Assembly (NCBI RefSeq): GCF_008693385.1
Contig: NZ_CP044067.1
Span: 2,709,501 to 2,773,500, forward strand
DNA: 64,000 nucleotides
Reading direction: 5' to 3'
Source: Cupriavidus pauculus
GTDB lineage: Bacteria > Pseudomonadota > Gammaproteobacteria > Burkholderiales > Burkholderiaceae
Shown here: positions 1 to 64,000 of the stretch, piece after piece
How the letters are laid out: every line of letters begins with the position of its first letter
Numbering within the stretch: the first letter of the stretch is position 1
Program-made: the position numbers and the translations under genes
The notes under the pieces: model-generated
Told to the model about the DNA's origin: nothing
What the model saw: only the letters and a program-made list of their open reading frames with translations
Databases searched by the model: none

Positions 1-494
1 AGTCGAACCTCCATTACTACTTCCGTACCAAGCAGGCGCTGTATCGGGCCGTGCTCGCGCACACGCTGCACCTCTGGCTCTCGGAGACGGATATCATCAC
101 GGCCGATCATGCGCCGCGCACGGCGCTGGAGCAGTACATCCGCGCCAAGATGCGGCTGTCCGAAAGCCATCCCGATGCGTCGCGCGTGTTCGCCAACGAG
201 CTGCTGCACGGCGCGCCCGAGATCGGCGGCGTGCTTCGCGAAGCGTTGCGCGAGCTCGTCGCGCGCAAGGCGGTGGTGATCCGGCAGTGGATCGCCAGCG
301 GGCAGATGGCGGCCGTTGACCCGCATCATCTGTTCTTCACGATCTGGGCGGCCACGCAGACCTACGCCGATTTCGAGGCACAGGTCTGCGCGGTGCTGGG
401 CGTGGCGGAGCTCGACGCGCGCACGTTCGACGATGCGACCGAGCATCTGGTCGCCTTGCTGTTGCGCGGTTGCGGGATCGCGGCGGACGCCTGA
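1..494 (+). CDS. TetR/AcrR-family transcriptional regulator, C-terminal part (5' end outside window)
   Basis: The frame is open from base 3 to a TGA at 492-494, so only the end of the protein is present. The first visible residues, SNLHYYFRTKQALY, are the end of a TetR helix-turn-helix (the recognition helix leading into Y-F-x-x-K-x-x-L). The remaining 150 or so residues form the helical ligand-binding and dimer domain and look like the RutR/YcdC type of C-terminus. The gene ends 42 bp before the BMP-type binding protein and runs in the same direction, so it probably controls the purine/pyrimidine importer operon. The family is confident; the ligand, perhaps a nucleobase as for RutR, is inferred from context only. 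Confidence 0.85.
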   Translation, partial: SNLHYYFRTKQALYRAVLAHTLHLWLSETDIITADHAPRTALEQYIRAKMRLSESHPDASRVFANELLHGAPEIGGVLREALRELVARKAVVIRQWIASGQMAAVDPHHLFFTIWAATQTYADFEAQVCAVLGVAELDARTFDDATEHLVALLLRGCGIAADA

Positions 495-536
495 ACAAGT
501 TATCAACGCAGTCAAACGAAAAAGGGGAAGGAAGTC

Positions 537-1559
537 ATGAAGACTGAACGGGTAGAAATCGTGCGCCGACAGCGCCGTCTGGTGATCGCGCTGGCCATGG
601 CCGGCACGGCGGCCGTGGCCATGGGCACCGCGCCGGGCGCGCATGCGCAGGCCAAGGTCAAGGTGGCGGCGGTGTACACGGTACCCGTGGAACAGCAGTG
701 GGTGTCGCGCATCCACAAGGCGCTCAACGAAGCGAAGGCCCGCGGCGAGATCGATTACGTGTTCTCGGAAAGCGTGTCGAACGCGGACTACGAGCGTGTG
801 CTGCGCCAGTATGCGGAGCAGGGCTCGGCGCTGATCCTGGGCGAGTCGTTCGCCGTGGAGTCGGCGGCGCGCAAGGTGGCCAAGGACTATCCGAAGACCG
901 CATTCCTGATGGGCTCGTCGGGCAAACCGCAGGCGCCCAACTTCTCGGTGTTCGACAACTACATCCAGGAACCGTCGTACCTCACCGGCATGATCGCGGG
1001 CGGCATGACCAAGACCAACCATATCGGCATGGTGGGCGGTTATGCGATTCCCGAGGTCAACCGCCTGATGCACGCATTCATGGAAGGCGCGCGCGAGGTC
1101 AATCCGAAGGTCAAGTTCACGGTGAGCTTCATCGGCTCCTGGTTCGATCCGCCCAAGGCCAAGGAAGCGGCCTTTGCGATGGTCGACAAGGGCGCGGACA
1201 TCCTGTACGCGGAGCGCTTCGGGGTGTCCGATGCGGCCAAGGAACGGAACAAGCTGGCGATCGGCAACGTGATCAACACGCAGCCGCAGTATCCGAACAC
1301 GGTCGTCGCCTCGGCGCTGTGGAACATGGAGCCGACCGTCGCGGCCGCGCTGGCGAAGGTCAAGGCCGGCCAGTTCAAGAACGAGGACTATGGCCAGTAC
1401 TCGCTGATGAAGTACAAGGGCGCGGAGCTTGCGCCGCTGGGGACCTTCGAGGGCAAGGTGCCGGCCGATCTGATGGCCAAGGTCAAGGCAAAAGAGAAAG
1501 CGATTCTCGATGGCAAGTTTGCGGTGAAGGTGGTGGAGACCGAGCCGAAGTCCAATTAA
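537..1559 (+). CDS. BMP-family ABC transporter substrate-binding protein
   Basis: A 340-residue periplasmic lipoprotein-like or soluble binding protein of the Bmp/Med family, which typically binds nucleosides. An N-terminal basic stretch and hydrophobic segment end in AHAQA, a good signal-peptidase I site near residue 38. The mature part starts KVKVAAVYTVPVEQQWVSRI, typical of the family, and continues with repeated glycine-rich strands. A strong ribosome site (AAGGAAG) lies about 5 bases before the ATG. It is the first gene of an importer set with the ATPase and two permeases downstream. Nucleosides or bases are the likely cargo because a cytosine-deaminase-like gene ends the operon; the exact ligand cannot be read from sequence. 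Confidence 0.9.
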   Translation: MKTERVEIVRRQRRLVIALAMAGTAAVAMGTAPGAHAQAKVKVAAVYTVPVEQQWVSRIHKALNEAKARGEIDYVFSESVSNADYERVLRQYAEQGSALILGESFAVESAARKVAKDYPKTAFLMGSSGKPQAPNFSVFDNYIQEPSYLTGMIAGGMTKTNHIGMVGGYAIPEVNRLMHAFMEGAREVNPKVKFTVSFIGSWFDPPKAKEAAFAMVDKGADILYAERFGVSDAAKERNKLAIGNVINTQPQYPNTVVASALWNMEPTVAAALAKVKAGQFKNEDYGQYSLMKYKGAELAPLGTFEGKVPADLMAKVKAKEKAILDGKFAVKVVETEPKSN

Positions 1560-1578
1560 ACTTCTGCCCTCACTCCCG

Positions 1579-1606
1579 GCCCCTCTCCCCCAGCGGGGAG
1601 AGGGGC
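1579..1606. repeat. Palindromic intergenic repeat (GCCCCTCTCCCC hairpin)
   Basis: A perfect 12-bp inverted repeat (GCCCCTCTCCCC, 4-base loop, GGGGAGAGGGGC) in the gap between the binding protein and the ATPase genes. A close relative lies at 21217-21241, so it looks like a dispersed intergenic palindrome rather than a gene-specific signal. In an mRNA it would form a very stable stem between cistrons and could reduce expression of the ATPase relative to the binding protein. There is no T-run, so it is not a typical terminator. Confidence 0.7.
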
Positions 1607-1626
1607 ACCGATCTTTTCTACATACG

Positions 1627-3201
1627 ATGTCGAATTCCCCACCGCCGGTGCTGCGCCTGACCGGTATCACCAAACGCTTCGGCAGCCTCGTCGCCAACGA
1701 CGATATCTCGCTCGAACTGCATCGCGGCGAGGTGCTCGCGTTGCTCGGCGAGAATGGCGCCGGCAAGAGTACGCTCGTCAATATCCTGTTCGGCCATTAC
1801 GTGGCCGACGCCGGCACCGTCGAGATCGACGGGCAGCCGTTGCCTCCGGGCCAGCCGCGCGCCGCGCTGGCCGCCGGCATCGGCATGGTCCATCAGCACT
1901 TCACGCTCGCGGACAACCTGTCCGTACTGGACAACATCCTCATCGGCACCGAACCGCTGTGGCGCTGGCGCCAGCAGCGCGGCGCCGCGCGCGCACGCGT
2001 GCAGGAGATTGCCGCGCGCTTCGGGCTGGCCGTGGATCCGCAGGCGCGCGTGGGCGCGCTGTCGGTGGGCGAGCGTCAGCGGGTGGAAATCATCAAGGCG
2101 CTCTATCGTGGCGCGCGGGTGCTGATTCTCGACGAGCCGACCGCCGTGCTCACGCCGCAGGAGGTGGACAGCCTGTTCGGCACGCTCGCGCAGCTGATCG
2201 CGGAAGGCCTGTCGGTCGTCTTCATCAGCCACAAGCTCGACGAGGTCATGCGTGTATCCCATCGCGTGGCGGTGCTGCGCGGCGGCAAGCTCGTCTCGAC
2301 GGGCGCCACGCGGGAGACCAGCAAGGCCGAACTGGCCGAACGGATGGTGGGCCGGCGCGTGGAGATGCCGGTTCGCGACGCCAGCCGCACGGTGGGCGAA
2401 GTCGTGGCGAAGCTCGACCGCGTGAGCGTGGCGGCCGGCGACGGCCATGGCGCGCTGACGGACATCTCGCTGACGCTGCATGCGGGCGAGATCGTCGGCA
2501 TTGCCGGCGTGTCCGGCAACGGGCAGGTGGCGCTGGCCGAACTGATGAGCGGCATCGCGACGCCGTCGCACGGCAGCGTGACCCTCGGGGGCCAGCCGCT
2601 TGCGGCCGTGCCGCGGAAATGGATCGAGGCCGGCGTGGCGCGCATTCCCGAAGACCGGCATGCACAAGGCACGGTCGGCGACCTCTCGCTATGGGAGAAC
2701 GCGATTACGGAACAACTGGGCAATCCCGCCTTCGTGCGCGGCGGCGTCATTCGACGCGGCGCCGCGCGCGCATTCACGCGCGGCCTGATCGAACGCTTCG
2801 ACGTGCGCGGCGGCGGCGCCGAAGTGGCCGCGCGCAATCTGTCTGGCGGCAATATGCAGAAACTGATTCTCGGCCGCGCGCTGTCGGTGCGCGGCGACCG
2901 GGCACCGCGACTCGTCGTCGCGAGCCAGCCGACATGGGGGCTCGATATCGGCGCAGTGGCCTATGTGCGGCGCCAGCTGCTGGAAGCCGCGGCGCAGGGC
3001 GCGGCCGTGCTGCTGATTTCCGAAGACCTCGACGAGTTGCGCGCGCTAGCCGATCGCGTCGCGGTGATCCACAGCGGTCACCTGACCGCGGCACGGCCCA
3101 CCGAGGCCTGGACGCTCGCGTCGCTCGGCCTCGCCATGGCGGGCGAGGGCCACGGCGAAGCACACGCCAACGACCGCATGGAGGCCATCGATGCGGCTTG
3201 A
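1627..3201 (+). CDS. ABC transporter ATP-binding protein, two nucleotide-binding domains (BMP/nucleoside type)
   Basis: A 524-residue protein with two fused ABC ATPase domains, as in the RbsA/NupA class. The first has Walker A GENGAGKST near residue 45, signature LSVGERQRVE and Walker B LILDEPTAVL. The second has a degenerate Walker A (GVSGNGQ) with signature LSGGNMQKL and Walker B-like LVVASQPTWGLD. This asymmetry is usual for this class, where only some sites hydrolyse ATP. The stop overlaps the next gene, and the order ATPase-permease-permease matches known BMP-type nucleoside importers. It energises the import system. Confidence 0.93.
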   Translation: MSNSPPPVLRLTGITKRFGSLVANDDISLELHRGEVLALLGENGAGKSTLVNILFGHYVADAGTVEIDGQPLPPGQPRAALAAGIGMVHQHFTLADNLSVLDNILIGTEPLWRWRQQRGAARARVQEIAARFGLAVDPQARVGALSVGERQRVEIIKALYRGARVLILDEPTAVLTPQEVDSLFGTLAQLIAEGLSVVFISHKLDEVMRVSHRVAVLRGGKLVSTGATRETSKAELAERMVGRRVEMPVRDASRTVGEVVAKLDRVSVAAGDGHGALTDISLTLHAGEIVGIAGVSGNGQVALAELMSGIATPSHGSVTLGGQPLAAVPRKWIEAGVARIPEDRHAQGTVGDLSLWENAITEQLGNPAFVRGGVIRRGAARAFTRGLIERFDVRGGGAEVAARNLSGGNMQKLILGRALSVRGDRAPRLVVASQPTWGLDIGAVAYVRRQLLEAAAQGAAVLLISEDLDELRALADRVAVIHSGHLTAARPTEAWTLASLGLAMAGEGHGEAHANDRMEAIDAA

Positions 3202-4309
3202 GGCAAGAACTTCCGTTTCGCGGCTGGCGCTGTTCGGCGCGCCGTTCGGGGCGATCGTCGTCACGCTGGCCGTCTGCGCGCTGCTGGTCGCGTGGGCCGG
3301 CGCACCTGTGGGCCGCGCCTATCTGCTGCTGCTCGAGGGCGGTTTCGGCTCGCGCTTCGCGTGGTCGGAAACGCTGACGCGCGCGACGCCGCTGATGCTG
3401 ACCGGCCTGGCCGTGGCGGTCGCCTTCCGGACGCGGCTGTTCAATATCGGCGCCGAAGGGCAGCTTTATCTAGGCGCGCTGGCCGCGGTGGCGGTGGGCG
3501 GACAGGTCGATGGCGGTATGCCGGCATGGGTGGGCTCGCTGCCGGAGGCGGCGCAGGTGTGGGTGCTGTTCGCCGCGATGGTGGCGGCCGGCATGATTGC
3601 CGGCGCGTTGCTGCTGCTGGTGCCGGCCATGCTCAAGCTGCGCCTCGGCGTGGACGAGGTGGTGACCACGCTGCTGCTCAACTTCATCGTGCTGCTGCTG
3701 GTGTCGATGATGCTGGACGGCCCCATGAAGGATCCGCTCGCGATGGGCTGGCCGCAGTCGGTCGCACTGGTGCCCGAGCTCGAACTGTCGCGCCTGATGG
3801 AGCGGTCCCGCGTGCATAGCGGGCTGATCGGCGCGGTGCTGCTGGCCGTGGTGGTCTGGGCCATCAACCGCTTTACCGTGTTCGGCCTGCAAATGCGCGC
3901 GGTGGGCGCCAATGCGCGCGCGGCCGCATTCGCGGGCATGCCCGTGGCGCGCGTGACCGTGCTGGCGGCATTGCTGTCGGGCGCGCTGGCGGGCCTTGCC
4001 GGCGTGGTCGAGGTGGCCGGCCGCACGGGCTACCTGACACTCGATATCTCGCCCGGCTACGGCTACGCGGGCGTGGTCATTGCGATGCTGGCAGGGCTCC
4101 ATCCGCTGGGCGTGGTGGCTGCCTCGATCTTCGTGGCGGGTATCCTGGTGGGCGCCGACGGCATGAGCCGCGCGGTGAACGTCCCTAATACCATCGCCGA
4201 CGTGATCGTCGCGGTGGCACTGATCTCGATGCTGGTGGCGACGATGCTCGCGCGATATCGCGTCCGCTTCGACGGTATCCGTTTCAACCGCAGCGGGAGG
4301 GCCGGGTAA
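3191..4309 (+). CDS. ABC transporter permease 1 (BMP/nucleoside importer)
   Basis: A 372-residue, very hydrophobic protein with about ten membrane segments. It carries the family motif F(R)TRLFNIGAEGQLYLGAL near residue 80, typical of NupP-type permeases in the branched-chain/ribose permease superfamily. The start overlaps the end of the ATPase gene by 11 bp, which suggests translational coupling. The stop TAA overlaps the ATG of the second permease by one base. It pairs with the next gene to form the membrane channel. Confidence 0.92.
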   Translation: MRLEARTSVSRLALFGAPFGAIVVTLAVCALLVAWAGAPVGRAYLLLLEGGFGSRFAWSETLTRATPLMLTGLAVAVAFRTRLFNIGAEGQLYLGALAAVAVGGQVDGGMPAWVGSLPEAAQVWVLFAAMVAAGMIAGALLLLVPAMLKLRLGVDEVVTTLLLNFIVLLLVSMMLDGPMKDPLAMGWPQSVALVPELELSRLMERSRVHSGLIGAVLLAVVVWAINRFTVFGLQMRAVGANARAAAFAGMPVARVTVLAALLSGALAGLAGVVEVAGRTGYLTLDISPGYGYAGVVIAMLAGLHPLGVVAASIFVAGILVGADGMSRAVNVPNTIADVIVAVALISMLVATMLARYRVRFDGIRFNRSGRAG

Positions 4310-5259
4310 TGGAACTGCTCGATATCCTGTCCGGCGCCCCGTTCTGGGTCGCCGTGCTGCGCGTGGGCACGCCGCTGATCTTCGGCACGCTGGGTGTGCT
4401 GCTCTGCGAGCGCGCGGGTGTGCTGAACCTCGGCATCGAAGGCATCATGGTGGCCGGTGCATTCTCGGGCTGGCTGGCCGTGTATCACGGCGCGCCGCTT
4501 TGGGGCGGCGTGGCGGTGGCCGCCGGCGTGGGCCTGCTGTTCGGGCTGCTGCATGGCGTGCTGACCGTGTCGCTGGCGCTGTCGCAGCACGTGGCCGGGC
4601 TCGGCGTGACGATGCTCGCGACGAGTCTCTCGTACTACGCGTACCGGCTGGGCTTTGCTTCGGTCTCGACGCCGCCGACGATCACGCCGTTCGCGCCGAT
4701 GACGTGGCTCGAAGGCATTCCCGTGATCGGTCGCGTGCTGGGGGCGGAAACCGCATTGACGCTCCTTGCGCTGCTGCTCGCGCCCGTGCTTGCGTGGCTG
4801 CTGTATCGCACGCCACTGGGGCTCGCCATCCGCATGGTCGGCGAGAATCCCGCCGCGGCCGAGGGGCAGGGCATCCGCGTGGGTGCGATGCGCATCGGCG
4901 CCGTGATGGCCGGGTCCGCGCTCATGGCCGTGGGCGGCGCGTTCCTGACCACGTCGGCATTCAACGCGTTCTTCTTCAATATGGTGAACGGCCGTGGCTG
5001 GATCTGCGTGGCGCTTGTCGTCTTCGCCTCGTGGCGGCCGGGCCGCGCGCTGCTCGGCGCATTGCTGTTCGCGGCGTTCGACGCGCTGCAGTTGCGCCTG
5101 CAGCAGGGCGGCGCGAGCCTGCCGGGACTGCCCGCGCTGCCGTATCAGTTCTATCTGATGCTGCCGTATCTGCTGTCGATTCTCGCGCTGGTGCTCGTGG
5201 CGCGGCGCGCGGCGTATCCTCAGGCGCTGATGAAGCCGTACCGCAAGGGCGAGCGCTGA
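4309..5259 (+). CDS. ABC transporter permease 2 (BMP/nucleoside importer)
   Basis: A 316-residue integral membrane protein with eight to nine hydrophobic segments. The motif LGVLLCERAGVLNLGIEGIM near residue 25 is characteristic of the second permease of BMP-type nucleoside importers (NupQ-like). The ATG overlaps the TAA of the previous gene (TAATG). It forms the heterodimeric channel with the upstream permease and the double ATPase. Confidence 0.92.
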   Translation: MELLDILSGAPFWVAVLRVGTPLIFGTLGVLLCERAGVLNLGIEGIMVAGAFSGWLAVYHGAPLWGGVAVAAGVGLLFGLLHGVLTVSLALSQHVAGLGVTMLATSLSYYAYRLGFASVSTPPTITPFAPMTWLEGIPVIGRVLGAETALTLLALLLAPVLAWLLYRTPLGLAIRMVGENPAAAEGQGIRVGAMRIGAVMAGSALMAVGGAFLTTSAFNAFFFNMVNGRGWICVALVVFASWRPGRALLGALLFAAFDALQLRLQQGGASLPGLPALPYQFYLMLPYLLSILALVLVARRAAYPQALMKPYRKGER

Positions 5260-5287
5260 CCCCAATACTGGAAAACTTCCTCACATC

Positions 5288-6568
5288 ATGTTCGATCTGA
5301 TCCTGCGTCATTGCACGCTGCCCGACGGCCGCAAGGACGTCGATATCGCCATCGAGGGCGGCCGTATCGCCGCCGTCGAGGCAAACCTCGCGGCACAGGC
5401 CAACGAAGAGATCGACGCGGCGGGTCAGCTGGTCACGCCGCCGTTCGTCGATGCGCACTTCCATATGGACTCGACGCTCTCGTTCGGGCTGCCGCGCGTG
5501 AACCAGTCCGGCACGCTGCTCGAGGGCATCGCGCTGTGGGGCGAGCTCAAGCCGCTGCTGACGCAGGAGGCGCTCGTGGAGCGCGCGCTCGCGTACTGCG
5601 ACTGGGCCGTGGCCAAGGGCCTGCTCGCGATTCGCTCGCACGTCGACGTCTGCGATCCGCGGCTGCTGGCCGTGGAGGCGCTGCTGCACGTGCGCGAACG
5701 CGTCAAGCCGTATCTGGATCTGCAGCTGGTGGCATTCCCGCAGGACGGCGTGCTGCGGTCGCCGTACGCGCTGGACAACCTGCGGCGCGCGCTCGATATG
5801 GGCGTGGATGTGGTCGGCGGTATTCCGCATTTCGAACGCACGATGGCGGACGGTGCCGCTTCGGTGGCGCTGCTGTGCGAGGAAGCCGCCGCGCGCGGCC
5901 TGCGCGTGGACATGCATTGCGACGAGAGCGACGATCCGATGTCGCGGCATATCGAGACGCTGGCCAGCGAGACGGTGCGACTCGGCCTGCAGGGACGCGT
6001 GACCGGGTCGCACCTGACGTCGATGCATTCGATGGACAACTACTACGTGTCCAAGCTGCTGCCGCTGATGCGCGAGGCGGGGGTGGCCGCGATTGCCAAC
6101 CCGCTGATCAACATCACGCTGCAGGGCCGGCACGATACGTATCCGAAGCGGCGCGGGATGACGCGTGTGCCGGAACTGCTGGCCGCTGGCGTGCCGGTGG
6201 CGTTCGGGCACGACTGCGTGATGGATCCCTGGTACAGCCTCGGCACGGGCGACATGCTCGAGGTCGCGCATATGGGACTGCACGTGGGGCAGATGACGGG
6301 GCAGGACGCGATGCGTGCGTGCTTTACCGCGGTAACGGAGACGCCGGCGCGCATTCTCGGACTCGAAGGCTATGGCATCGCGCCCGGCTGCCGCGCGGAT
6401 CTGGTACTGCTGCAGGCGGGCGATCCGGTCGAGGCGCTGCGTCTGCGCGCGACGCGTTTGCTCGTGCTGCGCGCGGGCAAGATCGTGGCACGCACGCCGG
6501 CGGCCACGGCGACGCTCGATCTGCCGGGACGCCCTTCGGCCGTCGACTTCCGTCTGCATCGCGGGTGA
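5288..6568 (+). CDS. codA: Cytosine deaminase-like amidohydrolase
   Basis: A 426-residue metal-dependent hydrolase of the cytosine deaminase (CodA) branch of the amidohydrolase superfamily. Visible metal and catalytic residues are DAHFHMD near residue 56 (HxH), DMHCDE near 218 (His plus catalytic Glu), GSHLTSMHSM near 243 and FGHDCVMDPWY near 309 (catalytic Asp). Length and motif order match E. coli CodA. The expected reaction is cytosine to uracil plus ammonia; related members act on isocytosine, creatinine or other ring amides, so substrate is not certain. It follows the importer by 28 bp and is the last gene before the tRNA-Leu promoter, so the operon probably imports and deaminates a base. 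Confidence 0.85.
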   Translation: MFDLILRHCTLPDGRKDVDIAIEGGRIAAVEANLAAQANEEIDAAGQLVTPPFVDAHFHMDSTLSFGLPRVNQSGTLLEGIALWGELKPLLTQEALVERALAYCDWAVAKGLLAIRSHVDVCDPRLLAVEALLHVRERVKPYLDLQLVAFPQDGVLRSPYALDNLRRALDMGVDVVGGIPHFERTMADGAASVALLCEEAAARGLRVDMHCDESDDPMSRHIETLASETVRLGLQGRVTGSHLTSMHSMDNYYVSKLLPLMREAGVAAIANPLINITLQGRHDTYPKRRGMTRVPELLAAGVPVAFGHDCVMDPWYSLGTGDMLEVAHMGLHVGQMTGQDAMRACFTAVTETPARILGLEGYGIAPGCRADLVLLQAGDPVEALRLRATRLLVLRAGKIVARTPAATATLDLPGRPSAVDFRLHRG

Positions 6569-6588
6569 AGATTTTTTGCGATAGGGTG

Positions 6589-6617
6589 TTGACAGAGATC
6601 TGCCTGGTCAGCATAAT
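6589..6617 (+). promoter_or_regulatory. Sigma-70 promoter of tRNA-Leu
   Basis: TTGACA at 6589-6594, a 17-base spacer, then CATAAT at 6612-6617. This is a near-consensus housekeeping promoter and lies 45 bases before the mature tRNA 5' end, as expected for a stable RNA gene. Confidence 0.85.
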
Positions 6618-6662
6618 TGCGTTCTTCGCTTCGCAAACACAGCAACACGTTAGCGCGACGAA

Positions 6663-6749
6663 GCCCAGATGGCGGAATTGGTAGACGCACTAGGTTCAGG
6701 TCCTAGCGGTGGCAACACTGTGGAGGTTCGAGTCCTCTTCTGGGCACCA
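6663..6749 (+). tRNA. tRNA-Leu (anticodon CAG)
   Basis: An 87-nt class II tRNA. The acceptor stem GCCCAGA pairs with TCTGGGC, followed by discriminator A and encoded CCA. The anticodon stem-loop is CTAGG-TTCAGGT-CCTAG, giving anticodon CAG. A long variable arm and the T-loop TTCGAGT are present. It reads CUG, the dominant leucine codon in this GC-rich genome. An intrinsic terminator follows directly. Its 3' half plus terminator is duplicated 152 bp downstream. Confidence 0.97.
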
Positions 6750-6789
6750 ATTTTGAAAGCCCTGCTCATCGAGCAGGGCTTTTTCAATT
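6729..6789 (+). repeat. 61-bp direct repeat, copy 1 (tRNA-Leu 3' end plus terminator)
   Basis: This 61-bp stretch, from inside the T-arm of tRNA-Leu through its terminator, is repeated without mismatch at 6881-6941. It has the placement of a tRNA 3'-end attachment site, but no integrase lies nearby. Confidence 0.95.
6756..6784 (+). terminator. Intrinsic terminator of tRNA-Leu
   Basis: A 12-bp stem (AAAGCCCTGCTC, loop ATC, GAGCAGGGCTTT) followed by Ts. It begins seven bases after the CCA end. Confidence 0.9.
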
Positions 6790-6793
6790 CTGC

Positions 6794-6901
6794 GCCCAGA
6801 AAGGGAAGTCCTGAGGACTTCCCGCGAGGACGAGAAAAGGCTGCGCTTGCAAGCGCAGCCCGGGGTCGCGCATGGGTGACCGAGTCCTCTTCTGGGCACC
6901 A
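6794..6901 (+). other. tRNA-like structured element with a tRNA-Leu acceptor stem and CCA
   Basis: The 108 bases begin with GCCCAGA (6794-6800) and end TCTGGGC-A-CCA (6891-6901), so the exact 7-bp acceptor stem, discriminator and CCA of tRNA-Leu are re-created. Between them are three further helices. GGGAAGTCC/GGACTTCCC (6803-6823) has a TGA loop. GAGGAC (6826-6831) pairs with GTCCTC (6884-6889). Inside that lies a perfect 22-bp palindrome at 6839-6860. D-arm and anticodon arm are absent, so it cannot be a decoding tRNA. A copy of the tRNA-Leu terminator follows. It may be a degenerate tRNA copy carrying an insertion, or a transcribed tRNA mimic; transcription would need read-through of the first terminator. 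Confidence 0.5.
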
Positions 6902-6941
6902 ATTTTGAAAGCCCTGCTCATCGAGCAGGGCTTTTTCAATT
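6881..6941 (+). repeat. 61-bp direct repeat, copy 2
   Basis: Identical to 6729-6789. It supplies the 3' part of the tRNA-like element and a second copy of the terminator hairpin. Confidence 0.95.
6908..6936 (+). terminator. Second copy of the tRNA-Leu terminator
   Basis: Same 12-bp stem and T-run as at 6756-6784, placed after the tRNA-like element. Confidence 0.85.
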
Positions 6942-6968
6942 AAAGCCCGCGGCAACGCGGGCTTTTTT
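6942..6968 (+). terminator. Intrinsic terminator
   Basis: Stem AAAGCCCGCG, loop GCAA-type, CGCGGGCTTT followed by a T-run. It backs up the two preceding terminators. Confidence 0.85.
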
Positions 6969-7076
6969 GCGTCTGGCCGGTCTGCACGGCACCCCACATT
7001 CGTAGCTAACCATTGCATGGGCACTGGCCTATGCTCAAATCGATCGGGCACGATAACGCCCGGCGAGGTGGTTGCC

Positions 7077-7916
7077 ATGACCATGCGGCTGCATGTGGGA
7101 GAGAGGGGTGCCGGGCACTGTCCCGGTGGCGCACGTTCTGTCGCCGCGGATATCCGCCTCCGATGTTTCCTGCATGGTTGCTGTCTGCTCGCGCTGATGC
7201 TGAGCGCGCTGTCACGGGCCGAGTATGCGGATGGCCTGCTCGTCGCCGCCAATCTTCCCGAGCCCGGTCCGGCCGAGATCGTCAGCGCGACGACCGAGGC
7301 CGCGGCCGAGATGCCAGCGAGCGCGCCAGGCGAGGTCATGACGCTCGCCTCGTTCGGACCGCCGCCGCTTTCGCACCAGACCGTCGACGTCGACTACGCG
7401 CCGCCATCATCGCGCTCACCGGGTGCGACGGCGAATCGCATGTCGGGCACGCGAGGCATGTCCCTGCACCTCGACGACGTGACCACCGCCACCGGTTTTG
7501 CCGATAGCCGCATTCGCGCGCTCGCGCTCGCGCTCGATGCGGAGGTGCCGCGCATGGGCGGCGTCACGATCCAGCCGCGTGTTGAGGTTGCCTACCGGCC
7601 ATCGAACACGGCGCTGCCCGCGTTCATGGATCCGCAGTCGGAGGTCAGCGCCACCGGCCTTGCCGTGCGGCTATACGGCTCCCGGCCCACGCGCCTGTCC
7701 GGCGTGTATCCGTTCGTCGAGGCGGACTGGTGGCAGGACAATCGCGCCAAGGTCATCAACATCAACGGGACGCGCATCGATACCGATCTGCTGCGCGGGC
7801 TGTTCTCGTTCAATGTTGGCGCGCACGGCAATCCTGCGACGGGGCTGAAGGTCTGGTTCAAGGCGAAGGCGGGCAGCAACCCGAGCGCGACGATCGGCGC
7901 GCGGTATCGTTGGTGA
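7077..7916 (+). CDS. Secreted or outer-membrane hypothetical protein
   Basis: A 279-residue protein of unknown function. The ATG at 7077 is chosen because GAGGTGG lies 8 bases upstream; an in-frame ATG at 7017 has no such site. A hydrophobic segment (FLHGCCLLALMLSALSRA, about residues 31-48) looks like a late signal peptide. A low-complexity Pro/Ala/Glu part follows. The C-terminal half has alternating polar/hydrophobic strands (VEVAYRP, GVYPFVEADWW, LKVWFKAKAG) and ends GARYRW with a terminal aromatic residue, as in outer-membrane barrels. I do not recognise a family. It stands alone between two tRNA genes. Confidence 0.6.
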   Translation: MTMRLHVGERGAGHCPGGARSVAADIRLRCFLHGCCLLALMLSALSRAEYADGLLVAANLPEPGPAEIVSATTEAAAEMPASAPGEVMTLASFGPPPLSHQTVDVDYAPPSSRSPGATANRMSGTRGMSLHLDDVTTATGFADSRIRALALALDAEVPRMGGVTIQPRVEVAYRPSNTALPAFMDPQSEVSATGLAVRLYGSRPTRLSGVYPFVEADWWQDNRAKVININGTRIDTDLLRGLFSFNVGAHGNPATGLKVWFKAKAGSNPSATIGARYRW

Positions 7917-7977
7917 CCAAAGCGATGGTGATCAAAGCGGTGGTGCGGGCCCGATGAAAATGTTGCGTGGAAGGGGG

Positions 7978-8005
7978 TTGCGCAAATCAGAAACTGCGAT
8001 ACAAT
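7978..8005 (+). promoter_or_regulatory. Probable promoter of tRNA-Arg
   Basis: TTGCGC at 7978-7983, 16-base spacer, TACAAT at 8000-8005, 13 bases before the tRNA 5' end. Confidence 0.6.
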
Positions 8006-8018
8006 TGCGGCCTCGCGT

Positions 8019-8095
8019 GCGGCTGTAGCTCAGTTGGATAGAGTACTTGGCTACGAACCAAGGGGTCGTGGGTTCGAATCCTGCCAGCCGCGCCA
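8019..8095 (+). tRNA. tRNA-Arg (anticodon ACG)
   Basis: A 77-nt tRNA: acceptor GCGGCTG pairs with CAGCCGC, discriminator G, encoded CCA. The anticodon stem CTTGG/CCAAG holds loop CTACGAA, giving anticodon ACG (A34 is normally converted to inosine to read CGU, CGC and CGA). T-loop TTCGAAT is present. Confidence 0.97.
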
Positions 8096-8103
8096 CCTAT
8101 GCG

Positions 8104-8144
8104 AAAACAAAAGCCCGGAGCTCCGCTCCGGGCTTTTGTTTTTT
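8104..8144 (+). terminator. Intrinsic terminator of tRNA-Arg
   Basis: A 17-bp stem, AAAACAAAAGCCCGGAG with its complement CTCCGGGCTTTTGTTTT, 5-base loop, then Ts. It starts nine bases after the CCA. Confidence 0.9.
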
Positions 8145-8329
8145 GTGCGCGCGGTTTTGTACGCCGCCTCCGGTGTGTTCGTTTCCCCCTAAATCAGCCG
8201 TTCGGGTCATTGACACTGGCAGGGCCGGGAGACATCATTCGTCGGGAATACAGATGCGCCTCCGAGGCGACACGGCCGCTGCGCCACATGTCTCCGGAAG
8301 GCCGCCCGATGCTCAAGGGAAACGGGGTC

Positions 8330-9748
8330 ATGAATCCTTCGATACGCCAGCTGGCGAGCGTGGTCACGCTCGCCGTCCTCATATCCGCGTGCTCGACCGC
8401 GCCGCCACCCGCGCCTGCCGAGACCGCCGTCGTGCAGGCGCCCTCCGACCAGGCGATGAAGTCGCTCTCTGCCGAGGTCTTCACGTTTGGCTATCCGCTC
8501 GTGCTGATGGACGTCACGCGCGAGATCATGACGGTCAAGACGCCAATCAATACCTTCAGTCACCGCCGCTCGTTCTTCGATGGCGCGTTCACGGACGTCG
8601 TCACGCCGAATGCCGACACGCTGTATTCGACGGCGTGGCTCGACGTCTCGCGCGAACCCGTCGTGCTGTCGTTACCGGATACCGCCGGCCGCTTCTACCT
8701 GATGCCGATGCTCGATGCATGGACCAACGTCATTGCGTCGCCGGGCAAGCGCACGACCGGTACGCGGCGCGGCGCGTTTGCGATCGTCGGGCCCGAGTGG
8801 AAGGGCACGTTGCCGAAGGGTGTGAAGGAGATTCGTTCGCCGACGGCGATGGTGTGGATCGTCGGGCGGACGCAGGTCAATAGCCGGCAGGATCTTGCCG
8901 CCGTGCATCGTCTGCAGGACCAGTATCGTCTGGTCCCGCTGTCGGTCTGGCAGAAGGGCGGTCGCGTGGCGCCCGCGCCGGCCGCGCCGCGGGCCACGAT
9001 GATCGATACCGAGTCGTCGCCCGCCGAGCAGGTGGCCGCGATGGACGCGCAGGCCTTCTTCAGCCGCCTGGCCGCGCTGCTGCCCGACAATCCGCCGGCA
9101 CCGGCCGATGCGCCGATGGTCGAGAAGATGACGCGCATGGGCATCGTGGCGGGCGAGCCGTTCAAGACGACCGTGCTGGAACCTTCCACCGCGCGTGCGG
9201 TGCAGGAAGGCGCGACGGCGGCGTTGACGGGCATCGCCGCGCAGGTCAAGAAGGCCGAGGCCGGCGATACCGGATGGCGGGTCTGGCATGAGGGCGGCGG
9301 GTATGGCACCGATTACGTGGCGCGCGCCACGGTGGCCATGATGGGTCCCGATCTGAATCTGCCCGAGGACGCCGTGTACCCGACCGCGCGCGCGGATGCG
9401 ACGGGGCGGCCGTTCGACGGGGGCAGCCGGTACGTGCTGCACTTCGACAAGAGCCAGCTGCCGCCGGTAAAGGCGTTCTGGTCGCTGTCGCTGTACAACA
9501 GCCAGCAGGTGTTCGTGAGCAATCCGATCAACCGGTATTCGATCGGTAGCCGCGACCGGCTGCGGTACAACCGCGATGGATCGCTGGATATCTATATTCA
9601 ATACGACCGGCCGGCGAACGCCGCGCAACAGGCCAACTGGCTGCCGGCGCCGCCCGATGCGTTCAACCTGATGCTGCGCGCTTACTGGCCCGATCAGGCG
9701 TTGCTGGATGGGGACTGGATACCGCCGGCAGTGCAACGGGTGAACTGA
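8330..9748 (+). CDS. DUF1254/DUF1214 domain lipoprotein
   Basis: A 472-residue exported protein. The ATG at 8330 follows AAGGGA by 9 bases and gives a lipoprotein signal ending in L-I-S-A-C (Cys about residue 21), so earlier in-frame starts are rejected. An N-terminal DUF1254 domain (around residues 45-180, with TFGYPLVLMD and TPNADTLYSTAWLD) and a C-terminal DUF1214 domain (around 350-460, with YVLHFDKSQLPPVKAFWSLS) are in the usual order. The biochemical role of this widespread family is not established. It is followed by a convergent TonB-dependent receptor gene. Confidence 0.88.
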   Translation: MNPSIRQLASVVTLAVLISACSTAPPPAPAETAVVQAPSDQAMKSLSAEVFTFGYPLVLMDVTREIMTVKTPINTFSHRRSFFDGAFTDVVTPNADTLYSTAWLDVSREPVVLSLPDTAGRFYLMPMLDAWTNVIASPGKRTTGTRRGAFAIVGPEWKGTLPKGVKEIRSPTAMVWIVGRTQVNSRQDLAAVHRLQDQYRLVPLSVWQKGGRVAPAPAAPRATMIDTESSPAEQVAAMDAQAFFSRLAALLPDNPPAPADAPMVEKMTRMGIVAGEPFKTTVLEPSTARAVQEGATAALTGIAAQVKKAEAGDTGWRVWHEGGGYGTDYVARATVAMMGPDLNLPEDAVYPTARADATGRPFDGGSRYVLHFDKSQLPPVKAFWSLSLYNSQQVFVSNPINRYSIGSRDRLRYNRDGSLDIYIQYDRPANAAQQANWLPAPPDAFNLMLRAYWPDQALLDGDWIPPAVQRVN

Positions 9749-9750
9749 GG

Positions 9751-9769
9751 GAGGGGGGGCTCCCCCCCT
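9751..9769. terminator. G/C hairpin between convergent genes
   Basis: AGGGGGGG and CCCCCCCT face each other across two bases in the 22-bp gap between the DUF1254 and receptor stops. It could act as a bidirectional termination structure, but there is no T-run. Confidence 0.3.
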
Positions 9770-9770
9770 C

Positions 9771-11927
9771 TCAAAACTTGTACTTCACCCCCGCATACAG
9801 GGCCCGGCCATTGCCCGGATAGAACAGCGCGGTATTGGTCGCCGTCCGCAGGTCCGCAACCGTACTCACGTCGCTGATGTAACGGCGGTTCGACAGGTTG
9901 CGCGCATCGAGGAACAGCGTCACGCCACGCGCGCGACCTTCGAGCTCGTAGCTGGCCTGCACGCCGAACAGCACATACGCCGGCACCTGCTGCGTATTCG
10001 CGTAATCGACATACGCCCCGCTCGGCACCCAGTCGATCGTTCCCGCCACCCGCAGCCGCTGTTGCCGGCTATACGCGAGCGTCGTGCGCAGTACGTGCCG
10101 CGGCACGCCCGCGATGCGGTTGTTGCCGTAGACCGGATCGTTGTCGAAGCGGAAGTCGCTGAAGTTCCACAACTGCGACACCGTGAACTTGTCGCCCTTG
10201 CCGACGATGTCGTGCAACACGTCAGCGCTGGCGCCGAGCTCCACGCCCTGCAGCACCGTCTTGTTCGCATTGAACGTCGACGCCGGCACGTCCGGGCTGA
10301 CCGTGTATTGCAAGAGCTGATCGCGTACGAGCGAGCGGTAGAGCGTGACGTCCCACCCGTAGCGATCGGTCTGTCCGCGCGTGCCGGCCTCGACCGTCCA
10401 CCCGCGCTGCTGCGCCAGCGGCACGAAGCGGTTCGTGGTGCCGATGGTCTGGTTCAGGTCCGAGAAGTCGGGCACATCGGCGCTGCGCGTGATATCGACG
10501 AACGCCTGCACGTGCTTCGCGGGCTCCCATAGCACACCGAACTTCGGATTCACGCCGCTATAGGTCGTGGCATCCGCGCGCGGTGTGGGGCTCGCGGGCA
10601 GGCCGCCGAAGTCCGTATAGTCGCGCCGGCTGCGATAGGCCTTCGCGCCGGCCATGATCGCCACGGTCGGCACCACGTAAAGACGGTCCTCGAGGTAGGC
10701 CTCGTAGTTGTAGGCATCCTGCCGCGCATTGAGCGTCTGCGCGCCGCGATCGCCGCTGACGTTCACGTACTGGCGCGCGTCGTTGTTGCCGCCAAGGAAG
10801 CGCGCGCCCGCAATGATCTGGTTGCGCAGACCGCCGACCGCGAAGTTGCCGGTATAGCGCGGCGCAAAGCCGTAGGTCCACGCGTCCTGGTCGATGACCT
10901 GGAAGATCGGGTGGTAGAGGCTCTTGTGCACGACCCACGAGGTGAAGTCGAGTTGCCCGTTGTCGAGCTTGACGCTGGTCACGTTGGCCAGCCGCTCGGT
11001 GCGCGTGTTGCGTGCCTGATCGCCCGCCAGCGCGCTGGCCGAGGCCATGCGGGGGTTGTGCAGCGCCTGATCGAGCGTGAGCGAGCCGGGCAACAGCTGA
11101 TCGACGATATACGCGCCGAAGTAGAAACGCGTTTCCACGGCGGGGCTGAAGCGGTAGCCGAAGTTCGCGTTCAGTTGCTCGTACTGGCCGCGCTCGTGGC
11201 TGCGATAACCCTCGGCGTGATTGACGGTCAGGTTGGCGAGAAAGTCGAACGCGCCGATCTGGCGCGAGACCTGCGCGCTGGCGCGTGCCGTGCCGAAGCT
11301 GCCGCCGTCCACGCGCACCATGTTGGGCGCGTCGGCAGTGAGCGCCGTGGGCGTGGTGAAGTTGATCGCGCCGCCGAGCGTGGTGCTGCCATAGGCGAGG
11401 CCATTGCCGCCCTTGTAGATCTCCGTGGCGGCGAGGCCGAGCGGATCGATCTGGTAGTAATCGCCGCTGCCGTCGGCAAAGTTGGTCGGCACGCCGTCCT
11501 GCAGCAGATCGAGCCCGCGCGCATGGAAGCCGCGGGCGATGCCCGAGCCGCGGATCGACAGCCGCAGTTCCTGTCCGTAGCGTTCTTCCACGTAGACGCC
11601 GGGCGCGTCCTTGAGCACGTCGCGCAGATTGCTGGCGTAGGTATCGCTATAGGAGGCCGCATCGACGAAGCCGACCGAGCCGGCCGACTGGAACAGCGAC
11701 TCGCGTTGCCGCGCGATGCCCGGCGCGGTGAGCGAGCCGTTGGCATTCGCGGTGGCGGTGACCGCAGGCAGCACGCGGACCTCCGGCGTGGACACGGCCG
11801 ACGGCGGATCGCCCGCCGTCGATGCGGACGGGCTGGCGGACGGGCTGGCGGATTGCGCGGCGGCAATGCCCGTCAGCGCGGCGGCTGGCAACACCGACAG
11901 GCGGCGCCAGGCTGTGATTCGTTTCAT
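9771..11927 (-). CDS. TonB-dependent outer-membrane receptor (FecA-like)
   Basis: A 718-residue receptor. The ATG at 11927 is preferred over the upstream one because AAGGAAGG precedes it and a signal peptide (LSVLPAAALTGIAAAQS) follows directly. An N-terminal Ser/Pro-rich stretch leads to a TonB-box-like VLPAVTATA. The plug domain (about residues 75-200) has LRDVLKDAPGVYVEERYGQE and GLAYGSTTLGGAINFTTP. A 22-strand barrel follows and ends in YAGVKYKF with terminal Phe. It transports a siderophore or other large ligand across the outer membrane with TonB energy; the ligand is unknown. It lies 139 bp after metE in the same direction, with no FecI/FecR pair. Confidence 0.88.
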   Translation of the reverse strand: MKRITAWRRLSVLPAAALTGIAAAQSASPSASPSASTAGDPPSAVSTPEVRVLPAVTATANANGSLTAPGIARQRESLFQSAGSVGFVDAASYSDTYASNLRDVLKDAPGVYVEERYGQELRLSIRGSGIARGFHARGLDLLQDGVPTNFADGSGDYYQIDPLGLAATEIYKGGNGLAYGSTTLGGAINFTTPTALTADAPNMVRVDGGSFGTARASAQVSRQIGAFDFLANLTVNHAEGYRSHERGQYEQLNANFGYRFSPAVETRFYFGAYIVDQLLPGSLTLDQALHNPRMASASALAGDQARNTRTERLANVTSVKLDNGQLDFTSWVVHKSLYHPIFQVIDQDAWTYGFAPRYTGNFAVGGLRNQIIAGARFLGGNNDARQYVNVSGDRGAQTLNARQDAYNYEAYLEDRLYVVPTVAIMAGAKAYRSRRDYTDFGGLPASPTPRADATTYSGVNPKFGVLWEPAKHVQAFVDITRSADVPDFSDLNQTIGTTNRFVPLAQQRGWTVEAGTRGQTDRYGWDVTLYRSLVRDQLLQYTVSPDVPASTFNANKTVLQGVELGASADVLHDIVGKGDKFTVSQLWNFSDFRFDNDPVYGNNRIAGVPRHVLRTTLAYSRQQRLRVAGTIDWVPSGAYVDYANTQQVPAYVLFGVQASYELEGRARGVTLFLDARNLSNRRYISDVSTVADLRTATNTALFYPGNGRALYAGVKYKF

Positions 11928-12066
11928 GACCTTCCTTGCGGCCGGACGATGTGCTTCCGCGAGCAGATGCCATCGGCCTGATCTTATGGGCTCGACCGCA
12001 AGGATAGGAATGTGCGGGCGCGGACGCCATGTGACACAGCGCCGCATTGGCCATCGGGGTGATGTC

Positions 12067-14349
12067 CTACGCCGCGAGGCGTGCGCGCAACTGATGCGTG
12101 GCCGCGACCATGTTCGTCAGCGCGGCCTCGGTTTCCGGCCAGCCGCGCGTCTTGAGCCCGCAGTCCGGATTGACCCACAGCCGTTCCGGCGGAATCACTT
12201 CGCACGCGCGCTCGAGCAGCCGCGCGATGGCCGACACCTCGGGAACGCGCGGCGAGTGGATGTCGTAGACACCGGGCCCGATCTCGTTGGGGTAGGCGAA
12301 CGCGCCAAAGCCCTCGAGCAGCTCCATGGCGGAACGCGACGTCTCGATCGTGATGACGTCGGCGTCCATCGCCGCGATGGCGGGCAGGATATCGTTGAAC
12401 TCGGCATAGCACATATGCGTATGGATCTGCGTCCGGTCCGCGACGCCCGACGCGGACAGCCGGAAGGCTTCCACCGCCCATTCGAGATACGCGGGCCACT
12501 CCGACGCGCGTAGCGGCAAGCCTTCACGCAGCGCGGGCTCGTCGATCTGGATCACGCGGATGCCGGCCGCCTCGAGGTCGCAGACCTCGTCGCGAATGGC
12601 GAGCGCGAGCTGGCGCGCCGTGGCCGCCCGGGGCTGATCGTCGCGCACGAACGACCACTGGAGCATCGTGACGGGGCCCGTCAGCATGCCCTTCATCGGA
12701 CGCTCGGTCAGGGACTGGGCGAAGCGCGTGGTATCGACGGTCATCGGTTCGGGGCGGTAGACGTCGCCATAGATCACGGGCGGCTTCACGCAGCGCGAAC
12801 CGTAGCTCTGGACCCAGCCGTTCTCCGTGAACGCATAGCCGCACAGCTGCTCGCCGAAGAACTCGACCATGTCGTTACGCTCGGCCTCGCCATGCACGAG
12901 CACATCGAGCCCTAGTGCCTCCTGCCTGCGCACGGCGTGCGTGATTTCCGCGCGCATGCGTTCGAGGTAGGCCAGCGCGCCAAGCTCGCCGCGCCGGTGC
13001 GCGGCACGCGCCTGACGGATGGCCGGCGTTTGCGGAAACGAGCCGATGGTCGTGGTTGGCAGCGGCGGCAGCTTGAGCGATGCGCGCTGCAGCGCGTTGC
13101 GCGCGTCGAACGGACTCTGGCGCGTGGCCATCTGCGGCGTGATGGCGGCAAGGCGCTTGCGCACCGAGGCATTGACGACGCGCCGCGAGGATTGCCGCGA
13201 CTGGCGCGCGGCATCCGACGCCATCAGTTCCGCGGCGACGGCGGCCTCGCCGTGCGTCAGCGCCGTGGCCAGCACGCGCAGTTCGTCAAGCTTCTCGGTG
13301 GCGAATGCGAGCCACGACCGCAGTTCCGGATCGAGGCGCGTTTCGGTCTCGAGCGAGACCGGCACATGCAGCAGCGAACACGACGGGGCCAGCCAGAGTC
13401 GATCGCCTAGCGCATCGTGCAACGGCCGCAGCCGTGCGAGCGCCGCGGGCAGGTCGGTGCGCCAGATATTGCGGCCGTCGATGATGCCGGCCGAGAGCAC
13501 CGCCTGCGCGGGCAGCACGCGCAGCCATGCATCGAGTTGCCCGGGCGCGCGTACGAGGTCGAGGTGAAAACCGTGCACGGGGAGCGCGGCCACGCGCGCG
13601 GCATGCGGGGCGGTCGTGCCGAAGTAGGTGGCGAGCAAGAGCTTGATGCCGAGGCCGCCGAGCGACTGGTAAGCCGTGTCGCAGGCATCGAGCCAGCGCG
13701 CGTCGAGGTCCGTGCACAGCGCGGGCTCGTCGATCTGGACCCATTCGATGCCGCGCGCGGCAAGCTGCGCGAGGATGCGCTGGTACGCGGCCACGACGCG
13801 TGGCAGCAGCGACAGCCGATCGAAGCCGGCGACATGGCTCTTGGCCAGCCACAGGTAGGTGATGGGGCCGATCAGTACGGGGCGCGTCTTGTGCCCGAGC
13901 GCCAGGGCTTCGCCGATCTCATCGAAGAACCACGATGGCCCGCCGTCGAACGTACTGTCCGCATCGAGTTCCGGCACGAGGTAGTGGTAGTTCGTGTCGA
14001 ACCATTTGGTCATTTCCATCGCGGGCTGCGCCGCGTTGCCGCGCGCCAGTTCGAAGGATTGCGCCAGCGTCAGCCGCGCGGCATCGAAACCGAAACGGCG
14101 GGGCAACGCGCCGAGCAGCGCCGTTGTCGACAGGACCTGGTCGTACCACGCGAAGTCGCCGGCCGCGACATGGGCGAGGCCGTGCTCGGCCTGCAGTTGC
14201 CAGTGGCGGCGCCGCAATGCGGCACCGGTCTCGCGCAACGGGGCCTCGGCGTCCGCCTTCATGCCGTCGCGCCAGAACGATTCCAGCGCGAACTTGAGTT
14301 CGCGGCGCGCGCCGATGCGCGGAAAACCGAGCGTGTGAGTGTGTGCCAT
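12067..14349 (-). CDS. metE: Cobalamin-independent methionine synthase
   Basis: A 760-residue protein that transfers the methyl group of 5-methyltetrahydropteroyl-triglutamate to homocysteine, the last step of methionine synthesis. The start [13 protein letters not shown] matches the family N-terminus (LGFPRIGxxRELK). Both barrels are present: the N-terminal homologue and the C-terminal catalytic domain ([13 protein letters not shown] near residue 440). Zinc ligands are visible in HTHMCYAEF (His and Cys) and [12 protein letters not shown] (Cys). It is divergent from metR with 96 bp between, containing a MetR box, so homocysteine-responsive activation by MetR is expected. Confidence 0.97.
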
Positions 14350-14433
14350 GTCTGCGTGCGGAAGAAATCCAGAGTGGCGCACAGTGTCGGATCGCGGCTA
14401 GAATGAATCAAGCGACATGTTTTAAACATTATA

Positions 14434-14446
14434 TGAATCTAATTCA
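14434..14446. promoter_or_regulatory. MetR box
   Basis: TGAATCTAATTCA fits the known MetR consensus TGAANNTNNTTCA at every fixed position. It overlaps the metR start codon by one base and lies in the metE-metR divergent region, as expected for metE activation and metR autorepression. A second near-palindrome, ATGTTTTAAACAT, sits at 14417-14429. Confidence 0.8.
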
Positions 14447-15366
14447 TGATTGAAGTCAGGCATTTCCGCTCGCTGGTAGCCATCGCGGAATCGGGCAAGC
14501 TCGCGGTGGCGGCCGAGCGTGTGCACGTGAGCCAGTCGGCGTTATCGCATCAGATCAAGGCGATCGAATCGCACTACGGCATGGCATTGTTCGATCGCAC
14601 GCGCCATGGGCTGCGCTTTACGCCGGCCGGCGAGCGCCTGCTCGCGCTCGCGCGCGAGTCGCTGGCCGCGATCAGCGAGGCCGAGCGCGATCTGGTCCGG
14701 CTCAAGGGCGACACGAGCGGCGAATTGCGCGTGGTGCTCGAATGCCATACGTGCTTCGACTGGCTGATGCCGGTGATGGACGAGTTCCGGCGCCGCTGGC
14801 CCGAGGTGGAGGTCGACCTCGTGGCGGGCTTTCACGCCGACCCCCTGTCACTGATCGCGGAAGGGCGCGCGGACATGGTGATCGGATCGAAGCCGCCGAC
14901 GCGGCGCGGGCTCGTCGTGGCGCCGCTGTTCCGCTTCGAGATCCTGGCCGTCATCGCCAACGAGCACCGGCTGCGCAACAAGCGGCGGATCGAGGCGCAG
15001 GACCTCGCGGGCGAGACGCTGATCACGTATCCCGTGCCCGAGACGCGCATCGACCTGATTCGCGAGGTGCTCGAGCCCGCGGGCATCCGCCTGCAGCGGC
15101 GCACCGCCGAGCTGACCGTGGCGGTGCTGCAGCTCGTGGCGAGCCGGCGCGGGGTGGCGGCGTTACCGAACTGGGGCGTGAAGAACTACGTCGACCACGA
15201 CTATGTGCTGGCCAAGCGGATCGGGACGAAGGGATTGTGGAGCGAGTTGTTTGCGACCGTGCCGACCGCGATGGCCGAGCGGCCTTATGTGGACGACTTT
15301 GTGTCGATCGTGCGCGATACGTGCGCGGCGGAGCTCGACGGTATCGAGCTGCTGTCCGCGGCGTGA
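14446..15366 (+). CDS. metR: LysR-family regulator MetR
   Basis: A 306-residue LysR-type activator. The N-terminal winged helix-turn-helix (residues 1-60) contains AAERVHVSQSALSHQIKAIE, and the LysR effector domain occupies about 90-295. High similarity in the helix region to MetR and divergence from metE identify it. Homocysteine is the known co-activator for MetR. The start codon overlaps the predicted MetR box, which implies autoregulation. It ends 15 bp before a convergent small ORF. Confidence 0.93.
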   Translation: MIEVRHFRSLVAIAESGKLAVAAERVHVSQSALSHQIKAIESHYGMALFDRTRHGLRFTPAGERLLALARESLAAISEAERDLVRLKGDTSGELRVVLECHTCFDWLMPVMDEFRRRWPEVEVDLVAGFHADPLSLIAEGRADMVIGSKPPTRRGLVVAPLFRFEILAVIANEHRLRNKRRIEAQDLAGETLITYPVPETRIDLIREVLEPAGIRLQRRTAELTVAVLQLVASRRGVAALPNWGVKNYVDHDYVLAKRIGTKGLWSELFATVPTAMAERPYVDDFVSIVRDTCAAELDGIELLSAA

Positions 15367-15381
15367 CTGGCTGCGGTGGCC

Positions 15382-15663
15382 TCAGGCGGCAAGCGCTTCC
15401 TTTTCCTCGCTGACCGCATCGATTCCCGCGTCGATTACCGCATCGACCACCGCCATGTCCACGCCTTGTTCGACACGACGCAGGAACAGCTCGAGCAGAT
15501 CGGCGTCGGGGGCCTCCGTCACGAGCCGCGCGGTGCGGCCCTGCATATGAATCTGCTGCAGCGACAGACCGGTGCGGCGGGCGCTGGCGAGCACCCATTC
15601 GAGCGCGCCGAACGTGTCGGTGCCGTCGAGGCGAAGGTCGAGTTGCAGGGCTGGCAGGGACAT
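15382..15663 (-). CDS. Small ACT-like domain protein
   Basis: A 93-residue protein starting MSLPALQLDLRL. The N-terminal 65 residues have the beta-alpha-beta pattern of ACT-like regulatory domains (strand LQLDLRL, helix FGALEWVLASARR, strands LQQIHMQ and TARLVTEA), resembling small subunits of the IlvM kind. No catalytic partner is adjacent. An in-frame ATG at 15741 would add 26 residues; neither start has a clear ribosome site. It is divergent from an Lrp-type regulator, whose own C-terminal domain belongs to the related RAM/ACT-like fold, so an amino-acid-sensing role is plausible but unproven. Confidence 0.6.
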   Translation of the reverse strand: MSLPALQLDLRLDGTDTFGALEWVLASARRTGLSLQQIHMQGRTARLVTEAPDADLLELFLRRVEQGVDMAVVDAVIDAGIDAVSEEKEALAA

Positions 15664-15734
15664 GGCGGGTATCGGGCAGGGGTGGGCGATGGAAACAATG
15701 TACCAGCGGTGCCTCGAAATAGGCTTCTTATTTT

Positions 15735-15759
15735 TCTCCATTTGGACTCGGAATGGAGA
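15735..15759. promoter_or_regulatory. Inverted repeat in the Lrp divergent promoter region
   Basis: TCTCCATT (15735-15742) and AATGGAGA (15752-15759) form 8-bp arms with 9 bases between. It lies between the ACT-like gene and the Lrp regulator and is a good candidate operator for that regulator. Confidence 0.5.
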
Positions 15760-15816
15760 TGAATCACGGGTTTGGTGTAGAGTCTGAGGGATATTCTTCT
15801 TCGGACATCGTTTTCC

Positions 15817-16287
15817 GTGAATAACCCTACCAAGCTCGACGACATCGATCGCCGCATTCTGCGCGAACTGCGCCGCGACGGCCGCATCTCCAACGCGAAG
15901 CTGGCCGAGCGCGTCGGACTCTCCGCCACGCCCTGCTGGAACCGCGTGCGCGCGCTCGAGGATGCGGGCGTCATCGACGGCTACGCGGCATTGCTGAACC
16001 AGAAGGCGCTCGGTTTTCCGGACACGGTGCTGATCGAGGTCACGCTGGACCGGCACGACGACGACATGCTGCATCGCTTCGGCGAAGCGCTGGCCGAACT
16101 CCCCGAAGTCCTCGAGGCGCATCTGCTGACGGGGGAGTACGACTATCTGATCAAGGTCGCGGTGGCGGGCACCGAGGGCTACGAGGAATTCCTGCGGCAC
16201 AAGCTCTACAAGCTGCCGGGCCTGCGCCACAGCCACTCGACGTTCGTGCTGCGCACGCTCAAGCGCGAGCCGTCGGTACAGCCGTAG
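15817..16287 (+). CDS. Lrp/AsnC-family transcriptional regulator
   Basis: A 156-residue regulator with a GTG start. The N-terminal helix-turn-helix is LDDIDRRILRELRRDGRIS followed by AKLAERVGLSATPCWNRV, and a C-terminal RAM domain (about residues 68-145) contains LLTGEYDYLIKVAV. Length matches the family. Effectors are usually amino acids. The divergent ACT-like gene and the inverted repeat in the shared promoter region are its most likely local targets. Confidence 0.93.
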   Translation: MNNPTKLDDIDRRILRELRRDGRISNAKLAERVGLSATPCWNRVRALEDAGVIDGYAALLNQKALGFPDTVLIEVTLDRHDDDMLHRFGEALAELPEVLEAHLLTGEYDYLIKVAVAGTEGYEEFLRHKLYKLPGLRHSHSTFVLRTLKREPSVQP

Positions 16288-16429
16288 GCGAACCCCTGTC
16301 CGGGGTCAGGCCAGCGTTGCGCGTGGCGGGGGTAGGAACCGGCCTACAACGCTCTCCGCCGGTCACCGATGTCTGCCGGCGGATGTGCTGCCTACGATGA
16401 AGCAGGCTGCAACCATCCGGAGGTGTCAT

Positions 16430-16600
16430 ATGTCGTTTGCGCTATACCTGGTCGGCGTGCTGCTGCTTGTCGGCGGCATTGCATGGGGGCTCGTCACGAT
16501 GGGCGTGTCGCAGGTCTATATCGGCATTGCATGCGTGATCGTGCTCGGTATCGGCATCATGTCCGCGGTGTCGCGGACACGTACCAAGGATCCGTCGTAG
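16430..16600 (+). CDS. Small two-helix membrane protein
   Basis: A 56-residue protein. The ATG at 16430 has a perfect GGAGG six bases upstream, so the longer reading from 16385 is rejected. Two hydrophobic segments (about residues 3-22 and 27-46) separated by a short turn and a basic tail (RTRTKDPS) suggest an inner-membrane hairpin with both ends in the cytoplasm. No family recognised; the fixed ribosome site supports it being expressed. Confidence 0.7.
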   Translation: MSFALYLVGVLLLVGGIAWGLVTMGVSQVYIGIACVIVLGIGIMSAVSRTRTKDPS

Positions 16601-16612
16601 ATCGGCGGTAGA

Positions 16613-17185
16613 TCAGCGGCGGTTGCGGTCGCCGCGCGCGTCCAGGATGATCATCGTGCGGTCGACCACGCCGGCGTCGGTGAAGTAGACGCTGAAATGC
16701 GCGGGCTGGTACGGTGCCACATACATGCGGTACGACCATGCCTCGCGCTTCATCAGCGGGTAGTAGTTGATCGGCTCCCTCGGCCGGCCCCAGCGCTCGA
16801 GCACGTCCTGCTTGGTCCAGACGCCCGGCTTCGCCGCATAGATCTCGGCTTCCGTCAGCATTTCGCGGAAGCTCTTCAGGCGGCCGTTCGCGTCGAAATC
16901 GGCGGCGTAGATGTCGTAGCCGTACGGTTGCTTCGAGTAGATCCAGCGCGTGGTGCCGTCGGCGAGCTTGAACGTGTCGGTGGGCTCGCCGAACGTCTGA
17001 CGCACGGTACTTTCGGGGCTGCCGACGAGCTTTTCCGCGGTCTGGATGGGCTGCAGCGTCGAGCAGCCGGCCAGCAGCAGCGCGGCCGCGGTCGCGGCGA
17101 GTGCGGCCCGGACGGCCACATGCAGGAAAGGCGGACGCAGGAGGGTGGGACGCAGGAGGGGGGGACGATCTTGGGGGTCGGACAT
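16613..17185 (-). CDS. Lipoprotein with SmpA/OmlA-like repeats
   Basis: A 190-residue lipoprotein. The ATG at 17185 (GGAG upstream) gives a hydrophobic segment ending LLLAGC. Two copies of a BamE/SmpA-like pattern follow: KLVGSPESTVRQTFGEPT and DVLERWGRPREPINYYP, each with the G-x-P turn after a helix. This suggests an outer-membrane-anchored domain of that fold. The exact function is unknown. It ends 12 bp from the convergent small membrane protein gene. Confidence 0.7.
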   Translation of the reverse strand: MSDPQDRPPLLRPTLLRPPFLHVAVRAALAATAAALLLAGCSTLQPIQTAEKLVGSPESTVRQTFGEPTDTFKLADGTTRWIYSKQPYGYDIYAADFDANGRLKSFREMLTEAEIYAAKPGVWTKQDVLERWGRPREPINYYPLMKREAWSYRMYVAPYQPAHFSVYFTDAGVVDRTMIILDARGDRNRR

Positions 17186-17350
17186 CTCTGGGCTCCGTAC
17201 TTGGCAATGATGAGCATAGTGCATCCACGCTCCTCATAGCTGAGACAGATTGCGCGTCTGCATGTTCTTGAAACACGCGAGCGCGCCGAAATATTCCGTT
17301 CGATCCCCTCGATTGGCTCGATCCCCTCTATCCCGCCGCAGGCAGGCGAA

Positions 17351-18772
17351 CTACGCGGCGGCCGAACGCAGGAAGCTCGCCCCGATCTCCTTCGCGAACT
17401 CGCCGACGAGTTCGAGTTCGGCCTCGGTCAGCCCGCCCGCGCAGCAGGTCGCGCCCCAGTCGCCGCACAGCAGCGCGACGCACCGGTTGCGCAGCTTGAC
17501 CGGCGCGAGCAGCACCGAGCGTGCCTCGGGCATCGCGTCGCGATACCAGCGCGGTACGCGCTGGGCCACTTCGGCGTCGTGCGTGTCCTCGAACTGGAGC
17601 GGCCGCGGCGAGATCGTCGCGAAGTGAAAGATATCGGGCACGAACCCTTCTTCGAACGACAGCGCGTCCAGCTTTTCGCGCACGCCGTTGCCGAAACCGA
17701 GCCGCGCGTCGAAGCGCTTGGCGCCGGGGTTCAGCACCATCAGGAACCCATTCTCGAAGTTGAGCGCGCGCATGACGCACTCCAGCGCGAGCGGCGCCAT
17801 CTGTCCGATGGAGAGCGCCGCGCCTTCGCGGCGCACCTCTTCGAGGCCGACCCGCAACCGCTCGATGGCGTCCGCGGGCTTGCCTTCGGGCGCGGGCGCT
17901 TCGGTATCGGGGGCCTCCGCCTGCGCGATGGAGGCGCTGAGCGTTCCCGCCTGGCGGATGGCAAAACGGATATCGGCCGCATCGAGGCCCAGCACGCGTG
18001 CGTGCTCGCTCAGCAGGGCTTCCACGTCCTCGGGCGCGGCATCCCGCGTCATCGCGGCGGCCGCCTGCGAGGAAACCTGCGCCATGGCGCCGAGCCAGTC
18101 GGTGTGGGTCTCGATGACGGTCTCGGCCGTCACCGGGCGGTGGCTCATCGTATTGGCGATGAGTCCGGGCAGGCGCCATTTGACGGCGGCGGCCTCCGCG
18201 ATCTCCGCGAGCGATACGCCGACCACCTCGACGCACGCATCGGTCTCGGCCATCTCTCCCGATTCCGTCAGCGCCTGGATGCGTTCCCACTCGTCCGGGA
18301 AATAGAACACGAGCAACAGCCGGCTCATGTGGTACATCAACGTGCAGACGACCGCTTCCTCGCCTTCGTTGATGCCGCGCGCATTGCTCAGCGCGCGCGT
18401 GATCTCGCCCGCGACGAGCGCCTGCGTCATCGCGCGCGCGGCCTGCGGGCGGCTTGGCGCCACGCCGTGGAAATAGTCGAGCAGCTGCACGCCGAGCGTC
18501 AGATGGCTGATCGCCTCCACGCCGAGCACGAGGATCGCGCGCGACACCGTGGTCACCTCGCCGCCGAACGAGCGGTACATCGCCGAATTCGCAAGGCGGA
18601 TGACCTTCTGCGACAGGCTGAAGTCCGACAGCACGCTCGAGGCCATTTGGCCGACGTTGAGGTCGCTATGCAGCGTCTTGAAGATGTTATCGACCGAATA
18701 CTGCAGCGTGGGAAAGTCTCCCTGCTGCGCCATGCGGTTCCAGAGCGTCTCGAAGAAGGCGTCCTTTCTCAT
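17351..18772 (-). CDS. HDOD-GAF signalling protein
   Basis: A 473-residue soluble protein. An HDOD domain (about residues 12-215) is recognisable by the hydrophobic helical pattern with LSQKVIRLANSAMY and AILVLGVEAISHL. A GAF-like domain (about 310-470) contains ENGFLMVLNPGAKRFDARLG. HDOD proteins are signalling scaffolds without HD phosphohydrolase residues. Its ATG overlaps the stop of the GGDEF-EAL gene (ATGA), so the two are translated together and probably act in one cyclic-di-GMP circuit. Confidence 0.85.
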   Translation of the reverse strand: MRKDAFFETLWNRMAQQGDFPTLQYSVDNIFKTLHSDLNVGQMASSVLSDFSLSQKVIRLANSAMYRSFGGEVTTVSRAILVLGVEAISHLTLGVQLLDYFHGVAPSRPQAARAMTQALVAGEITRALSNARGINEGEEAVVCTLMYHMSRLLLVFYFPDEWERIQALTESGEMAETDACVEVVGVSLAEIAEAAAVKWRLPGLIANTMSHRPVTAETVIETHTDWLGAMAQVSSQAAAAMTRDAAPEDVEALLSEHARVLGLDAADIRFAIRQAGTLSASIAQAEAPDTEAPAPEGKPADAIERLRVGLEEVRREGAALSIGQMAPLALECVMRALNFENGFLMVLNPGAKRFDARLGFGNGVREKLDALSFEEGFVPDIFHFATISPRPLQFEDTHDAEVAQRVPRWYRDAMPEARSVLLAPVKLRNRCVALLCGDWGATCCAGGLTEAELELVGEFAKEIGASFLRSAAA

Positions 18773-20676
18773 GCCTGCCCCTGCGACGGAAATACATCGG
18801 TCTGGCCGAGCTGCAGCGCGCCGGCGTGCAGCGCGCGCTCGAACTCGCCCGGCGGCAGTGCCTGCGCGTAGCGCCAGCCCTGCACCAGCGTGCAGCCCTG
18901 CGCGGACAGCAACTGCGCCTGCGCATCCGATTCCACACCCTCGGCGATTGCCACGAGACCGAGCTCGCGCGAGAGGGACATCACCGCGGACACGATGGTG
19001 CGCGCATGCGGGGAGTCCATCATGTCGCTGACGAAGCTGCGGTCGATCTTGAGCGCGGACAGCGGAAAGCGGCGCAGATAGGACAGGCTCGAATAGCCGG
19101 TGCCGAAGTCGTCCACCGCAAAGCGGATGCCCAGCGCGCGCAGTTCCGTGAGCAGCGACTCGGTCGCGGCCGGGTCGGTCATCAGCGCGCTTTCGGTGAT
19201 TTCGAGCACCACGCGGTCCGGAGAGATACGGGCGTCCTGGATCGCGTTGCGCACGCTGTCGAGGAAGCCCGGATGGCGGAACTGCACCGGCGATACGTTG
19301 ACGGACATGTGCTGCACGTGGATGCCCTGCGCATCCCAGCTGGCGAGCTGCGCGCAGGCGCAACGCAGCGCCCAGGCGCCGAGATGCTTGATCAGGCCGT
19401 TGTTCTCGGCCATCGGAATAAAGACGTCGGGCGGGATCGCGCCCTGGGGATGCTCCCAGCGCATCAGGGCCTCGGTCGCGCAGACCTCGCCGGTCTCGGG
19501 CCACACGATGGGCTGGTAATGGAGCAGGAATTCGCCGTTCTGCACGGCCTCGAACATGCTCTGCTCGATGCGGAACTGCTCGTCGAGCCGATGCTCGAAT
19601 TCGGGCGAATACAGGCAATAGCGGTTTTTGCCGAGCGCCTTGGCCTCGTACATCGCAAGGTCGGCGCGGCGCAGCCACTGCGATTCCGTCAGCGGCATGT
19701 CGGCGGGATTTCCGGCGGGAGAGGCGGTGCCGCCGAATGCGAGCCCGATGCTCGTGGTGATACGCACCTGGCAGCCGCCCAGATGGAACGGCTGGCGGCA
19801 GACGTGGATCACGCGCTCGAGAATGCGTATCGCTTCCGATTCGGAGTCGAGCCCCTCTAGCAGCAGCACGAATTCGTCGCCGCCGAGCCGCGCGACCATA
19901 TTGCGCGAGCGCAGCGCGTCCTGCAGGCGCTTGCCGATTTCCTTGAGCAGCGCGTCGCCGAACTCGTGGCCGAGCGAATCGTTGACCTTCTTGAAGCCGT
20001 CCAGGTCCATCAGCGCCAGCGCGAACAGCTGGCCCGGCGTGCCGCGCGCCGAGAACTCGGCGATGCGCTTGCGCATGTAGGCACGGTTGCCGGCGCCCGT
20101 GAGCGGGTCCTGATAGGAGAGCTCGACGAGCTGGCGTTCGTTCTCGACCCAATCCGTGACGTCGTGACCGGTCAGCAGCAGTTCCGTGCGCTCCCCGGCG
20201 CGATCATCGACGCGGTCGTCGGTGCGGGTATTGGTGCGGTCATCGACGCGGTCATCGACGCGGTCATCGATGACACGGCGCGTGATACGCAGGTCGATCC
20301 AGCGGCTGCTGCGGATGCCGCAGACGAACCGGAAACGGTCGCGGCGTACCGTGCCGTCCTGCGCGCAGCGTTGCAGCAGCCAGGCCAGGCGCTGGCGTTC
20401 CTCGGCCGCGACGATATCGAGCACGGACACGCGCAGCAGGTATTCGCGGGGGTAGTCGAGCAGCAGCGCCGAGGACTCGGTGGCGCGACGGATGCGCCCG
20501 GCGGTCCCGGTCTGGAGGGCGAGGTCGCCCGTGGCTTCCAGCAATGCCCAGCCTTCGCGTTCGGCTGCGCGTTCTTCCGCACTCTCGCCCGACACCGCGG
20601 ACAGCGCGTCGAGCGCCACGAAATCCCGATCGACGGGGTCGTGAGCCAGAGCCACATCAAACGTAATCGAGGTCAT
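18769..20676 (-). CDS. PAS-like GGDEF-EAL cyclic-di-GMP enzyme
   Basis: A 635-residue protein beginning MTSITFDVALAHD; GAGGAA precedes this ATG at 20676. An N-terminal sensory region (about residues 30-190, PAS-like) precedes a GGDEF domain (about 195-360) with intact GGDEF, and an EAL domain (about 375-625) with EALMRWEHP, EITES and DDFGTGYSS. Both catalytic sites look active, so it could make and break cyclic-di-GMP. The RxxD inhibitory site just before GGDEF is missing. An odd Asp/Arg/Val repeat (residues about 135-165) is encoded by a tandem repeat around 20210-20275. The downstream HDOD-GAF gene overlaps by 4 bp. Confidence 0.92.
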   Translation of the reverse strand: MTSITFDVALAHDPVDRDFVALDALSAVSGESAEERAAEREGWALLEATGDLALQTGTAGRIRRATESSALLLDYPREYLLRVSVLDIVAAEERQRLAWLLQRCAQDGTVRRDRFRFVCGIRSSRWIDLRITRRVIDDRVDDRVDDRTNTRTDDRVDDRAGERTELLLTGHDVTDWVENERQLVELSYQDPLTGAGNRAYMRKRIAEFSARGTPGQLFALALMDLDGFKKVNDSLGHEFGDALLKEIGKRLQDALRSRNMVARLGGDEFVLLLEGLDSESEAIRILERVIHVCRQPFHLGGCQVRITTSIGLAFGGTASPAGNPADMPLTESQWLRRADLAMYEAKALGKNRYCLYSPEFEHRLDEQFRIEQSMFEAVQNGEFLLHYQPIVWPETGEVCATEALMRWEHPQGAIPPDVFIPMAENNGLIKHLGAWALRCACAQLASWDAQGIHVQHMSVNVSPVQFRHPGFLDSVRNAIQDARISPDRVVLEITESALMTDPAATESLLTELRALGIRFAVDDFGTGYSSLSYLRRFPLSALKIDRSFVSDMMDSPHARTIVSAVMSLSRELGLVAIAEGVESDAQAQLLSAQGCTLVQGWRYAQALPPGEFERALHAGALQLGQTDVFPSQGQA

Positions 20677-20918
20677 CGAGTTCCTCAGCGTGGGTTTCTC
20701 TGGTTCGCGTGCGTGGACGACATGAGTCGGGACCCGAACAAAAACACCGGACAAGAGCCAGCGTGCAACAACGCAATCTCCAGAAATCCACCAGGCTGGC
20801 GGCAACGAATGACAAGTAAGCGACCGATTCTAATACGAGGGCTTACGCTTGGCGATGTCCGCAGGTTGCCGGATGCCGGGCAGTTGGCGTTTTCGCACAA
20901 CGCCCGGCGCCCATTCCA

Positions 20919-21131
20919 TCAAACCTTGATGTCGATGTTCTGGCCGAGATGCGGGGGGTTGCTGGCTGGGGTGACCTGCGGCATGCCCTGAAGCAGGGCG
21001 GCCACGCCTGCGGCCTGCATGTCCAGCGCCTTGCGCAGCATCACCAGCGGTACGGGATTCGCCCCCGCATTGCTGGCCGCGCTGACAACGGAAGTATCCA
21101 TGAGTGTCGTCCGATCGGTTGAGAAAAGCAT
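20919..21131 (-). CDS. YjfB-like putative motility protein
   Basis: A 70-residue protein whose core (LRKALDMQAAGVAALLQGMP ... LGQNIDIKV) matches the small YjfB family, often annotated as putative motility proteins. The ATG at 21131 has AGGGAG nine bases upstream; a second in-frame ATG at 21101 would match the family N-terminus better (MDTSV) but lacks a ribosome site. Function is not known experimentally. It stands upstream-adjacent to the cyclic-di-GMP pair. Confidence 0.75.
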   Translation of the reverse strand: MLFSTDRTTLMDTSVVSAASNAGANPVPLVMLRKALDMQAAGVAALLQGMPQVTPASNPPHLGQNIDIKV

Positions 21132-21216
21132 GGGAGAGAACTCCCTGCATCGACCGTTAACGGCACGGTGGAAGTATTCCTGAGGGGAAGGGTGAAGGAT
21201 TTTCGGAGGGGGTGTT

Positions 21217-21241
21217 CCCCCTCTCCCGAGGGGAGAGGGGG
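21217..21241. repeat. Palindromic intergenic repeat, second copy type
   Basis: An 11-bp inverted repeat, CCCCCTCTCCC, loop GAG, GGGAGAGGGGG. The same core as at 1579-1606 (CCCCTCTCCC/GGGAGAGGGG), so a dispersed repeat family is likely in this genome. Confidence 0.65.
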
Positions 21242-21253
21242 GCCGGCGGGCAG

Positions 21254-21313
21254 GGCGCCGGCCAGAGGGCGCCGGCTAGGGGCGCCGACTACTGGCGCCG
21301 ACTACTGGCGCCG
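21254..21313. repeat. Tandem GGCGCCG repeat array
   Basis: Five GGCGCCG cores start at 21254, 21268, 21281, 21294 and 21307, spaced 13-14 bp. The last three units read GGCGCCGACTACT-like and are nearly identical. The array lies directly downstream of the stop of the minus-strand repeat protein gene. Confidence 0.8.
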
Positions 21314-21315
21314 AC

Positions 21316-21672
21316 TTACTTCGCGGCGGCGGCCGGAGCCTTCTTGTGGGCCGACGACTTCTTCTTGGCCGGCTTCGCGGCCTTGTCGTCGACCAGCGCG
21401 CTGGCCGTGTTCTGGCGCGCGCCCTGCGTGTACGGGTCGAACTTGTCGTTCTTGGCCGTATCCGGGACGTAGCCGTCCTTGTTGGTCACGCGATTGGCGT
21501 CGGGCGTGTAGCCGTCCTTGTTGCTGATGCGGTTCGGATCCGGAACGTAGCCGTCCTTGTTGGTCGTCCGCATGTTGTAGTCATAGCGGTCGGCCGGATT
21601 GGCCGGGCCCGCCGCGTGGGCCATGCCGGTGGACAGCAGGGCGAGGGCGGCGAGGGCAACGATGGTCTTCAT
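21316..21672 (-). CDS. Secreted protein with three 13-residue NKDGYxPD repeats
   Basis: A 118-residue exported protein. A clear signal peptide (MKTIVALAALALLSTGMAHA) is followed by three 13-residue units, NKDGYVPDPNRIS, NKDGYTPDANRVT and NKDGYVPDTAKND. An Ala/Lys-rich tail (AAKPAKKKSSAHKKAPAAAAK) ends it. AGGAG precedes the ATG. The D-x-N-x-D/NKDGY pattern resembles calcium-loop or short-turn repeats but does not match a family I can name. The basic tail could bind nucleic acid or a negatively charged surface polymer. It is divergent from mdtD. Confidence 0.75.
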   Translation of the reverse strand: MKTIVALAALALLSTGMAHAAGPANPADRYDYNMRTTNKDGYVPDPNRISNKDGYTPDANRVTNKDGYVPDTAKNDKFDPYTQGARQNTASALVDDKAAKPAKKKSSAHKKAPAAAAK

Positions 21673-21924
21673 GGTGACTCCTGTCTAGGGTGGGGAATGC
21701 TCCCGAACCGATGCGCGCGCACGGGCTGCCCCTCAGCGTACCCTTGTGCGGAAGAAGTTTCCAGACACCCCCAAACCAAGGTATTACCGGTATTGCCCAA
21801 CTAATGAGGGTTTCGATGCTGCGATGCATCAATTTCGCATGTCGGCGATCGGCCGACTTGCCTCGGGGGCTTGCCGGGCATAAGGTTTCGGTTTTTGCAG
21901 CGCCCCCCATCCGGAGTTTCCCGA

Positions 21925-23352
21925 ATGCCCACCTCTCTGCCCGACGACCGCAACCTGCGCATCATGTTGTGGGTCGTCGCGGTCGGCTTCTTCATGCAGA
22001 CGCTCGACTCGACGATCGTCAATACCGCGCTGCCTGCGATGGCGGCGAGCCTCGGGGAGAGTCCGCTGCGGATGCAGTCGGTCATCATCGCGTACTCGCT
22101 TACGATGGCCGTGATCATTCCGGCGTCGGGCTGGCTGGCGGACAGGTTCGGCACGCGCACGATCTTCCAGGTGGCCATCGCGCTGTTCGTGCTGGGCTCG
22201 CTGCTATGCGCGTGGGCGCAATCGCTGACGGTGCTCGTGATCGCGCGCGTGGTGCAGGGCGTGGGCGGCGCGATGCTGCTGCCGGTGGGGCGGCTGTCGG
22301 TACTGCGGACGTTTCCGCGCGACCAGTATCTCCAGGCGCTGAGCTTCGTGGCGATTCCCGGGATGATCGGTCCGCTGATCGGGCCGACGCTCGGCGGCTG
22401 GCTCACGCAGACGTTCTCCTGGCACTGGATCTTCCTGATCAACGTGCCCGTGGGCGTGATCGGCGCGCTGGCGACCGTTCGCTTCATGCCCAATGCGCGC
22501 CTGCCCGGCATCGGGCCGTTCGACCTCGGCGGCTACTTCCTGCTCGCCACGGCGATGGTGACCCTGTCGTTCGCGCTCGATGGGCTGGCGGAACTGGGGT
22601 TCCAGCCGGCCGTGGTGCTGATGCTGCTGATCGCGAGTCTGGGCGCGCTGACCGTGTACGTACTGCACGCGCGACGGCGGCAGCAGCCGCTGTTTCCGCT
22701 GCGGCTGTTCCGCATCCATGCGTTCAGCGTCGGATTGCTGGGCAACCTGTTCGCGCGCATCGGCAATGGCGCGATGCCGTTCCTGATTCCGCTCACGCTG
22801 CAGGTGAGCCTGGGCTTCTCGCCCTTCGACGCGGGGCTGATGATGTTGCCGGTGACGGCCGCCGGCATGGGTGCGAAGCGGCTCGCGACGACGCTGATCG
22901 AGAAGCACGGATATCGGCGCGTGCTGACGACCAATACCGTGCTGGTCGGCATCGTGATCGCCTCGTTCGCGCTGATCGCGCCGGGACGGCCGCTTGCGCT
23001 GACGATCGTGCAGCTGGCGATCTTCGGCGCGGTCAACTCGATCCAGTTCACCGCGATGAACACCGTCACGCTCAAGGACCTCGGCGGCAATACCGCGAGC
23101 AGCGGCAACAGCATGCTGTCGATGGTGCAGATGCTCTCCATGAGCCTGGCCGTGACGTCGGCGGGCGCCTTGCTCTCGACGTTCCAGCAGGGTATCGGGC
23201 GCCATTCGGGCATGGCGGTGCTGCCCGCGTTCCACACGACGTTCCTCTGCCTCGGCGTGATCACGGCGGCATCGGCATGGATCTTCCTCCAACTCCCGCC
23301 CGAGGTGGCAAAGGGCACGCGCGAGGAGGTCAAGCAGGCCGGGGAGATCTGA
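21925..23352 (+). CDS. mdtD: Multidrug MFS transporter MdtD (DHA2 family)
   Basis: A 475-residue proton-driven exporter of the 14-helix DHA2 family. MPTSLPDD is the start (GGAG nine bases upstream). It resembles E. coli MdtD along its whole length: FFMQTLDSTIVNTALPAMA, motif A-like SGWLADRFGTR, VVQGVGGAMLLPVGRL, motif C GPLIGPTLGGWL and ASSGNSMLSMVQ. E. coli mdtD lies in the BaeSR-controlled mdtABCD operon; here it is alone. Substrates are not known. Confidence 0.9.
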   Translation: MPTSLPDDRNLRIMLWVVAVGFFMQTLDSTIVNTALPAMAASLGESPLRMQSVIIAYSLTMAVIIPASGWLADRFGTRTIFQVAIALFVLGSLLCAWAQSLTVLVIARVVQGVGGAMLLPVGRLSVLRTFPRDQYLQALSFVAIPGMIGPLIGPTLGGWLTQTFSWHWIFLINVPVGVIGALATVRFMPNARLPGIGPFDLGGYFLLATAMVTLSFALDGLAELGFQPAVVLMLLIASLGALTVYVLHARRRQQPLFPLRLFRIHAFSVGLLGNLFARIGNGAMPFLIPLTLQVSLGFSPFDAGLMMLPVTAAGMGAKRLATTLIEKHGYRRVLTTNTVLVGIVIASFALIAPGRPLALTIVQLAIFGAVNSIQFTAMNTVTLKDLGGNTASSGNSMLSMVQMLSMSLAVTSAGALLSTFQQGIGRHSGMAVLPAFHTTFLCLGVITAASAWIFLQLPPEVAKGTREEVKQAGEI

Positions 23353-23373
23353 TCCCCGGCCCTGCCGGAAGCG

Positions 23374-24342
23374 TTACGGCTTCAGCAGTTCGCAGAAACG
23401 TTCCAGATCGACGTTGCCGCCGCTGATCACCACGCCGATGCGCTTGCCCTGCAGTTCGGGCTTGATCGTGAACGCGCCCGCGAGGCTTAGCGCCCCGGTC
23501 GGCTCGACGAGGATCTTCATGCGCGCGGCGAAGAGGCGCATGGCGTCGATCAGTTGCGCGTCCGTGGCGGTGAGGATATCGGTGACATCGCGGCGGATGA
23601 TCCCGAACGTGTAGTGGCCGAGGTGCTGGGTTTGCGCGCCGTCGGCGATGGTCTTCGGCGTCGGGATGTCCACGATCTCGCCGCTGCGGAACGAGCGCTG
23701 GCCGTCGTTGCCGGCTTCCGGCTCCACGCCGTAGATCTTGCATTGCGGCGCCAGCGCGCGCGTGGCCAGTGCCGTGCCCGACAGCAGCCCGCCGCCGCCC
23801 AGCGGCGTGAAGATGGCGTCCAGGGTCCCCACCTCCTCGAACAGTTCCTTGGCCGCGGTGCCCTGGCCCGTCAGCACGTCCGGATGGTCGTACGGCGGAA
23901 TCAGCGTCATGCCGTGCTCCTCGGCCAGCTTGCGGCCGATCGCCTCGCGGTCTTCCTTGTAGCGGTCGTACATCACCACATTGCCGCCATAGCCTTTGGT
24001 CGCCGCGACCTTCGCGGCCGGTGCGTCGTGCGGCATGATGATCGTCGCCGGCATGCCGAGCAGGCGCGCGGACAGCGCGATGGCCTGCGCATGGTTGCCC
24101 GACGAGAACGCCACCACGCCGGCGCGGCGTTGCTCGGGCGTGAACTTCGAGAGGGCGTTGAAGCCGCCGCGGAACTTGAACGCGCCCATCCGTTGCAGGT
24201 TCTCGCACTTGAAGAACACTTCGGCGCCGAGCAGGTCGTTGACCGTGCGGGACGTCATGACGGGAGTCTTGTGCGCGTAGCCTTCGAGCCGTTTGGCGGC
24301 GGCTTCGACGTCGGCGTAAGTGGGCAAGGTGATATCGGTCAT
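23374..24342 (-). CDS. PLP-dependent dehydratase (threonine / 3-hydroxyaspartate ammonia-lyase type)
   Basis: A 322-residue fold-type II PLP enzyme. The PLP lysine lies in GAFKFRGG near residue 55. SSGNHAQA near 80 binds substrate, and GGGGLLSG near 185 binds phosphate. The single catalytic domain without an ACT regulatory domain fits the serine racemase / threo-3-hydroxyaspartate dehydratase branch rather than biosynthetic IlvA. It is 20 bp after an ornithine-cyclodeaminase-family gene and a YheO-type regulator, so it belongs to a specialised amino-acid catabolic operon. Threonine, serine or 3-hydroxyaspartate are all possible substrates. Confidence 0.85.
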   Translation of the reverse strand: MTDITLPTYADVEAAAKRLEGYAHKTPVMTSRTVNDLLGAEVFFKCENLQRMGAFKFRGGFNALSKFTPEQRRAGVVAFSSGNHAQAIALSARLLGMPATIIMPHDAPAAKVAATKGYGGNVVMYDRYKEDREAIGRKLAEEHGMTLIPPYDHPDVLTGQGTAAKELFEEVGTLDAIFTPLGGGGLLSGTALATRALAPQCKIYGVEPEAGNDGQRSFRSGEIVDIPTPKTIADGAQTQHLGHYTFGIIRRDVTDILTATDAQLIDAMRLFAARMKILVEPTGALSLAGAFTIKPELQGKRIGVVISGGNVDLERFCELLKP

Positions 24343-24362
24343 GGATCGAGGCAGTAGTGGAG

Positions 24363-25343
24363 TTACCAGGGCCATGCGATGGCGCACCCGACGCCGTCGG
24401 CCATGGCTCGTTCGTGGATCATGCGCCCGACGGTGAGGTCCTGCAATGCCAGGCCCGTCATGTCGAACACGGTGATATCGCCGGGCTGGCGCGCGAGGGA
24501 CGCCTTGCCTGTCAGCAGGTCGCCGATCTCGGTGCACGCCACGCCGGGCGCCCATTGGCGCTCGCCGATCGTGACGGATTGCTCGCGGTCGTCGGCGACG
24601 ACGATCGCGCGCTCGAGCACGCCGGCCGGCAGTTCGCGCTTGCCGCGCGTATCGGTACCGACCGCATTGATGTGTGTGCCGGGCTGCAAGGCATCGGCAT
24701 CGAACAGTGGGCCGCGTCCCGGCGTGGCGGTGATGACGATGTCGCTGCCGGCGACCGCGCGATTGCCGTCGGTGTCGTGCGACACAGCGATACCGGCGGC
24801 CAGTGTGGCGATGGCGGCTTCGAACGCGGGGTCCGGCGTGCCGCCGTGGCTGACATAACGCACGGTGCGCAGCGAAGGCAGGCGCCGCAGCGCGAAGGCG
24901 GCCTGCACGCGCGCCTGCACGCCGGTACCGAACACGCACAGCGATGTGCTGTCCGGCCGCGCGAGCGCTTGCAGGCCGATGCCGCCGGCCGCGCCCGTTC
25001 GGGCGGTGGTGATCGCGTTGCCGTCGATCATGCAGACCGGGCGTCCCGTCGCGGGATCGATGAGCAGGATCGTGGCCTGATGCGGCTCGCCGCCCTGTTG
25101 CCGATTCGATGGCCAGAACCCCGCCGCCTTGAACCCCAGCAGGTCCTGCGCGGGGACGTCGCCTGCCTTGATGCCGAACACGCCGCCCGTATGCAGCGGT
25201 TCCCGGATGACGGGGAATACGCGGCCTTCGCGATCGCTGTGGAGCGTGAATGCCTCGCGCACGGCGCGCAGGACATCGTCGGGGTTCAGCAGCGACTCGA
25301 CCGCGTGTTTGTCGAGCAGCAGCAGTTGGGCATCAGCGGGCAT
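24363..25343 (-). CDS. Ornithine cyclodeaminase / mu-crystallin family reductase
   Basis: A 326-residue NAD(P)-dependent enzyme of the OCD/mu-crystallin family, beginning MPADAQLLLLDKHAVESLL. The Rossmann motif CVFGTGVQAR lies near residue 128, with TARTGAAGGIGLQALAR before it and DIVITATPGRGPL after. Family members include ornithine cyclodeaminase, Delta1-pyrroline-2-carboxylate reductase, DauB and iminosuccinate reductase. The start codon lies inside the end of the regulator gene (11-bp overlap), so translation is coupled. Next to the dehydratase, reduction of an imine product is a reasonable role. Confidence 0.85.
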   Translation of the reverse strand: MPADAQLLLLDKHAVESLLNPDDVLRAVREAFTLHSDREGRVFPVIREPLHTGGVFGIKAGDVPAQDLLGFKAAGFWPSNRQQGGEPHQATILLIDPATGRPVCMIDGNAITTARTGAAGGIGLQALARPDSTSLCVFGTGVQARVQAAFALRRLPSLRTVRYVSHGGTPDPAFEAAIATLAAGIAVSHDTDGNRAVAGSDIVITATPGRGPLFDADALQPGTHINAVGTDTRGKRELPAGVLERAIVVADDREQSVTIGERQWAPGVACTEIGDLLTGKASLARQPGDITVFDMTGLALQDLTVGRMIHERAMADGVGCAIAWPW

Positions 25344-25974
25344 AGCTATAGACGGATGCACGCGACACGCCAAGGTGCGCGGCGATGGTTTCCATGGCGC
25401 GCCGCACGTCGAGGAGCCCGGCGGCGCGGAGTTCGGCCAGCAGCGTGCGGCGCTCGTCCGTGCGCAGCGCGCGCGGCGTGGTGGCGTGGCGCGCGGCGAA
25501 TGCGTCGATGCGCGCGCGGATGGCATCGGTGCCGGCGGGGTCGAGTGTCTCGCGCGGACCGTCGGCGTCCATGCGCATGAACTGGTTCATCGCGCTCTGC
25601 AGGCCGCGGAACAGCGTGAGGTCGAGGTTCAGGCACAGCGCGGCGATATAGCGGCCGCTCGAATCCTTGATGCCGATGGACGTGCTCTTGGCCTGGCGGC
25701 CATCCGCGAACTGGTTCGCATAGTTCGCGAGGATCTGCGTGAAGTCCGGGTCGGCGATGCGGGCCATGCCGAGTTCCGTCGCGGGATCGCCGACCTCGCG
25801 GCCGGACAGGTTGTTGTGAATCGCGAGGATGGCCTGATCCGGCGCCAGCAGGTCGTGCACCACGACCTCGCAGAACGGCGCGAGGGTTTGCCCGAGGCCG
25901 TCGGCGATGCGCTCCAGCTGCTCGAGCATGGCGCGCTGTTCCGGGGTGCGGGAGGTCGTGCGGCGGGATTTCAT
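25333..25974 (-). CDS. YheO/DauR-like transcriptional regulator
   Basis: A 213-residue regulator. An N-terminal PAS-like YheO domain (about residues 18-130) contains FCEVVVHDLLAPDQAI and STSIGIKDSSGRYIAALCLN. A C-terminal helix-turn-helix (about 165-212) contains AMETIAAHLGVSRASVYSY. DauR, of this family, controls D-arginine use next to the OCD-family gene dauB. The same partnership is seen here, suggesting an amino-acid-derived inducer. It is first in a three-gene operon. Confidence 0.88.
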   Translation of the reverse strand: MKSRRTTSRTPEQRAMLEQLERIADGLGQTLAPFCEVVVHDLLAPDQAILAIHNNLSGREVGDPATELGMARIADPDFTQILANYANQFADGRQAKSTSIGIKDSSGRYIAALCLNLDLTLFRGLQSAMNQFMRMDADGPRETLDPAGTDAIRARIDAFAARHATTPRALRTDERRTLLAELRAAGLLDVRRAMETIAAHLGVSRASVYSYAR

Positions 25975-26292
25975 ATTTACAGTTTGTACAAGGCTGTACG
26001 AAATGTCAAGGTGGCGATCGGGCCGACTTTTTGGATCGCCTGTCTGCGCATCTTTTGAATCGTCATTGAATTGATTATATCGGGATTAAATTAATCGATG
26101 GTTCATGTTTAAACACTTGCGCAACGCATGCGGGCGGCTATGGTGATTTTACGGCTCATATGGGCGGTCTTTTCGGCTTGAATAGAGCGTTTCTGTGGCT
26201 GCAGAGGGATGATTTAACGTGTTTTTATTTTAAAGATTTTTTATAAAAAAGCGGAATTCGTAGCCGTCATAATCAGAAGAAGGGGGCGCGTC
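25975..26292. other. AT-rich intergenic region upstream of the chitinase-secretion block
   Basis: A 318-bp gap without a gene, clearly richer in A/T than its surroundings. It contains the operator above, a 13-bp palindrome GATTAAATTAATC (26084-26096), TGTTTAAACA (26106-26115) and a T-rich stretch near 26220-26250 that could hold the chitinase promoter. Such AT-rich upstream DNA is often bound by H-NS-type silencers in transferred regions. Confidence 0.5.
25983..26003. promoter_or_regulatory. Candidate operator of the YheO-like regulator
   Basis: TTTGTACA (25983-25990) and TGTACGAAA (25995-26003) form an inverted repeat with one mismatch, nine bases before the regulator start codon. A further TACAG half-site lies just inside. 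Autoregulation is likely. Confidence 0.45.
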
Positions 26293-28434
26293 ATGAAACG
26301 CTCAATGTTGCCTGCGGTATTCGCGATGATGGCCGGTGTGGTCTTTGCGCAGCAGGCCTGGCAGGAAGGTGCCACGTATGCGACGGGCACGCGCGTCACT
26401 TACAACGGGCGTCTCTATGAAGCGATGCAGGCGCATACGGCGTTTGCGGGCGCGGGGTGGAATCCGGCGGCTTCGCCGACGTTGTGGCGGGATCTTGGGC
26501 CGGCGGGGGCGCCTTCGCCGGCGCCTTCCCCTGCGCCTTCGCCTTCGCCTTCGCCGTCGCCTTCACCTTCGCCGACGCCAGCTCCGGCACCCACGCCGAG
26601 CCCTTCGCCGGCTCCGGCTCCGGCTGGCGGGTGCTTTGCGCCGTGGGCCGCGGGGCAGGCGTATGCGGAAGCCGGGACGCGCGTGACCTACAACGGGCGT
26701 AACTATCGGAACAAGTGGTGGACGCAGGGGGACAATCCCGCGCAGTCCGGGACGTGGGGGGTATGGGAAGATCTTGGCGCCTGCTCGGGCGCGCCCGCGC
26801 CGAGCCCGGCACCGGTGCCTACGCCGGGTCCGGCCCCGGCCCCGGCCCCAACGCCAGCCCCGAGCCCGGCCCCGAGTCCGGCCCCGACACCGGCCCCGAC
26901 ACCTGCGCCTGCACCGACGCCTAGCCCGGCGCCTAGCCCAGCGCCCAGCCCGGCGCCTAGCCCAGCGCCCAGCCCGGCGCCCAGCCCGGCGCCTAGCCCA
27001 GCGCCTAGCCCAGCGCCCAGCCCGGCGCCTAGCCCGGCGCCCAGCCCGGCGCCTAGCCCAGCGCCCAGCCCGGCGCCCAGCCCGGCGCCCAGCCCGGCGC
27101 CATCGGGCGGGCGCGAGGTCGGTGGGTATTTTGCCCAGTGGGGCATCTACGGCCGCAACTACAAGCTCAAGAACGTCGACACGTCAGGCGCCGCGCGCCA
27201 TCTCACGTTCATCAACTACGCCTTCGGCAACGTCTACGCAAAGAACGGCGGCTACGAATGCGACATCATCACCAAGGCCGAACCCGGCGCGACCGATCCG
27301 AACAACCCGGAGGCGGGCACCGGCGGCGACGGCTGGGCCGATTACCAGAAGGGCTTCACGAGCGCGGAATCGGTGGACGGTACGTCCGACGCATGGGGCT
27401 TCGCCTGGGACGACCCGCGCAATGGCAAGGCCGGCCCGCTCAAGGGCAACTTCAACCAGCTGCTGCAGCTCAAGAAGAAGTATCCGAACCTCAAGGTCAT
27501 GATCTCGATCGGCGGCTGGACGTGGTCCAAGTGGTTCGGCCGCGCCGCCTCGACCGACGCCCTGCGCAAGCAGCTGGTCTCGTCCTGCATCAACGTCTAC
27601 ATCAAGGGCAACCTGCCGTTCGACGCGGGCGGCAATGCCGGCGGCGACGGGGTGGGCGCGGGCGTGTTCGATGGCATCGACATCGACTGGGAGTTTCCGG
27701 GCGGCGGCGGCCAGCCGTACAACATCGTCGATCCCAACGACAAGAAGAACTTCACGCTGCTGCTCGCCGAATTCCGCCGGCAACTGGACGCGGCCGGCGC
27801 GCAGTCGGGCAAGCGCTTGCTGCTGACGGTGGCCATCGGCTCGGGCGGCGACAAGATCGCCAATACCGAGCCCGGCGAATACAGCAAGTCGCTCGACTGG
27901 ATCAACATCATGTCCTACGACTACCACGGCGGCTGGGAAGCGACGGGGCCGACGGACTTCCAGTCGAACCTGTACGTAGACCCCGACAGCCCGAATGCGA
28001 AGACCGCGGTCGGCAAGACCTACAACGTCGATGCTTCGGTCAATGGCCTGCTCGCCGCCGGTGTGCCCGCTTCGAAGATCGTCGTGGGCGTGCCGCTCTA
28101 CGGACGCGGCTGGACCGGCGTCTCGCCGGGACCGAAGGGCGACGGGCTCTATCAGCCCGCCACCCGGCCCGCGCCAGGCACGTACGAGGCCGGCATCGAG
28201 GATTACAAGATTCTCGTCAACAAGCCGGGCACGGTCCACGAACATCCGGTGACCAAGCAGTCGTGGAAGTTCGATGGCACCACGTTCTGGTCGTACGACA
28301 CGCCAACCACCGCGCGCGTGAAAGTGAACTACGTCAAGCAGCACAACCTGCGCGGCGTGTTCACGTGGGAGCTCGATGGCGACACCGCCGACGCCGAGAT
28401 CACGAAGGTGCTGGGCGAGGTCAACAGTCAATAG
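26293..28434 (+). CDS. GH18 chitinase with two CBM5/12-like modules
   Basis: A 713-residue exported enzyme. A signal peptide ends VFA-QQ near residue 20. A first chitin-binding-like module (about 22-70: [22 protein letters not shown]) and a second (about 113-165: [20 protein letters not shown]) are separated by a short Pro linker. A roughly 105-residue Pro-Ala-Pro-Ser linker precedes a GH18 catalytic domain (about 275-712). The catalytic motif DGIDIDWE is at residues 460-467, with Glu467 the acid. [11 protein letters not shown] is the conserved substrate strand. It cleaves chitin outside the cell. It opens the block that continues with a type II secretion system, which is its probable exporter. 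AAGGGGG precedes the ATG. Confidence 0.93.
26678..26751 (+). repeat. 74-bp identical segment in the GH18 chitinase CBM
   Basis: Identical base for base to 38038-38111 in the GH19 chitinase gene. It encodes the core of the second chitin-binding module. Perfect identity including third codon positions points to recent duplication or gene conversion. Confidence 0.9.
26935..27100 (+). repeat. 12-bp tandem repeats encoding the PSPA linker
   Basis: Repeats of the type CCCAGCCCGGCG / CCTAGCCCAGCG, each encoding Pro-Ser-Pro-Ala. The array is inside the GH18 chitinase linker and should be prone to length change by slippage. Confidence 0.85.
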
Positions 28435-28444
28435 GCGAGGGCAT

Positions 28445-28897
28445 ATGCGAGGACATCTGCGCGCGAGATCCCGCCGGTGGCGGGACACAGGGCACCGCCG
28501 CGGCTTCACGCTGCTGGAACTGCTGGTAGTGCTGCTCATCATCGCGCTGCTGGCCGGCTATGTGGGGCCGCGCCTGTTCGGCGAGGTGGGAAAAGCAAAG
28601 ACGAAGACCGCGGCATCGCAGATGAAGTCGATCGCCAACGCGCTCGACCGGTACCGGCTCGATACCGGACGCTTCCCGAGCACGGAGGCCGGGCTGCAGT
28701 CGCTGATGACCAATCAGGGCAACGTCACGGGCTGGGATGGGCCGTACATGAGCAGCGAGATGCCGGCCGACCCGTGGGGCAGGCCCTACGTGTACCGCAG
28801 CCCCGGCGACGGCGGCAAGGACTACGACTTGCTGACGCTCGGCGGCGACGGGAAGCCAGGCGGCACCGGCGAGGATCAGGACGTGGTCAGCAAGTAG
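28445..28897 (+). CDS. gspG: Major pseudopilin GspG
   Basis: A 150-residue type II secretion major pseudopilin. A basic leader of about 19 residues ends RRG^FTLLE, the prepilin peptidase site with Glu at +5, and is followed by the hydrophobic helix LLVVLLIIALLAGYVGPRLF. The GspG hallmarks are present: DTGRFPSTEAGLQSLM, WDGPYM and DPWGRPYVYRSPG, with a C-terminal calcium-site region GGDGKPGGTGEDQD. It starts 11 bp after the chitinase stop with GAGGG upstream. No prepilin peptidase is in the window, so PilD must be encoded elsewhere. Confidence 0.95.
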   Translation: MRGHLRARSRRWRDTGHRRGFTLLELLVVLLIIALLAGYVGPRLFGEVGKAKTKTAASQMKSIANALDRYRLDTGRFPSTEAGLQSLMTNQGNVTGWDGPYMSSEMPADPWGRPYVYRSPGDGGKDYDLLTLGGDGKPGGTGEDQDVVSK

Positions 28898-28908
28898 CAG
28901 GGACCGGC

Positions 28909-30093
28909 ATGCAATATCGGATACGGGGCAGGTCGGACGCCGGCGAGCAGACGCTCGAGATCGAGGCGGAAGACGAAGCGCAGTTGCGGAGCACGGTGGA
29001 GGCCATGGGAATGGAACTGGTGGAGATCCTGCCTGAGAAGCGCCGCGGCGCGGCATTCGCGTTCCGCAAGCCGGTGTTCGACAGCGCGTTGTTCACGCAG
29101 GAACTCATCGCACTGCTCGATGCCGGACTGAGCCTCGTGGAAACGGTGGAGACCCTGCGCGACAAGGCCGGCGAAGGGATCAACCGCGCCGTGCTGACGC
29201 GCATCGTGGGCGCGCTGTACGAGGGCCTGCCGCTGTCGAAGGCGCTCGAGCAGCAGCCCGATCAATTCCCCGCGCTGTACGTCGCGACGGTGGCGTCCGC
29301 CGAGCGCACGGGTGCCCTGTCGGAGGCGCTCAAGCGCTACCACCACTACGACGCGCGGCTCGCGGTCGTGCGCAAGAAGGTGGTGTCGTCGATGGTCTAT
29401 CCGATGATCGTGATCGCCTCGGGCACCATCATCATCCTGTTTCTCGCGTTCTACGTGGTCCCGAAGTTCAGCAGCGTCTACGAGTCGATGAAGGACATTC
29501 CGGCCTCCGCGCGCGTCATGCTGTGGTGGGGCCGGCTCGTGCACGCGCATGGCATGGTGTTGCTGCTGGCGATGGTCGCGAGCCTGGCCGGCATGGTCAT
29601 GGCATTGCGCACGCAGCGTGCCCGGGCATGGCTCATGGGCATGATGACGCGCCTGCCGAAGCTGGCGCAGTACCAGCACCTGTTCGCGCTCACGCGCTTC
29701 TATCGCACGATGGGCCTGCTCCTGTCCGGCGGCATGCCCGTGGTGGCATCGATGGAGATGTCGGCGCAACTGCTGCCCGCGGCGATGCAACCCTCGCTCG
29801 CGCGCGCGCTCGACGACGTGCACGCGGGCAAGTCGCTGTCCGCCGCGCTGCCGGCGGCCGGGCTGACCACGCCGGTGGCCGAGCGGCTGATCCGCGTGGG
29901 CGAGCAGAGCGGCGAATTGCCGAAGATGGTGACGCGCTCGGCGGAGTTCTGCGACGAGGAACTCGACCGCGCGATCGATACGCTGATGCGCGTGTTCGAA
30001 CCGGTGCTGATGCTCGTGGTCGGCGGCATCGTGGGGACGGTCATCTTCCTGCTCTACATGCCGATCTTCCAGCTCGCGGGCAGCGTGGGGTGA
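28909..30093 (+). CDS. gspF: Type II secretion inner-membrane platform protein GspF
   Basis: A 394-residue GspF/PilC-family protein. Two homologous cytoplasmic helical domains (about residues 60-165 and 265-370) each precede a hydrophobic segment; the membrane segments are near 160-190, 210-235 and 365-390. FTQELIALLDAGLSLVETVE and ERLIRVGEQSGELPKMV are family signatures. It forms the platform on which the ATPase drives pseudopilus assembly. It is followed after 3 bp by gspE. Confidence 0.94.
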   Translation: MQYRIRGRSDAGEQTLEIEAEDEAQLRSTVEAMGMELVEILPEKRRGAAFAFRKPVFDSALFTQELIALLDAGLSLVETVETLRDKAGEGINRAVLTRIVGALYEGLPLSKALEQQPDQFPALYVATVASAERTGALSEALKRYHHYDARLAVVRKKVVSSMVYPMIVIASGTIIILFLAFYVVPKFSSVYESMKDIPASARVMLWWGRLVHAHGMVLLLAMVASLAGMVMALRTQRARAWLMGMMTRLPKLAQYQHLFALTRFYRTMGLLLSGGMPVVASMEMSAQLLPAAMQPSLARALDDVHAGKSLSAALPAAGLTTPVAERLIRVGEQSGELPKMVTRSAEFCDEELDRAIDTLMRVFEPVLMLVVGGIVGTVIFLLYMPIFQLAGSVG

Positions 30094-30096
30094 AAC

Positions 30097-31773
30097 ATGG
30101 CAACCGATCATGGCCAGCCCGCGACGGTCGCCGACCCCCGGTCGATGCAGGCACGCCTCTGGGAGGAATCCGACAAGGATGCCGCCGAGTATCTGCGCCG
30201 CGTGCATGACGCATGCGGCCTGCGCGGCATCGATGCGGAGACGCTCGACACGCTGACACCGTGTTTCGACCTCCTGCCGTTTGCCGAAGCCATGGCGCAC
30301 GATTGCCTGCTGGCGCGCGAGGCGGCCACGCCCGGCGGCGAGGGCCCGCTGCTGCTGATTCTCGCCAATCCGTTCCTGCCGGAACATCGCGCATGGGCCC
30401 TGCAGCGGCTGCGCGCGCGCTTCACGTTCGCATTCTGCGTGCCCACGGAGCTATCGACGTTCCTGGCCATGCACGAGGCGGCTCACCCCACGCTCGATCC
30501 GGTCAGCGGCGGACTCGAGGACATCCGCGTGGGCGAGGCCGGGGTCGAGATCACGCTCGCGACGCTGGCGGCCGACGTGCATCCGGTCGTCCGCCTCGTG
30601 AACTCCTCGCTCTACGACGCGCTCAAGTACCGTGCGTCGGACATCCATATCGAGAGCGTGGCCGGCGGGCTCGTGATCAAGTACCGCATCGACGGCGTGC
30701 TGCAGACGACGGGCCGCGCGAACGGCGCGGAGGTGGCCGAGCAGGTGCTGTCGCGCCTCAAGGTCATGTCGGAACTCGATATCGGCGAGCGGCGCGTGCC
30801 GCAGGACGGCCGGTTCAAGGCGCGCATCAATCATCGCGAGATCGATTTCCGTGTCTCGATCATGCCGTCCGTCCATGGCGAAGATGCCGTGCTGCGCGTG
30901 CTGGACAAGCAGCGCGGCGGCAAGGAGGCGGCGCCGATGCGGCTCGACGCGATCGGGCACGAGGACGATATCGTCGCGGCCATCCGTGCGATCGCACATG
31001 AGCCGTACGGGCTGATCCTCGTGACGGGGCCCACGGGTTCCGGCAAGTCCACCACGCTCTACGCCACGCTGACCGAGATCAACACCGGCGAAGAGAAGAT
31101 CATCACGATCGAGGACCCGGTCGAGTACGAACTGGCGGGCGTGCTGCAGATTCCGATCAACGACAAGAAGGGCCTGACGTTCGCGCGCGGCCTGCGTTCG
31201 ATCCTGCGGCACGACCCCGACAAGATCCTCGTCGGGGAGATTCGCGACGGCGAAACGGCCGGCATCGCCGTGCAGGCCGCGCTGACGGGGCACCTCGTGC
31301 TGACCTCGGTGCACGCGAACAACGTGTTCGCGGTGCTCGATCGCTTTCTGCATATGGACGTCGATATCCATAGCTTCGTCGAGGCGATGCTCGGCGCGGT
31401 GGCGCAGCGGCTCATGCGCAGGATCTGTCCGCATTGCGCGATCGACGATGCGCCGCCCGACGATGCGCTGCTCGCCGCGTCGTGCCTGACGCGCGCGGAT
31501 GTGGCCGGCTGGCGATTCCGTCGAGGCGCGGGGTGCGATGCGTGCCGCAGGACCGGCTATCTGGGCCGGCAGCCCATCGCCGAGGTGTTGCGCTTCAACG
31601 ATGCCATCAAGCAATGCTTCGTCGAGCGCCGTCCCGTGGGCGAACTCAAGCAGGTGGCGCGCGACAACGGCTTTATCCCGATCCGGCAGGTCGCGATGCG
31701 CGCGGTCGCGGACGGCAGGACCACGCTCGCCGAAGTCAACCGCGTGACGGTGGTCGAAGCCGCGCGCCCGTAG
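30097..31773 (+). CDS. gspE: Type II secretion ATPase GspE
   Basis: A 558-residue assembly ATPase. An N-terminal domain (to about residue 150) precedes the catalytic core. Walker A is GPTGSGKST near residue 312, the Asp box is around IEDPVEYE, Walker B is LVGEIRDGETA and the His box is LVLTSVHAN. The zinc-binding tetracysteine motif (CPHC ... CDAC) is intact near 446 and 487, as in GspE and PilB. It powers the pseudopilus in the cytoplasm. Confidence 0.95.
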   Translation: MATDHGQPATVADPRSMQARLWEESDKDAAEYLRRVHDACGLRGIDAETLDTLTPCFDLLPFAEAMAHDCLLAREAATPGGEGPLLLILANPFLPEHRAWALQRLRARFTFAFCVPTELSTFLAMHEAAHPTLDPVSGGLEDIRVGEAGVEITLATLAADVHPVVRLVNSSLYDALKYRASDIHIESVAGGLVIKYRIDGVLQTTGRANGAEVAEQVLSRLKVMSELDIGERRVPQDGRFKARINHREIDFRVSIMPSVHGEDAVLRVLDKQRGGKEAAPMRLDAIGHEDDIVAAIRAIAHEPYGLILVTGPTGSGKSTTLYATLTEINTGEEKIITIEDPVEYELAGVLQIPINDKKGLTFARGLRSILRHDPDKILVGEIRDGETAGIAVQAALTGHLVLTSVHANNVFAVLDRFLHMDVDIHSFVEAMLGAVAQRLMRRICPHCAIDDAPPDDALLAASCLTRADVAGWRFRRGAGCDACRRTGYLGRQPIAEVLRFNDAIKQCFVERRPVGELKQVARDNGFIPIRQVAMRAVADGRTTLAEVNRVTVVEAARP

Positions 31774-31792
31774 GCGCGCGAGGAGGGGAATC

Positions 31793-32698
31793 ATGCCGCA
31801 GTGGCTCAACCAGTCGCGGTCCGTGATGGATCGTGCCGCATCGTCCGGGCGCCGCTGGCGCGAGAGGCTCGCGAAGTCGTTCATGGCGCGTGGCCGTGCG
31901 CACCGGGCGCTGGCCTGGCACAGCAGCGTGGAGATCTGGCTCGATGGCGAGCGTGGCTGCGCGCTCGGCGCATCGGGCACGGGTGGGCAGGCAATACCGC
32001 TCGCGAGCAGTGGCGACGTGGCGGCGGCGCTCGCGGTACTCGAGGCACTGGCGCCGAAACCCGCGAAGCCCGGCCTGCACAGGCTGGGCGTGATCGTCGG
32101 CGCGCCGTTCGTCTGTTATTTCCCGCTGGCATGGCGACCGTTGCCGACCCCCGCCGAATGGATCGCGCAGGCGCGGATGCAGTTCGCGCGCGGCGGCTTC
32201 GGCAATCCGGCCGGATGGCGCTTTGTCGTGCCCGACGCGGCATGGGGCCAGTCACGCCTGGCCGCGGCGATGCCGGAGGCGCTGTGCGCGGGAATCGAAC
32301 GGCTGTGCAGCGCGCGCAAGCTGCGTGTCGCCGCGATCGAGCCCGGGTATGTGCGCGCGTGCACGGACTGCGCGGCGCGCATCGAGGATGGACGCATCGC
32401 CGTGGTGGAGCTCGAGGATATCGATGCGGATGGCGCGATCGCGCACTGCGGGTTCCGCGCGCAGGGTCAGTGGACCGCCTTCGTCACGCTGCCGGTGGCC
32501 GGCGATATCGGCGAGGCCATGCGCGATGCGACGATGCTGTGCGCGGTGCCCGAGCCCGAGCGCACGTACGTGATCGGCTCGGTGCGGGCCGAGGGCCGCG
32601 ACCGGCGGGGACGCCCCGGCCGGCGTGAGGACGTTGCGGTGGCCGGCGCGGCCGGGCTCACCCAGTGGCTGCCGGCGCCATGGGATATCCCGCTATGA
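31793..32698 (+). CDS. Secretion-operon protein in the PilM/GspL position
   Basis: A 301-residue protein without a membrane segment or clear signal peptide. It lies directly after gspE and overlaps the next gene by 4 bp (ATGA), in the slot occupied by pilM or the cytoplasmic part of gspL in related loci. Sequence features are weak: an Arg-rich N-terminus, hydrophobic strands such as RLGVIVGAPFVCYF, and an Arg-rich tail near 280. I can assign it by position only; structural prediction should show whether it has the actin-like fold of PilM. Confidence 0.6.
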   Translation: MPQWLNQSRSVMDRAASSGRRWRERLAKSFMARGRAHRALAWHSSVEIWLDGERGCALGASGTGGQAIPLASSGDVAAALAVLEALAPKPAKPGLHRLGVIVGAPFVCYFPLAWRPLPTPAEWIAQARMQFARGGFGNPAGWRFVVPDAAWGQSRLAAAMPEALCAGIERLCSARKLRVAAIEPGYVRACTDCAARIEDGRIAVVELEDIDADGAIAHCGFRAQGQWTAFVTLPVAGDIGEAMRDATMLCAVPEPERTYVIGSVRAEGRDRRGRPGRREDVAVAGAAGLTQWLPAPWDIPL

Positions 32699-33246
32699 AG
32701 ACCGCGGCCATCGACTTCCGCCAGGGCAATCGTCCGCCGCCGGGCCCGGGCCTGATGGCGATCGGGTTGGGCATCGCCATGCTGGTGGGCGCGCTGCAGT
32801 ATCTGGCGGTATTGCAGGAGCAGGGGCGCGCGCTCGATGCGCGCGACGATGCCATTGCCGCGCAGGAACGCCAGCGGCAGGCCATCAGCAAGGCGCACAA
32901 GAATCTCGAGAATCCGCGCGCGCAGGAACTCATGGCCTTGCAGCGCTACGCGACCGAGCCCGCGCGGCACCTGATCGAACGCGGCTGGCGGCCCAATATC
33001 GCGCTGCTGTCGGTGGAAGTGGCCACGGCCACGCGCGAGATCAACCTCGTGTTCGAAACCCGGAGCGCGCAGGAAGCGCTGTCGTTCGCGGACTGGCTCG
33101 AGTCGCAGCCGAACACCGAGCGCATGACGGTCAAGCGGCAGGTCGAGAAACCGGGGCCGCCCATCAAATCGGTCGAGACCGCGCTGCAGGTCATCTGGCG
33201 GCCATATCGCGGCATGCCCGCGCCAGCTGACGAGGGGGCGCCGTGA
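32695..33246 (+). CDS. PilN-like / GspL C-terminal-like inner-membrane protein
   Basis: A 183-residue bitopic protein. One membrane helix (about residues 20-40, LMAIGLGIAMLVGALQYLAV) is followed by a coiled-coil (about 42-80, Gln/Arg/Ala-rich) and a small periplasmic alpha-beta domain (ISLLSVEVATATREINLVFET-like). This layout is that of PilN and of the periplasmic half of GspL. Start overlaps the previous stop (ATGA) and its stop overlaps the next start (GTGA). Confidence 0.7.
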   Translation: MKTAAIDFRQGNRPPPGPGLMAIGLGIAMLVGALQYLAVLQEQGRALDARDDAIAAQERQRQAISKAHKNLENPRAQELMALQRYATEPARHLIERGWRPNIALLSVEVATATREINLVFETRSAQEALSFADWLESQPNTERMTVKRQVEKPGPPIKSVETALQVIWRPYRGMPAPADEGAP

Positions 33247-33761
33247 CGCGATGGATATGGGAACTCCGCCGCGCGCGATGGCGCTTCGGCACGTTCGGCT
33301 GGCTCGCGCTGCTGCTGATGGCGGTGGCGGCGGGCGTGGCCGCGCTCGAGATCCTGCCGATGCGCGCCGACCTCGCGCGTCGCGCGGAGGAACTCGCGGC
33401 GCGCGAGGCCAAGCTTGCGCATGCGCCGACGCCGGACCCCGACGTGGCCGGCAGGACGATGACCGCCGACCAGCGCTTCTCGGTGTTCCTGCACAGCTTT
33501 CATGCGATCGCGGGCAAGCACGGCCTGTCGGTGCCGCAGGTCACGTATCAGACCGTGGCCGAGGACGAGGCGTCGCTGCGGCGCTACCTCGTGGAGGGCA
33601 CCTTCACGGGTGCGTATCTGCCAATCCGCATGTTCGTCTCGGATCTGCGGCTGCTGCGCGGCGTGCGCATCGAGCGCGTGACCCTCTCGCGCACGGGTAT
33701 CGACAAGACGCAGCTGGATGTTCGCATCAAATGCTCGTTCCTGGTGGAGGTATCGCCGTGA
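33243..33761 (+). CDS. PilO-like / GspM-like inner-membrane protein
   Basis: A 172-residue bitopic protein with a GTG start overlapping the previous stop. A membrane helix (about residues 18-38, WLALLLMAVAAGVAALEIL), a short coiled-coil (RRAEELAAREAKLA) and a ferredoxin-like periplasmic domain (about 75-170, with VEGTFTGAYLPIRMFVSDL) match the PilO/GspM layout. It would pair with the preceding protein to link the ATPase platform to the secretin. Confidence 0.7.
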   Translation: MTRWIWELRRARWRFGTFGWLALLLMAVAAGVAALEILPMRADLARRAEELAAREAKLAHAPTPDPDVAGRTMTADQRFSVFLHSFHAIAGKHGLSVPQVTYQTVAEDEASLRRYLVEGTFTGAYLPIRMFVSDLRLLRGVRIERVTLSRTGIDKTQLDVRIKCSFLVEVSP

Positions 33762-34192
33762 GAGGCGGTTCGTGGCCCGTGGCCGTGCTGCTCGGGCTTG
33801 CCAGTATTCCCGTCGCCGCCCAGCCGGGTGGGGCGGGGACGATGGGTGGGGAGCCCGGCGTGATCGATCTGTTCCCAAGCCAGTCGTGGATGCCGCCGCC
33901 CCCGCCACCGCCGCCTCCACCGCCGCCCCCGCCACCGCCGAAGGACCCGCCGCCGCTGCCGTTTCTCGTGCGTACGTTATGGCTGGACCCGCGCGGGGAC
34001 GTCTATGTGGTGCTCACGGCGGGCGCGCAGGAATTTCGGGTCTGCGCCGCGTGCCAGAACAAGGGTTTCCTGCGCGCGGGCAGTACGTTGCTGGGCGCCT
34101 ACCGCGTCGAGCATGTCACGCGGGACGAGGTCCAGCTGACCTATCTGCCGATGAAGCGGCGGCAGTCGATACCACTGGGAGGCGGCAAATGA
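33758..34192 (+). CDS. PilP-like / GspC-like periplasmic linker protein with polyproline
   Basis: A 144-residue protein with a GTG start overlapping the previous stop. A signal-peptide-like N-terminus (VAVLLGLASIPVAAQ) precedes an uninterrupted run of 16 prolines (residues about 46-61). A C-terminal beta domain (about 70-140) has LDPRGDVYVVLTAGAQEF and YRVEHVTRDEVQLTYLPM, the HR/PilP-type small beta barrel that contacts the secretin. Translation through 16 prolines should need EF-P. It overlaps the secretin gene by 4 bp. Confidence 0.7.
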   Translation: MRGGSWPVAVLLGLASIPVAAQPGGAGTMGGEPGVIDLFPSQSWMPPPPPPPPPPPPPPPPKDPPPLPFLVRTLWLDPRGDVYVVLTAGAQEFRVCAACQNKGFLRAGSTLLGAYRVEHVTRDEVQLTYLPMKRRQSIPLGGGK

Positions 34193-36084
34193 CACGGCTC
34201 GGCATGGTTACGGCGCGCACGCTGGTGCTGCTGCTGCTCGGCTCCTGCGCCGCGGACATGCGGTACCACGAACTCGACGCGAAGCTCGCCGGGCTGCCGC
34301 CCGACGAGGCCCTGCAGGTGCTTGCACAGACGTCCGCGCAGTATCCGGACGATCTGGATATTCGCAGCCGCTACTATCAGCGGCGGCGTCAGGTCATGGA
34401 CGACTATCTGTCGCGCGCGGTGGTGGCCTACGAGGCGGGCGACGCCGCGCAGGCGCGCGCCTTCGCGCAGCGCGCGCAGCAGGCCGCGCCCGGCGACGAC
34501 AACCCGTCGTCGATGATCGAATGGATCAACCGGCAGGCGCCGATCGACATGGCCGTCGCGCATGCGGAAGCGGTGCGCGGAGAGCGCCCCGAGGAAGCGC
34601 TGGCCATCGTCGCCGACGTGCTGGCCAAACAGCCCGGCAATGCGCGCGCGTCGCGGTTGCGCAGCGAACTTACCGCGCCCAAGGGACAGGACCTCGGTCC
34701 GCAGCTGTCGCGGGACCTGAGCCAGCCGATTACCGTGCAGTTTCGCGACCAGCCGCTGATCAGCATCTTCGAGCTCGTCTCCAACATCACGGGCCTGAAC
34801 TTCACGTTCGATCGCGAGGTGGTGGCCACCACGCCGACCACGATCTTCGCGAGCAACACGCCGGTGCGGCAGGTGCTCACGCTCGTGCTGCAGGCCAACC
34901 AGCTCGCCAGCAAGATCGTGAGCGGCAATTCGCTGCTGGTCTATCCGAAGCGCCAGGACAAGGAGGCCGAATACCGCGACCTCGTGGTGCGTACGTTCTA
35001 CCTGCAGAACGCGCAGGCGCCGCAGGTGCTGGCCATGCTCAAGCAGATGGTCAAGTCGAAGGACCTGATCCTCGACGAGCGCACCAACGCGATCGTCATG
35101 CGCGACACCGCCGAGGCGATCAAGGTGGCCGAGCGGCTGGTGGCCGCGCTCGACGTGGTGCCCGCCGAGGTCGTGATCGAGGCGCAGATCCTCGAGGTCA
35201 CGGCATCGGACCTGCTGCAGCTCGGCATCCTGTACCCGGGCCGCATCGACTTTACCGCGCAGCCGCTGCCCGACGCCAACGATCCGACGGCCCGCGTGCC
35301 GGGCGTGCTGACGCTCGACCAGCTTCGTCATATGAACAGCAGCGACATCCTCGTGCGGCTCGGCGCGCCGTCGGTGGCGCTGGATATCCTGCAAAGCCAG
35401 GGCAAGACCAAGACACTGGCCTCGCCGCGCATCCGCGTGCGCAATCGCGAGAAGGCCAAGGTGCTGATCGGCGATCGCCTGCCCGTGGTGACGACCACGC
35501 TGTCGAGCAACTTCAGTTCGGAGAGCGTGAACTACCAGGACGTGGGCCTGACGCTCGAAGTGGCCCCCGTGATCGTCGGCAGCAGCGAGGTGCAGGTGAA
35601 GATGCGGCTCGAGGTGTCGAACGTCACCGATACGATCACCACGAGCAGCGGGCTGATCGTCTATCAGATCGGCACGCGCACGGCGGAGACCGTGATGAGC
35701 GTGCGGAACAACCAGACGCAGGTGCTCGCGGGACTGCTCCAGCGCAATGAGCGCAACGCCGGGCAGGGGCTGCCGGGACTGAGCCGCATTCCGCTCCTCG
35801 ATCGCGTCTTCGGCACGCGGACCAACGAAGAGCGGCAGACCGAGCTCATCCTGCTGCTGACGCCGCGCGTAGTGCGTCATCAGGAGATTCCCGCCGGCAA
35901 TATCGTCACGTTCGACTCGGGCACGGAAGGGCGCATCACGACCGAGCGCGACATCATTTCGGGCGATATCCGCATGCCGCCGCGTCTGGGTGGACCCGCG
36001 GGTTCGGCGCCGCCGGCCGCGCCGCCATCGGCGCCGCCACCGATGGCGCCAGCGCAAGCCGCGCCGCGGCCGCCGGGGCAGTAG
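34189..36084 (+). CDS. gspD: Secretin GspD (outer-membrane lipoprotein)
   Basis: A 631-residue secretin. The N-terminus has a lipobox ending LLLLGSC near residue 17-18, so it may be lipid-anchored and independent of a pilotin. A helical repeat region (about 25-160) replaces the usual first N-domain. N-type domains follow (about 175-340, with ITVQFRDQPLISIFELVSNI and DLILDERTNAIVMRDT). The secretin core (about 345-570) has VGLTLEVAPVIVGSSEVQVK and LPGLSRIPLLDRVFGTR. A Pro/Ala tail ends it. It forms the outer-membrane pore for the flanking chitinases. Confidence 0.92.
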   Translation: MTRLGMVTARTLVLLLLGSCAADMRYHELDAKLAGLPPDEALQVLAQTSAQYPDDLDIRSRYYQRRRQVMDDYLSRAVVAYEAGDAAQARAFAQRAQQAAPGDDNPSSMIEWINRQAPIDMAVAHAEAVRGERPEEALAIVADVLAKQPGNARASRLRSELTAPKGQDLGPQLSRDLSQPITVQFRDQPLISIFELVSNITGLNFTFDREVVATTPTTIFASNTPVRQVLTLVLQANQLASKIVSGNSLLVYPKRQDKEAEYRDLVVRTFYLQNAQAPQVLAMLKQMVKSKDLILDERTNAIVMRDTAEAIKVAERLVAALDVVPAEVVIEAQILEVTASDLLQLGILYPGRIDFTAQPLPDANDPTARVPGVLTLDQLRHMNSSDILVRLGAPSVALDILQSQGKTKTLASPRIRVRNREKAKVLIGDRLPVVTTTLSSNFSSESVNYQDVGLTLEVAPVIVGSSEVQVKMRLEVSNVTDTITTSSGLIVYQIGTRTAETVMSVRNNQTQVLAGLLQRNERNAGQGLPGLSRIPLLDRVFGTRTNEERQTELILLLTPRVVRHQEIPAGNIVTFDSGTEGRITTERDIISGDIRMPPRLGGPAGSAPPAAPPSAPPPMAPAQAAPRPPGQ

Positions 36085-36094
36085 GAGCGTCACC

Positions 36095-36580
36095 GTGCGA
36101 TACATTCGATATCCCGCGCGCGGCTTCACGCTGGTCGAGATGCTGGTGACGCTCGCGATCGTCGCGATGCTTGCTTCCGTCGCGCTGCCGTTGACGCAGG
36201 TGGCGGCACAGCGCACGAAGGAGGAGGAGCTCAAGCGCATGCTGTGGAAGATGCGCGATGCGATCGATGCGTACAAGGCGGCCGCGGAGGCCGGCAAGAT
36301 CGATCGCACGATTGGCGACAGCGGTTATCCGGCGACGCTCGAAACGCTCGTGGAGGGCGTGCCGGACAAGACCAGCCCGACCAAGGCGCGCATCTATTTC
36401 CTGCGTCGCATTCCGCGTGACCCGATGTGCGATTGCCCGAGCACCGCGGATGCGAAGACGTGGGGCCGCCGCAGCTATGCGAGTCCGGCCGATGCCCCGC
36501 GCGAGGGCGTAGATGTCTACGACGTGTATTCGCAGTCGGCCGATGTCGGGCTCAACGGCATTCCTTACCGGCAGTGGTGA
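36095..36580 (+). CDS. Pseudopilin with prepilin cleavage site
   Basis: A 161-residue pseudopilin starting at GTG 36095 with AGGAG upstream. The prepilin site is ARG^FTLVE with Glu at +5, followed by the hydrophobic helix MLVTLAIVAMLASVALPL. The C-terminal part has EEELKRMLWKMRDAIDAYK and RRIPRDPM, the pattern shared by GspG-like minor pseudopilins. Two Cys in DPMCDCPST could form a local disulfide or metal site. It resembles the third pseudopilin-like protein downstream and was probably duplicated. Confidence 0.88.
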   Translation: MRYIRYPARGFTLVEMLVTLAIVAMLASVALPLTQVAAQRTKEEELKRMLWKMRDAIDAYKAAAEAGKIDRTIGDSGYPATLETLVEGVPDKTSPTKARIYFLRRIPRDPMCDCPSTADAKTWGRRSYASPADAPREGVDVYDVYSQSADVGLNGIPYRQW

Positions 36581-36585
36581 CGGCC

Positions 36586-36969
36586 ATGCGTGTTTCCGAC
36601 GCGGCCCGCAGGGCCTTCACGCTGATCGAGCTGCTGGTGGTGCTGGCGATTCTGGCCACGTTGCTGACGCTCGTCGTGCCGCGTTACTTCGGGCAGACGG
36701 ACAAGGCGCGCGACACCGTGCTGCGCGAGAACCTGACCGCGATGCGCGATTCGATCGACCGGTTTCGCGCGGACGAGGGGCGGTATCCGGGCTCGCTCGA
36801 CGAGCTCGTGCAGAAGCGTTATCTGCGCGAGATTCCGCTCGATACGGTGACGCAGAGCCGTGCGACGTGGAAGACGGTGCCCGCGCCCGATGGCAAGCCC
36901 GGGGTGTACGACGTGCGCAGTGGCGCGAGCGGGAAGGGGAAAGATGGGACGGACTATGGCTCGTGGTAG
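36586..36969 (+). CDS. GspG-like pseudopilin
   Basis: A 127-residue pseudopilin. Leader RRA^FTLIE (Ala rather than Gly at -1, which prepilin peptidases tolerate), hydrophobic helix LLVVLAILATLLTLVVPRYF, then EGRYPGSLDELVQKRYLREI and a short C-terminus. A GTG at 36577 overlaps the previous stop (GTGA) and would add three residues; either start is possible. It may cap or initiate the pseudopilus. Confidence 0.87.
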   Translation: MRVSDAARRAFTLIELLVVLAILATLLTLVVPRYFGQTDKARDTVLRENLTAMRDSIDRFRADEGRYPGSLDELVQKRYLREIPLDTVTQSRATWKTVPAPDGKPGVYDVRSGASGKGKDGTDYGSW

Positions 36970-37435
36970 GCGGGCGCGCGGGTTCGGGATTATCTGGGCG
37001 CTGATGTGCGTGGCGCTCATGGGGATCTGGCTCGCGCGCGTGGGGGAGATGTGGAGCACGCTCGCGCAACGGACGCGCGAGGAGGAGTTGCTGCGCAACG
37101 GCCATGCGATTCACGTGGCGATTCGCGGTTACGTGGCGGCGGATGCGAGCGGTGCGTATCCGCGGGAGTTCGACGATCTGCTGGCCGATCCTCGCACGTC
37201 GTTCGCGCGGCGGTTTCTGCGCGCGCGATATCGGGATCCGATGGCCGAGGGGAACGCCGACTGGCAGGTGGTACGCGGGCCCGCGGGCGAGTTGTACGGC
37301 GTGTACAGCAACGCGCCGGGCACGCCGCTCAAGCAGGACGGGTTTCCCGACGAGTACGCGAGTTTCTCTCTGCAGAAGCACTACAGCGAGTGGAAGTTCG
37401 TGCATTACCCGAGCGGCAGCATGATGCGGCGCTGA
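36944..37435 (+). CDS. Pseudopilin-like protein lacking Glu5
   Basis: A 163-residue protein starting at ATG 36944 with a purine-rich AGGGG site upstream. The N-terminus is RARG^FGIIWALM, a prepilin-like site where residue +5 is not Glu, as in tip pseudopilins of the GspK kind. The rest is close to the first minor pseudopilin of this cluster ([27 protein letters not shown]). It overlaps the previous gene by 26 bp and ends 34 bp before the GH19 chitinase. Confidence 0.75.
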
Positions 37436-37469
37436 GGGTTGCGCGCGCGGCAAAGGAAGGAGGACGGTC

Positions 37470-39854
<2,385 letters not shown>

Positions 39855-39884
39855 CGGTGATTCAACGGCGGGGCGGAGGCGGAC

Positions 39885-40535
39885 ATGTCCATTTTCACGC
39901 TGCTCAGGGTCCTCGACAGGTTGCTGACGGGCGCGATCGTCGCGACGACGGGCATCGTGCTGGTGGCGATCTTCGTGCCGGCATCCGCATGGGCGATGCT
40001 GGTCTGCACGGACGCAACTGGCGCCACGCTTTACGCCACGCAGCGGGTGCCGGCGATGCAATGCCGCCGCGTGCCGGGCATCGACATCGTGGTGCCCGCC
40101 CGCCGCGAGCCCGCGCAGCCGTATCTGCCGCGCCCGCTCGATACCGCATCCTATGCGCGCGAGATCGACGCCGTCGCGCGGGAGTTTGGTATCGATGCGG
40201 CCACGGTGCGCGCGATCATCCATGTGGAGTCCGCGTTCAACCCGCGCGCGGTGTCGCGTGCCGGGGCACAGGGACTGATGCAGTTGATGCCCGGCACCGC
40301 GCAGCGCTTCGGCGTGCAGGATGCCTTCGACTCGGCGCAGAACATTCGCGGCGGGGTGCGGTATCTGGTCTGGCTGCTCGCGCGCTTCGGCGGCAACGTG
40401 GATCTTGCGCTGGCGGGGTTCAATGCGGGCGAAGCCGCGGTGGAGCGATACGGCGGCGTGCCGCCGTATGCCGAAACGCAGCGGTATGTGAGCGAGGTGC
40501 GGCAGATGATCGGCCGCTACCGGATGGCCAGCTAG
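39885..40535 (+). CDS. Lytic transglycosylase (SLT domain)
   Basis: A 216-residue exported or membrane-anchored muramidase. An N-terminal hydrophobic segment (about residues 15-37) precedes a small DUF4124-like strand region. The SLT domain is about 90-205: IIHVESAFNPRAVS with catalytic Glu, GAQGLMQLMPGTAQRFGV, and ALAGFNAGEAAVERYGG. It cuts peptidoglycan. Located 30 bp after the GH19 chitinase, it probably opens the cell wall for the secretion system, as transglycosylases do in other secretion loci. It meets nasA convergently with 8 bp between. Confidence 0.88.
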   Translation: MSIFTLLRVLDRLLTGAIVATTGIVLVAIFVPASAWAMLVCTDATGATLYATQRVPAMQCRRVPGIDIVVPARREPAQPYLPRPLDTASYAREIDAVAREFGIDAATVRAIIHVESAFNPRAVSRAGAQGLMQLMPGTAQRFGVQDAFDSAQNIRGGVRYLVWLLARFGGNVDLALAGFNAGEAAVERYGGVPPYAETQRYVSEVRQMIGRYRMAS

Positions 40536-40543
40536 AGGGCCGC

Positions 40544-43282
40544 CTACGCGGCCTCGGCGACGCGAATCTCCGCCAGCAGCTTCTTGAGCTCGGGCACGCA
40601 CGAACCGCAATTGCCGCCCGCCTTCACGCACTTCGTGATCTCGGCAGGCGTCTTGAGGTCGTGCTGGCGCACGGCATCGCATATCGTGTTGCGTCCCACG
40701 CCAAAGCACGAGCACACCGTGGGCCCCGCGTCCGCGATCTTCTCCATCGGCTGGCCCAGCAGCAGGCCGATGCGGTCCGCATCCTCGAGCCGCTCGTGCG
40801 CGAACAGCTGCGAGAGCCACGTGCGGGAGGGCAGGTCGGGACGCGTGGAAACATACACGCAGGCCACGAGCCGGTCGTTGACCACATAGCCCGCGTGATA
40901 GACACCGGCGGTGCGATCCTCGTACTCGATCCAGTCGGCATCGGGATCGATCACGCCGAGCAGTTCGCGCGCCCAGGCGGAGCGGTCCGCCACGGTCTCG
41001 CGTCCCGCGAACTCGTAGCGATGGCATTCGCGGCCCTGCACGCGCGTCCACCATGTCAGGCGATCGAGGTCCACCTCCTCGCGCGCGAGCGCAAAGCCAT
41101 GCCACGACACGCGGAATTCCTCGACGCGCACGGGCGTGTGCTTGAACTCGGGCTCGCCGGATACCGGATCGACGGCAGGGTTGACCACAGCACCGACGCG
41201 CGCGTCGGAGCTGAACTGGTCGTTCCAGTGGATCGGCACGAAGATCGTGCCGCGCGCGATGCCGCCACCGTGGCGCACGCGCGCGACCATCGCGCCCCAC
41301 TGGCTGGTGACACGCGCCAGGCGGCCTTCGCTCACGCCGCACAGCAGCGCGTCCTGCGGGTGCATATCGACGATCGGCTCGGGCATGTGTTCGCCCAGCC
41401 GCGCGGAACGTCCCGTGCGCGTCATTGTGTGCCACTGGTCGCGGACGCGGCCCGTGTTGAGCACCAGCGGGTATTCGTCGTCGGTCGCGTGCATGGGCGC
41501 GCGCGGCGGCGTCGGCACGAAGCGCGCGCGGCCGTCGGCATGCGCGTAGCGGCCATCGGTGAACAGGCGCTCGGTACCGGCGTCGGCACGGTCGCGCAGC
41601 GGCCATTGCACGGGTTCCAGCGCGTCGTAATCCTGCTTGTTCAGCCCCGTGAGCCCGCCGATATCGAACGCGCGCCATGCATCGCCCTCGGCGGCCTCGC
41701 CGTTGCGGAACGCGGAGAGCCGCGCATGCTCGTCGAAGATCTCGTGCGGCGACGTGTAGTCGAAGCCCGCAAAGCCCATGCGGCGCGCGACCTCGCTGAG
41801 GATGTCCCAGTCCGCGCGCGCCTCGCCCGGCGCGGGCAGGAACGCACGCTGGCGCGAGATGCGGCGCTCGGTGTTGGTGACCGTGCCGTCCTTCTCGCCC
41901 CAGCCCAGCGCGGGCAGCAGGATGCGCGCGGCGTCGTTGGTGTCGGTGCGGACGACGATATCGGACGACACCACCAGTTCGCACTTTGCGAGCGCGCGGC
42001 GCGCCTGATCGGCGTCGGGCAGGCTTACCAGCGGATTGGTGGCCATGACCCACACCGCCTTGATGCGGCCGGATTCGATCGCCTGGAACAGGTCCACGGC
42101 CTTCAGCCCGGGCTTGTCGGCCATGGCGGGTGACTGCCAGAACGTCTGCACGATATCGCGATGCAGCGGGTCCGCCAGTTCCATATGCGCGGCCAGCATA
42201 TTGGCCAGGCCGCCGACTTCGCGGCCGCCCATCGCATTGGGCTGGCCCGTGAGCGAAAACGGTCCCATCGCTGGCGCGCCGATGCGGCCCGTGAGCAGAT
42301 GGCAGTTGATGATGCTGTTGACCTTGTCGGTGCCGGACGAGGACTGGTTGACGCCCATCGAGAATGCGGTCACGACCTTGCGGGTATCCGCGAACAGCTG
42401 GTAGAACGCCTCCAGGTCGCGCGGATCGAGGCGGCAGGCGCGCGCCACGTTCTCGATATCCATGCCCTCGGCATCGGCGGCACGCAGCGTATCGTCGAGG
42501 CCCGAGGTATGCGCGGCGACGAATGCCTCGTCGGTATGGCCATTGCGGGCCAGATAGGCCAGCAGACCGTTGAACAGTGCCACGTCGGTTCCCGCGCGCA
42601 GCGGCAGATGCATGTCCGCCATCTCGCAGGTAGCGGTGCGGCGCGGATCGACGACCACGATCTTCATGTCAGGCCGCGCCTCGCGTGCCTTCGACAGGCG
42701 CTGGAACAGGATCGGATGGCACCACGCGGTGTTCGAGCCCACCAGCACGACGAGGTCCGCCTGCTCCAGGTCCTCGTAGCTGCACGGCACGAGGTCCTCG
42801 CCGAACGCGCGCTTGTGGCCGGCCACGGCCGAAGACATGCACAGGCGCGAGTTTGTGTCGATATTGGCCGAACCGATAAAGCCCTTCATGAGCTTGTTGG
42901 CGACGTAGTAGTCCTCGGTCAGGATCTGGCCCGAGACGTACAGCGCCACCGCGTCGGGACCGTGCTCGGCCACGACCCGCGAGAAACCCTGCGCCACGGC
43001 GTCCAGCGCGGTATCCCACGAGACGCGGCGCAGCGTGCCGTCGGCCTCGCGCATCTGCGGATGCAGCAGGCGGCCGTCGAGCGATACCGTATCGCCGAGC
43101 GCGGAGCCCTTGACGCACAGGCGGCCATGATTCGACGCATGATCGACATCGCCCTGAATGTCGACCTGTCCGTCGGCGCGCACGGTCGCGCGCACGCCGC
43201 AGCCGACGCCGCAGTACGGGCACGTGGTCGAGGTCGTGGCGGTCGGCGTGGCCGAGACCACTGCAATGTCGGACAGGTTCAC
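40544..43282 (-). CDS. nasA: Assimilatory nitrate reductase, molybdopterin catalytic subunit with C-terminal Fe-S domain
   Basis: A 912-residue cytoplasmic enzyme reducing nitrate to nitrite. A [4Fe-4S] motif (CPYCGVGCG) is near residue 20. The bis-MGD molybdenum core (about 60-700) includes SRLCMSSAVAGHKRAFG with the expected Cys ligand and TNPLVSLPDAD. The dinucleotide-binding domain is near 600-740. A BFD-like [2Fe-2S] domain at the C-terminus (CSCFGVGRN ... GGNCGSC) is fused, as in Klebsiella-type NasA. GTG at 43282 is the best start; no ATG is suitable. It is the last gene of the nitrate operon. Confidence 0.94.
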   Translation of the reverse strand: MNLSDIAVVSATPTATTSTTCPYCGVGCGVRATVRADGQVDIQGDVDHASNHGRLCVKGSALGDTVSLDGRLLHPQMREADGTLRRVSWDTALDAVAQGFSRVVAEHGPDAVALYVSGQILTEDYYVANKLMKGFIGSANIDTNSRLCMSSAVAGHKRAFGEDLVPCSYEDLEQADLVVLVGSNTAWCHPILFQRLSKAREARPDMKIVVVDPRRTATCEMADMHLPLRAGTDVALFNGLLAYLARNGHTDEAFVAAHTSGLDDTLRAADAEGMDIENVARACRLDPRDLEAFYQLFADTRKVVTAFSMGVNQSSSGTDKVNSIINCHLLTGRIGAPAMGPFSLTGQPNAMGGREVGGLANMLAAHMELADPLHRDIVQTFWQSPAMADKPGLKAVDLFQAIESGRIKAVWVMATNPLVSLPDADQARRALAKCELVVSSDIVVRTDTNDAARILLPALGWGEKDGTVTNTERRISRQRAFLPAPGEARADWDILSEVARRMGFAGFDYTSPHEIFDEHARLSAFRNGEAAEGDAWRAFDIGGLTGLNKQDYDALEPVQWPLRDRADAGTERLFTDGRYAHADGRARFVPTPPRAPMHATDDEYPLVLNTGRVRDQWHTMTRTGRSARLGEHMPEPIVDMHPQDALLCGVSEGRLARVTSQWGAMVARVRHGGGIARGTIFVPIHWNDQFSSDARVGAVVNPAVDPVSGEPEFKHTPVRVEEFRVSWHGFALAREEVDLDRLTWWTRVQGRECHRYEFAGRETVADRSAWARELLGVIDPDADWIEYEDRTAGVYHAGYVVNDRLVACVYVSTRPDLPSRTWLSQLFAHERLEDADRIGLLLGQPMEKIADAGPTVCSCFGVGRNTICDAVRQHDLKTPAEITKCVKAGGNCGSCVPELKKLLAEIRVAEAA

Positions 43283-43317
43283 GCGTTCGTCTCTACGAGT
43301 CTTGAGGGGGATGCCGT

Positions 43318-44571
43318 TCAGGCGGCCAGCAGCGCTTCGCACTGCGCCTTGCCGAACAGCAGGCGCTGGCGCAGGGCCTGCACGGGCTGGCCCGTCTGAA
43401 TCAGGTCGAAATACCAGGGGCCGTCCTTGACGTCCCCGTACAGCACGGCGCCGACGAGCTTCCCGTGCTCCAGCACGAGGCGCTTGTAGATGCCGCGGCG
43501 CGGATCGCGCAGCACGAGGTCCTCGCTGTCTTCGCCGCCGATGAAGTCTCCGGCCGAATACAGATCGACGCCGGTCACCTTGAGCTTGGTCGCGGTGGCC
43601 TGCTGCACGTAGCGGCGATGGCCCGCGCCCGCGAGGTGCGCGGCGCAGACACGCGCCTGATCCCAGATCGGTGCCACGAGGCCGAACGTGGCCTGGCGAT
43701 GCTGCACGCATTCGCCCACGGCGTAGACGCGCGGGTCGAACGTCTGCAGCGTGTCGTCGACGACGATCGCGCGTTCGCAATGCAGACCGGCGCTGGCCGC
43801 GAGCGCGATGTTCGGCCGCACGCCAGCGGTCATCACGACGAGGTCCGCCGGGATCTCGCTGCCGTCCTTGAAGCGCACGCCGATCACGCGCGGCGACTCG
43901 CTGACGTCGCCGAGGATCGCCTCGGTCTGCGCGGCGAGCAGGAAGCGCAGGCCCTTGCGTTCGAGCGCGATCTTGAGCAGCGCGGAAGCGGGCTTGTCGA
44001 GCTGGCGCTCCATCAGGCTGTCGGTGTTGTGCACGACCGTGACCTGCATGCCCTGACGCAGCAGGCCGTTGGCCGCCTCCAGCCCGAGCAGCCCGCCGCC
44101 GATCACCACGGCGTGGCGGTGATCGCGCGCGGCGGCCAGCATCTTTTCCACATCCTGAATGTCGCGGAACGCGATGACGCCATCCAGCGTATGCCCCGGC
44201 ACCGGCAGGATGAACGGCGTGGAGCCCGTGGCAATCAGCAGGCGGTCGTAGCCGACTTCGCGGCCCGACTGCGCGCGCACGATGCGGCGCGGGCGGTCGA
44301 TCGCGACGACGGGATCGCCCGCGAACAATTCGATGCCGTTCTGCACATACCACTCGCGCGTATTCAGCATGATGTCGTCCACGGTCTTCTCGCCCGCGAG
44401 CACCGGCGACAGCAAGATGCGGTTGTAGTTGCCGTGCGGCTCGGCGCCGAACACGGTGATGTCGTAGAGGTCGGGCGCCAGCTTCAGCAGTTCCTCGACC
44501 GTGCGCATGCCGGCCATGCCGTTGCCGATCACGACGAGGCGAGGCTTGCGGGAAGCTGGCGAGACCGTCAT
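43318..44571 (-). CDS. FAD/NAD(P)H oxidoreductase of nitrate assimilation (NirB N-terminal-like)
   Basis: A 417-residue flavoprotein similar to the N-terminal FAD/NADH part of NirB but ending before any Fe-S or siroheme domain. FAD motif VVIGNGMAGMR near residue 13, NAD motif VVIGGGLLGLEAANGL near 155 and YAVGECVQHR near 285. Situated between nirD and nasA, it most likely passes electrons from NAD(P)H to NasA, the role of NasB/NasC in other bacteria. Its ATG overlaps the nirD stop (ATGA). Confidence 0.88.
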   Translation of the reverse strand: MTVSPASRKPRLVVIGNGMAGMRTVEELLKLAPDLYDITVFGAEPHGNYNRILLSPVLAGEKTVDDIMLNTREWYVQNGIELFAGDPVVAIDRPRRIVRAQSGREVGYDRLLIATGSTPFILPVPGHTLDGVIAFRDIQDVEKMLAAARDHRHAVVIGGGLLGLEAANGLLRQGMQVTVVHNTDSLMERQLDKPASALLKIALERKGLRFLLAAQTEAILGDVSESPRVIGVRFKDGSEIPADLVVMTAGVRPNIALAASAGLHCERAIVVDDTLQTFDPRVYAVGECVQHRQATFGLVAPIWDQARVCAAHLAGAGHRRYVQQATATKLKVTGVDLYSAGDFIGGEDSEDLVLRDPRRGIYKRLVLEHGKLVGAVLYGDVKDGPWYFDLIQTGQPVQALRQRLLFGKAQCEALLAA

Positions 44572-44960
44572 GCCGCGAGTTCCTCGGTCTGGGCTTCCGT
44601 CATCGCACTGGCGGAGACCTGGGCCACCCATACCTTTCCGTCGTAGACGCGCGCCGAGAACGCCTGCACCGAATGCTCGGGGGCTTCCAGGCATTCGCCC
44701 GTGCGCAGGTCGAAATGCTGCTTGTAGATCGGCGAGGCCACCACGAGCCGCTCGCCCAGATTGCCGACGATGCCGCGCGACAGCACCGACGCCTGCGAGT
44801 TGGGGTCGAAGTTTGCGATTGCGTAGACCTCTTCGCCACGGCCAATCCGGAAGACGGCGACCTGCTGGTCGTCGACCAGCGCGCACACACCAGTATTGGG
44901 CACGATATCGCGCAAGGTGCAGATGGCGGTCCAGGTTTCGTTCCGATGCGTATGGCTCAT
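44568..44960 (-). CDS. nirD: Nitrite reductase small subunit NirD
   Basis: A 130-residue Rieske-fold small subunit of NADH-dependent nitrite reductase. It lacks the Cys-His Rieske ligands, as is normal for NirD, and shows VCALVDDQQVAVFRI, YAIANFDPNSQASVLSRGIV and YKQHFDLRTGECLE. ATG at 44960 follows GGAGA; a GTG immediately upstream is less likely. It follows nirB by 37 bp. Confidence 0.93.
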   Translation of the reverse strand: MSHTHRNETWTAICTLRDIVPNTGVCALVDDQQVAVFRIGRGEEVYAIANFDPNSQASVLSRGIVGNLGERLVVASPIYKQHFDLRTGECLEAPEHSVQAFSARVYDGKVWVAQVSASAMTEAQTEELAA

Positions 44961-44997
44961 CACGTTCTCCGTTCGTTTTTCGGCGCTTACTCGGCGC

Positions 44998-47580
44998 TTA
45001 TGCTGCGTTTGCGGGCACGGCTACCACGGGGATGTGGTGCAGCTTCGCGTGCTGCAATTTCCGTTCCTCCGGCGTGGCGGGGCGTACCTGTCCGCGTTCT
45101 TCCATGAACACGACGTTGTTGTCGTGCGCGTCGCTGTTGACGAAATGGCGGAAGCGCTGACGCGTGGCCGGATCGGTGACCGCGCGCTTCCATTCGTCCT
45201 CGTAGGTATCGACCACGTGCTGCATGTCGGCCTCGAGGTCCGCGCCGATGCCGAGCTTGTCGTCGATGACGACCGACTTCAGGTAGTCCAGGCCGCCCTC
45301 GAGGTTGTCGCGCCAGACGCTCGTGCGTTGCAGGCGGTCGGCGGTGCGGATGTAGAACATCAGGAACCGGTCGATGTAGCGCAGCAGCGTGTCGCGGTCG
45401 AGGTCGCCCGCGAGCAGTTCCGCATGGCGCGGCTTCATGCCGCCATTGCCGCAGACGTAGAGGTTCCAGCCTTTTTCCGTGGCGATGACGCCGACGTCCT
45501 TGCCCTGTGCCTCGGCGCATTCGCGCGTGCAGCCCGATACGCCGAACTTGATCTTGTGCGGCGCGCGCAGGCCCTTGTAGCGGTTCTCGAGTGCGATCGC
45601 GAGGCCCACCGAATCGTCCACGCCATAGCGGCACCATGTGGAACCCACGCAGGACTTCACCGTGCGCAGGGACTTGCCGTAGGCGTGGCCCGATTCGAAG
45701 CCGGCCGCGATCAGTTCTTCCCAGATCAGCGGCAGCTGTTCCAGCCGCGCGCCGAACATGTCCACGCGCGCGCCGCCCGTGATCTTGGTGTAGAGGCCGT
45801 ACTTCTTGGCCACCTGTCCGACCGCGATCAGGCCGTCCGGCGTGACTTCGCCGCCGGGCATGCGCGGCACCACCGAGTAGGTGCCGTCCTTCTGGATATT
45901 GGCCAGGAAGTAATCGTTGGAATCCTGCAGGCTCGCGTTGTCGTGCTGGAGCACGAAGTCGTTCCAGCACGAAGCCAGAATATTGGCGACGGTCGGCTTG
46001 CAGACATCGCAGCCCATGCCGTGGCCATGCGCGGCCAGCAGGTCGTCGAACGTGCGGAACTTGCCCACGCGGACGAGGTGGTGGAGCTCCTGGCGGGAGT
46101 AGGGGAAGTGCTCGCACAGGTGGTTGTTCACCGCCATGCCCTGCTTCTTCATCTCCGCCTTCATGATCTGCGTCACCAGCGGCACGCAGCCGCCGCAAGC
46201 GGTGCCGGCCTTCGTGCACGACTTGAGCGCGCCGATGCTGGTGGCGCCGTCGGTCACGGCCGCGCAGATCTGGCCCTTGCTCACGTTGTTGCACGAGCAG
46301 ATCTGGGCCGTATCGGGCAGCGCGTCGGCGCCGAGCGCGGGCCTCGCCTGGCCATCGGACGACGGCAGGATCAGGAATTCGGGCGACTCCGGCAGCTCGA
46401 TGCGGTTCAGCATCATCTGCAGCAGCGTGCCGTACTCGGTGGCATCGCCGATGAGCACGCCGCCCAGCAGAAACTTGCCGCAGTCGGAGACCACGAGCTT
46501 CTTGTAGATCTGCTTGCGTTCGTCGGTGAACTGGTACGAGCGGCTGCCCGGCACGTTGCCGTGCGGATCGCCGATGCTGGCCACGTCCACGCCCATCAGC
46601 TTGAGCTTGGTGCTCATGTCCGCGCCCGCGAACTCGGCGCCTTCACCGGTATGGCCGCGCAGATGCTTCGCGGCCACGCGGGCCATGTCGTAGCCGGGGG
46701 CCACGAGGCCGAAGATCTTGCCCTGCCACAGCGCGCATTCGCCAATCGCGTACACGTGCGGGTCCGACGTCAGGCAGTTGTTGTCCACCACGATGCCGCC
46801 GCGCTCGCCGACGGCGAGGCCGCTGGCGCGCGCGAGTTCGTCGCGCGGACGGATGCCGGCCGAGAACACGATCATATCGACCTCGAGGTGCGTGCCATCG
46901 GCAAAGTTCATGCGATGGGTCGCGGTCTCGCCATCGACGATCTCGACGGTGTTCTTGCCGGTGTGCACGGTCACGCCGAGCGATTCGATCTTCTGGCGCA
47001 GCATGCGACCGCCGCCGTCATCGACCTGCACCGCCATCAGGCGCGGCGCGAACTCGACCACGTGCGTTTCCAGGTTCATGTCGCGCAAGGCCTTCGCGCA
47101 TTCCAGGCCCAGCAGGCCGCCGCCGATCACGACGCCGCGCTTGGCGCGCGTGCCGCACTCCTGCATGGCCTCGAGGTCTTCGATGGTGCGGTAGACGAAG
47201 CAGTCCGTGCGGTCCTTGCCCGGCACGGGCGGCACGAACGGATACGAACCGGTGGCCAGGATCAGCTTGTCGTAGGGCAGCGTTTCGCCGGTGGACGCGG
47301 TCACGGTCCTGGCGACGGTATCGATCGCCGTGGCCTTCGCGTTTAGGCGCAGCAGCATGTTGCCGTGCTGCTCGAAGAATCCTTCGGGCACCAGCGACAG
47401 ATCCTCGGCCGACTTGCCCGCGAAGAATTCGGACAGATGCACGCGATCATAAGCGGGGCGCGGCTCTTCGCAGAGCACGGTCACCTCGAGGTCGCCCGCG
47501 CCGTCGTTGCTGTCCGCTTCGGCGAGGACTTCGAGGAACTTGTGGCCGACCATGCCGTGCCCGACGATAACGATTTTCAT
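44998..47580 (-). CDS. nirB: NADH-dependent nitrite reductase large subunit NirB
   Basis: An 860-residue enzyme reducing nitrite to ammonium in the cytoplasm. FAD motif IVIVGHGMVGHKF at residue 2-14 and NAD motif GVVIGGGLLGLECAKAL near 145. BFD-like [2Fe-2S] motifs (CSCNNVSKG ... GTACGGC) lie near 425. The siroheme/[4Fe-4S] ligands SCVGSTWCRYG and SGCTRECAEAQ lie near 640-690. Length and order match the family. It sits second in the operon behind the nitrate transporter. Confidence 0.96.
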   Translation of the reverse strand: MKIVIVGHGMVGHKFLEVLAEADSNDGAGDLEVTVLCEEPRPAYDRVHLSEFFAGKSAEDLSLVPEGFFEQHGNMLLRLNAKATAIDTVARTVTASTGETLPYDKLILATGSYPFVPPVPGKDRTDCFVYRTIEDLEAMQECGTRAKRGVVIGGGLLGLECAKALRDMNLETHVVEFAPRLMAVQVDDGGGRMLRQKIESLGVTVHTGKNTVEIVDGETATHRMNFADGTHLEVDMIVFSAGIRPRDELARASGLAVGERGGIVVDNNCLTSDPHVYAIGECALWQGKIFGLVAPGYDMARVAAKHLRGHTGEGAEFAGADMSTKLKLMGVDVASIGDPHGNVPGSRSYQFTDERKQIYKKLVVSDCGKFLLGGVLIGDATEYGTLLQMMLNRIELPESPEFLILPSSDGQARPALGADALPDTAQICSCNNVSKGQICAAVTDGATSIGALKSCTKAGTACGGCVPLVTQIMKAEMKKQGMAVNNHLCEHFPYSRQELHHLVRVGKFRTFDDLLAAHGHGMGCDVCKPTVANILASCWNDFVLQHDNASLQDSNDYFLANIQKDGTYSVVPRMPGGEVTPDGLIAVGQVAKKYGLYTKITGGARVDMFGARLEQLPLIWEELIAAGFESGHAYGKSLRTVKSCVGSTWCRYGVDDSVGLAIALENRYKGLRAPHKIKFGVSGCTRECAEAQGKDVGVIATEKGWNLYVCGNGGMKPRHAELLAGDLDRDTLLRYIDRFLMFYIRTADRLQRTSVWRDNLEGGLDYLKSVVIDDKLGIGADLEADMQHVVDTYEDEWKRAVTDPATRQRFRHFVNSDAHDNNVVFMEERGQVRPATPEERKLQHAKLHHIPVVAVPANAA

Positions 47581-47609
47581 GATGGCTGTCCTGGGGATGT
47601 GGGTGTTGT

Positions 47610-48929
47610 TCAGGGTTGCGTGCCGAGTGCGCTGTCGTAGAGCGCCTGCTCGCGGGCCTTGTGTTCCGCGCTGAAGCGGACGGCGATGGCGCACAGCGCC
47701 GCGAGCGTGGCCGTGATGCCCAGCCACGTGAGCGTCTGGTGCAGGTCGCCGAGGCCCTTCATCAGGAAGCCGGCCGCCACCGCGCCGACATTGCCGCCGG
47801 CGCCGATGATGCCGGCCACGCCGCCGAGCGCCTTGCGGTCGATGAACGGCACCAGCGCATACGTCGCGCCGCAGGCCATATGGGTGAACAGGCCGAACAG
47901 CAGCATCGCGACGATCGCGAGCGTCACGCTCGAGGCTTGCGCGAACCACAGCAGGCCCAGGCCTTCGCCGAGGATGAACACGAACAGCAGCATCGAGCGG
48001 GCGTCGAGGCCACGGCGCTGCGCGGCCTTGTCGGACAGCCAGCCGCCGAGCGCGCGGGCGAACAGCGCGAGCAGGCCGAAGCTGGCGGCCGCGAGGCCGG
48101 CGGACTTGAGCGACAGGCCGAAATGATCGACGTAATAGGTCGCCGCCACGTTATGGATGAACAGCTCCACGCCGAAGCACGCGCCGTACGTAATGAACAG
48201 CATCCACACGCGGTAGTTGGCGCTGGCCGCGCGGAAGCTGGCCCATCCGCCACCGCCCTTGCCACCCGAAACGGCAATGCCGCGGGCACGCAGGTCGGAG
48301 AAATTGCCTTCGGGCGAGTCCTGCGTGAAGCGCCAGTACACGACGGCCATGATCAGCATCAGCACGCCGGGCACGATCAGCGCGATGCGCCAGCCGAGCG
48401 TGTGGTCCACGCCGAGGAACAGCACGGCGCCGAGCAGCAGCGGCATCAGGCCCTGCGCCACGCCGCCGCCCGCATTGCCCCAGCCGGCCGCCGCCGCGTT
48501 GGCGGTGCCGACCACGTTGGGCGCGAACATCACGGACGTGTGGTACTGCGTGATGACGAAGCTCGCGCCCACGGCGCCGATCAGCAGGCGGAAGAACAGG
48601 AACGTCTCGTAGTTCTGCGCCAGCGCCACGCCAAGCACGGGCAGGGCGCCGATGGCGAGCAGGCCGGTGTAGGTCTTGCGGGGGCCAAAGCGGTCGCACA
48701 TCGGGCCGATGACCAGGCGCACGAGAATCGTGACCGCGACGGCCGCGATATTGATATTGGCAATCTGGTTCGGCGTCAGGCCGAATTCGCCCTTGAGCAC
48801 CGGCATCAGCGGCGCGCAGGCGAACCACGCGAAGAACGAGACGAAGAACGCCATCCAGGTCAGGTGGAAGGCGCGCATCTGCGGCGTTTTCATGCTCAGC
48901 AGATCGATTCGGGTGGCTTTGCCGATCAT
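47610..48929 (-). CDS. Nitrate/nitrite MFS transporter (NarK/NasA type)
   Basis: A 439-residue, 12-helix transporter starting MIGKATRIDLLSMKTPQMRAFHLTW, a typical nitrate-porter N-terminus. The nitrate signatures are visible: GWGNAGGGVAQGLMP near residue 150 and GIIGAGGNVGAVAAGFLM near 370, with conserved Arg in the first half (FFRLLIG). GGAG is seven bases upstream of the ATG. It is the first gene of the nitrate operon, and its leader carries the ANTAR/terminator control. Confidence 0.93.
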   Translation of the reverse strand: MIGKATRIDLLSMKTPQMRAFHLTWMAFFVSFFAWFACAPLMPVLKGEFGLTPNQIANINIAAVAVTILVRLVIGPMCDRFGPRKTYTGLLAIGALPVLGVALAQNYETFLFFRLLIGAVGASFVITQYHTSVMFAPNVVGTANAAAAGWGNAGGGVAQGLMPLLLGAVLFLGVDHTLGWRIALIVPGVLMLIMAVVYWRFTQDSPEGNFSDLRARGIAVSGGKGGGGWASFRAASANYRVWMLFITYGACFGVELFIHNVAATYYVDHFGLSLKSAGLAAASFGLLALFARALGGWLSDKAAQRRGLDARSMLLFVFILGEGLGLLWFAQASSVTLAIVAMLLFGLFTHMACGATYALVPFIDRKALGGVAGIIGAGGNVGAVAAGFLMKGLGDLHQTLTWLGITATLAALCAIAVRFSAEHKAREQALYDSALGTQP

Positions 48930-48939
48930 TCGTGGCTCC

Positions 48940-48991
48940 AAAAACAAAAGGCGTCCCGAGAGGCTGGTCATGGACCAGTTCTGGGGACGCC
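48940..48991 (-). terminator. Leader intrinsic terminator of the nitrate operon
   Basis: Read on the minus strand, GGCGTCCC (48991-48984) pairs with GGGACGCC (48957-48950), with an inner stem CTGGTC/GACCAG, and is followed at once by TTTTGTTTTT (48949-48940). The ribosome site of the transporter gene comes next. An intrinsic terminator between promoter and first gene implies regulated read-through. Confidence 0.85.
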
Positions 48992-49063
48992 GTTGTCCTA
49001 CCGCCAGCTACATGGAATAGCCAGCGTGCGATGTGGGGTGGGCGGATCGCCGTTGATCGGCCC
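48985..49063 (-). promoter_or_regulatory. ANTAR-type tandem hexaloop leader (antiterminator)
   Basis: Two hairpins on the minus strand carry the same hexaloop AACGGC, with A at position 1 and G at position 4, the known recognition feature of ANTAR proteins such as NasR and NasT. P1 (49063-49040) has arms GGGC-C-GATC and GATC-C-GCCC. P2 (48998-48985) has arms GGAC and GTCC. The 3' arm of P2 is also the 5' arm of the terminator, so formation of P2 and of the terminator exclude each other. The linker between P1 and P2 is 41 nt, rather long. No nasS/nasT genes are in the window. Confidence 0.8.
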
Positions 49064-49075
49064 GCTCCCTATATC

Positions 49076-49090
49076 GCAAGCCGTGTGCCA
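49076..49090 (-). promoter_or_regulatory. Sigma-54 promoter of the nitrate operon
   Basis: TGGCAC-ACGGC-TTGC on the minus strand matches the -24/-12 consensus TGGCAC-N5-TTGC exactly. The predicted start is at about 49064, directly before hairpin P1, which agrees with the leader model. Confidence 0.85.
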
Positions 49091-49184
49091 AGCCTGAATA
49101 TGGCGTTCGCGTTACTAATTCGAGCGGAAAGTGCGGGAAACGCCCGGTCGATGCACCGTAACCGGCGCGCCACCATGGGGCGAT

Positions 49185-49201
49185 CGCACGGTCATGGTGC
49201 A
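49185..49201. promoter_or_regulatory. Candidate NtrC enhancer site
   Basis: CGCACGGTCATGGTGCA keeps the GCAC-N7-GTGC dyad of the 17-bp NtrC site. It lies about 95-110 bp upstream of the -24 element. A TGCACC half-site is at 49152-49157. This fits nitrogen-limitation control of the sigma-54 promoter. Confidence 0.6.
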
Positions 49202-49230
49202 GCGCAGCGTTTTGGGGCAGCGCGCGGCGT

Positions 49231-49746
49231 TCAGGATGCCGTCGGGGGCTCGGTCGCCTGCAGCACCATATCGTTCGGCGCCACGGGCTCGCCATGCTCG
49301 TCGAGGAGCGCCACGCGGACCTTCAGGCCGGACGATCGCGCGCGGACCTCGGCCGGGCCCTGGCCGCAGGAGGTCAGGTGTGCGTCGCCCCATTGCATGA
49401 GGCCCACCAGCACTGGCAGCAGTTCGACGGCCGAGCGTGTGGGGTGATAGCCGAACCGTTCGCGTTCGCCCGGTTCCTTGTAGCTGACCTTGCGGAGCAG
49501 GCCGGCTTCGGTCAGCGACTTGAGCCGCGCCGACAGGACGGCGGGCGAGCACTGAAGCCGCGCGAGGAAGTCGTCGAAGCGACGGACGCCCGAGAACACG
49601 TCGCGCAGGATCAGGATCGTCCACTTTTCGCCCACCAAAGACAGCGCGGCCGCGATCGAGCACTGGCTCAGGTCGATAGGTGGCGGCAGCGGCGCTGGAG
49701 AGGAGGTGGGGAGGGAAGAGGGGGTCGAAGGGGTCGCGGAAGACAT
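49231..49746 (-). CDS. HxlR-family transcriptional regulator
   Basis: A 171-residue regulator. After a Pro/Ser-rich N-terminus, the winged-helix HxlR domain (about residues 22-120) contains CSIAAALSLVGEKWTILILRDVF, FLARLQCSPAVLSARLKSL and HPTRSAVELLPVLVGLMQW. Cys at the start of the domain is the usual redox-sensitive position in HxlR proteins. It is divergent from a GNAT gene with TCAGGA-type repeats in between, which probably includes its operator. Confidence 0.9.
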   Translation of the reverse strand: MSSATPSTPSSLPTSSPAPLPPPIDLSQCSIAAALSLVGEKWTILILRDVFSGVRRFDDFLARLQCSPAVLSARLKSLTEAGLLRKVSYKEPGERERFGYHPTRSAVELLPVLVGLMQWGDAHLTSCGQGPAEVRARSSGLKVRVALLDEHGEPVAPNDMVLQATEPPTAS

Positions 49747-49767
49747 GATGCTTCCACAATAGCACGC

Positions 49768-49829
49768 TGACTTCATTTGCAAAAGTCAGGATAGTGCCTA
49801 TACTCCTGACTACGAATTAAATAGTCAGG
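49768..49829. promoter_or_regulatory. Cluster of GTCA half-sites between HxlR and GNAT genes
   Basis: GTCAGGA (49785-49791) and TCCTGAC (49804-49810) form an exact 7-bp inverted repeat. TGACTT (49768-49773) with AAGTCA (49783-49788) forms another, and a further GTCAGG lies at about 49824-49829. Overlapping repeats in a divergent promoter suggest the HxlR binding region. Confidence 0.5.
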
Positions 49830-49836
49830 TTTCGAC

Positions 49837-50403
49837 ATGGCACGGCATGACACCAACGCGCACGGCGCGGCGATGCACTGGACCCTCTGCGGCAATCGCG
49901 AAGTCAAGGTGCGGAGCGCCCGGACCGACGATATGTCGGCACTGCGTCGGTTTATCGACGGGTTGTCGCGCGAATCGCGCTATTTCCGTTTTCTGTCGGG
50001 CGGGCAGGTCGGCGATGCGGTGATCAGCCGGGTCCTTGGTCGGCACGAGGGGCGGAATATCGCGCTCGTGGTCACGGATGGGGACGAGGTGGTCGCCAAT
50101 GCGGTCTATGTGGTCAACGACGCCGATGAGGCGGAGTTCGCGGTCGTGGTCGCCGATGCGTGGCAGGGACGCGGTCTGGGCCGCCGGCTGATTCAGCATC
50201 TCCGGCAGCTGGCGCGGGCCGAGGGCCTGCGGGGCATGCGCGGCGACGTGCTCAGCGAGAATCGCCGCATGCTGGCGTTGATGCGCGAGTTCGGTTTCAG
50301 CACGCGCCGCACGCCCGGCGATGCGTACACGCACGAAGTCCGGCTATCGCTGGCGACCACGTCGCGCGAGAGCTGGCTCGCCCGCGACTGGTTCCAGGGC
50401 TGA
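49837..50403 (+). CDS. GNAT-family N-acetyltransferase
   Basis: A 188-residue acetyl-CoA-dependent transferase. Residues about 25-170 form the GNAT fold: VRSARTDDMSALRRFIDGLS at the start, and the acetyl-CoA loop AWQGRGLGRRLIQHL (Q/R-x-x-G-x-G/A) near residue 108. It resembles the stand-alone version of the acetyltransferase domain found at the end of PatZ/acetyl-CoA synthetase-like proteins. The substrate is unknown. It ends base-to-base with the convergent EamA transporter gene (TGATCA). Confidence 0.85.
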   Translation: MARHDTNAHGAAMHWTLCGNREVKVRSARTDDMSALRRFIDGLSRESRYFRFLSGGQVGDAVISRVLGRHEGRNIALVVTDGDEVVANAVYVVNDADEAEFAVVVADAWQGRGLGRRLIQHLRQLARAEGLRGMRGDVLSENRRMLALMREFGFSTRRTPGDAYTHEVRLSLATTSRESWLARDWFQG

Positions 50404-51360
50404 TCAGGCGGGGACGCCTTCATCCGCAACGTTCCGCTTGCCGCGCGCGGTCACCGTGCACCCGATCGACGCGACGATGATGCTGCCAATGGCCAGCCAC
50501 TGCACGGCCGTCAGCTGTTCATGCAGGAACACGAGCCCGGCTAGCGCGCCCATGGCGGGCTCCAGGCTCAGCAGGATGCCGAACGTCCGGCGCGGCAGCC
50601 GCTTGAGCGACACCATTTCCAGCGAATAGGGAATCGCGCTCGAGAGCAGGCCTACCGCGAGCCCCGAGATCAGCAGCGAGGGCGCGAACAGTTCGCTGCC
50701 CGCATGCGCGATGCCGAACGGAAACACCACGATGGCCGCCACCGTCAGGCCCAGCGACGTGGCCTGCCCGCCGTGTGCGCTGCCCGCCATCTGCCCGAAC
50801 ACGATATAGAGCGCCCAGCCGACGCCCGCTGCCAGCGCATAGCCCAGGCCGACCGGATCCAGATGCGTGGCCGCATCGCCCAGCGGCAGCAGCATCCACA
50901 GCCCGACCACCGCGAACCCGATCCACAGGAAGTCGATGGCCCGGCGCGACGACAGCACGGCCACCGTCAGCGGGCCCATGAATTCGATCGCGATGCACAG
51001 GCCGAGCGGAATGCTGCGCAGCGCCATATAGAACAGCAGGTTGGTCGCGCCGAGGGAGGCACCGTAGAGCGCGATGACACGCGCGTGGTGGCCGGACAAG
51101 GGCAGGCGCCATGGGCGCCAGACCGCGAGCAGGATCAGCGCCGAGAATCCGACGCGCAGCGCGGTGGTGCCCTGGGCGCCGACCACGGAGAACAGGCTCT
51201 TGGCGTACGAGGTGCCCACGCAAAGCGATGCCATCGACCCGATCAGCGCGAGGACGGCGATGAGCGTGGCGCTCTGGCTGGTGCGGGAGGGTGGCACTTC
51301 GGGTCCTGTGGCGGTGGTCTGGGGAGCCGCATCATCGCCGAGCGTCTGGCGGCGGGCCAT
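50404..51360 (-). CDS. EamA-family (RhtA-like) exporter
   Basis: A 318-residue, ten-helix transporter made of two EamA repeats. ASLCVGTSYAKSLFSVVGAQG, ALRSIPLGLCIAIEFMGPL and LSSAIPYSLEMVSLKRLP strongly resemble RhtA, the threonine/homoserine exporter of E. coli. ATG at 51360 is chosen; longer starts at 51375 or 51408 are possible because no clear ribosome site marks any of them. Amino-acid efflux is the likely role. Confidence 0.85.
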   Translation of the reverse strand: MARRQTLGDDAAPQTTATGPEVPPSRTSQSATLIAVLALIGSMASLCVGTSYAKSLFSVVGAQGTTALRVGFSALILLAVWRPWRLPLSGHHARVIALYGASLGATNLLFYMALRSIPLGLCIAIEFMGPLTVAVLSSRRAIDFLWIGFAVVGLWMLLPLGDAATHLDPVGLGYALAAGVGWALYIVFGQMAGSAHGGQATSLGLTVAAIVVFPFGIAHAGSELFAPSLLISGLAVGLLSSAIPYSLEMVSLKRLPRRTFGILLSLEPAMGALAGLVFLHEQLTAVQWLAIGSIIVASIGCTVTARGKRNVADEGVPA

Positions 51361-51473
51361 ACACACTTTTGGCATTTGCCGCTGCACAGTTGTGGTGCCG
51401 GCAGGCACCGCCGCACTGGCAGCCAGGCAGTGGGGGTTCTATGGTGTAAAGACCCTCAGCCCCGGAGATTGCG

Positions 51474-52202
51474 ATGGAAGCCAACACGCCACGCCAGCCT
51501 GTGCGTCATGTCGTCATTACCGGCGCGGCCGGCGCGCTGGGCCGCGCGGTGGCCAGCCGCTTCGCGGGCGAGGGCGCCCGGCTCGCGCTGATCGACCACA
51601 GCCTGCAGCACCTGCAAAGCGTCTTCGCGCATCCGGAGCCGGACCACGGCGGCCATCTGCTGCACGCGGCGGACGTGACGTCCGACGCCGCGATGGCGCC
51701 CGTTGCCGCGGCGATCCTCGACGCGTTCGGCTCGGTCGATGTGCTGGTCCACGTGGCCGGCGGTTTCGAGATGGGCGAACCCACGCATACGCTGAGCCGC
51801 GAATCGTGGACGCGCATGATGGACCTGAATGCGTGGTCCTTCATCGCCGTCACGGGCCATTTCATTCCCGCGATGATGTTCCAGCGCAGCGGCAAGGTCA
51901 TCGCGGTCACCGCGCGTGCCGCCTCGGCAGGTGCCGCCACGATGGGGGCCTATATCGCGTCCAAGAGCGCCCTGCAGCGCCTCGTCGAAAGCCTGTCCCG
52001 CGAAGTCCGGGACGCCGGTATCAACGTCAACAGCATCGCCCCGAGCATCCTCGACACCCCGGCCAACCGCAACGGCATGCCGTCATCGGACCCCGCCCGC
52101 TGGGTCTCGACCGGCACCGCCGCCAGAACCATCGCCTTCCTCGCTTCCGAAGGCGCGCAGGCGATGCACGGGCAGCATATCGTGCTGGATGGGCTGAGCT
52201 AG
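51474..52202 (+). CDS. Short-chain dehydrogenase/reductase
   Basis: A 242-residue classical SDR. The cofactor motif is TGAAGALG near residue 16, the catalytic Tyr/Lys are in YIASK near 158-162, and Ser is present in ARAASAGA before it. NAG-like motif is replaced by HVAGG (residues about 92-96). The substrate cannot be deduced. Its stop overlaps the convergent MFS stop by four bases. Confidence 0.88.
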   Translation: MEANTPRQPVRHVVITGAAGALGRAVASRFAGEGARLALIDHSLQHLQSVFAHPEPDHGGHLLHAADVTSDAAMAPVAAAILDAFGSVDVLVHVAGGFEMGEPTHTLSRESWTRMMDLNAWSFIAVTGHFIPAMMFQRSGKVIAVTARAASAGAATMGAYIASKSALQRLVESLSREVRDAGINVNSIAPSILDTPANRNGMPSSDPARWVSTGTAARTIAFLASEGAQAMHGQHIVLDGLS

Positions 52203-53635
52203 GCGTCCACGCCCAACGGCGGCGCGATGTCCTCGAGCGATCGGCGTTCGGCATCGACGCCGTATCGCAATGCCAGCAGCCCCGCCACGATGACCAGTAG
52301 CGCGCCGATGCCGTAGCCCGCTGCCACCGCGTCGCGGCTGCCCGTTTCGATCAGGGTGCCGAACAGCACCGGTGCGATGAAACCGCCCGTGCCCGTGCCC
52401 ACCGCATAGAAGATGGAGATGGCGAGCGCGCGCATTTCCAGTGGGAACACTTCGCTCGCGGTGAGATAGGCCGAGCTCGCGGCCGCCGAGGCGAGGAAGA
52501 AGACGCCGGACCAGCAGAGCGCGAGGGACCTCGCGTCGAGCATGCCGTGCATGAACGCATAGCCCGTTGCGGCGAGGCCCGCGCCCGACAGGCAGTAGGT
52601 CAGCGCAATCATCTTGCGCCGGCCGATGCGGTCGAACAGCGGGCCGAGGATAAGCGGACCCGCGGCGTTGCCCAGCGCGAACGGGAACAGGTAGAGCGCC
52701 ACGCGTTCCTCGGCCACGCCTTCGAAGCGCGTGAGGACGAGGGCGTAGGTAAAGAAGATCGCGTTGTAGAAGAATGCCTGCGACACCATCAGCACGAACG
52801 TCACCACGCTGCGCGTGCGATAGCGTTTCAGCAGGATGCCGACCACTTCGCGCAGCGACGGCGACGGCCGGCCCGCGTAGGCGACCTTCGCATGCGTGGC
52901 GGGCACGTCCGCGAGCGGCCCGCGCTGTCGCGTCACCTCGGCCTCGATCTGCGCGATGATCCGTTCGGCTTCCTCGTGCCGCCCATGCGTGGCGAGCCAT
53001 CGGGGGCTCTCGGGCACATGCCGTCGAATCAGCACGATGGCCACCGCGAGCACCGCGCCGAGCGCGAAGCACGCGCGCCAGCCCCACACGGGGCCCAGCA
53101 CGCGCGGGTCCAGCACCACGAGGCTCAAGCCCGCGCCGAGCGCGGCACCGAGCCAGAAGCTGCCATTGATCGCAAGATTCACGCGGCCGCGCACGCGCGC
53201 GGGAATCAGTTCGTCGATCGCGGAATTGATGGCCGCATATTCGCCGCCGATGCCAAGCCCCGTGAGAAACCGGCAAACGGCGAAAAACGCGAAATCGGGG
53301 GAGAACGCCGTGGCCAGCGTCGCGCCCATATAGACGAACAACGTCGCGAGAAACAGCCGTTTGCGGCCGAGGCGGTCGGCCATGCGGCCGAAAACGAGGG
53401 CACCGGTGACGGCGCCGAGAATGTAGAGCGAGCCGCTCCAGCCTACCTGCGCGGCAGTGAGCGCCAGCGTATCGGAGCGCTCGAGCACGGCTCCCACGGA
53501 GCCGACCAGCGTGACCTCCAGCCCATCGAGTACCCATGCGATGCCAAGGGCGATCGCGACGCGCCAGTGCCATGGAGACCATGGCAGCCGGTCGAGCCGG
53601 GCCGGGATGTCGGATTGCCAGCCGGTTGTGGTCAA
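52199..53635 (-). CDS. MFS transporter (metabolite:proton symporter type)
   Basis: A 478-residue, 12-helix major facilitator. GRMADRLGRKRLFL (motif A) is near residue 85, with RFLTGLGIGGEYAAINSAIDEL and GPLFDRIGRRKMI in the second half, as in sugar and aromatic-acid symporters. The only available start is a TTG at 53635, because the frame is closed at 53669 and no ATG/GTG lies between. The start is 10 bp after the stop of a small ORF with a perfect ribosome site, so coupled translation is likely. Substrate unknown. Confidence 0.85.
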   Translation of the reverse strand: MTTTGWQSDIPARLDRLPWSPWHWRVAIALGIAWVLDGLEVTLVGSVGAVLERSDTLALTAAQVGWSGSLYILGAVTGALVFGRMADRLGRKRLFLATLFVYMGATLATAFSPDFAFFAVCRFLTGLGIGGEYAAINSAIDELIPARVRGRVNLAINGSFWLGAALGAGLSLVVLDPRVLGPVWGWRACFALGAVLAVAIVLIRRHVPESPRWLATHGRHEEAERIIAQIEAEVTRQRGPLADVPATHAKVAYAGRPSPSLREVVGILLKRYRTRSVVTFVLMVSQAFFYNAIFFTYALVLTRFEGVAEERVALYLFPFALGNAAGPLILGPLFDRIGRRKMIALTYCLSGAGLAATGYAFMHGMLDARSLALCWSGVFFLASAAASSAYLTASEVFPLEMRALAISIFYAVGTGTGGFIAPVLFGTLIETGSRDAVAAGYGIGALLVIVAGLLALRYGVDAERRSLEDIAPPLGVDA

Positions 53636-53645
53636 CAGGTCGGGT

Positions 53646-53864
53646 TCAGCAGTCGCGGCCGACGGCCTTCAGCATCGAGCGGCCGTGGTCGGTGATCTGG
53701 GGCAGCGATCGATCCTCCGAGGATTCGATGCTGACCAGTTGTCGCGCGATCAACGCGTCGAGATCGACCGGATCGATCTCGGGATGGTCCGGTGTCGTAT
53801 CGGTACGAGTATGCGGGCCACTGCCGATCAACATCAGCGTGGCAAGTTCATGTGGGCTCAGCAC
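53646..53864 (-). CDS. Small hypothetical protein, winged-helix-like
   Basis: A 72-residue protein read from GTG at 53864, which has AAGGAG six bases upstream. Sequence: helix SPHELATLMLIGSG, then DALIARQLVSIESS and a C-terminal ITDHGRSMLKAVG that resembles the wing and last helix of MarR-like regulators (the D/E-x-G-R-x-x-L pattern). It may be a truncated DNA-binding protein or a small Cupriavidus-type orphan. It leads the MFS gene in one transcript. Confidence 0.65.
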   Translation of the reverse strand: MLSPHELATLMLIGSGPHTRTDTTPDHPEIDPVDLDALIARQLVSIESSEDRSLPQITDHGRSMLKAVGRDC

Positions 53865-54082
53865 AGTGTTCTCCTTGGCGAGAGGGGAGCGGTTTGCTGG
53901 GGACGCGGCGACGCTTCCAGAATGAGAGCGTCTTTCGAGTGGCGGCATGCTGCGGCGCATGATGGCCGCATTCAGCAGTCATTGCTTTGACGAGGGCATC
54001 CCCCCGGGGTTCCGGAGAAGTACAAAACCGCTACAAAACGCAGGGCCTTTGCATAAAGATCTGCGAAAAGTTTCTGTGCCTC

Positions 54083-55681
54083 TCAGAGACCGATGGCCAG
54101 CCCATCGCTGCGCGGATCGTGCGCGCCGGCCAGCCGATAGTCATCGTGCGTGATCGCTATGACGCCAGGATGTCCGGCAAGCGGACTTTGCGCGGCAATC
54201 GGGCTGATTTCATGGCCCAGGCGCGTCAATGCCGTCATCACGCCGTCACCCGCGTCTGCCTCGAGCTTGAGCGTATCGCGCGTATCGGAGAACGTCCGCC
54301 CCAGCAGGAACCGTGGCTGCGAGAGCGCCTGCAGCGGATTCATGCCATGGTCGATCAGCCGCGTGAGCACCGTGGACAGCGTCTGCGGCTGTCCGTCCGC
54401 ACCTTGCGTGCCATAGAGCAGGCACGGCCGCCCCTGCTTGAGATACATCCCCGGATTGAGCGTGTGAAACGGCCGCTTGCCCGGCGCGAGCGCATTGTGA
54501 TGACCGGGCGCGAGACTGAAGGCCGCGCCCCGGTTGTGCCACAGGATACCGGTGTCGCCCGCCACGACACCGCTGCCCCAGTCGAAATACACGGTCTGCA
54601 ACACGCTCACGCAGCGTCCCTCGCTATCGGCCGCCGCCAGATAGACCGTATCGCCATGCTGATACACATGCGGCCACGGCAGCGCCCGCGCGCGGTCCAC
54701 GCGCGCGGCCAGCGTATCGAGCCGTTCGCGCGAGAGCATCGCCGCAACGGGAACGTCGGCGAACTCGGGGTCCGCGACATACCGGTTGCGTTCGATAAAT
54801 GCCTGTTTCACGGCCTCCACGAGCAGATGGTAGTAATCGGCGCTGCCCTCGGTCACGCTCGCGACATCGAACCGGTCGAGAATACCCATGATCTGCAGCG
54901 TGGTAATGCCCTGCGTGGGCGGCGCGAGGCTCAGCAGCTCGCCCCCGCGGTACGGTACGCGCAATGGCGCTTCTTCACGCGCGCGCGTCGCGGCAAGATC
55001 TGCCATCGTCAGCGGCGACCCCGCGGCCTGCAGCCCCGCGACGATGCGCTCGGCAAGCTGGCCTTCGTAGAACTCGCGCGCGCCATGCGTGGCAATGCGC
55101 GCGAGGCTGCGCGCAAGCGCCGGCTGCCGCAGCGTTTCGCCGACTTCGGGCATGCGTCCGTCCGGCATGAACGTTGCCGCGAAACCGGGCCATTGCTCCG
55201 GATGCGCGCGCAGCTCCCCGGCGCGGAAGTCCTGCCAGAAGCGTTGGGACGGCGTGACCGGAAATCCCGCATCCGCATGCGCGATCGCGGCCTCGAACAG
55301 CCGCGGCCACGCGAGCTTGCCGCCCCAGCGATCGCGGCTCAGCGCAAACGCGCGATCCCACGTATCGACGGTGGCTGCCGTGGTCAGCGCGGAGCCGGGC
55401 CCGCGCACGGGAATCGCGCCGTCATAGGCGGGGGGCGTCATCGCGGCCTGTCCGATACCGGAGAGCCCCTGCACATTGCCGTCACGATCGCTGACGATCC
55501 AGAACGCATCGCCGCCGAGTCCCGTGAAATGCGGATAGGTGACGGCCAGCGTCGCGCCCATCGCGATGGCCGCCTCGATGGCATTGCCACCGGCGCGCAG
55601 GATCGCCGCGCCGGCTTCGCTCGCCAGCGCGTGCGGGCTCGTGACCATGCCCCGGGTGGAGTGAGCGAGCGTGCCTGTCAT
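54083..55681 (-). CDS. Gamma-glutamyltransferase-family hydrolase
   Basis: A 532-residue Ntn-hydrolase of the gamma-glutamyltranspeptidase family. HSTRGMVTSPHALASEAGA starts the large subunit, and MGATLAVTYPHFTGLGGDAFW follows near 45. The autoprocessing point is likely at Thr in HGDTVYLAAAD near residue 345; processed GGTs have a catalytic Thr here. No signal peptide, so it is cytoplasmic. It overlaps the fused ABC gene by four bases, so its substrate is probably imported by that transporter, perhaps a gamma-glutamyl or acylated amino compound. Confidence 0.85.
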   Translation of the reverse strand: MTGTLAHSTRGMVTSPHALASEAGAAILRAGGNAIEAAIAMGATLAVTYPHFTGLGGDAFWIVSDRDGNVQGLSGIGQAAMTPPAYDGAIPVRGPGSALTTAATVDTWDRAFALSRDRWGGKLAWPRLFEAAIAHADAGFPVTPSQRFWQDFRAGELRAHPEQWPGFAATFMPDGRMPEVGETLRQPALARSLARIATHGAREFYEGQLAERIVAGLQAAGSPLTMADLAATRAREEAPLRVPYRGGELLSLAPPTQGITTLQIMGILDRFDVASVTEGSADYYHLLVEAVKQAFIERNRYVADPEFADVPVAAMLSRERLDTLAARVDRARALPWPHVYQHGDTVYLAAADSEGRCVSVLQTVYFDWGSGVVAGDTGILWHNRGAAFSLAPGHHNALAPGKRPFHTLNPGMYLKQGRPCLLYGTQGADGQPQTLSTVLTRLIDHGMNPLQALSQPRFLLGRTFSDTRDTLKLEADAGDGVMTALTRLGHEISPIAAQSPLAGHPGVIAITHDDYRLAGAHDPRSDGLAIGL

Positions 55682-58305
55682 GCGTCGTGGCCTCCGAGAT
55701 AAGCCTGTACGAGCGCCGGATCTTTCGCCAGCGCCTCGGCGGGACCGCTCGCAACCACGCGGCCTTCTTCCAGTACGTAGGCGCGATCGGCCAGCGACAG
55801 CGCGAGCGCCGCCATCTGGTCGACGAGCAGGATCGTCATCGACGACTCGCGCAGCGTGTCCAGCGACGCGAACAGTTCGTCGATGACCTTCGGCGCGAGG
55901 CCCAGCGAGGGCTCGTCGAGCAGCATCACCGTGGGGCGCGACATCAGTCCGCGCGCCACGGCCAGCATCTGCTGCTCGCCGCCGGACAGCAGGCCTGCAC
56001 GCTGGTGCTGGCGCTCGCGCAGGCGCGGCCACCGCGCGAACATCGACTCCACGCGCTGCATCATCTCGGCGCGCGAGATGCGGCCCGACGGAAATGCGCC
56101 GAGGCGCAGGTTGTCGAGCACCGAGAGTTCGGGGAAGACCTGGCGGCCTTCGGGCACGAGCACCACGCCCATTTCCGCGATGCGCGCGGCATCGAGACGC
56201 GAGAGATCGGTGCCGTCGAACGTGATGCCCCCGCTCACGGGCCGATGCAGGCCCGCGAGCGCGCGCATCAGCGTGGACTTGCCCGCGCCATTGGCGCCGA
56301 GCAGCGCGACCATCTCGCCCTCGCGCACCTGCAGATCGACGTCGTGCAGCACGGGCGCCGCTCCGTAGCCCGCGCGCAGCGCGCTCACGCCGAGCACCTC
56401 GGGTGGAAGCTGGTCCGCGGCGGCGCTACGGGAGCGCGAGCGCACGGGCGTCGCGGACGCTTCGCCCAGATACGCGCGCCGCACGGACGGATCGTTGCGA
56501 ATCTCGACCGGCGTGCCCATCGCGAGCCGCTGGCCCGCATCGATCACGACGATGCCGTCGGAGACATCCATCACGAGCGACATATCGTGTTCGACGAGGC
56601 CCACCGCCACACCGCTGTCCGCGATGCGGCGCAGCAGCGCGCCGAGCGTGGCCTTGTCCTCGCGCGAGAGACCGGCCGCGGGTTCGTCGAGCAGCAGCAC
56701 CGACGGCTGCGTGGCCAGCGCGCGGGCAATCTCCACGAGGCGGCGATCGACGTGCGCGAGATCGGCCGCGCTCGTGTCGGGGTCGCCCGCATAACCGCAC
56801 GCCCGCAACAGCGCGCGCGCCTGCTCGCGCACGGCCGGCGCGGTAAAGCGCGCGATGCCGAACAGCGTGCCCAGGCGGCCGCCCGCGAGCGCGATGGCAA
56901 CGTTGTCGAGCGCGCTCATGCCCGCGAACAGCTGCGTGGTCTGGTAGGTGCGCGCGATACCCTGGCGCGCGCTATGGCACGCGCCGCGCGAGGCGAGCGG
57001 CGCCGCGCCGAGGCGGCGGCCGCCTTCGCGCGGACGGTAGTAGCCCGACAGCATGTTGAGCACCGTCGATTTGCCGGCGCCGTTCGGGCCGATCAGGCTC
57101 GTGACGCTGGCGGCCGGCAGCTCGAACGAGAGGCTGTCCACCGCGCGCACGCCGCCGAACACCATCGACAGGCCCAGCGCCGACAGGCCGCGGCGCGACT
57201 CGGGCGCGCGCGCGGGCAGCGAGACGGTATCGCCCGCATGGCGGCCCTCCGCATGTGGGCCCGCCTGCGCGCCCGGCGCACGGAAGCGGCGGAAGATATC
57301 GACCACCACGCCCACGATGCCGCTCGGCGCCACCCACAGCACCACGAGCAGCAGCAGGCCGAAACACAGCAGCCGCAGATTCTCGAGGCTCGACAGCATC
57401 TCGGGCAGCAGGCCGACGACCACGGCACCCACGAGCGGCCCGGCCACCGTGCCCGCGCCGCCGATCATCACGACCAGCACGAACAGGATCGATTGCAGGA
57501 ACGAGAACATGCCCGGCGTGATCATCCCCTGCAGCGGCGCGAACAGGCCGCCGGCAAGGCCCGCCAGCGCGGCCGAGCACGCAAAGCCGACGGTCTTGAC
57601 CACGAGCGGGTCGATGCCGATGGACGCGGCGGCGGTTTCGCTGTCGCGCACCGCGCGCATCGCCGCGCCCCAGCTGCCGCGCGAGATGCGCGCATAGCCG
57701 GCGACGGCGATGCCGAGCGCGACGATGGCGATGAGGGCGATCGCACGTTCGCCGCCCTCGACGCCGGGCAGCATCGGCTGCGCAATGCCCATCAGGCCGT
57801 TCTGGCCGCCGGTAATGGCGCGCCATTCGACCGCGCCGTGCTCGACGATAAAGCCGAACGCGATGGTGACCATGGCGAGGCCCGGTCCCTTCACGCGCAG
57901 CGCGGGCAGCGCGAGCAGGGCGCCCAGCACGGCGGCGAGCAGCGTGGCCACGGGCCACGCGGCCCAGAACGACCAGCCGAACTGCCCCGTGAGAATCGCG
58001 ACCGTATAGGCGCCGATCGCATAGAACCCGACGTGGCCGAACGACACCTGCCCGGTCAGGCCCAGCAGCAGGTTCAGGCCCACGCCGCACAGCGCGAGCA
58101 TGGCCACGCCGGCAATGACGAAGACGAAGTACCCGTTGAGCGTGAGGGCGAGCGCCGCCGCGGCCAGCAGCGACGCGCACACGGCGCCGATCTGCCATGC
58201 CGAGCCGAGGCCGAGCAGCGGCGCCCTGAGCGGCGCGGAAACGATGGACTGGGAGCCAGTCACAGCGGAAGAAGACGTCATCGATTGGGAAGCGGGCGAG
58301 TTCAT
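55678..58305 (-). CDS. Fused LivM-LivG-LivF: branched-chain-type ABC permease with two ATPases in one chain
   Basis: An 875-residue protein in a single open frame. Residues about 25-340 are a LivM-type permease (LNLLLGLTGQVSFGHVGFYA, AVRDSETAAASIGID). Residues about 375-620 are a LivG-type ATPase with Walker A GPNGAGKST near 405 and Walker B LLLDEPAAGLS. Residues about 640-875 are a LivF-type ATPase with Walker A GANGAGKST near 669, LSGGEQQMLAVARGLM and MLLDEPSLGLAPK. Permease-LivG fusions are known; adding LivF gives three functions in one chain. Start and stop overlap livH and the GGT-like gene (ATGA). Confidence 0.92.
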   Translation of the reverse strand: MNSPASQSMTSSSAVTGSQSIVSAPLRAPLLGLGSAWQIGAVCASLLAAAALALTLNGYFVFVIAGVAMLALCGVGLNLLLGLTGQVSFGHVGFYAIGAYTVAILTGQFGWSFWAAWPVATLLAAVLGALLALPALRVKGPGLAMVTIAFGFIVEHGAVEWRAITGGQNGLMGIAQPMLPGVEGGERAIALIAIVALGIAVAGYARISRGSWGAAMRAVRDSETAAASIGIDPLVVKTVGFACSAALAGLAGGLFAPLQGMITPGMFSFLQSILFVLVVMIGGAGTVAGPLVGAVVVGLLPEMLSSLENLRLLCFGLLLLVVLWVAPSGIVGVVVDIFRRFRAPGAQAGPHAEGRHAGDTVSLPARAPESRRGLSALGLSMVFGGVRAVDSLSFELPAASVTSLIGPNGAGKSTVLNMLSGYYRPREGGRRLGAAPLASRGACHSARQGIARTYQTTQLFAGMSALDNVAIALAGGRLGTLFGIARFTAPAVREQARALLRACGYAGDPDTSAADLAHVDRRLVEIARALATQPSVLLLDEPAAGLSREDKATLGALLRRIADSGVAVGLVEHDMSLVMDVSDGIVVIDAGQRLAMGTPVEIRNDPSVRRAYLGEASATPVRSRSRSAAADQLPPEVLGVSALRAGYGAAPVLHDVDLQVREGEMVALLGANGAGKSTLMRALAGLHRPVSGGITFDGTDLSRLDAARIAEMGVVLVPEGRQVFPELSVLDNLRLGAFPSGRISRAEMMQRVESMFARWPRLRERQHQRAGLLSGGEQQMLAVARGLMSRPTVMLLDEPSLGLAPKVIDELFASLDTLRESSMTILLVDQMAALALSLADRAYVLEEGRVVASGPAEALAKDPALVQAYLGGHDA

Positions 58306-59180
58306 ACCTTGCGAACCTCCGCGCGGCCGAACAGGCCATCGGGGCGCAGGGCGAGCAGCGCGATCACCAGCGCGAACGTGATGATCTGCGTGTAGCTGGA
58401 GCCGAGGGAGGCGGTGACGAGCGCTTCCGCGACGCCGAAGATCAGGCCCGCGATCATCACGCCCCAGGCGCTCGACAGACCGCCGAGAATCGCCACGGCA
58501 AATGCCTTGAGACCGAACACGGTGCCCATGTCGGCCTGCACGTTGAACAGCGGCGCGATGAGCACGCCGGCCACGCCGGCCAGCAGCGTCGACAGCGCGA
58601 AGGCCACGGCGATGGTGCGGCGAATGGGAATGCCCATCAGGCGCGCGGCGTCGCGGTTCTGCACCACGGCCAGCATTGCCACGCCCCAGCGCGAGCGGCG
58701 CAGCACGTAGTGCAGCACGGCCGCGAGCGCGAGGCCCACGACGGGAATCACGAGCTGCAGCGGATAGACGCCGACGCCCGTGTCGCCGAGCTGCAGCGAC
58801 GACATCGCCAGCGGCGACGGCAGGCTGCGCGGCTCGGTGCCGAACCAGAGCATCACCACGTTGTCGAGCACGATGCCGAGCGCGACCGTGGCCATCAGCC
58901 ATGCATTGGATCCGCGGCTCGCGAACGGCCGCACCGCGAGGAACTCGACGGCGAGGCCATAGAGCGCGCACAGTGCCAGTGCGAGCACGATCGCGAGCGG
59001 CATCGGCCAGCCCAGCGTCTGCGCGAAAGTGTAGGTCAGCACCGCGCCGAGCATCATCGAGCTGCCCTGCGCGAAGTTGACCGTCGCGGAGACCGCGTAG
59101 GTAATGTGGAAGCCGAGTGCCATGAGCCCGTACATGCTGCCCAGGCCCAGCCCGCTGATCAGCGCGGAAATCCAAAGCAT
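58302..59180 (-). CDS. livH: Branched-chain-type ABC permease (LivH)
   Basis: A 292-residue integral membrane protein with eight segments. SALISGLGLGSMYGLMALGF is the LivH N-terminus, and AVSATVNFAQGSSMMLGA and AILGGLSSAWGVMIAG are family motifs. It forms the translocation channel with the LivM part of the fused protein. The following gene overlaps by four bases. Confidence 0.92.
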   Translation of the reverse strand: MLWISALISGLGLGSMYGLMALGFHITYAVSATVNFAQGSSMMLGAVLTYTFAQTLGWPMPLAIVLALALCALYGLAVEFLAVRPFASRGSNAWLMATVALGIVLDNVVMLWFGTEPRSLPSPLAMSSLQLGDTGVGVYPLQLVIPVVGLALAAVLHYVLRRSRWGVAMLAVVQNRDAARLMGIPIRRTIAVAFALSTLLAGVAGVLIAPLFNVQADMGTVFGLKAFAVAILGGLSSAWGVMIAGLIFGVAEALVTASLGSSYTQIITFALVIALLALRPDGLFGRAEVRKV

Positions 59181-59211
59181 GGTGAATCCTTGATAACTTC
59201 GGTGATGCCGA

Positions 59212-60402
59212 TTACTTCGTGCTGCCGACCGGAACGATGCGGTTGTCGATGAACTGCGCCCACACGTAGTCGTTCTCGCTCAGCGCGTCATGCGTCTGCG
59301 CGTTGAACGGCTTGACGTAGGTCTTGATCAGGCCTTCGTAACGGTCGATCTTGTAGAAGCCCTCGCGAATCGCATCGCCCTTGGTGCTGCCGGCCTGCGC
59401 GATGGCGAGCCCGGCCAGCTGCATGGCGTCGTAGGCGTTGGCCACACCGACGGCCGGCGTGATGTCGTCCGGACCCTTGACGTCGCTGTACTTGGCCTTG
59501 AGCGCGTTGACCACCCGCGTGCTGACCGGCGTCTGCTGGCCGAAGAAGCTGTATGTCTGCACGAAGTGGACATTCTTCGCGTTGGGACCCGCGAGTTCGG
59601 TGAAGCGGCCGCCGGCCGGACCCCAGTGCGATACCACCGGCACCTTCCAGCCCATGCGGTCGAGCGACTTGACCACCTGCGCGGACGGGCCCACGTTGCC
59701 GACCATCAGCAGCACATCGGCACCCGCGGCCTTCAGGCGGCCCAGCTGCGGCACCACGTCCACGTCGTTCGCCTCGAACTTCTCGATGCCGGCCGGCTTC
59801 ATGCCCTTGGCCGTCAGCGCGGCGACGATGCCTTTCTCGTTCGACTCGCCCCACGGGTTGTTCACAAGGATCAGGCCCACCTTGCTGGCGCCGAACGCCT
59901 TCTGCGCGTACTGGAGCATGGCCTTGTCCACGACTTCATCCACGGCCGACACGCGGAACACGTAGTTCGGATTCGCGCCGTTGTGCGTGATCGGCGTGCC
60001 CGCGGCCCACGGGCCCACGAACGGCACCTTCTCCTGGTTCGCGATGGGCACGATGGCCATCGAGACCGGCGTATCGAGGCCGCCGAACAGCACCGCCACC
60101 TTCTCCTTGTAGATCAGCTCGCGCGCGGCCAGCACGCCCTTGGCGGGGTTGCCTTCGTCGTCGCGGCGCACGAGTTCGAGCTTGCGGCCGCCGAGCAGGC
60201 CGCCCTTGGCGTTGATCTCGTCGATGGCGATCGTCATGCCACGGGTCAGCGCTTCGCCGGCGCGGGCGGACTGGCCCGAGAGCGCGGTGATCAGGCCGAT
60301 CTTGATCGTGTCGGCGGCGTGGGCGGGCAGGGCGCAGAGCACGCAGGCGGCTGCGGCGACCGTGAGCATGGCGCGGCGGGCCGGGCGTTGAAGTTGGGAC
60401 AT
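59212..60402 (-). CDS. Branched-chain-type ABC substrate-binding protein
   Basis: A 396-residue periplasmic binding protein of the LivJ/LivK type-I fold. Signal peptide MLTVAAAACVLCALPAHAAD follows the start MSQLQRPARRA; GGAG precedes ATG 60402. Mature N-terminus TIKIGLITALSGQSARAGEA and VRRDDEGNPAKGVLAARELI are typical. Family members bind leucine, amides, urea or aromatic acids; here the GGT-like enzyme in the operon argues for a gamma-glutamyl or amide compound. It is the first gene of the operon. Confidence 0.92.
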   Translation of the reverse strand: MSQLQRPARRAMLTVAAAACVLCALPAHAADTIKIGLITALSGQSARAGEALTRGMTIAIDEINAKGGLLGGRKLELVRRDDEGNPAKGVLAARELIYKEKVAVLFGGLDTPVSMAIVPIANQEKVPFVGPWAAGTPITHNGANPNYVFRVSAVDEVVDKAMLQYAQKAFGASKVGLILVNNPWGESNEKGIVAALTAKGMKPAGIEKFEANDVDVVPQLGRLKAAGADVLLMVGNVGPSAQVVKSLDRMGWKVPVVSHWGPAGGRFTELAGPNAKNVHFVQTYSFFGQQTPVSTRVVNALKAKYSDVKGPDDITPAVGVANAYDAMQLAGLAIAQAGSTKGDAIREGFYKIDRYEGLIKTYVKPFNAQTHDALSENDYVWAQFIDNRIVPVGSTK

Positions 60403-60679
60403 GGTGATCTCCGGGGGACGATGGATGGGCAATCGGTTAGCGAGCCCTCCGATTGCAAGAGCCATGCCACACACGTCTGCAAAACCGTGCATAAGCCGCA
60501 AACACCAACAGCATCAACGTGTAGACGATCTGGCTTGGTTTTTGCGAACGATCCGTACGATCTGTTGCATACGAAGATTTGCCCCGATTGCGCGCACGTT
60601 GCTGGTGCGCGATGAGCCAGAACGGGGCGGCCCATGCCTCCGAATGCGACATTCCCCAGATAAACAAGGCAATCCGTCC
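60403..60679. promoter_or_regulatory. Divergent promoter region, ABC operon / deacetylase operon
   Basis: A 277-bp gap with no gene. ACGATC occurs three times around 60525-60560, once as GATC-CGTAC-GATC, which could be an operator for the GntR regulator encoded just downstream. No clear -35/-10 pair stands out. Confidence 0.35.
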
Positions 60680-61648
60680 ATGACGCATCCCTCCAGTCCG
60701 ACTTTCGGCCCCTCGTTTGGCCCGCTCCGCACGCACGGCCGTTTTCCGTACCGGCCCATCACCGACGTGGACCGCTTTCGCTGGCCCAACGGCGCGAACC
60801 TCGCCGTGTACCTCGGCTTCAACATCGAGCACTTCGCGTTCGGCGAGGGCCTCGGCGCCAATCTCGGGCCCGTCTCGCCGCAGCCGGACGTGCTCAACTA
60901 CAGCTGGCGCGAATACGGCAACCGCGTCGGGGTATGGCGGTGCCTGGAGTTGTTCGACCAGCTGGAGATGCCCGCCGGCGTGCTGCTCAACACCGCGCTC
61001 TACGACCATTGCCCCGAGGTCATCGATGCCTGCGTCGCGCGCGGGGACGAGCTGATCGGCCATGGCCACACGAACGCGCACCGCCAGAGCGAGTTCGACG
61101 AGGCGGGCGAGCGCGCGCTGCTCGAGCATTGCCGCGCGCGCATCCGCGCGCAGGCGGGCGTGGCGCCGGCGGGCTGGCTGTCGCCGTGGATCTCGGAGAC
61201 GCTGCAGACGCCCGACCTGCTCGCCGAGACCGGCTATCGCTATACGCTGAACTGGGCCCACGACGACCGGCCCATCCGGATGGAGACGCGTGGCGGCCCG
61301 CTGTGGTCGATTCCGTATCCGCAGGAGCTCAACGACATTCCGATGATCATCGCGCGGCAAATGGACGCGGCCGCGTTCGCCGACATGATCATCGACCAGT
61401 TCGACGAGATGCTGATGCAGGCGAATCATCCGCAGCATCCGCAGCCGCTCGTGATGGGCATCGCGCTGCATCCCTATCTGGTGGGGCAGCCCTATCGGCT
61501 GCGGCACCTGCGCCGCGCGCTCGCGCATATCGCCGCCCGCCGCGCGCAGGGGGAGGTGTGGTTCACCACGCCGGGCGCGATCTGCGACGTCATGGACCAG
61601 CAGTATCCGCTGGCCCGCGCGCAGACTGCGCTCGCGGCTTCACGCTAA
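60680..61648 (+). CDS. Polysaccharide deacetylase-family hydrolase (PuuE-like)
   Basis: A 322-residue NodB-fold hydrolase. RFPYRPITDVDRFRWPNGANLAVYL resembles the N-terminus of PuuE-type allantoinases and related amide hydrolases rather than chitin deacetylases. HGHTNAHRQ near residue 138 (His ligands), GWLSPWISETLQTPDLLAE near 175 and ALHPYLVGQPYR near 270 are the conserved metal and catalytic parts. It has no signal peptide. It probably hydrolyses a small cyclic amide in the cytoplasm; the ligand may be that imported by the divergent ABC system. Confidence 0.8.
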   Translation: MTHPSSPTFGPSFGPLRTHGRFPYRPITDVDRFRWPNGANLAVYLGFNIEHFAFGEGLGANLGPVSPQPDVLNYSWREYGNRVGVWRCLELFDQLEMPAGVLLNTALYDHCPEVIDACVARGDELIGHGHTNAHRQSEFDEAGERALLEHCRARIRAQAGVAPAGWLSPWISETLQTPDLLAETGYRYTLNWAHDDRPIRMETRGGPLWSIPYPQELNDIPMIIARQMDAAAFADMIIDQFDEMLMQANHPQHPQPLVMGIALHPYLVGQPYRLRHLRRALAHIAARRAQGEVWFTTPGAICDVMDQQYPLARAQTALAASR

Positions 61649-61652
61649 TATC

Positions 61653-62459
61653 ATGGCGAATATTTTCCCGATGCCTTCCATGCCTGCCAAAGCCTCGCTG
61701 GGTCCCGCCGTCAAGCCTGCCAACAAGTCCGCCAGCAAGCCGGACCCGTCCGATGAGGACGTGGGCGATGGCGGCGAGAGCAACGACGAGGGCAGCGTCG
61801 ACGCCCGCATCTATCGCGCCGTGTTCGACGGCGTGCTCAACCATCGCCTGACGCCGGGCACCAAGCTGCCCGAACCCGAACTGTGCCAGCTGTTCGGCGT
61901 GGGCCGCGCGGTGGTGCGGCGCGTGCTGGAGAAGCTTGCGCACGACGGCATCGTCGCGTTGCGTCCGAACCGCGGCGCGGTCATCGCCGAGCCGACGCCC
62001 GAGGAAACGAGCCAGATCTTCGAGGCGCGCCGCGCGCTGGAGCGCGTGCTCGTGGAACTGGCGGTCCAGCGCGTGACGGCCGCCGACCTGCGCGACCTGC
62101 GCCGGCAGCTGGACGAGGAACACGATGCGATGCATCGCTTCGACCAGCCGTCGTGGGCGCGGCTGGCCAGCGGTTTTCATCTGCGCATTGCCGCGCTCGC
62201 GCGCAATCCCGTGTTGCAGCGCTACCTGACCGAACTGGTCTCGCGCTGCTCGCTCATCGTGGGCCTGTACGAGCCGCCGGGACACGCGCCGTGCGAGCAT
62301 GACGAGCATGCGGCGATCGTGGCATGCATCGAGGCGCGCGACGCGGCCGGCGCGGTGGCGCTCATGGAGGCGCACCTGAACGACCTCGAGCAGCGCATCG
62401 AGACGTCGCGCATGCAGGGCGAGAAATCGCTCGCGCAGATGCTCGGACTCGGAGGCTGA
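61653..62459 (+). CDS. GntR-family regulator, FCD type
   Basis: A 268-residue regulator. A roughly 45-residue low-complexity N-terminus rich in Asp/Glu/Ser precedes the GntR winged helix (about 50-115: YRAVFDGVLNHRLTPGTKL and ELCQLFGVGRAVVRRVLEKL). The FCD ligand domain (about 125-250) shows RRALERVLVELAVQRVT and EHDEHAAIVACIEARDAAGA with metal-ligand His residues. It starts 5 bp after the deacetylase stop and probably controls this locus and the divergent ABC operon. Confidence 0.9.
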   Translation: MANIFPMPSMPAKASLGPAVKPANKSASKPDPSDEDVGDGGESNDEGSVDARIYRAVFDGVLNHRLTPGTKLPEPELCQLFGVGRAVVRRVLEKLAHDGIVALRPNRGAVIAEPTPEETSQIFEARRALERVLVELAVQRVTAADLRDLRRQLDEEHDAMHRFDQPSWARLASGFHLRIAALARNPVLQRYLTELVSRCSLIVGLYEPPGHAPCEHDEHAAIVACIEARDAAGAVALMEAHLNDLEQRIETSRMQGEKSLAQMLGLGG

Positions 62460-62460
62460 T

Positions 62461-63096
62461 ATGGAAGTCGATTTCGAAGCCATTACCGAATACCAGCGCT
62501 ACAAGCTCATGGCGAGCCTGATCGTGCCGCGGCCGATCGCGCTCGTGACGACGCTCGGCCCCGACGGCACCGCCAACGCGGCGCCGTTCTCGATGTTCAA
62601 CATGCTGGGCGAGGAACCGCCGATCGTGATGATCAGCGTCAACCGGCTCGGCGATGGCGCGCAGAAGGATACGGCCGCCAATATCGAGCGCACGGGCGAG
62701 TTCGTCGTGCACCTGAGCGACGAGCCGATGGCGGAAAAGATGCATCGCTGCGGCGAACGCCTGCCCCCGCACGTGAGCGAGCTGGCGCACGTGGGCCTGA
62801 CGGCCGCGCCGAGCACGGCGGTGGCGCCCCCGCGTATCGCCGAGGCACCGGTGGCATTCGAATGCCGGCTATGGGAAACGCTGGCGACCGAAAGCCGCCA
62901 GATCTTCATCGGCCGCGTGCTGCGGCTGCATGCGCGCGAAGGGCTGATCGATACCGAGACGTGGCGCGTGCGGCTGCAGGACTATTTCCCGGTCGGACGG
63001 TTCGGCGCGAGCTTCTACGTGACGACGCGCGACCGGTTCTCGCTCGAGCAGAGCGCGGGCAAGCCGGCCGTATCCACGGCCATCGACGAAATGTAG
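62461..63096 (+). CDS. Flavin reductase-like (DIM6/NTAB) FMN-binding protein
   Basis: A 211-residue flavin-binding split-barrel protein. YKLMASLIVPRPIALVTTLG, NAAPFSMFNMLGEEPPIVMI and KDTAANIERTGEFVVHL are the conserved FMN-binding parts of this family. Members act as flavin reductases or as oxidases of unknown substrates. It starts one base after the GntR stop, so it belongs to the same operon. Its specific reaction is unknown. Confidence 0.88.
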   Translation: MEVDFEAITEYQRYKLMASLIVPRPIALVTTLGPDGTANAAPFSMFNMLGEEPPIVMISVNRLGDGAQKDTAANIERTGEFVVHLSDEPMAEKMHRCGERLPPHVSELAHVGLTAAPSTAVAPPRIAEAPVAFECRLWETLATESRQIFIGRVLRLHAREGLIDTETWRVRLQDYFPVGRFGASFYVTTRDRFSLEQSAGKPAVSTAIDEM

Positions 63097-63100
63097 CGAC

Positions 63101-63727
63101 TCAGGCGGGATGCATGACCACGAGCATGGCCGTCGCCACGGTCTTGCCCGGGTTCGAAATCGCATGGGGCAGGTCGGCGCCGTAGCGCGCCGTTTCCCCA
63201 TGCCGCAGCTTCTTCTCGTCGTCGCCGGCGCGCACCGTCATCGCGCCCGACAGCACCGACAGGTGCTCCTGCGTGCCCGCCTCATGCGGGTCCGATGCCA
63301 GCACGCCTCCGGGCTGGATCGTCAGTTCATACCATTCGAAACGTCCGGCCAGCTCGATCGGGCCGAGAATCCGCAATTCGCAGCGGGTGTCCGGGCTCTT
63401 GAGCGCCGGAATCGCATGCTGCTGCACCACGGCGATCGCCGGTGCGGGGCGTTCCGCGCCGCCGTTCTCCAGAAAATCCGTGAGGCTCACGCCCAGCGCA
63501 TTGGCCAGCCGCCACAACACAGCCACGGTCGGGTTGGCGAGGTTCCGTTCGATCTGCGACAGCATAGACTTGGAGACACCGGCGCGGCGCGACAGCTCGT
63601 CCAGCGACAACTGCTGGCTCTGGCGTAGCGACTGCAGCGCGGTGCCGACTGCCGGCGGGCCGTCGGATGAGGCGGAGGGGGGAAGCTGGGGAGGTTGCGC
63701 GGCCACTTTTCGTTCTGTATAGTGCAC
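63101..63727 (-). CDS. XRE-cupin transcriptional regulator
   Basis: A 208-residue regulator. Helix-turn-helix (about residues 28-85): LRQSQQLSLDELSRRAGVSK, SMLSQIERNLANPTVAVLWRL. Cupin domain (about 125-205): GGVLASDPHEAGTQEHLSVLSG and HGETARYGADLPHAI. The only upstream start is GTG 63727, inside an inverted repeat; GTG 63706 is an alternative. It is divergent from kbl, an arrangement also seen in other Burkholderiaceae, and probably controls threonine breakdown. Confidence 0.87.
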   Translation of the reverse strand: MHYTERKVAAQPPQLPPSASSDGPPAVGTALQSLRQSQQLSLDELSRRAGVSKSMLSQIERNLANPTVAVLWRLANALGVSLTDFLENGGAERPAPAIAVVQQHAIPALKSPDTRCELRILGPIELAGRFEWYELTIQPGGVLASDPHEAGTQEHLSVLSGAMTVRAGDDEKKLRHGETARYGADLPHAISNPGKTVATAMLVVMHPA

Positions 63728-63770
63728 GAATTGTTCGTTATATGAAACTCGTTCGATTTATCGATCGAGT
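63726..63770. promoter_or_regulatory. Two inverted repeats between the XRE-cupin regulator and kbl
   Basis: ACGAA-TTG-TTCGT at 63726-63738 overlaps the regulator start. ACTCGTTCGAT and ATCGATCGAGT at 63747-63770 face each other across TT with one mismatch. Both share the TTCG core, so they are probable binding sites of the XRE-cupin protein. Confidence 0.5.
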
Positions 63771-63800
63771 GACCCAGACACTACCACCGGGAGTCAGCGC

Positions 63801-64000
63801 ATGTCGAGTGCAGAGGCTTTCTACGCGTCCGTCCGCGCGGAACTGGACGCCATCCGCGAGGCGGGACTCTACAAGTCCGAGCGCATCATCGCCACGCCGC
63901 AGGGCGCCGTCGTGCGCACCGCCGACCAGCGCGAGGTCATCAACCTGTGCGCGAACAACTATCTGGGCCTGTCGTCCGACCCGCGCGTGCTGGAAGCGGC
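63801..64000 (+). CDS. kbl: 2-amino-3-ketobutyrate CoA ligase, N-terminal part (runs off window)
   Basis: The first 66 residues of a PLP-dependent alpha-oxoamine synthase: YASVRAELDAIREAGLYKSE and VINLCANNYLGLSSDPRVLE are the conserved N-terminus of Kbl, which makes acetyl-CoA and glycine from 2-amino-3-ketobutyrate in threonine breakdown. GGGAG is seven bases upstream of ATG 63801. A tdh gene would be expected beyond the window. Confidence 0.9.
   Translation, partial: MSSAEAFYASVRAELDAIREAGLYKSERIIATPQGAVVRTADQREVINLCANNYLGLSSDPRVLEA

Follow-up and report, generated by a model that had tools for sequence, protein, structure and literature searches.

A chitinase-flanked, type II secretion-like cassette with a predicted PilM/N/O/P-like platform in Cupriavidus pauculus, and the link of its clade to chitin-active enzymes

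Organisation of the locus

In the window, i.e., the whole 64,000-nucleotide stretch of the C. pauculus genome that was analysed, positions 26293-40535 hold 14 genes, all of them on the forward (+) strand, with open reading frames and intergenic gaps of 34 bp at most. The series starts with a GH18 chitinase (26293..28434, 713 aa; PF00704 4.1e-74, PF02839 9.9e-24), followed by a GspG-like major pseudopilin (28445..28897, 150 aa; T2SSG 4.2e-36 and N_methyl 8.3e-8 in the longer frame 28376-28897), a GspF/PilC-like platform protein (28909..30093, 394 aa; T2SSF 1.2e-45 in a longer frame) and a GspE/PilB-like assembly ATPase (30097..31773, 558 aa; T2SSE 5.5e-118). Four small genes, here M (31793..32698, 301 aa), N (32695..33246, 183 aa), O (33243..33761, 172 aa) and P (33758..34192, 144 aa, with a Pro-rich linker), lead to the gene of a lipoprotein secretin (34189..36084, 631 aa; Secretin 7.4e-36, Secretin_N 5.5e-12 and STN 2.6e-6 in a longer frame). 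Behind it lie two pseudopilin genes with the prepilin N-methylation motif, one GspH/G-like (36095..36580, 161 aa; N_methyl 1.4e-8, GspG 4.6e-9, under the cut-off) and one GspG-like (36586..36969, 127 aa; N_methyl 3.7e-7, GspG 1.3e-15, under the cut-off), then a GspK-like minor pseudopilin (36944..37435, about 163 aa), a GH19 chitinase (37470..39854, 794 aa; PF00182 6e-28, PF02839 1.1e-23) and a lytic transglycosylase of the SLT type (39885..40535, 216 aa; PF01464 1.8e-26). With gene starts picked from in-frame start codons, the spacing from the GH18 gene to the secretin gene is 10, 11, 3 and 19 bp and then 4-bp overlaps at M/N, N/O, O/P and P/D, and after the secretin 10 and 5 bp, a 26-bp overlap, 34 and 30 bp. 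Gene content and tight packing are as read by the initial annotation, every gene being found in its place on one strand.

The GC content of the island (0.66-0.71) resembles that of its surroundings, so that it gives no compositional sign of a recent arrival. The promoter scan returned no promoter-like site, its count lying below the shuffled mean, and the terminator scan returned one terminator-like site, on the reverse strand and likewise below the shuffled mean. Two tRNAs were found, both far from the island.

The secretion machine and its platform

The core of a T2SS (GspD, GspE, GspF and GspG) is present at the level of Pfam families. In NCBIfam, the best scores of E, F and D are GspE, GspF and GspD, none of them reaching the equivalog cut-off: GspF scores 262.5 bits (cut-off 424), the ATPase 447 bits for GspE (cut-off 630), 421 for PilB (cut-off 676) and 150 for PilT, and the secretin 172 bits for GspD (cut-off 351), 151 for PilQ (284) and 106 for MshL (250). 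The N-terminus of the secretin, MTRLGMVTARTLVLLLLGSC, is a lipobox-like start, and its N-terminal region is weakly TPR-like (TPR_14 0.0088 in a longer frame). The third pseudopilin is weak when taken alone (GspK E=0.073 only), yet it is found in place in relatives. Family scans found no PilT-like gene among the 14.

Neither Pfam nor NCBIfam gave a significant match to the four small proteins M, N, O and P (none at all for M and P, and weak unrelated ones for N and O, at E >= 0.011), and their assignment was based for M, N and O on structure and PDB-profile searches. The fold of M, actin-like, is the one common to GspL and PilM, and it is equally close to PilM and to cytoplasmic GspL. The best PDB-profile matches of N and O are PilN (that of 3jc8, at 1.4e-5, in the case of N) and PilO, and the fold of O is related to PulM; the same search gave no match for M and no relevant one for P. 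The Pfam PilN family (PF05137) matches 5 of 17 aligned members of N (best 2.2e-7) and is absent from the window's own N. For P, which resembles PilP and the GspC homology region, the hhalign match is weak: a P-value of 1.9e-4 over 52 columns, with a probability of 47, against the PilP of the same genome, and 3.2e-3 over 42 columns against its GspC. Profile comparison of the M, N and O alignments against single proteins of the genome itself (PilM/GspL, PilN/GspL and PilO/GspM) yielded nothing of use (at best P=0.0092, for O with PilO), since one sequence is a weak reference.

A platform like the PilMNOP of type IVa pili is therefore found by profile for N and O, by fold for M and weakly for P, and on this basis the four proteins are divergent PilM/N/O/P, i.e., a split GspL, GspM and GspC core, with P as the weakest assignment. 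This supports the initial proposal that PilN/PilO/PilP-like proteins seem to do the work of GspC, GspL and GspM, PilM/N/O/P-like proteins being found in their place. That canonical gspC, gspL and gspM are not recognisable stands as far as profiles go: no island gene matches T2SSL, and O and P match neither of the Pfam models for GspM and GspC, the genome's own GspM being found at 6.7e-45. By fold, M is GspL-like and O is related to PulM, and, with M as near to cytoplasmic GspL as to PilM, "GspL split in two" is a better wording than "GspL absent".

Relation to the canonical system

A canonical Gsp system with recognisable GspL, GspM, GspN and GspC is encoded on another replicon, and contig C1 carries the only GspC and GspL matches that the genome has, in agreement with the earlier claim that the island is separate from a housekeeping T2SS. 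The description of the island as self-contained has to be given up, because the cassette, on contig C3, holds no prepilin peptidase gene, both matches of the genome to this family being on C1.

Of 48 genomes scanned, three have no match to GspL. A search for GspK gave a match above the family cut-off in 10 of 10 genomes, with E<1e-10 only in G000, G159, G302 and G615; the best matches in G180, G125 and G434 (2.5e-6, 4.1e-6 and 1.3e-4) fall in frames of 788-820 aa and presumably belong to an unrelated protein. Given the lack of a GspL match and the weakness of those to GspK, the PilM/N/O/P-like machine may be the only T2SS-type machine in the three GspL-less genomes, in two of which (G180 and G125) the neighbouring gene encodes an LPMO (loci L075 and L083).

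Chitinases and chitin-binding modules

Both chitinases carry a Sec-type signal peptide, as read by eye, and two CBM5/12 stretches each. The GH18 enzyme, with Pro-Ser-Ala linkers, is the sole GH18 match of the whole genome and contains the sequence DGIDIDWE, which we take to be the GH18 motif, while the GH19 product matches GH19 chitinases of known structure at 1.5e-35. The genome encodes three CBM5/12 proteins, two inside the cassette and the third outside it. The shared chitin-binding modules noted at the outset were found by Pfam in both enzymes, and they may be candidate export tags; nonetheless, such modules bind chitin irrespective of export, so that their presence says little about it. 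Among relatives, Pfam detects CBM5/12 in the LPMO of L067, L074, L075 and L082 and in the GH18 of L066, and detects none in the GH18 cargo of L076, L077, L078 and L081 or in the LPMO of L083, scanned as full open frames (the gene calls of L078, L081 and L083 being short at the N-terminus). A custom CBM5/12 profile, run on six proteins, picked up weak CBM5/12-like stretches in the four GH18 enzymes of L076, L077, L078 and L081 (E 2.5e-5 to 0.009).

Conservation and clade-wide link to chitin-active enzymes

The same gene order was sought in other members of the family, and G-F-E-D-H-I-K is indeed kept in 38 of 40 loci, the exceptions being L062 (broken) and L086 (rearranged), and 29 of the 40 have exactly four called genes on the same strand between E and D; this conservation argues that the arrangement is not due to chance. 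Most loci of the later sets also keep the order (L109, L119, L121, L195, L196 and L214 are rearranged, and others are cut by contig ends). In LPMO-type sister cassettes the lytic transglycosylase gene lies between gspG and gspF; this placement is seen in 13 of 44 clade loci, and the gene is elsewhere in the locus in 16 and was not found in 15. A complete cassette of GH18, machine and GH19 also occurs in Lysobacter arvi and in a Dyella sp.

The loci were drawn from 77 family genomes with a match (those of 72 and the window were examined, leaving out G122, G248, G256 and G270) and from 137 genomes of the order (40 loci from the better-scoring ones), and chitin genes were sought within about 10 kb or less on either side of the machine. 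In the first set, 39 of 44 loci of the window's clade have a GH18 or LPMO gene no more than 2.6 kb upstream of gspG, against 0 of 37 others; in this count the clade membership of the loci dropped from the tree was assigned by hand. Forty further family loci added two clade members, of which one has an LPMO gene, and 38 loci outside the clade, all of them lacking a chitin gene. In total, a GH18 or AA10 LPMO gene stands just upstream of gspG in 40 of 46 clade loci versus 0 of 75 outside (8 of these 75 without a definite call). The trees agree: in the first E+F+D tree, 37 of 42 rows of the clade and none of 35 others have chitin genes nearby (4 changes), and in that of all loci 38 of 44 and none of 73 (5 changes; SH-aLRT of the clade 100), both trees omitting L062, L066, L111 and L127; in a mixture-model tree of 40 chosen rows the counts are 16 of 19 and none of 21 (3 changes; clade 100/100). 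Among named genomes, for which the best 80 of 446 stretches were taken with a query alignment built on 14 members of the chitin clade, 13 of them having a chitin neighbour, and whose tree omits L154, L181, L183 and L208, the chitin gene is just upstream in 46 of 62 clade loci, an LPMO or GH18 gene lies farther downstream in six, and none is within reach in ten, namely Andreprevotia (3), Chitiniphilus (2), Iodobacter (2), Chitinolyticbacter, Amantichitinum and a MAG grouping with Iodobacter. The association of the machine with chitin, first proposed from a single locus, is in this way extended to many genera: members of the clade are found in, among others, Cupriavidus, Caballeronia, Burkholderia, Chitinibacter, Deefgea, Chitinimonas, Chromobacterium, Lysobacter, Dyella and Pseudomonas, the last three of which the machine apparently reached by transfer. 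What is new here is that the phylogeny of the machine tracks its neighbouring genes; the open-licence literature searched yielded no description of a clade of this machine tied to chitin.

Proposed function and alternatives

The cassette probably serves as an exporter dedicated to chitin enzymes that are translocated by Sec, and in it one operon-like unit would provide two chitinases together with the machine that most likely places them outside the cell. Co-transcription, assembly, actual export and substrate choice we infer from the sequence. Given their signal peptides, the chitinases would be translocated by Sec and then fold in the periplasm. The GspE ATPase, on the GspF platform and together with a ring of M, N and O in the inner membrane, would drive the growth of a short pseudopilus made of GspG and tipped by three minor pseudopilins. 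P would connect to the secretin, a lipoprotein that forms the way through the outer membrane; space in the peptidoglycan would be cleared by the lytic transglycosylase, and the prepilins would be processed by a peptidase encoded outside the cassette. In terms of lineage, this is a separate T2SS-type machine on a type-IV-pilus-like platform, and it would belong to a chitin-specialised clade inside the "unorthodox" T2SS lineage with such a platform.

Might the machine export many substrates instead, its link to chitin being a by-product of shared ancestry and habitat? A neighbour may persist by descent within a clade, and six of the 46 clade loci have no chitin gene just upstream. Nevertheless, we consider this unlikely, since over the whole tree chitin genes lie near 38 of 44 clade rows and none of the 73 others, and the gene at that spot varies (several GH18 types or an AA10 LPMO, with GH19 further down), which indicates that the neighbour was replaced and yet stayed chitin-active. 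A surface pilus for attachment to chitin, with chitinases that are merely co-regulated and leave through the canonical T2SS present in the genome, would suit the PilM/N/O/P-like platform and the proximity of the GspE and PilB scores, but the top family scores of E, F and D are those of a T2SS, G matches T2SSG and PilT is missing from the 14 genes, which makes this quite unlikely. That the machine has degenerated or fallen silent is very improbable: two Caballeronia-group genomes (L062/L154 and L066/L183) do have a plainly broken cassette, but all 14 frames are open in the window, the ATPase retains what we take to be a Walker A motif and zinc-cysteine motifs, and across 1498 columns of E+F+D the machine is 92% identical to that of Cupriavidus plantarum.

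Beyond the dedicated exporter proposed for this locus, a broader reading, to which we give an even chance, is that of a separate class of T2SS-like exporters, with a platform like that of type IV pili, whose chitin branch co-evolved with a class of cargo, with enzymes being swapped (GH18, GH18 plus GH19, AA10 LPMO) while remaining chitin-active, and the entire cassette of exporter and cargo moving between bacterial orders. If true, substrate choice would be written in the machine, and machine-cargo pairs would allow it to be read out. Substrate recognition by T2SSs is a long-standing open question; here the phylogeny of a lineage predicts the class of the neighbouring gene and many genera offer natural replicates, so that one can look for changes that are coupled between machine and cargo. 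An exporter of chitin enzymes is also proposed for strongly chitinolytic genera.

Comparison with known systems

The type IVa pilus (PilMNOPQ) resembles the island in having separate M, N, O and P in the same order ahead of the secretin, and differs from it in that the island has GspG-, GspE- and GspF-type partners, no PilT-like gene and a secretin slightly nearer to GspD. The T2SS of Geobacter is likewise termed atypical, and Ramlibacter has a small second T2SS (gspDHEFG), but its chitinase is tied to its T3SS (PMC3164672). In Burkholderia rhizoxinica, a chitinase and a chitin-binding protein are exported by a canonical T2SS, listed from gspC to gspO in the gene table, and its chitinase and T2SS genes have widely separated locus tags, unlike in the island (PMC4166002, PMC3102044). 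With Txc of Pseudomonas paraeruginosa PA7, and its CbpE, the likeness is one of arrangement: as in such chitin-dedicated canonical systems, a gene for chitin-active or chitin-binding cargo lies beside the machine in the island, but Txc has an ordinary Gsp platform with TxcY as its GspL, whereas the island has no GspL match (PMC12369383, PMC8623646). The "unorthodox" T2SS of the Ralstonia solanacearum species complex has seven core genes instead of 12 and occurs beside an orthodox T2SS, one such system lying beside rhsB (PMC5080846, PMC6428702), and in one of them four unnamed genes stand between gspE and gspD (PMC5080846). By description, not by sequence, the island shares this layout, with about seven core genes and four genes between gspE and gspD (PMC5080846); the available parts of the Ralstonia description (PMC5080846, PMC6428702) do not mention chitin cargo, whereas the machine of the island is flanked by chitinases.

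Gene content and type of the machine

The fourteen genes described by the initial annotation at 26293-40535 are all present in the order proposed: a GH18 chitinase, GspG, GspF, GspE, four small PilM/N/O/P-like genes, the secretin, three pseudopilins, a GH19 chitinase and a lytic transglycosylase (SLT). All are on the plus strand; neighbouring genes overlap at five junctions, and no gap exceeds 34 bp. The flanking genes, both on the minus strand, encode a YheO-like regulator (25333-25929) on one side and a molybdopterin oxidoreductase (40544-43282) on the other. The cassette lies on C3, one of the three contigs of the 7.06 Mb genome, and its closest secretin relatives among the best 80 of 446 named stretches are those of Cupriavidus pampae, at 89%, and C. 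plantarum, at 88%, which makes a Cupriavidus host most likely.

The E, F and D proteins score best against the NCBI equivalog families GspE, GspF and GspD, although far under their cut-offs, with PilB, HofC/PilC and PilQ next. A canonical Gsp cluster, with recognised GspL, M and N and GspC nearby, is found on contig C1, which bears out the proposed separation from a housekeeping type II secretion system (T2SS). The island is nevertheless not self-contained, as had been claimed, since both prepilin peptidase matches of the genome are on C1. A second PilM-N-O-P-Q-like set, distinct from the PilQ locus on C1, occurs at C3:2452500-2472400, adjoining a row of pilin-like genes and a 1103-aa protein.

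Distribution and association with chitin genes

Of 299 genomes from the host's family, 77 have a related secretin (E<=1e-40), as do 137 of 399 from its order (1e-50) and nine of 369 from its class (1e-70; the window's own genome, two more from its order and six from other orders). Among the eight secretins of the window's genome a single one passes 1e-40, and the search is therefore specific.

Forty loci from the family set and 40 better-scoring ones from the order set were scored over six frames with profiles of GH18, GH19, LPMO, CBM5/12, RHS and SLT, within fetched stretches of about 10 kb or less per side. In an E+F+D tree of 77 loci plus a canonical outgroup, the window sits in a 42-row clade (SH-aLRT 99) with chitin genes nearby in 37 rows, versus 0/35 elsewhere; the clade also has 100/100 support in a mixture-model tree built from 40 rows (16/19 versus 0/21). 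When two broken loci are included and only genes <=2.6 kb upstream of gspG are counted, the 44 clade loci comprise 27 with GH18, 12 with LPMO and five with neither, versus 0/37 outside (7 not judgeable). Forty further family loci, fetched later as a test of this link, placed two in the clade (L254 with LPMO, L241 without), and none of the 38 outside had a chitin gene (one had no gspG within the fetched stretch). With all 117 rows in the tree the count is 38/44 versus 0/73, and the combined upstream count is 40/46 versus 0/75 (8 not judgeable).

Among the best 80 of the 446 named stretches, 46 of 62 clade loci carry the gene just upstream, while farther downstream there is an LPMO in five and a GH18 in one; the ten with none in reach belong to Andreprevotia, Chitiniphilus, Chitinolyticbacter, Amantichitinum, Iodobacter and a MAG grouping with Iodobacter. 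An extensive chitinolytic repertoire is reported for Andreprevotia ripae (PMC8802321). The 18 non-clade loci yielded no chitin gene in 12, and six were not judgeable. No published report of this clade was found among open-licence papers.

The scanned LPMOs carry GbpA_2, and mostly CBM5/12 too. A 227-aa response-regulator-like gene directly follows the third pseudopilin in L067-L073 and L079 (233 aa in L074), and could be the switch of these LPMO-type cassettes. Two Caballeronia-group genomes (L062/L154 and L066/L183), one titled Candidatus Burkholderia verschuerenii, have several cassette genes in broken pieces, and no GH19 match was found in these loci.

Outside the clade, RHS-like matches occur in L086 (gene order also rearranged), L107, L123, L102 and L201; one Ralstonia unorthodox T2SS likewise adjoins rhsB, according to PMC6428702. 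Large open frames of different types next to members that lack chitin genes (L088 41-4342, L103 1375-4530, L110 14042-17023, L102 574-4323) are possibly other cargo.

Complete GH18-machine-GH19 cassettes exist in Lysobacter arvi and Dyella, which branch beside the Cupriavidus-Caballeronia group; Rudaea branches among Burkholderia, and Pseudomonas gingeri and P. agarici beside the LPMO group. These positions point to transfer between orders. In P. gingeri, P. sp. FEN and P. agarici (L195, L196, L214), pseudopilins and LPMO precede gspG.

Function and comparison with known systems

The best reading of these comparisons is that the machine would be a dedicated exporter of chitin enzymes, a core proposal that the comparative data support well, although the initial annotation's interpretation as a whole is supported only in part. 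The genome's only GH18 match is inside the cassette, no AA10 LPMO was found in it, and two of its three CBM5/12 proteins are cassette-encoded; the third, a GH19-like chitinase with two such modules (C3:607193-607672), is a possible extra substrate. CBM5/12 modules, candidate export tags whose ordinary role is to bind chitin, are clear in some cargo and weak in other. The lytic transglycosylase belongs to the cassette theme: of the 44 clade loci, 13 have it in the gspG-gspF interval and 16 at another place, and in 15 it was not found.

The strongest counter-argument is that the chitinase of Burkholderia rhizoxinica exits by a canonical T2SS (PMC4166002), and that 45 of 48 machine-bearing genomes have a GspL match. 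The three with no GspL match (G180, G125, G434) have only weak GspK matches, and the search, with weak models, is only suggestive of canonical T2SS absence there. G180 and G125, with no GspL match and an LPMO as the machine's neighbour (L075, L083), are natural test cases.

Parallels are known. The chitin-linked Txc/CbpE system of Pseudomonas paraeruginosa PA7 is reported to have GspL. The unorthodox T2SS of Ralstonia, with seven core genes and four hypothetical genes from gspE to gspD (PMC5080846), is likewise a parallel, its layout, by published description, being identical to the cassette's.
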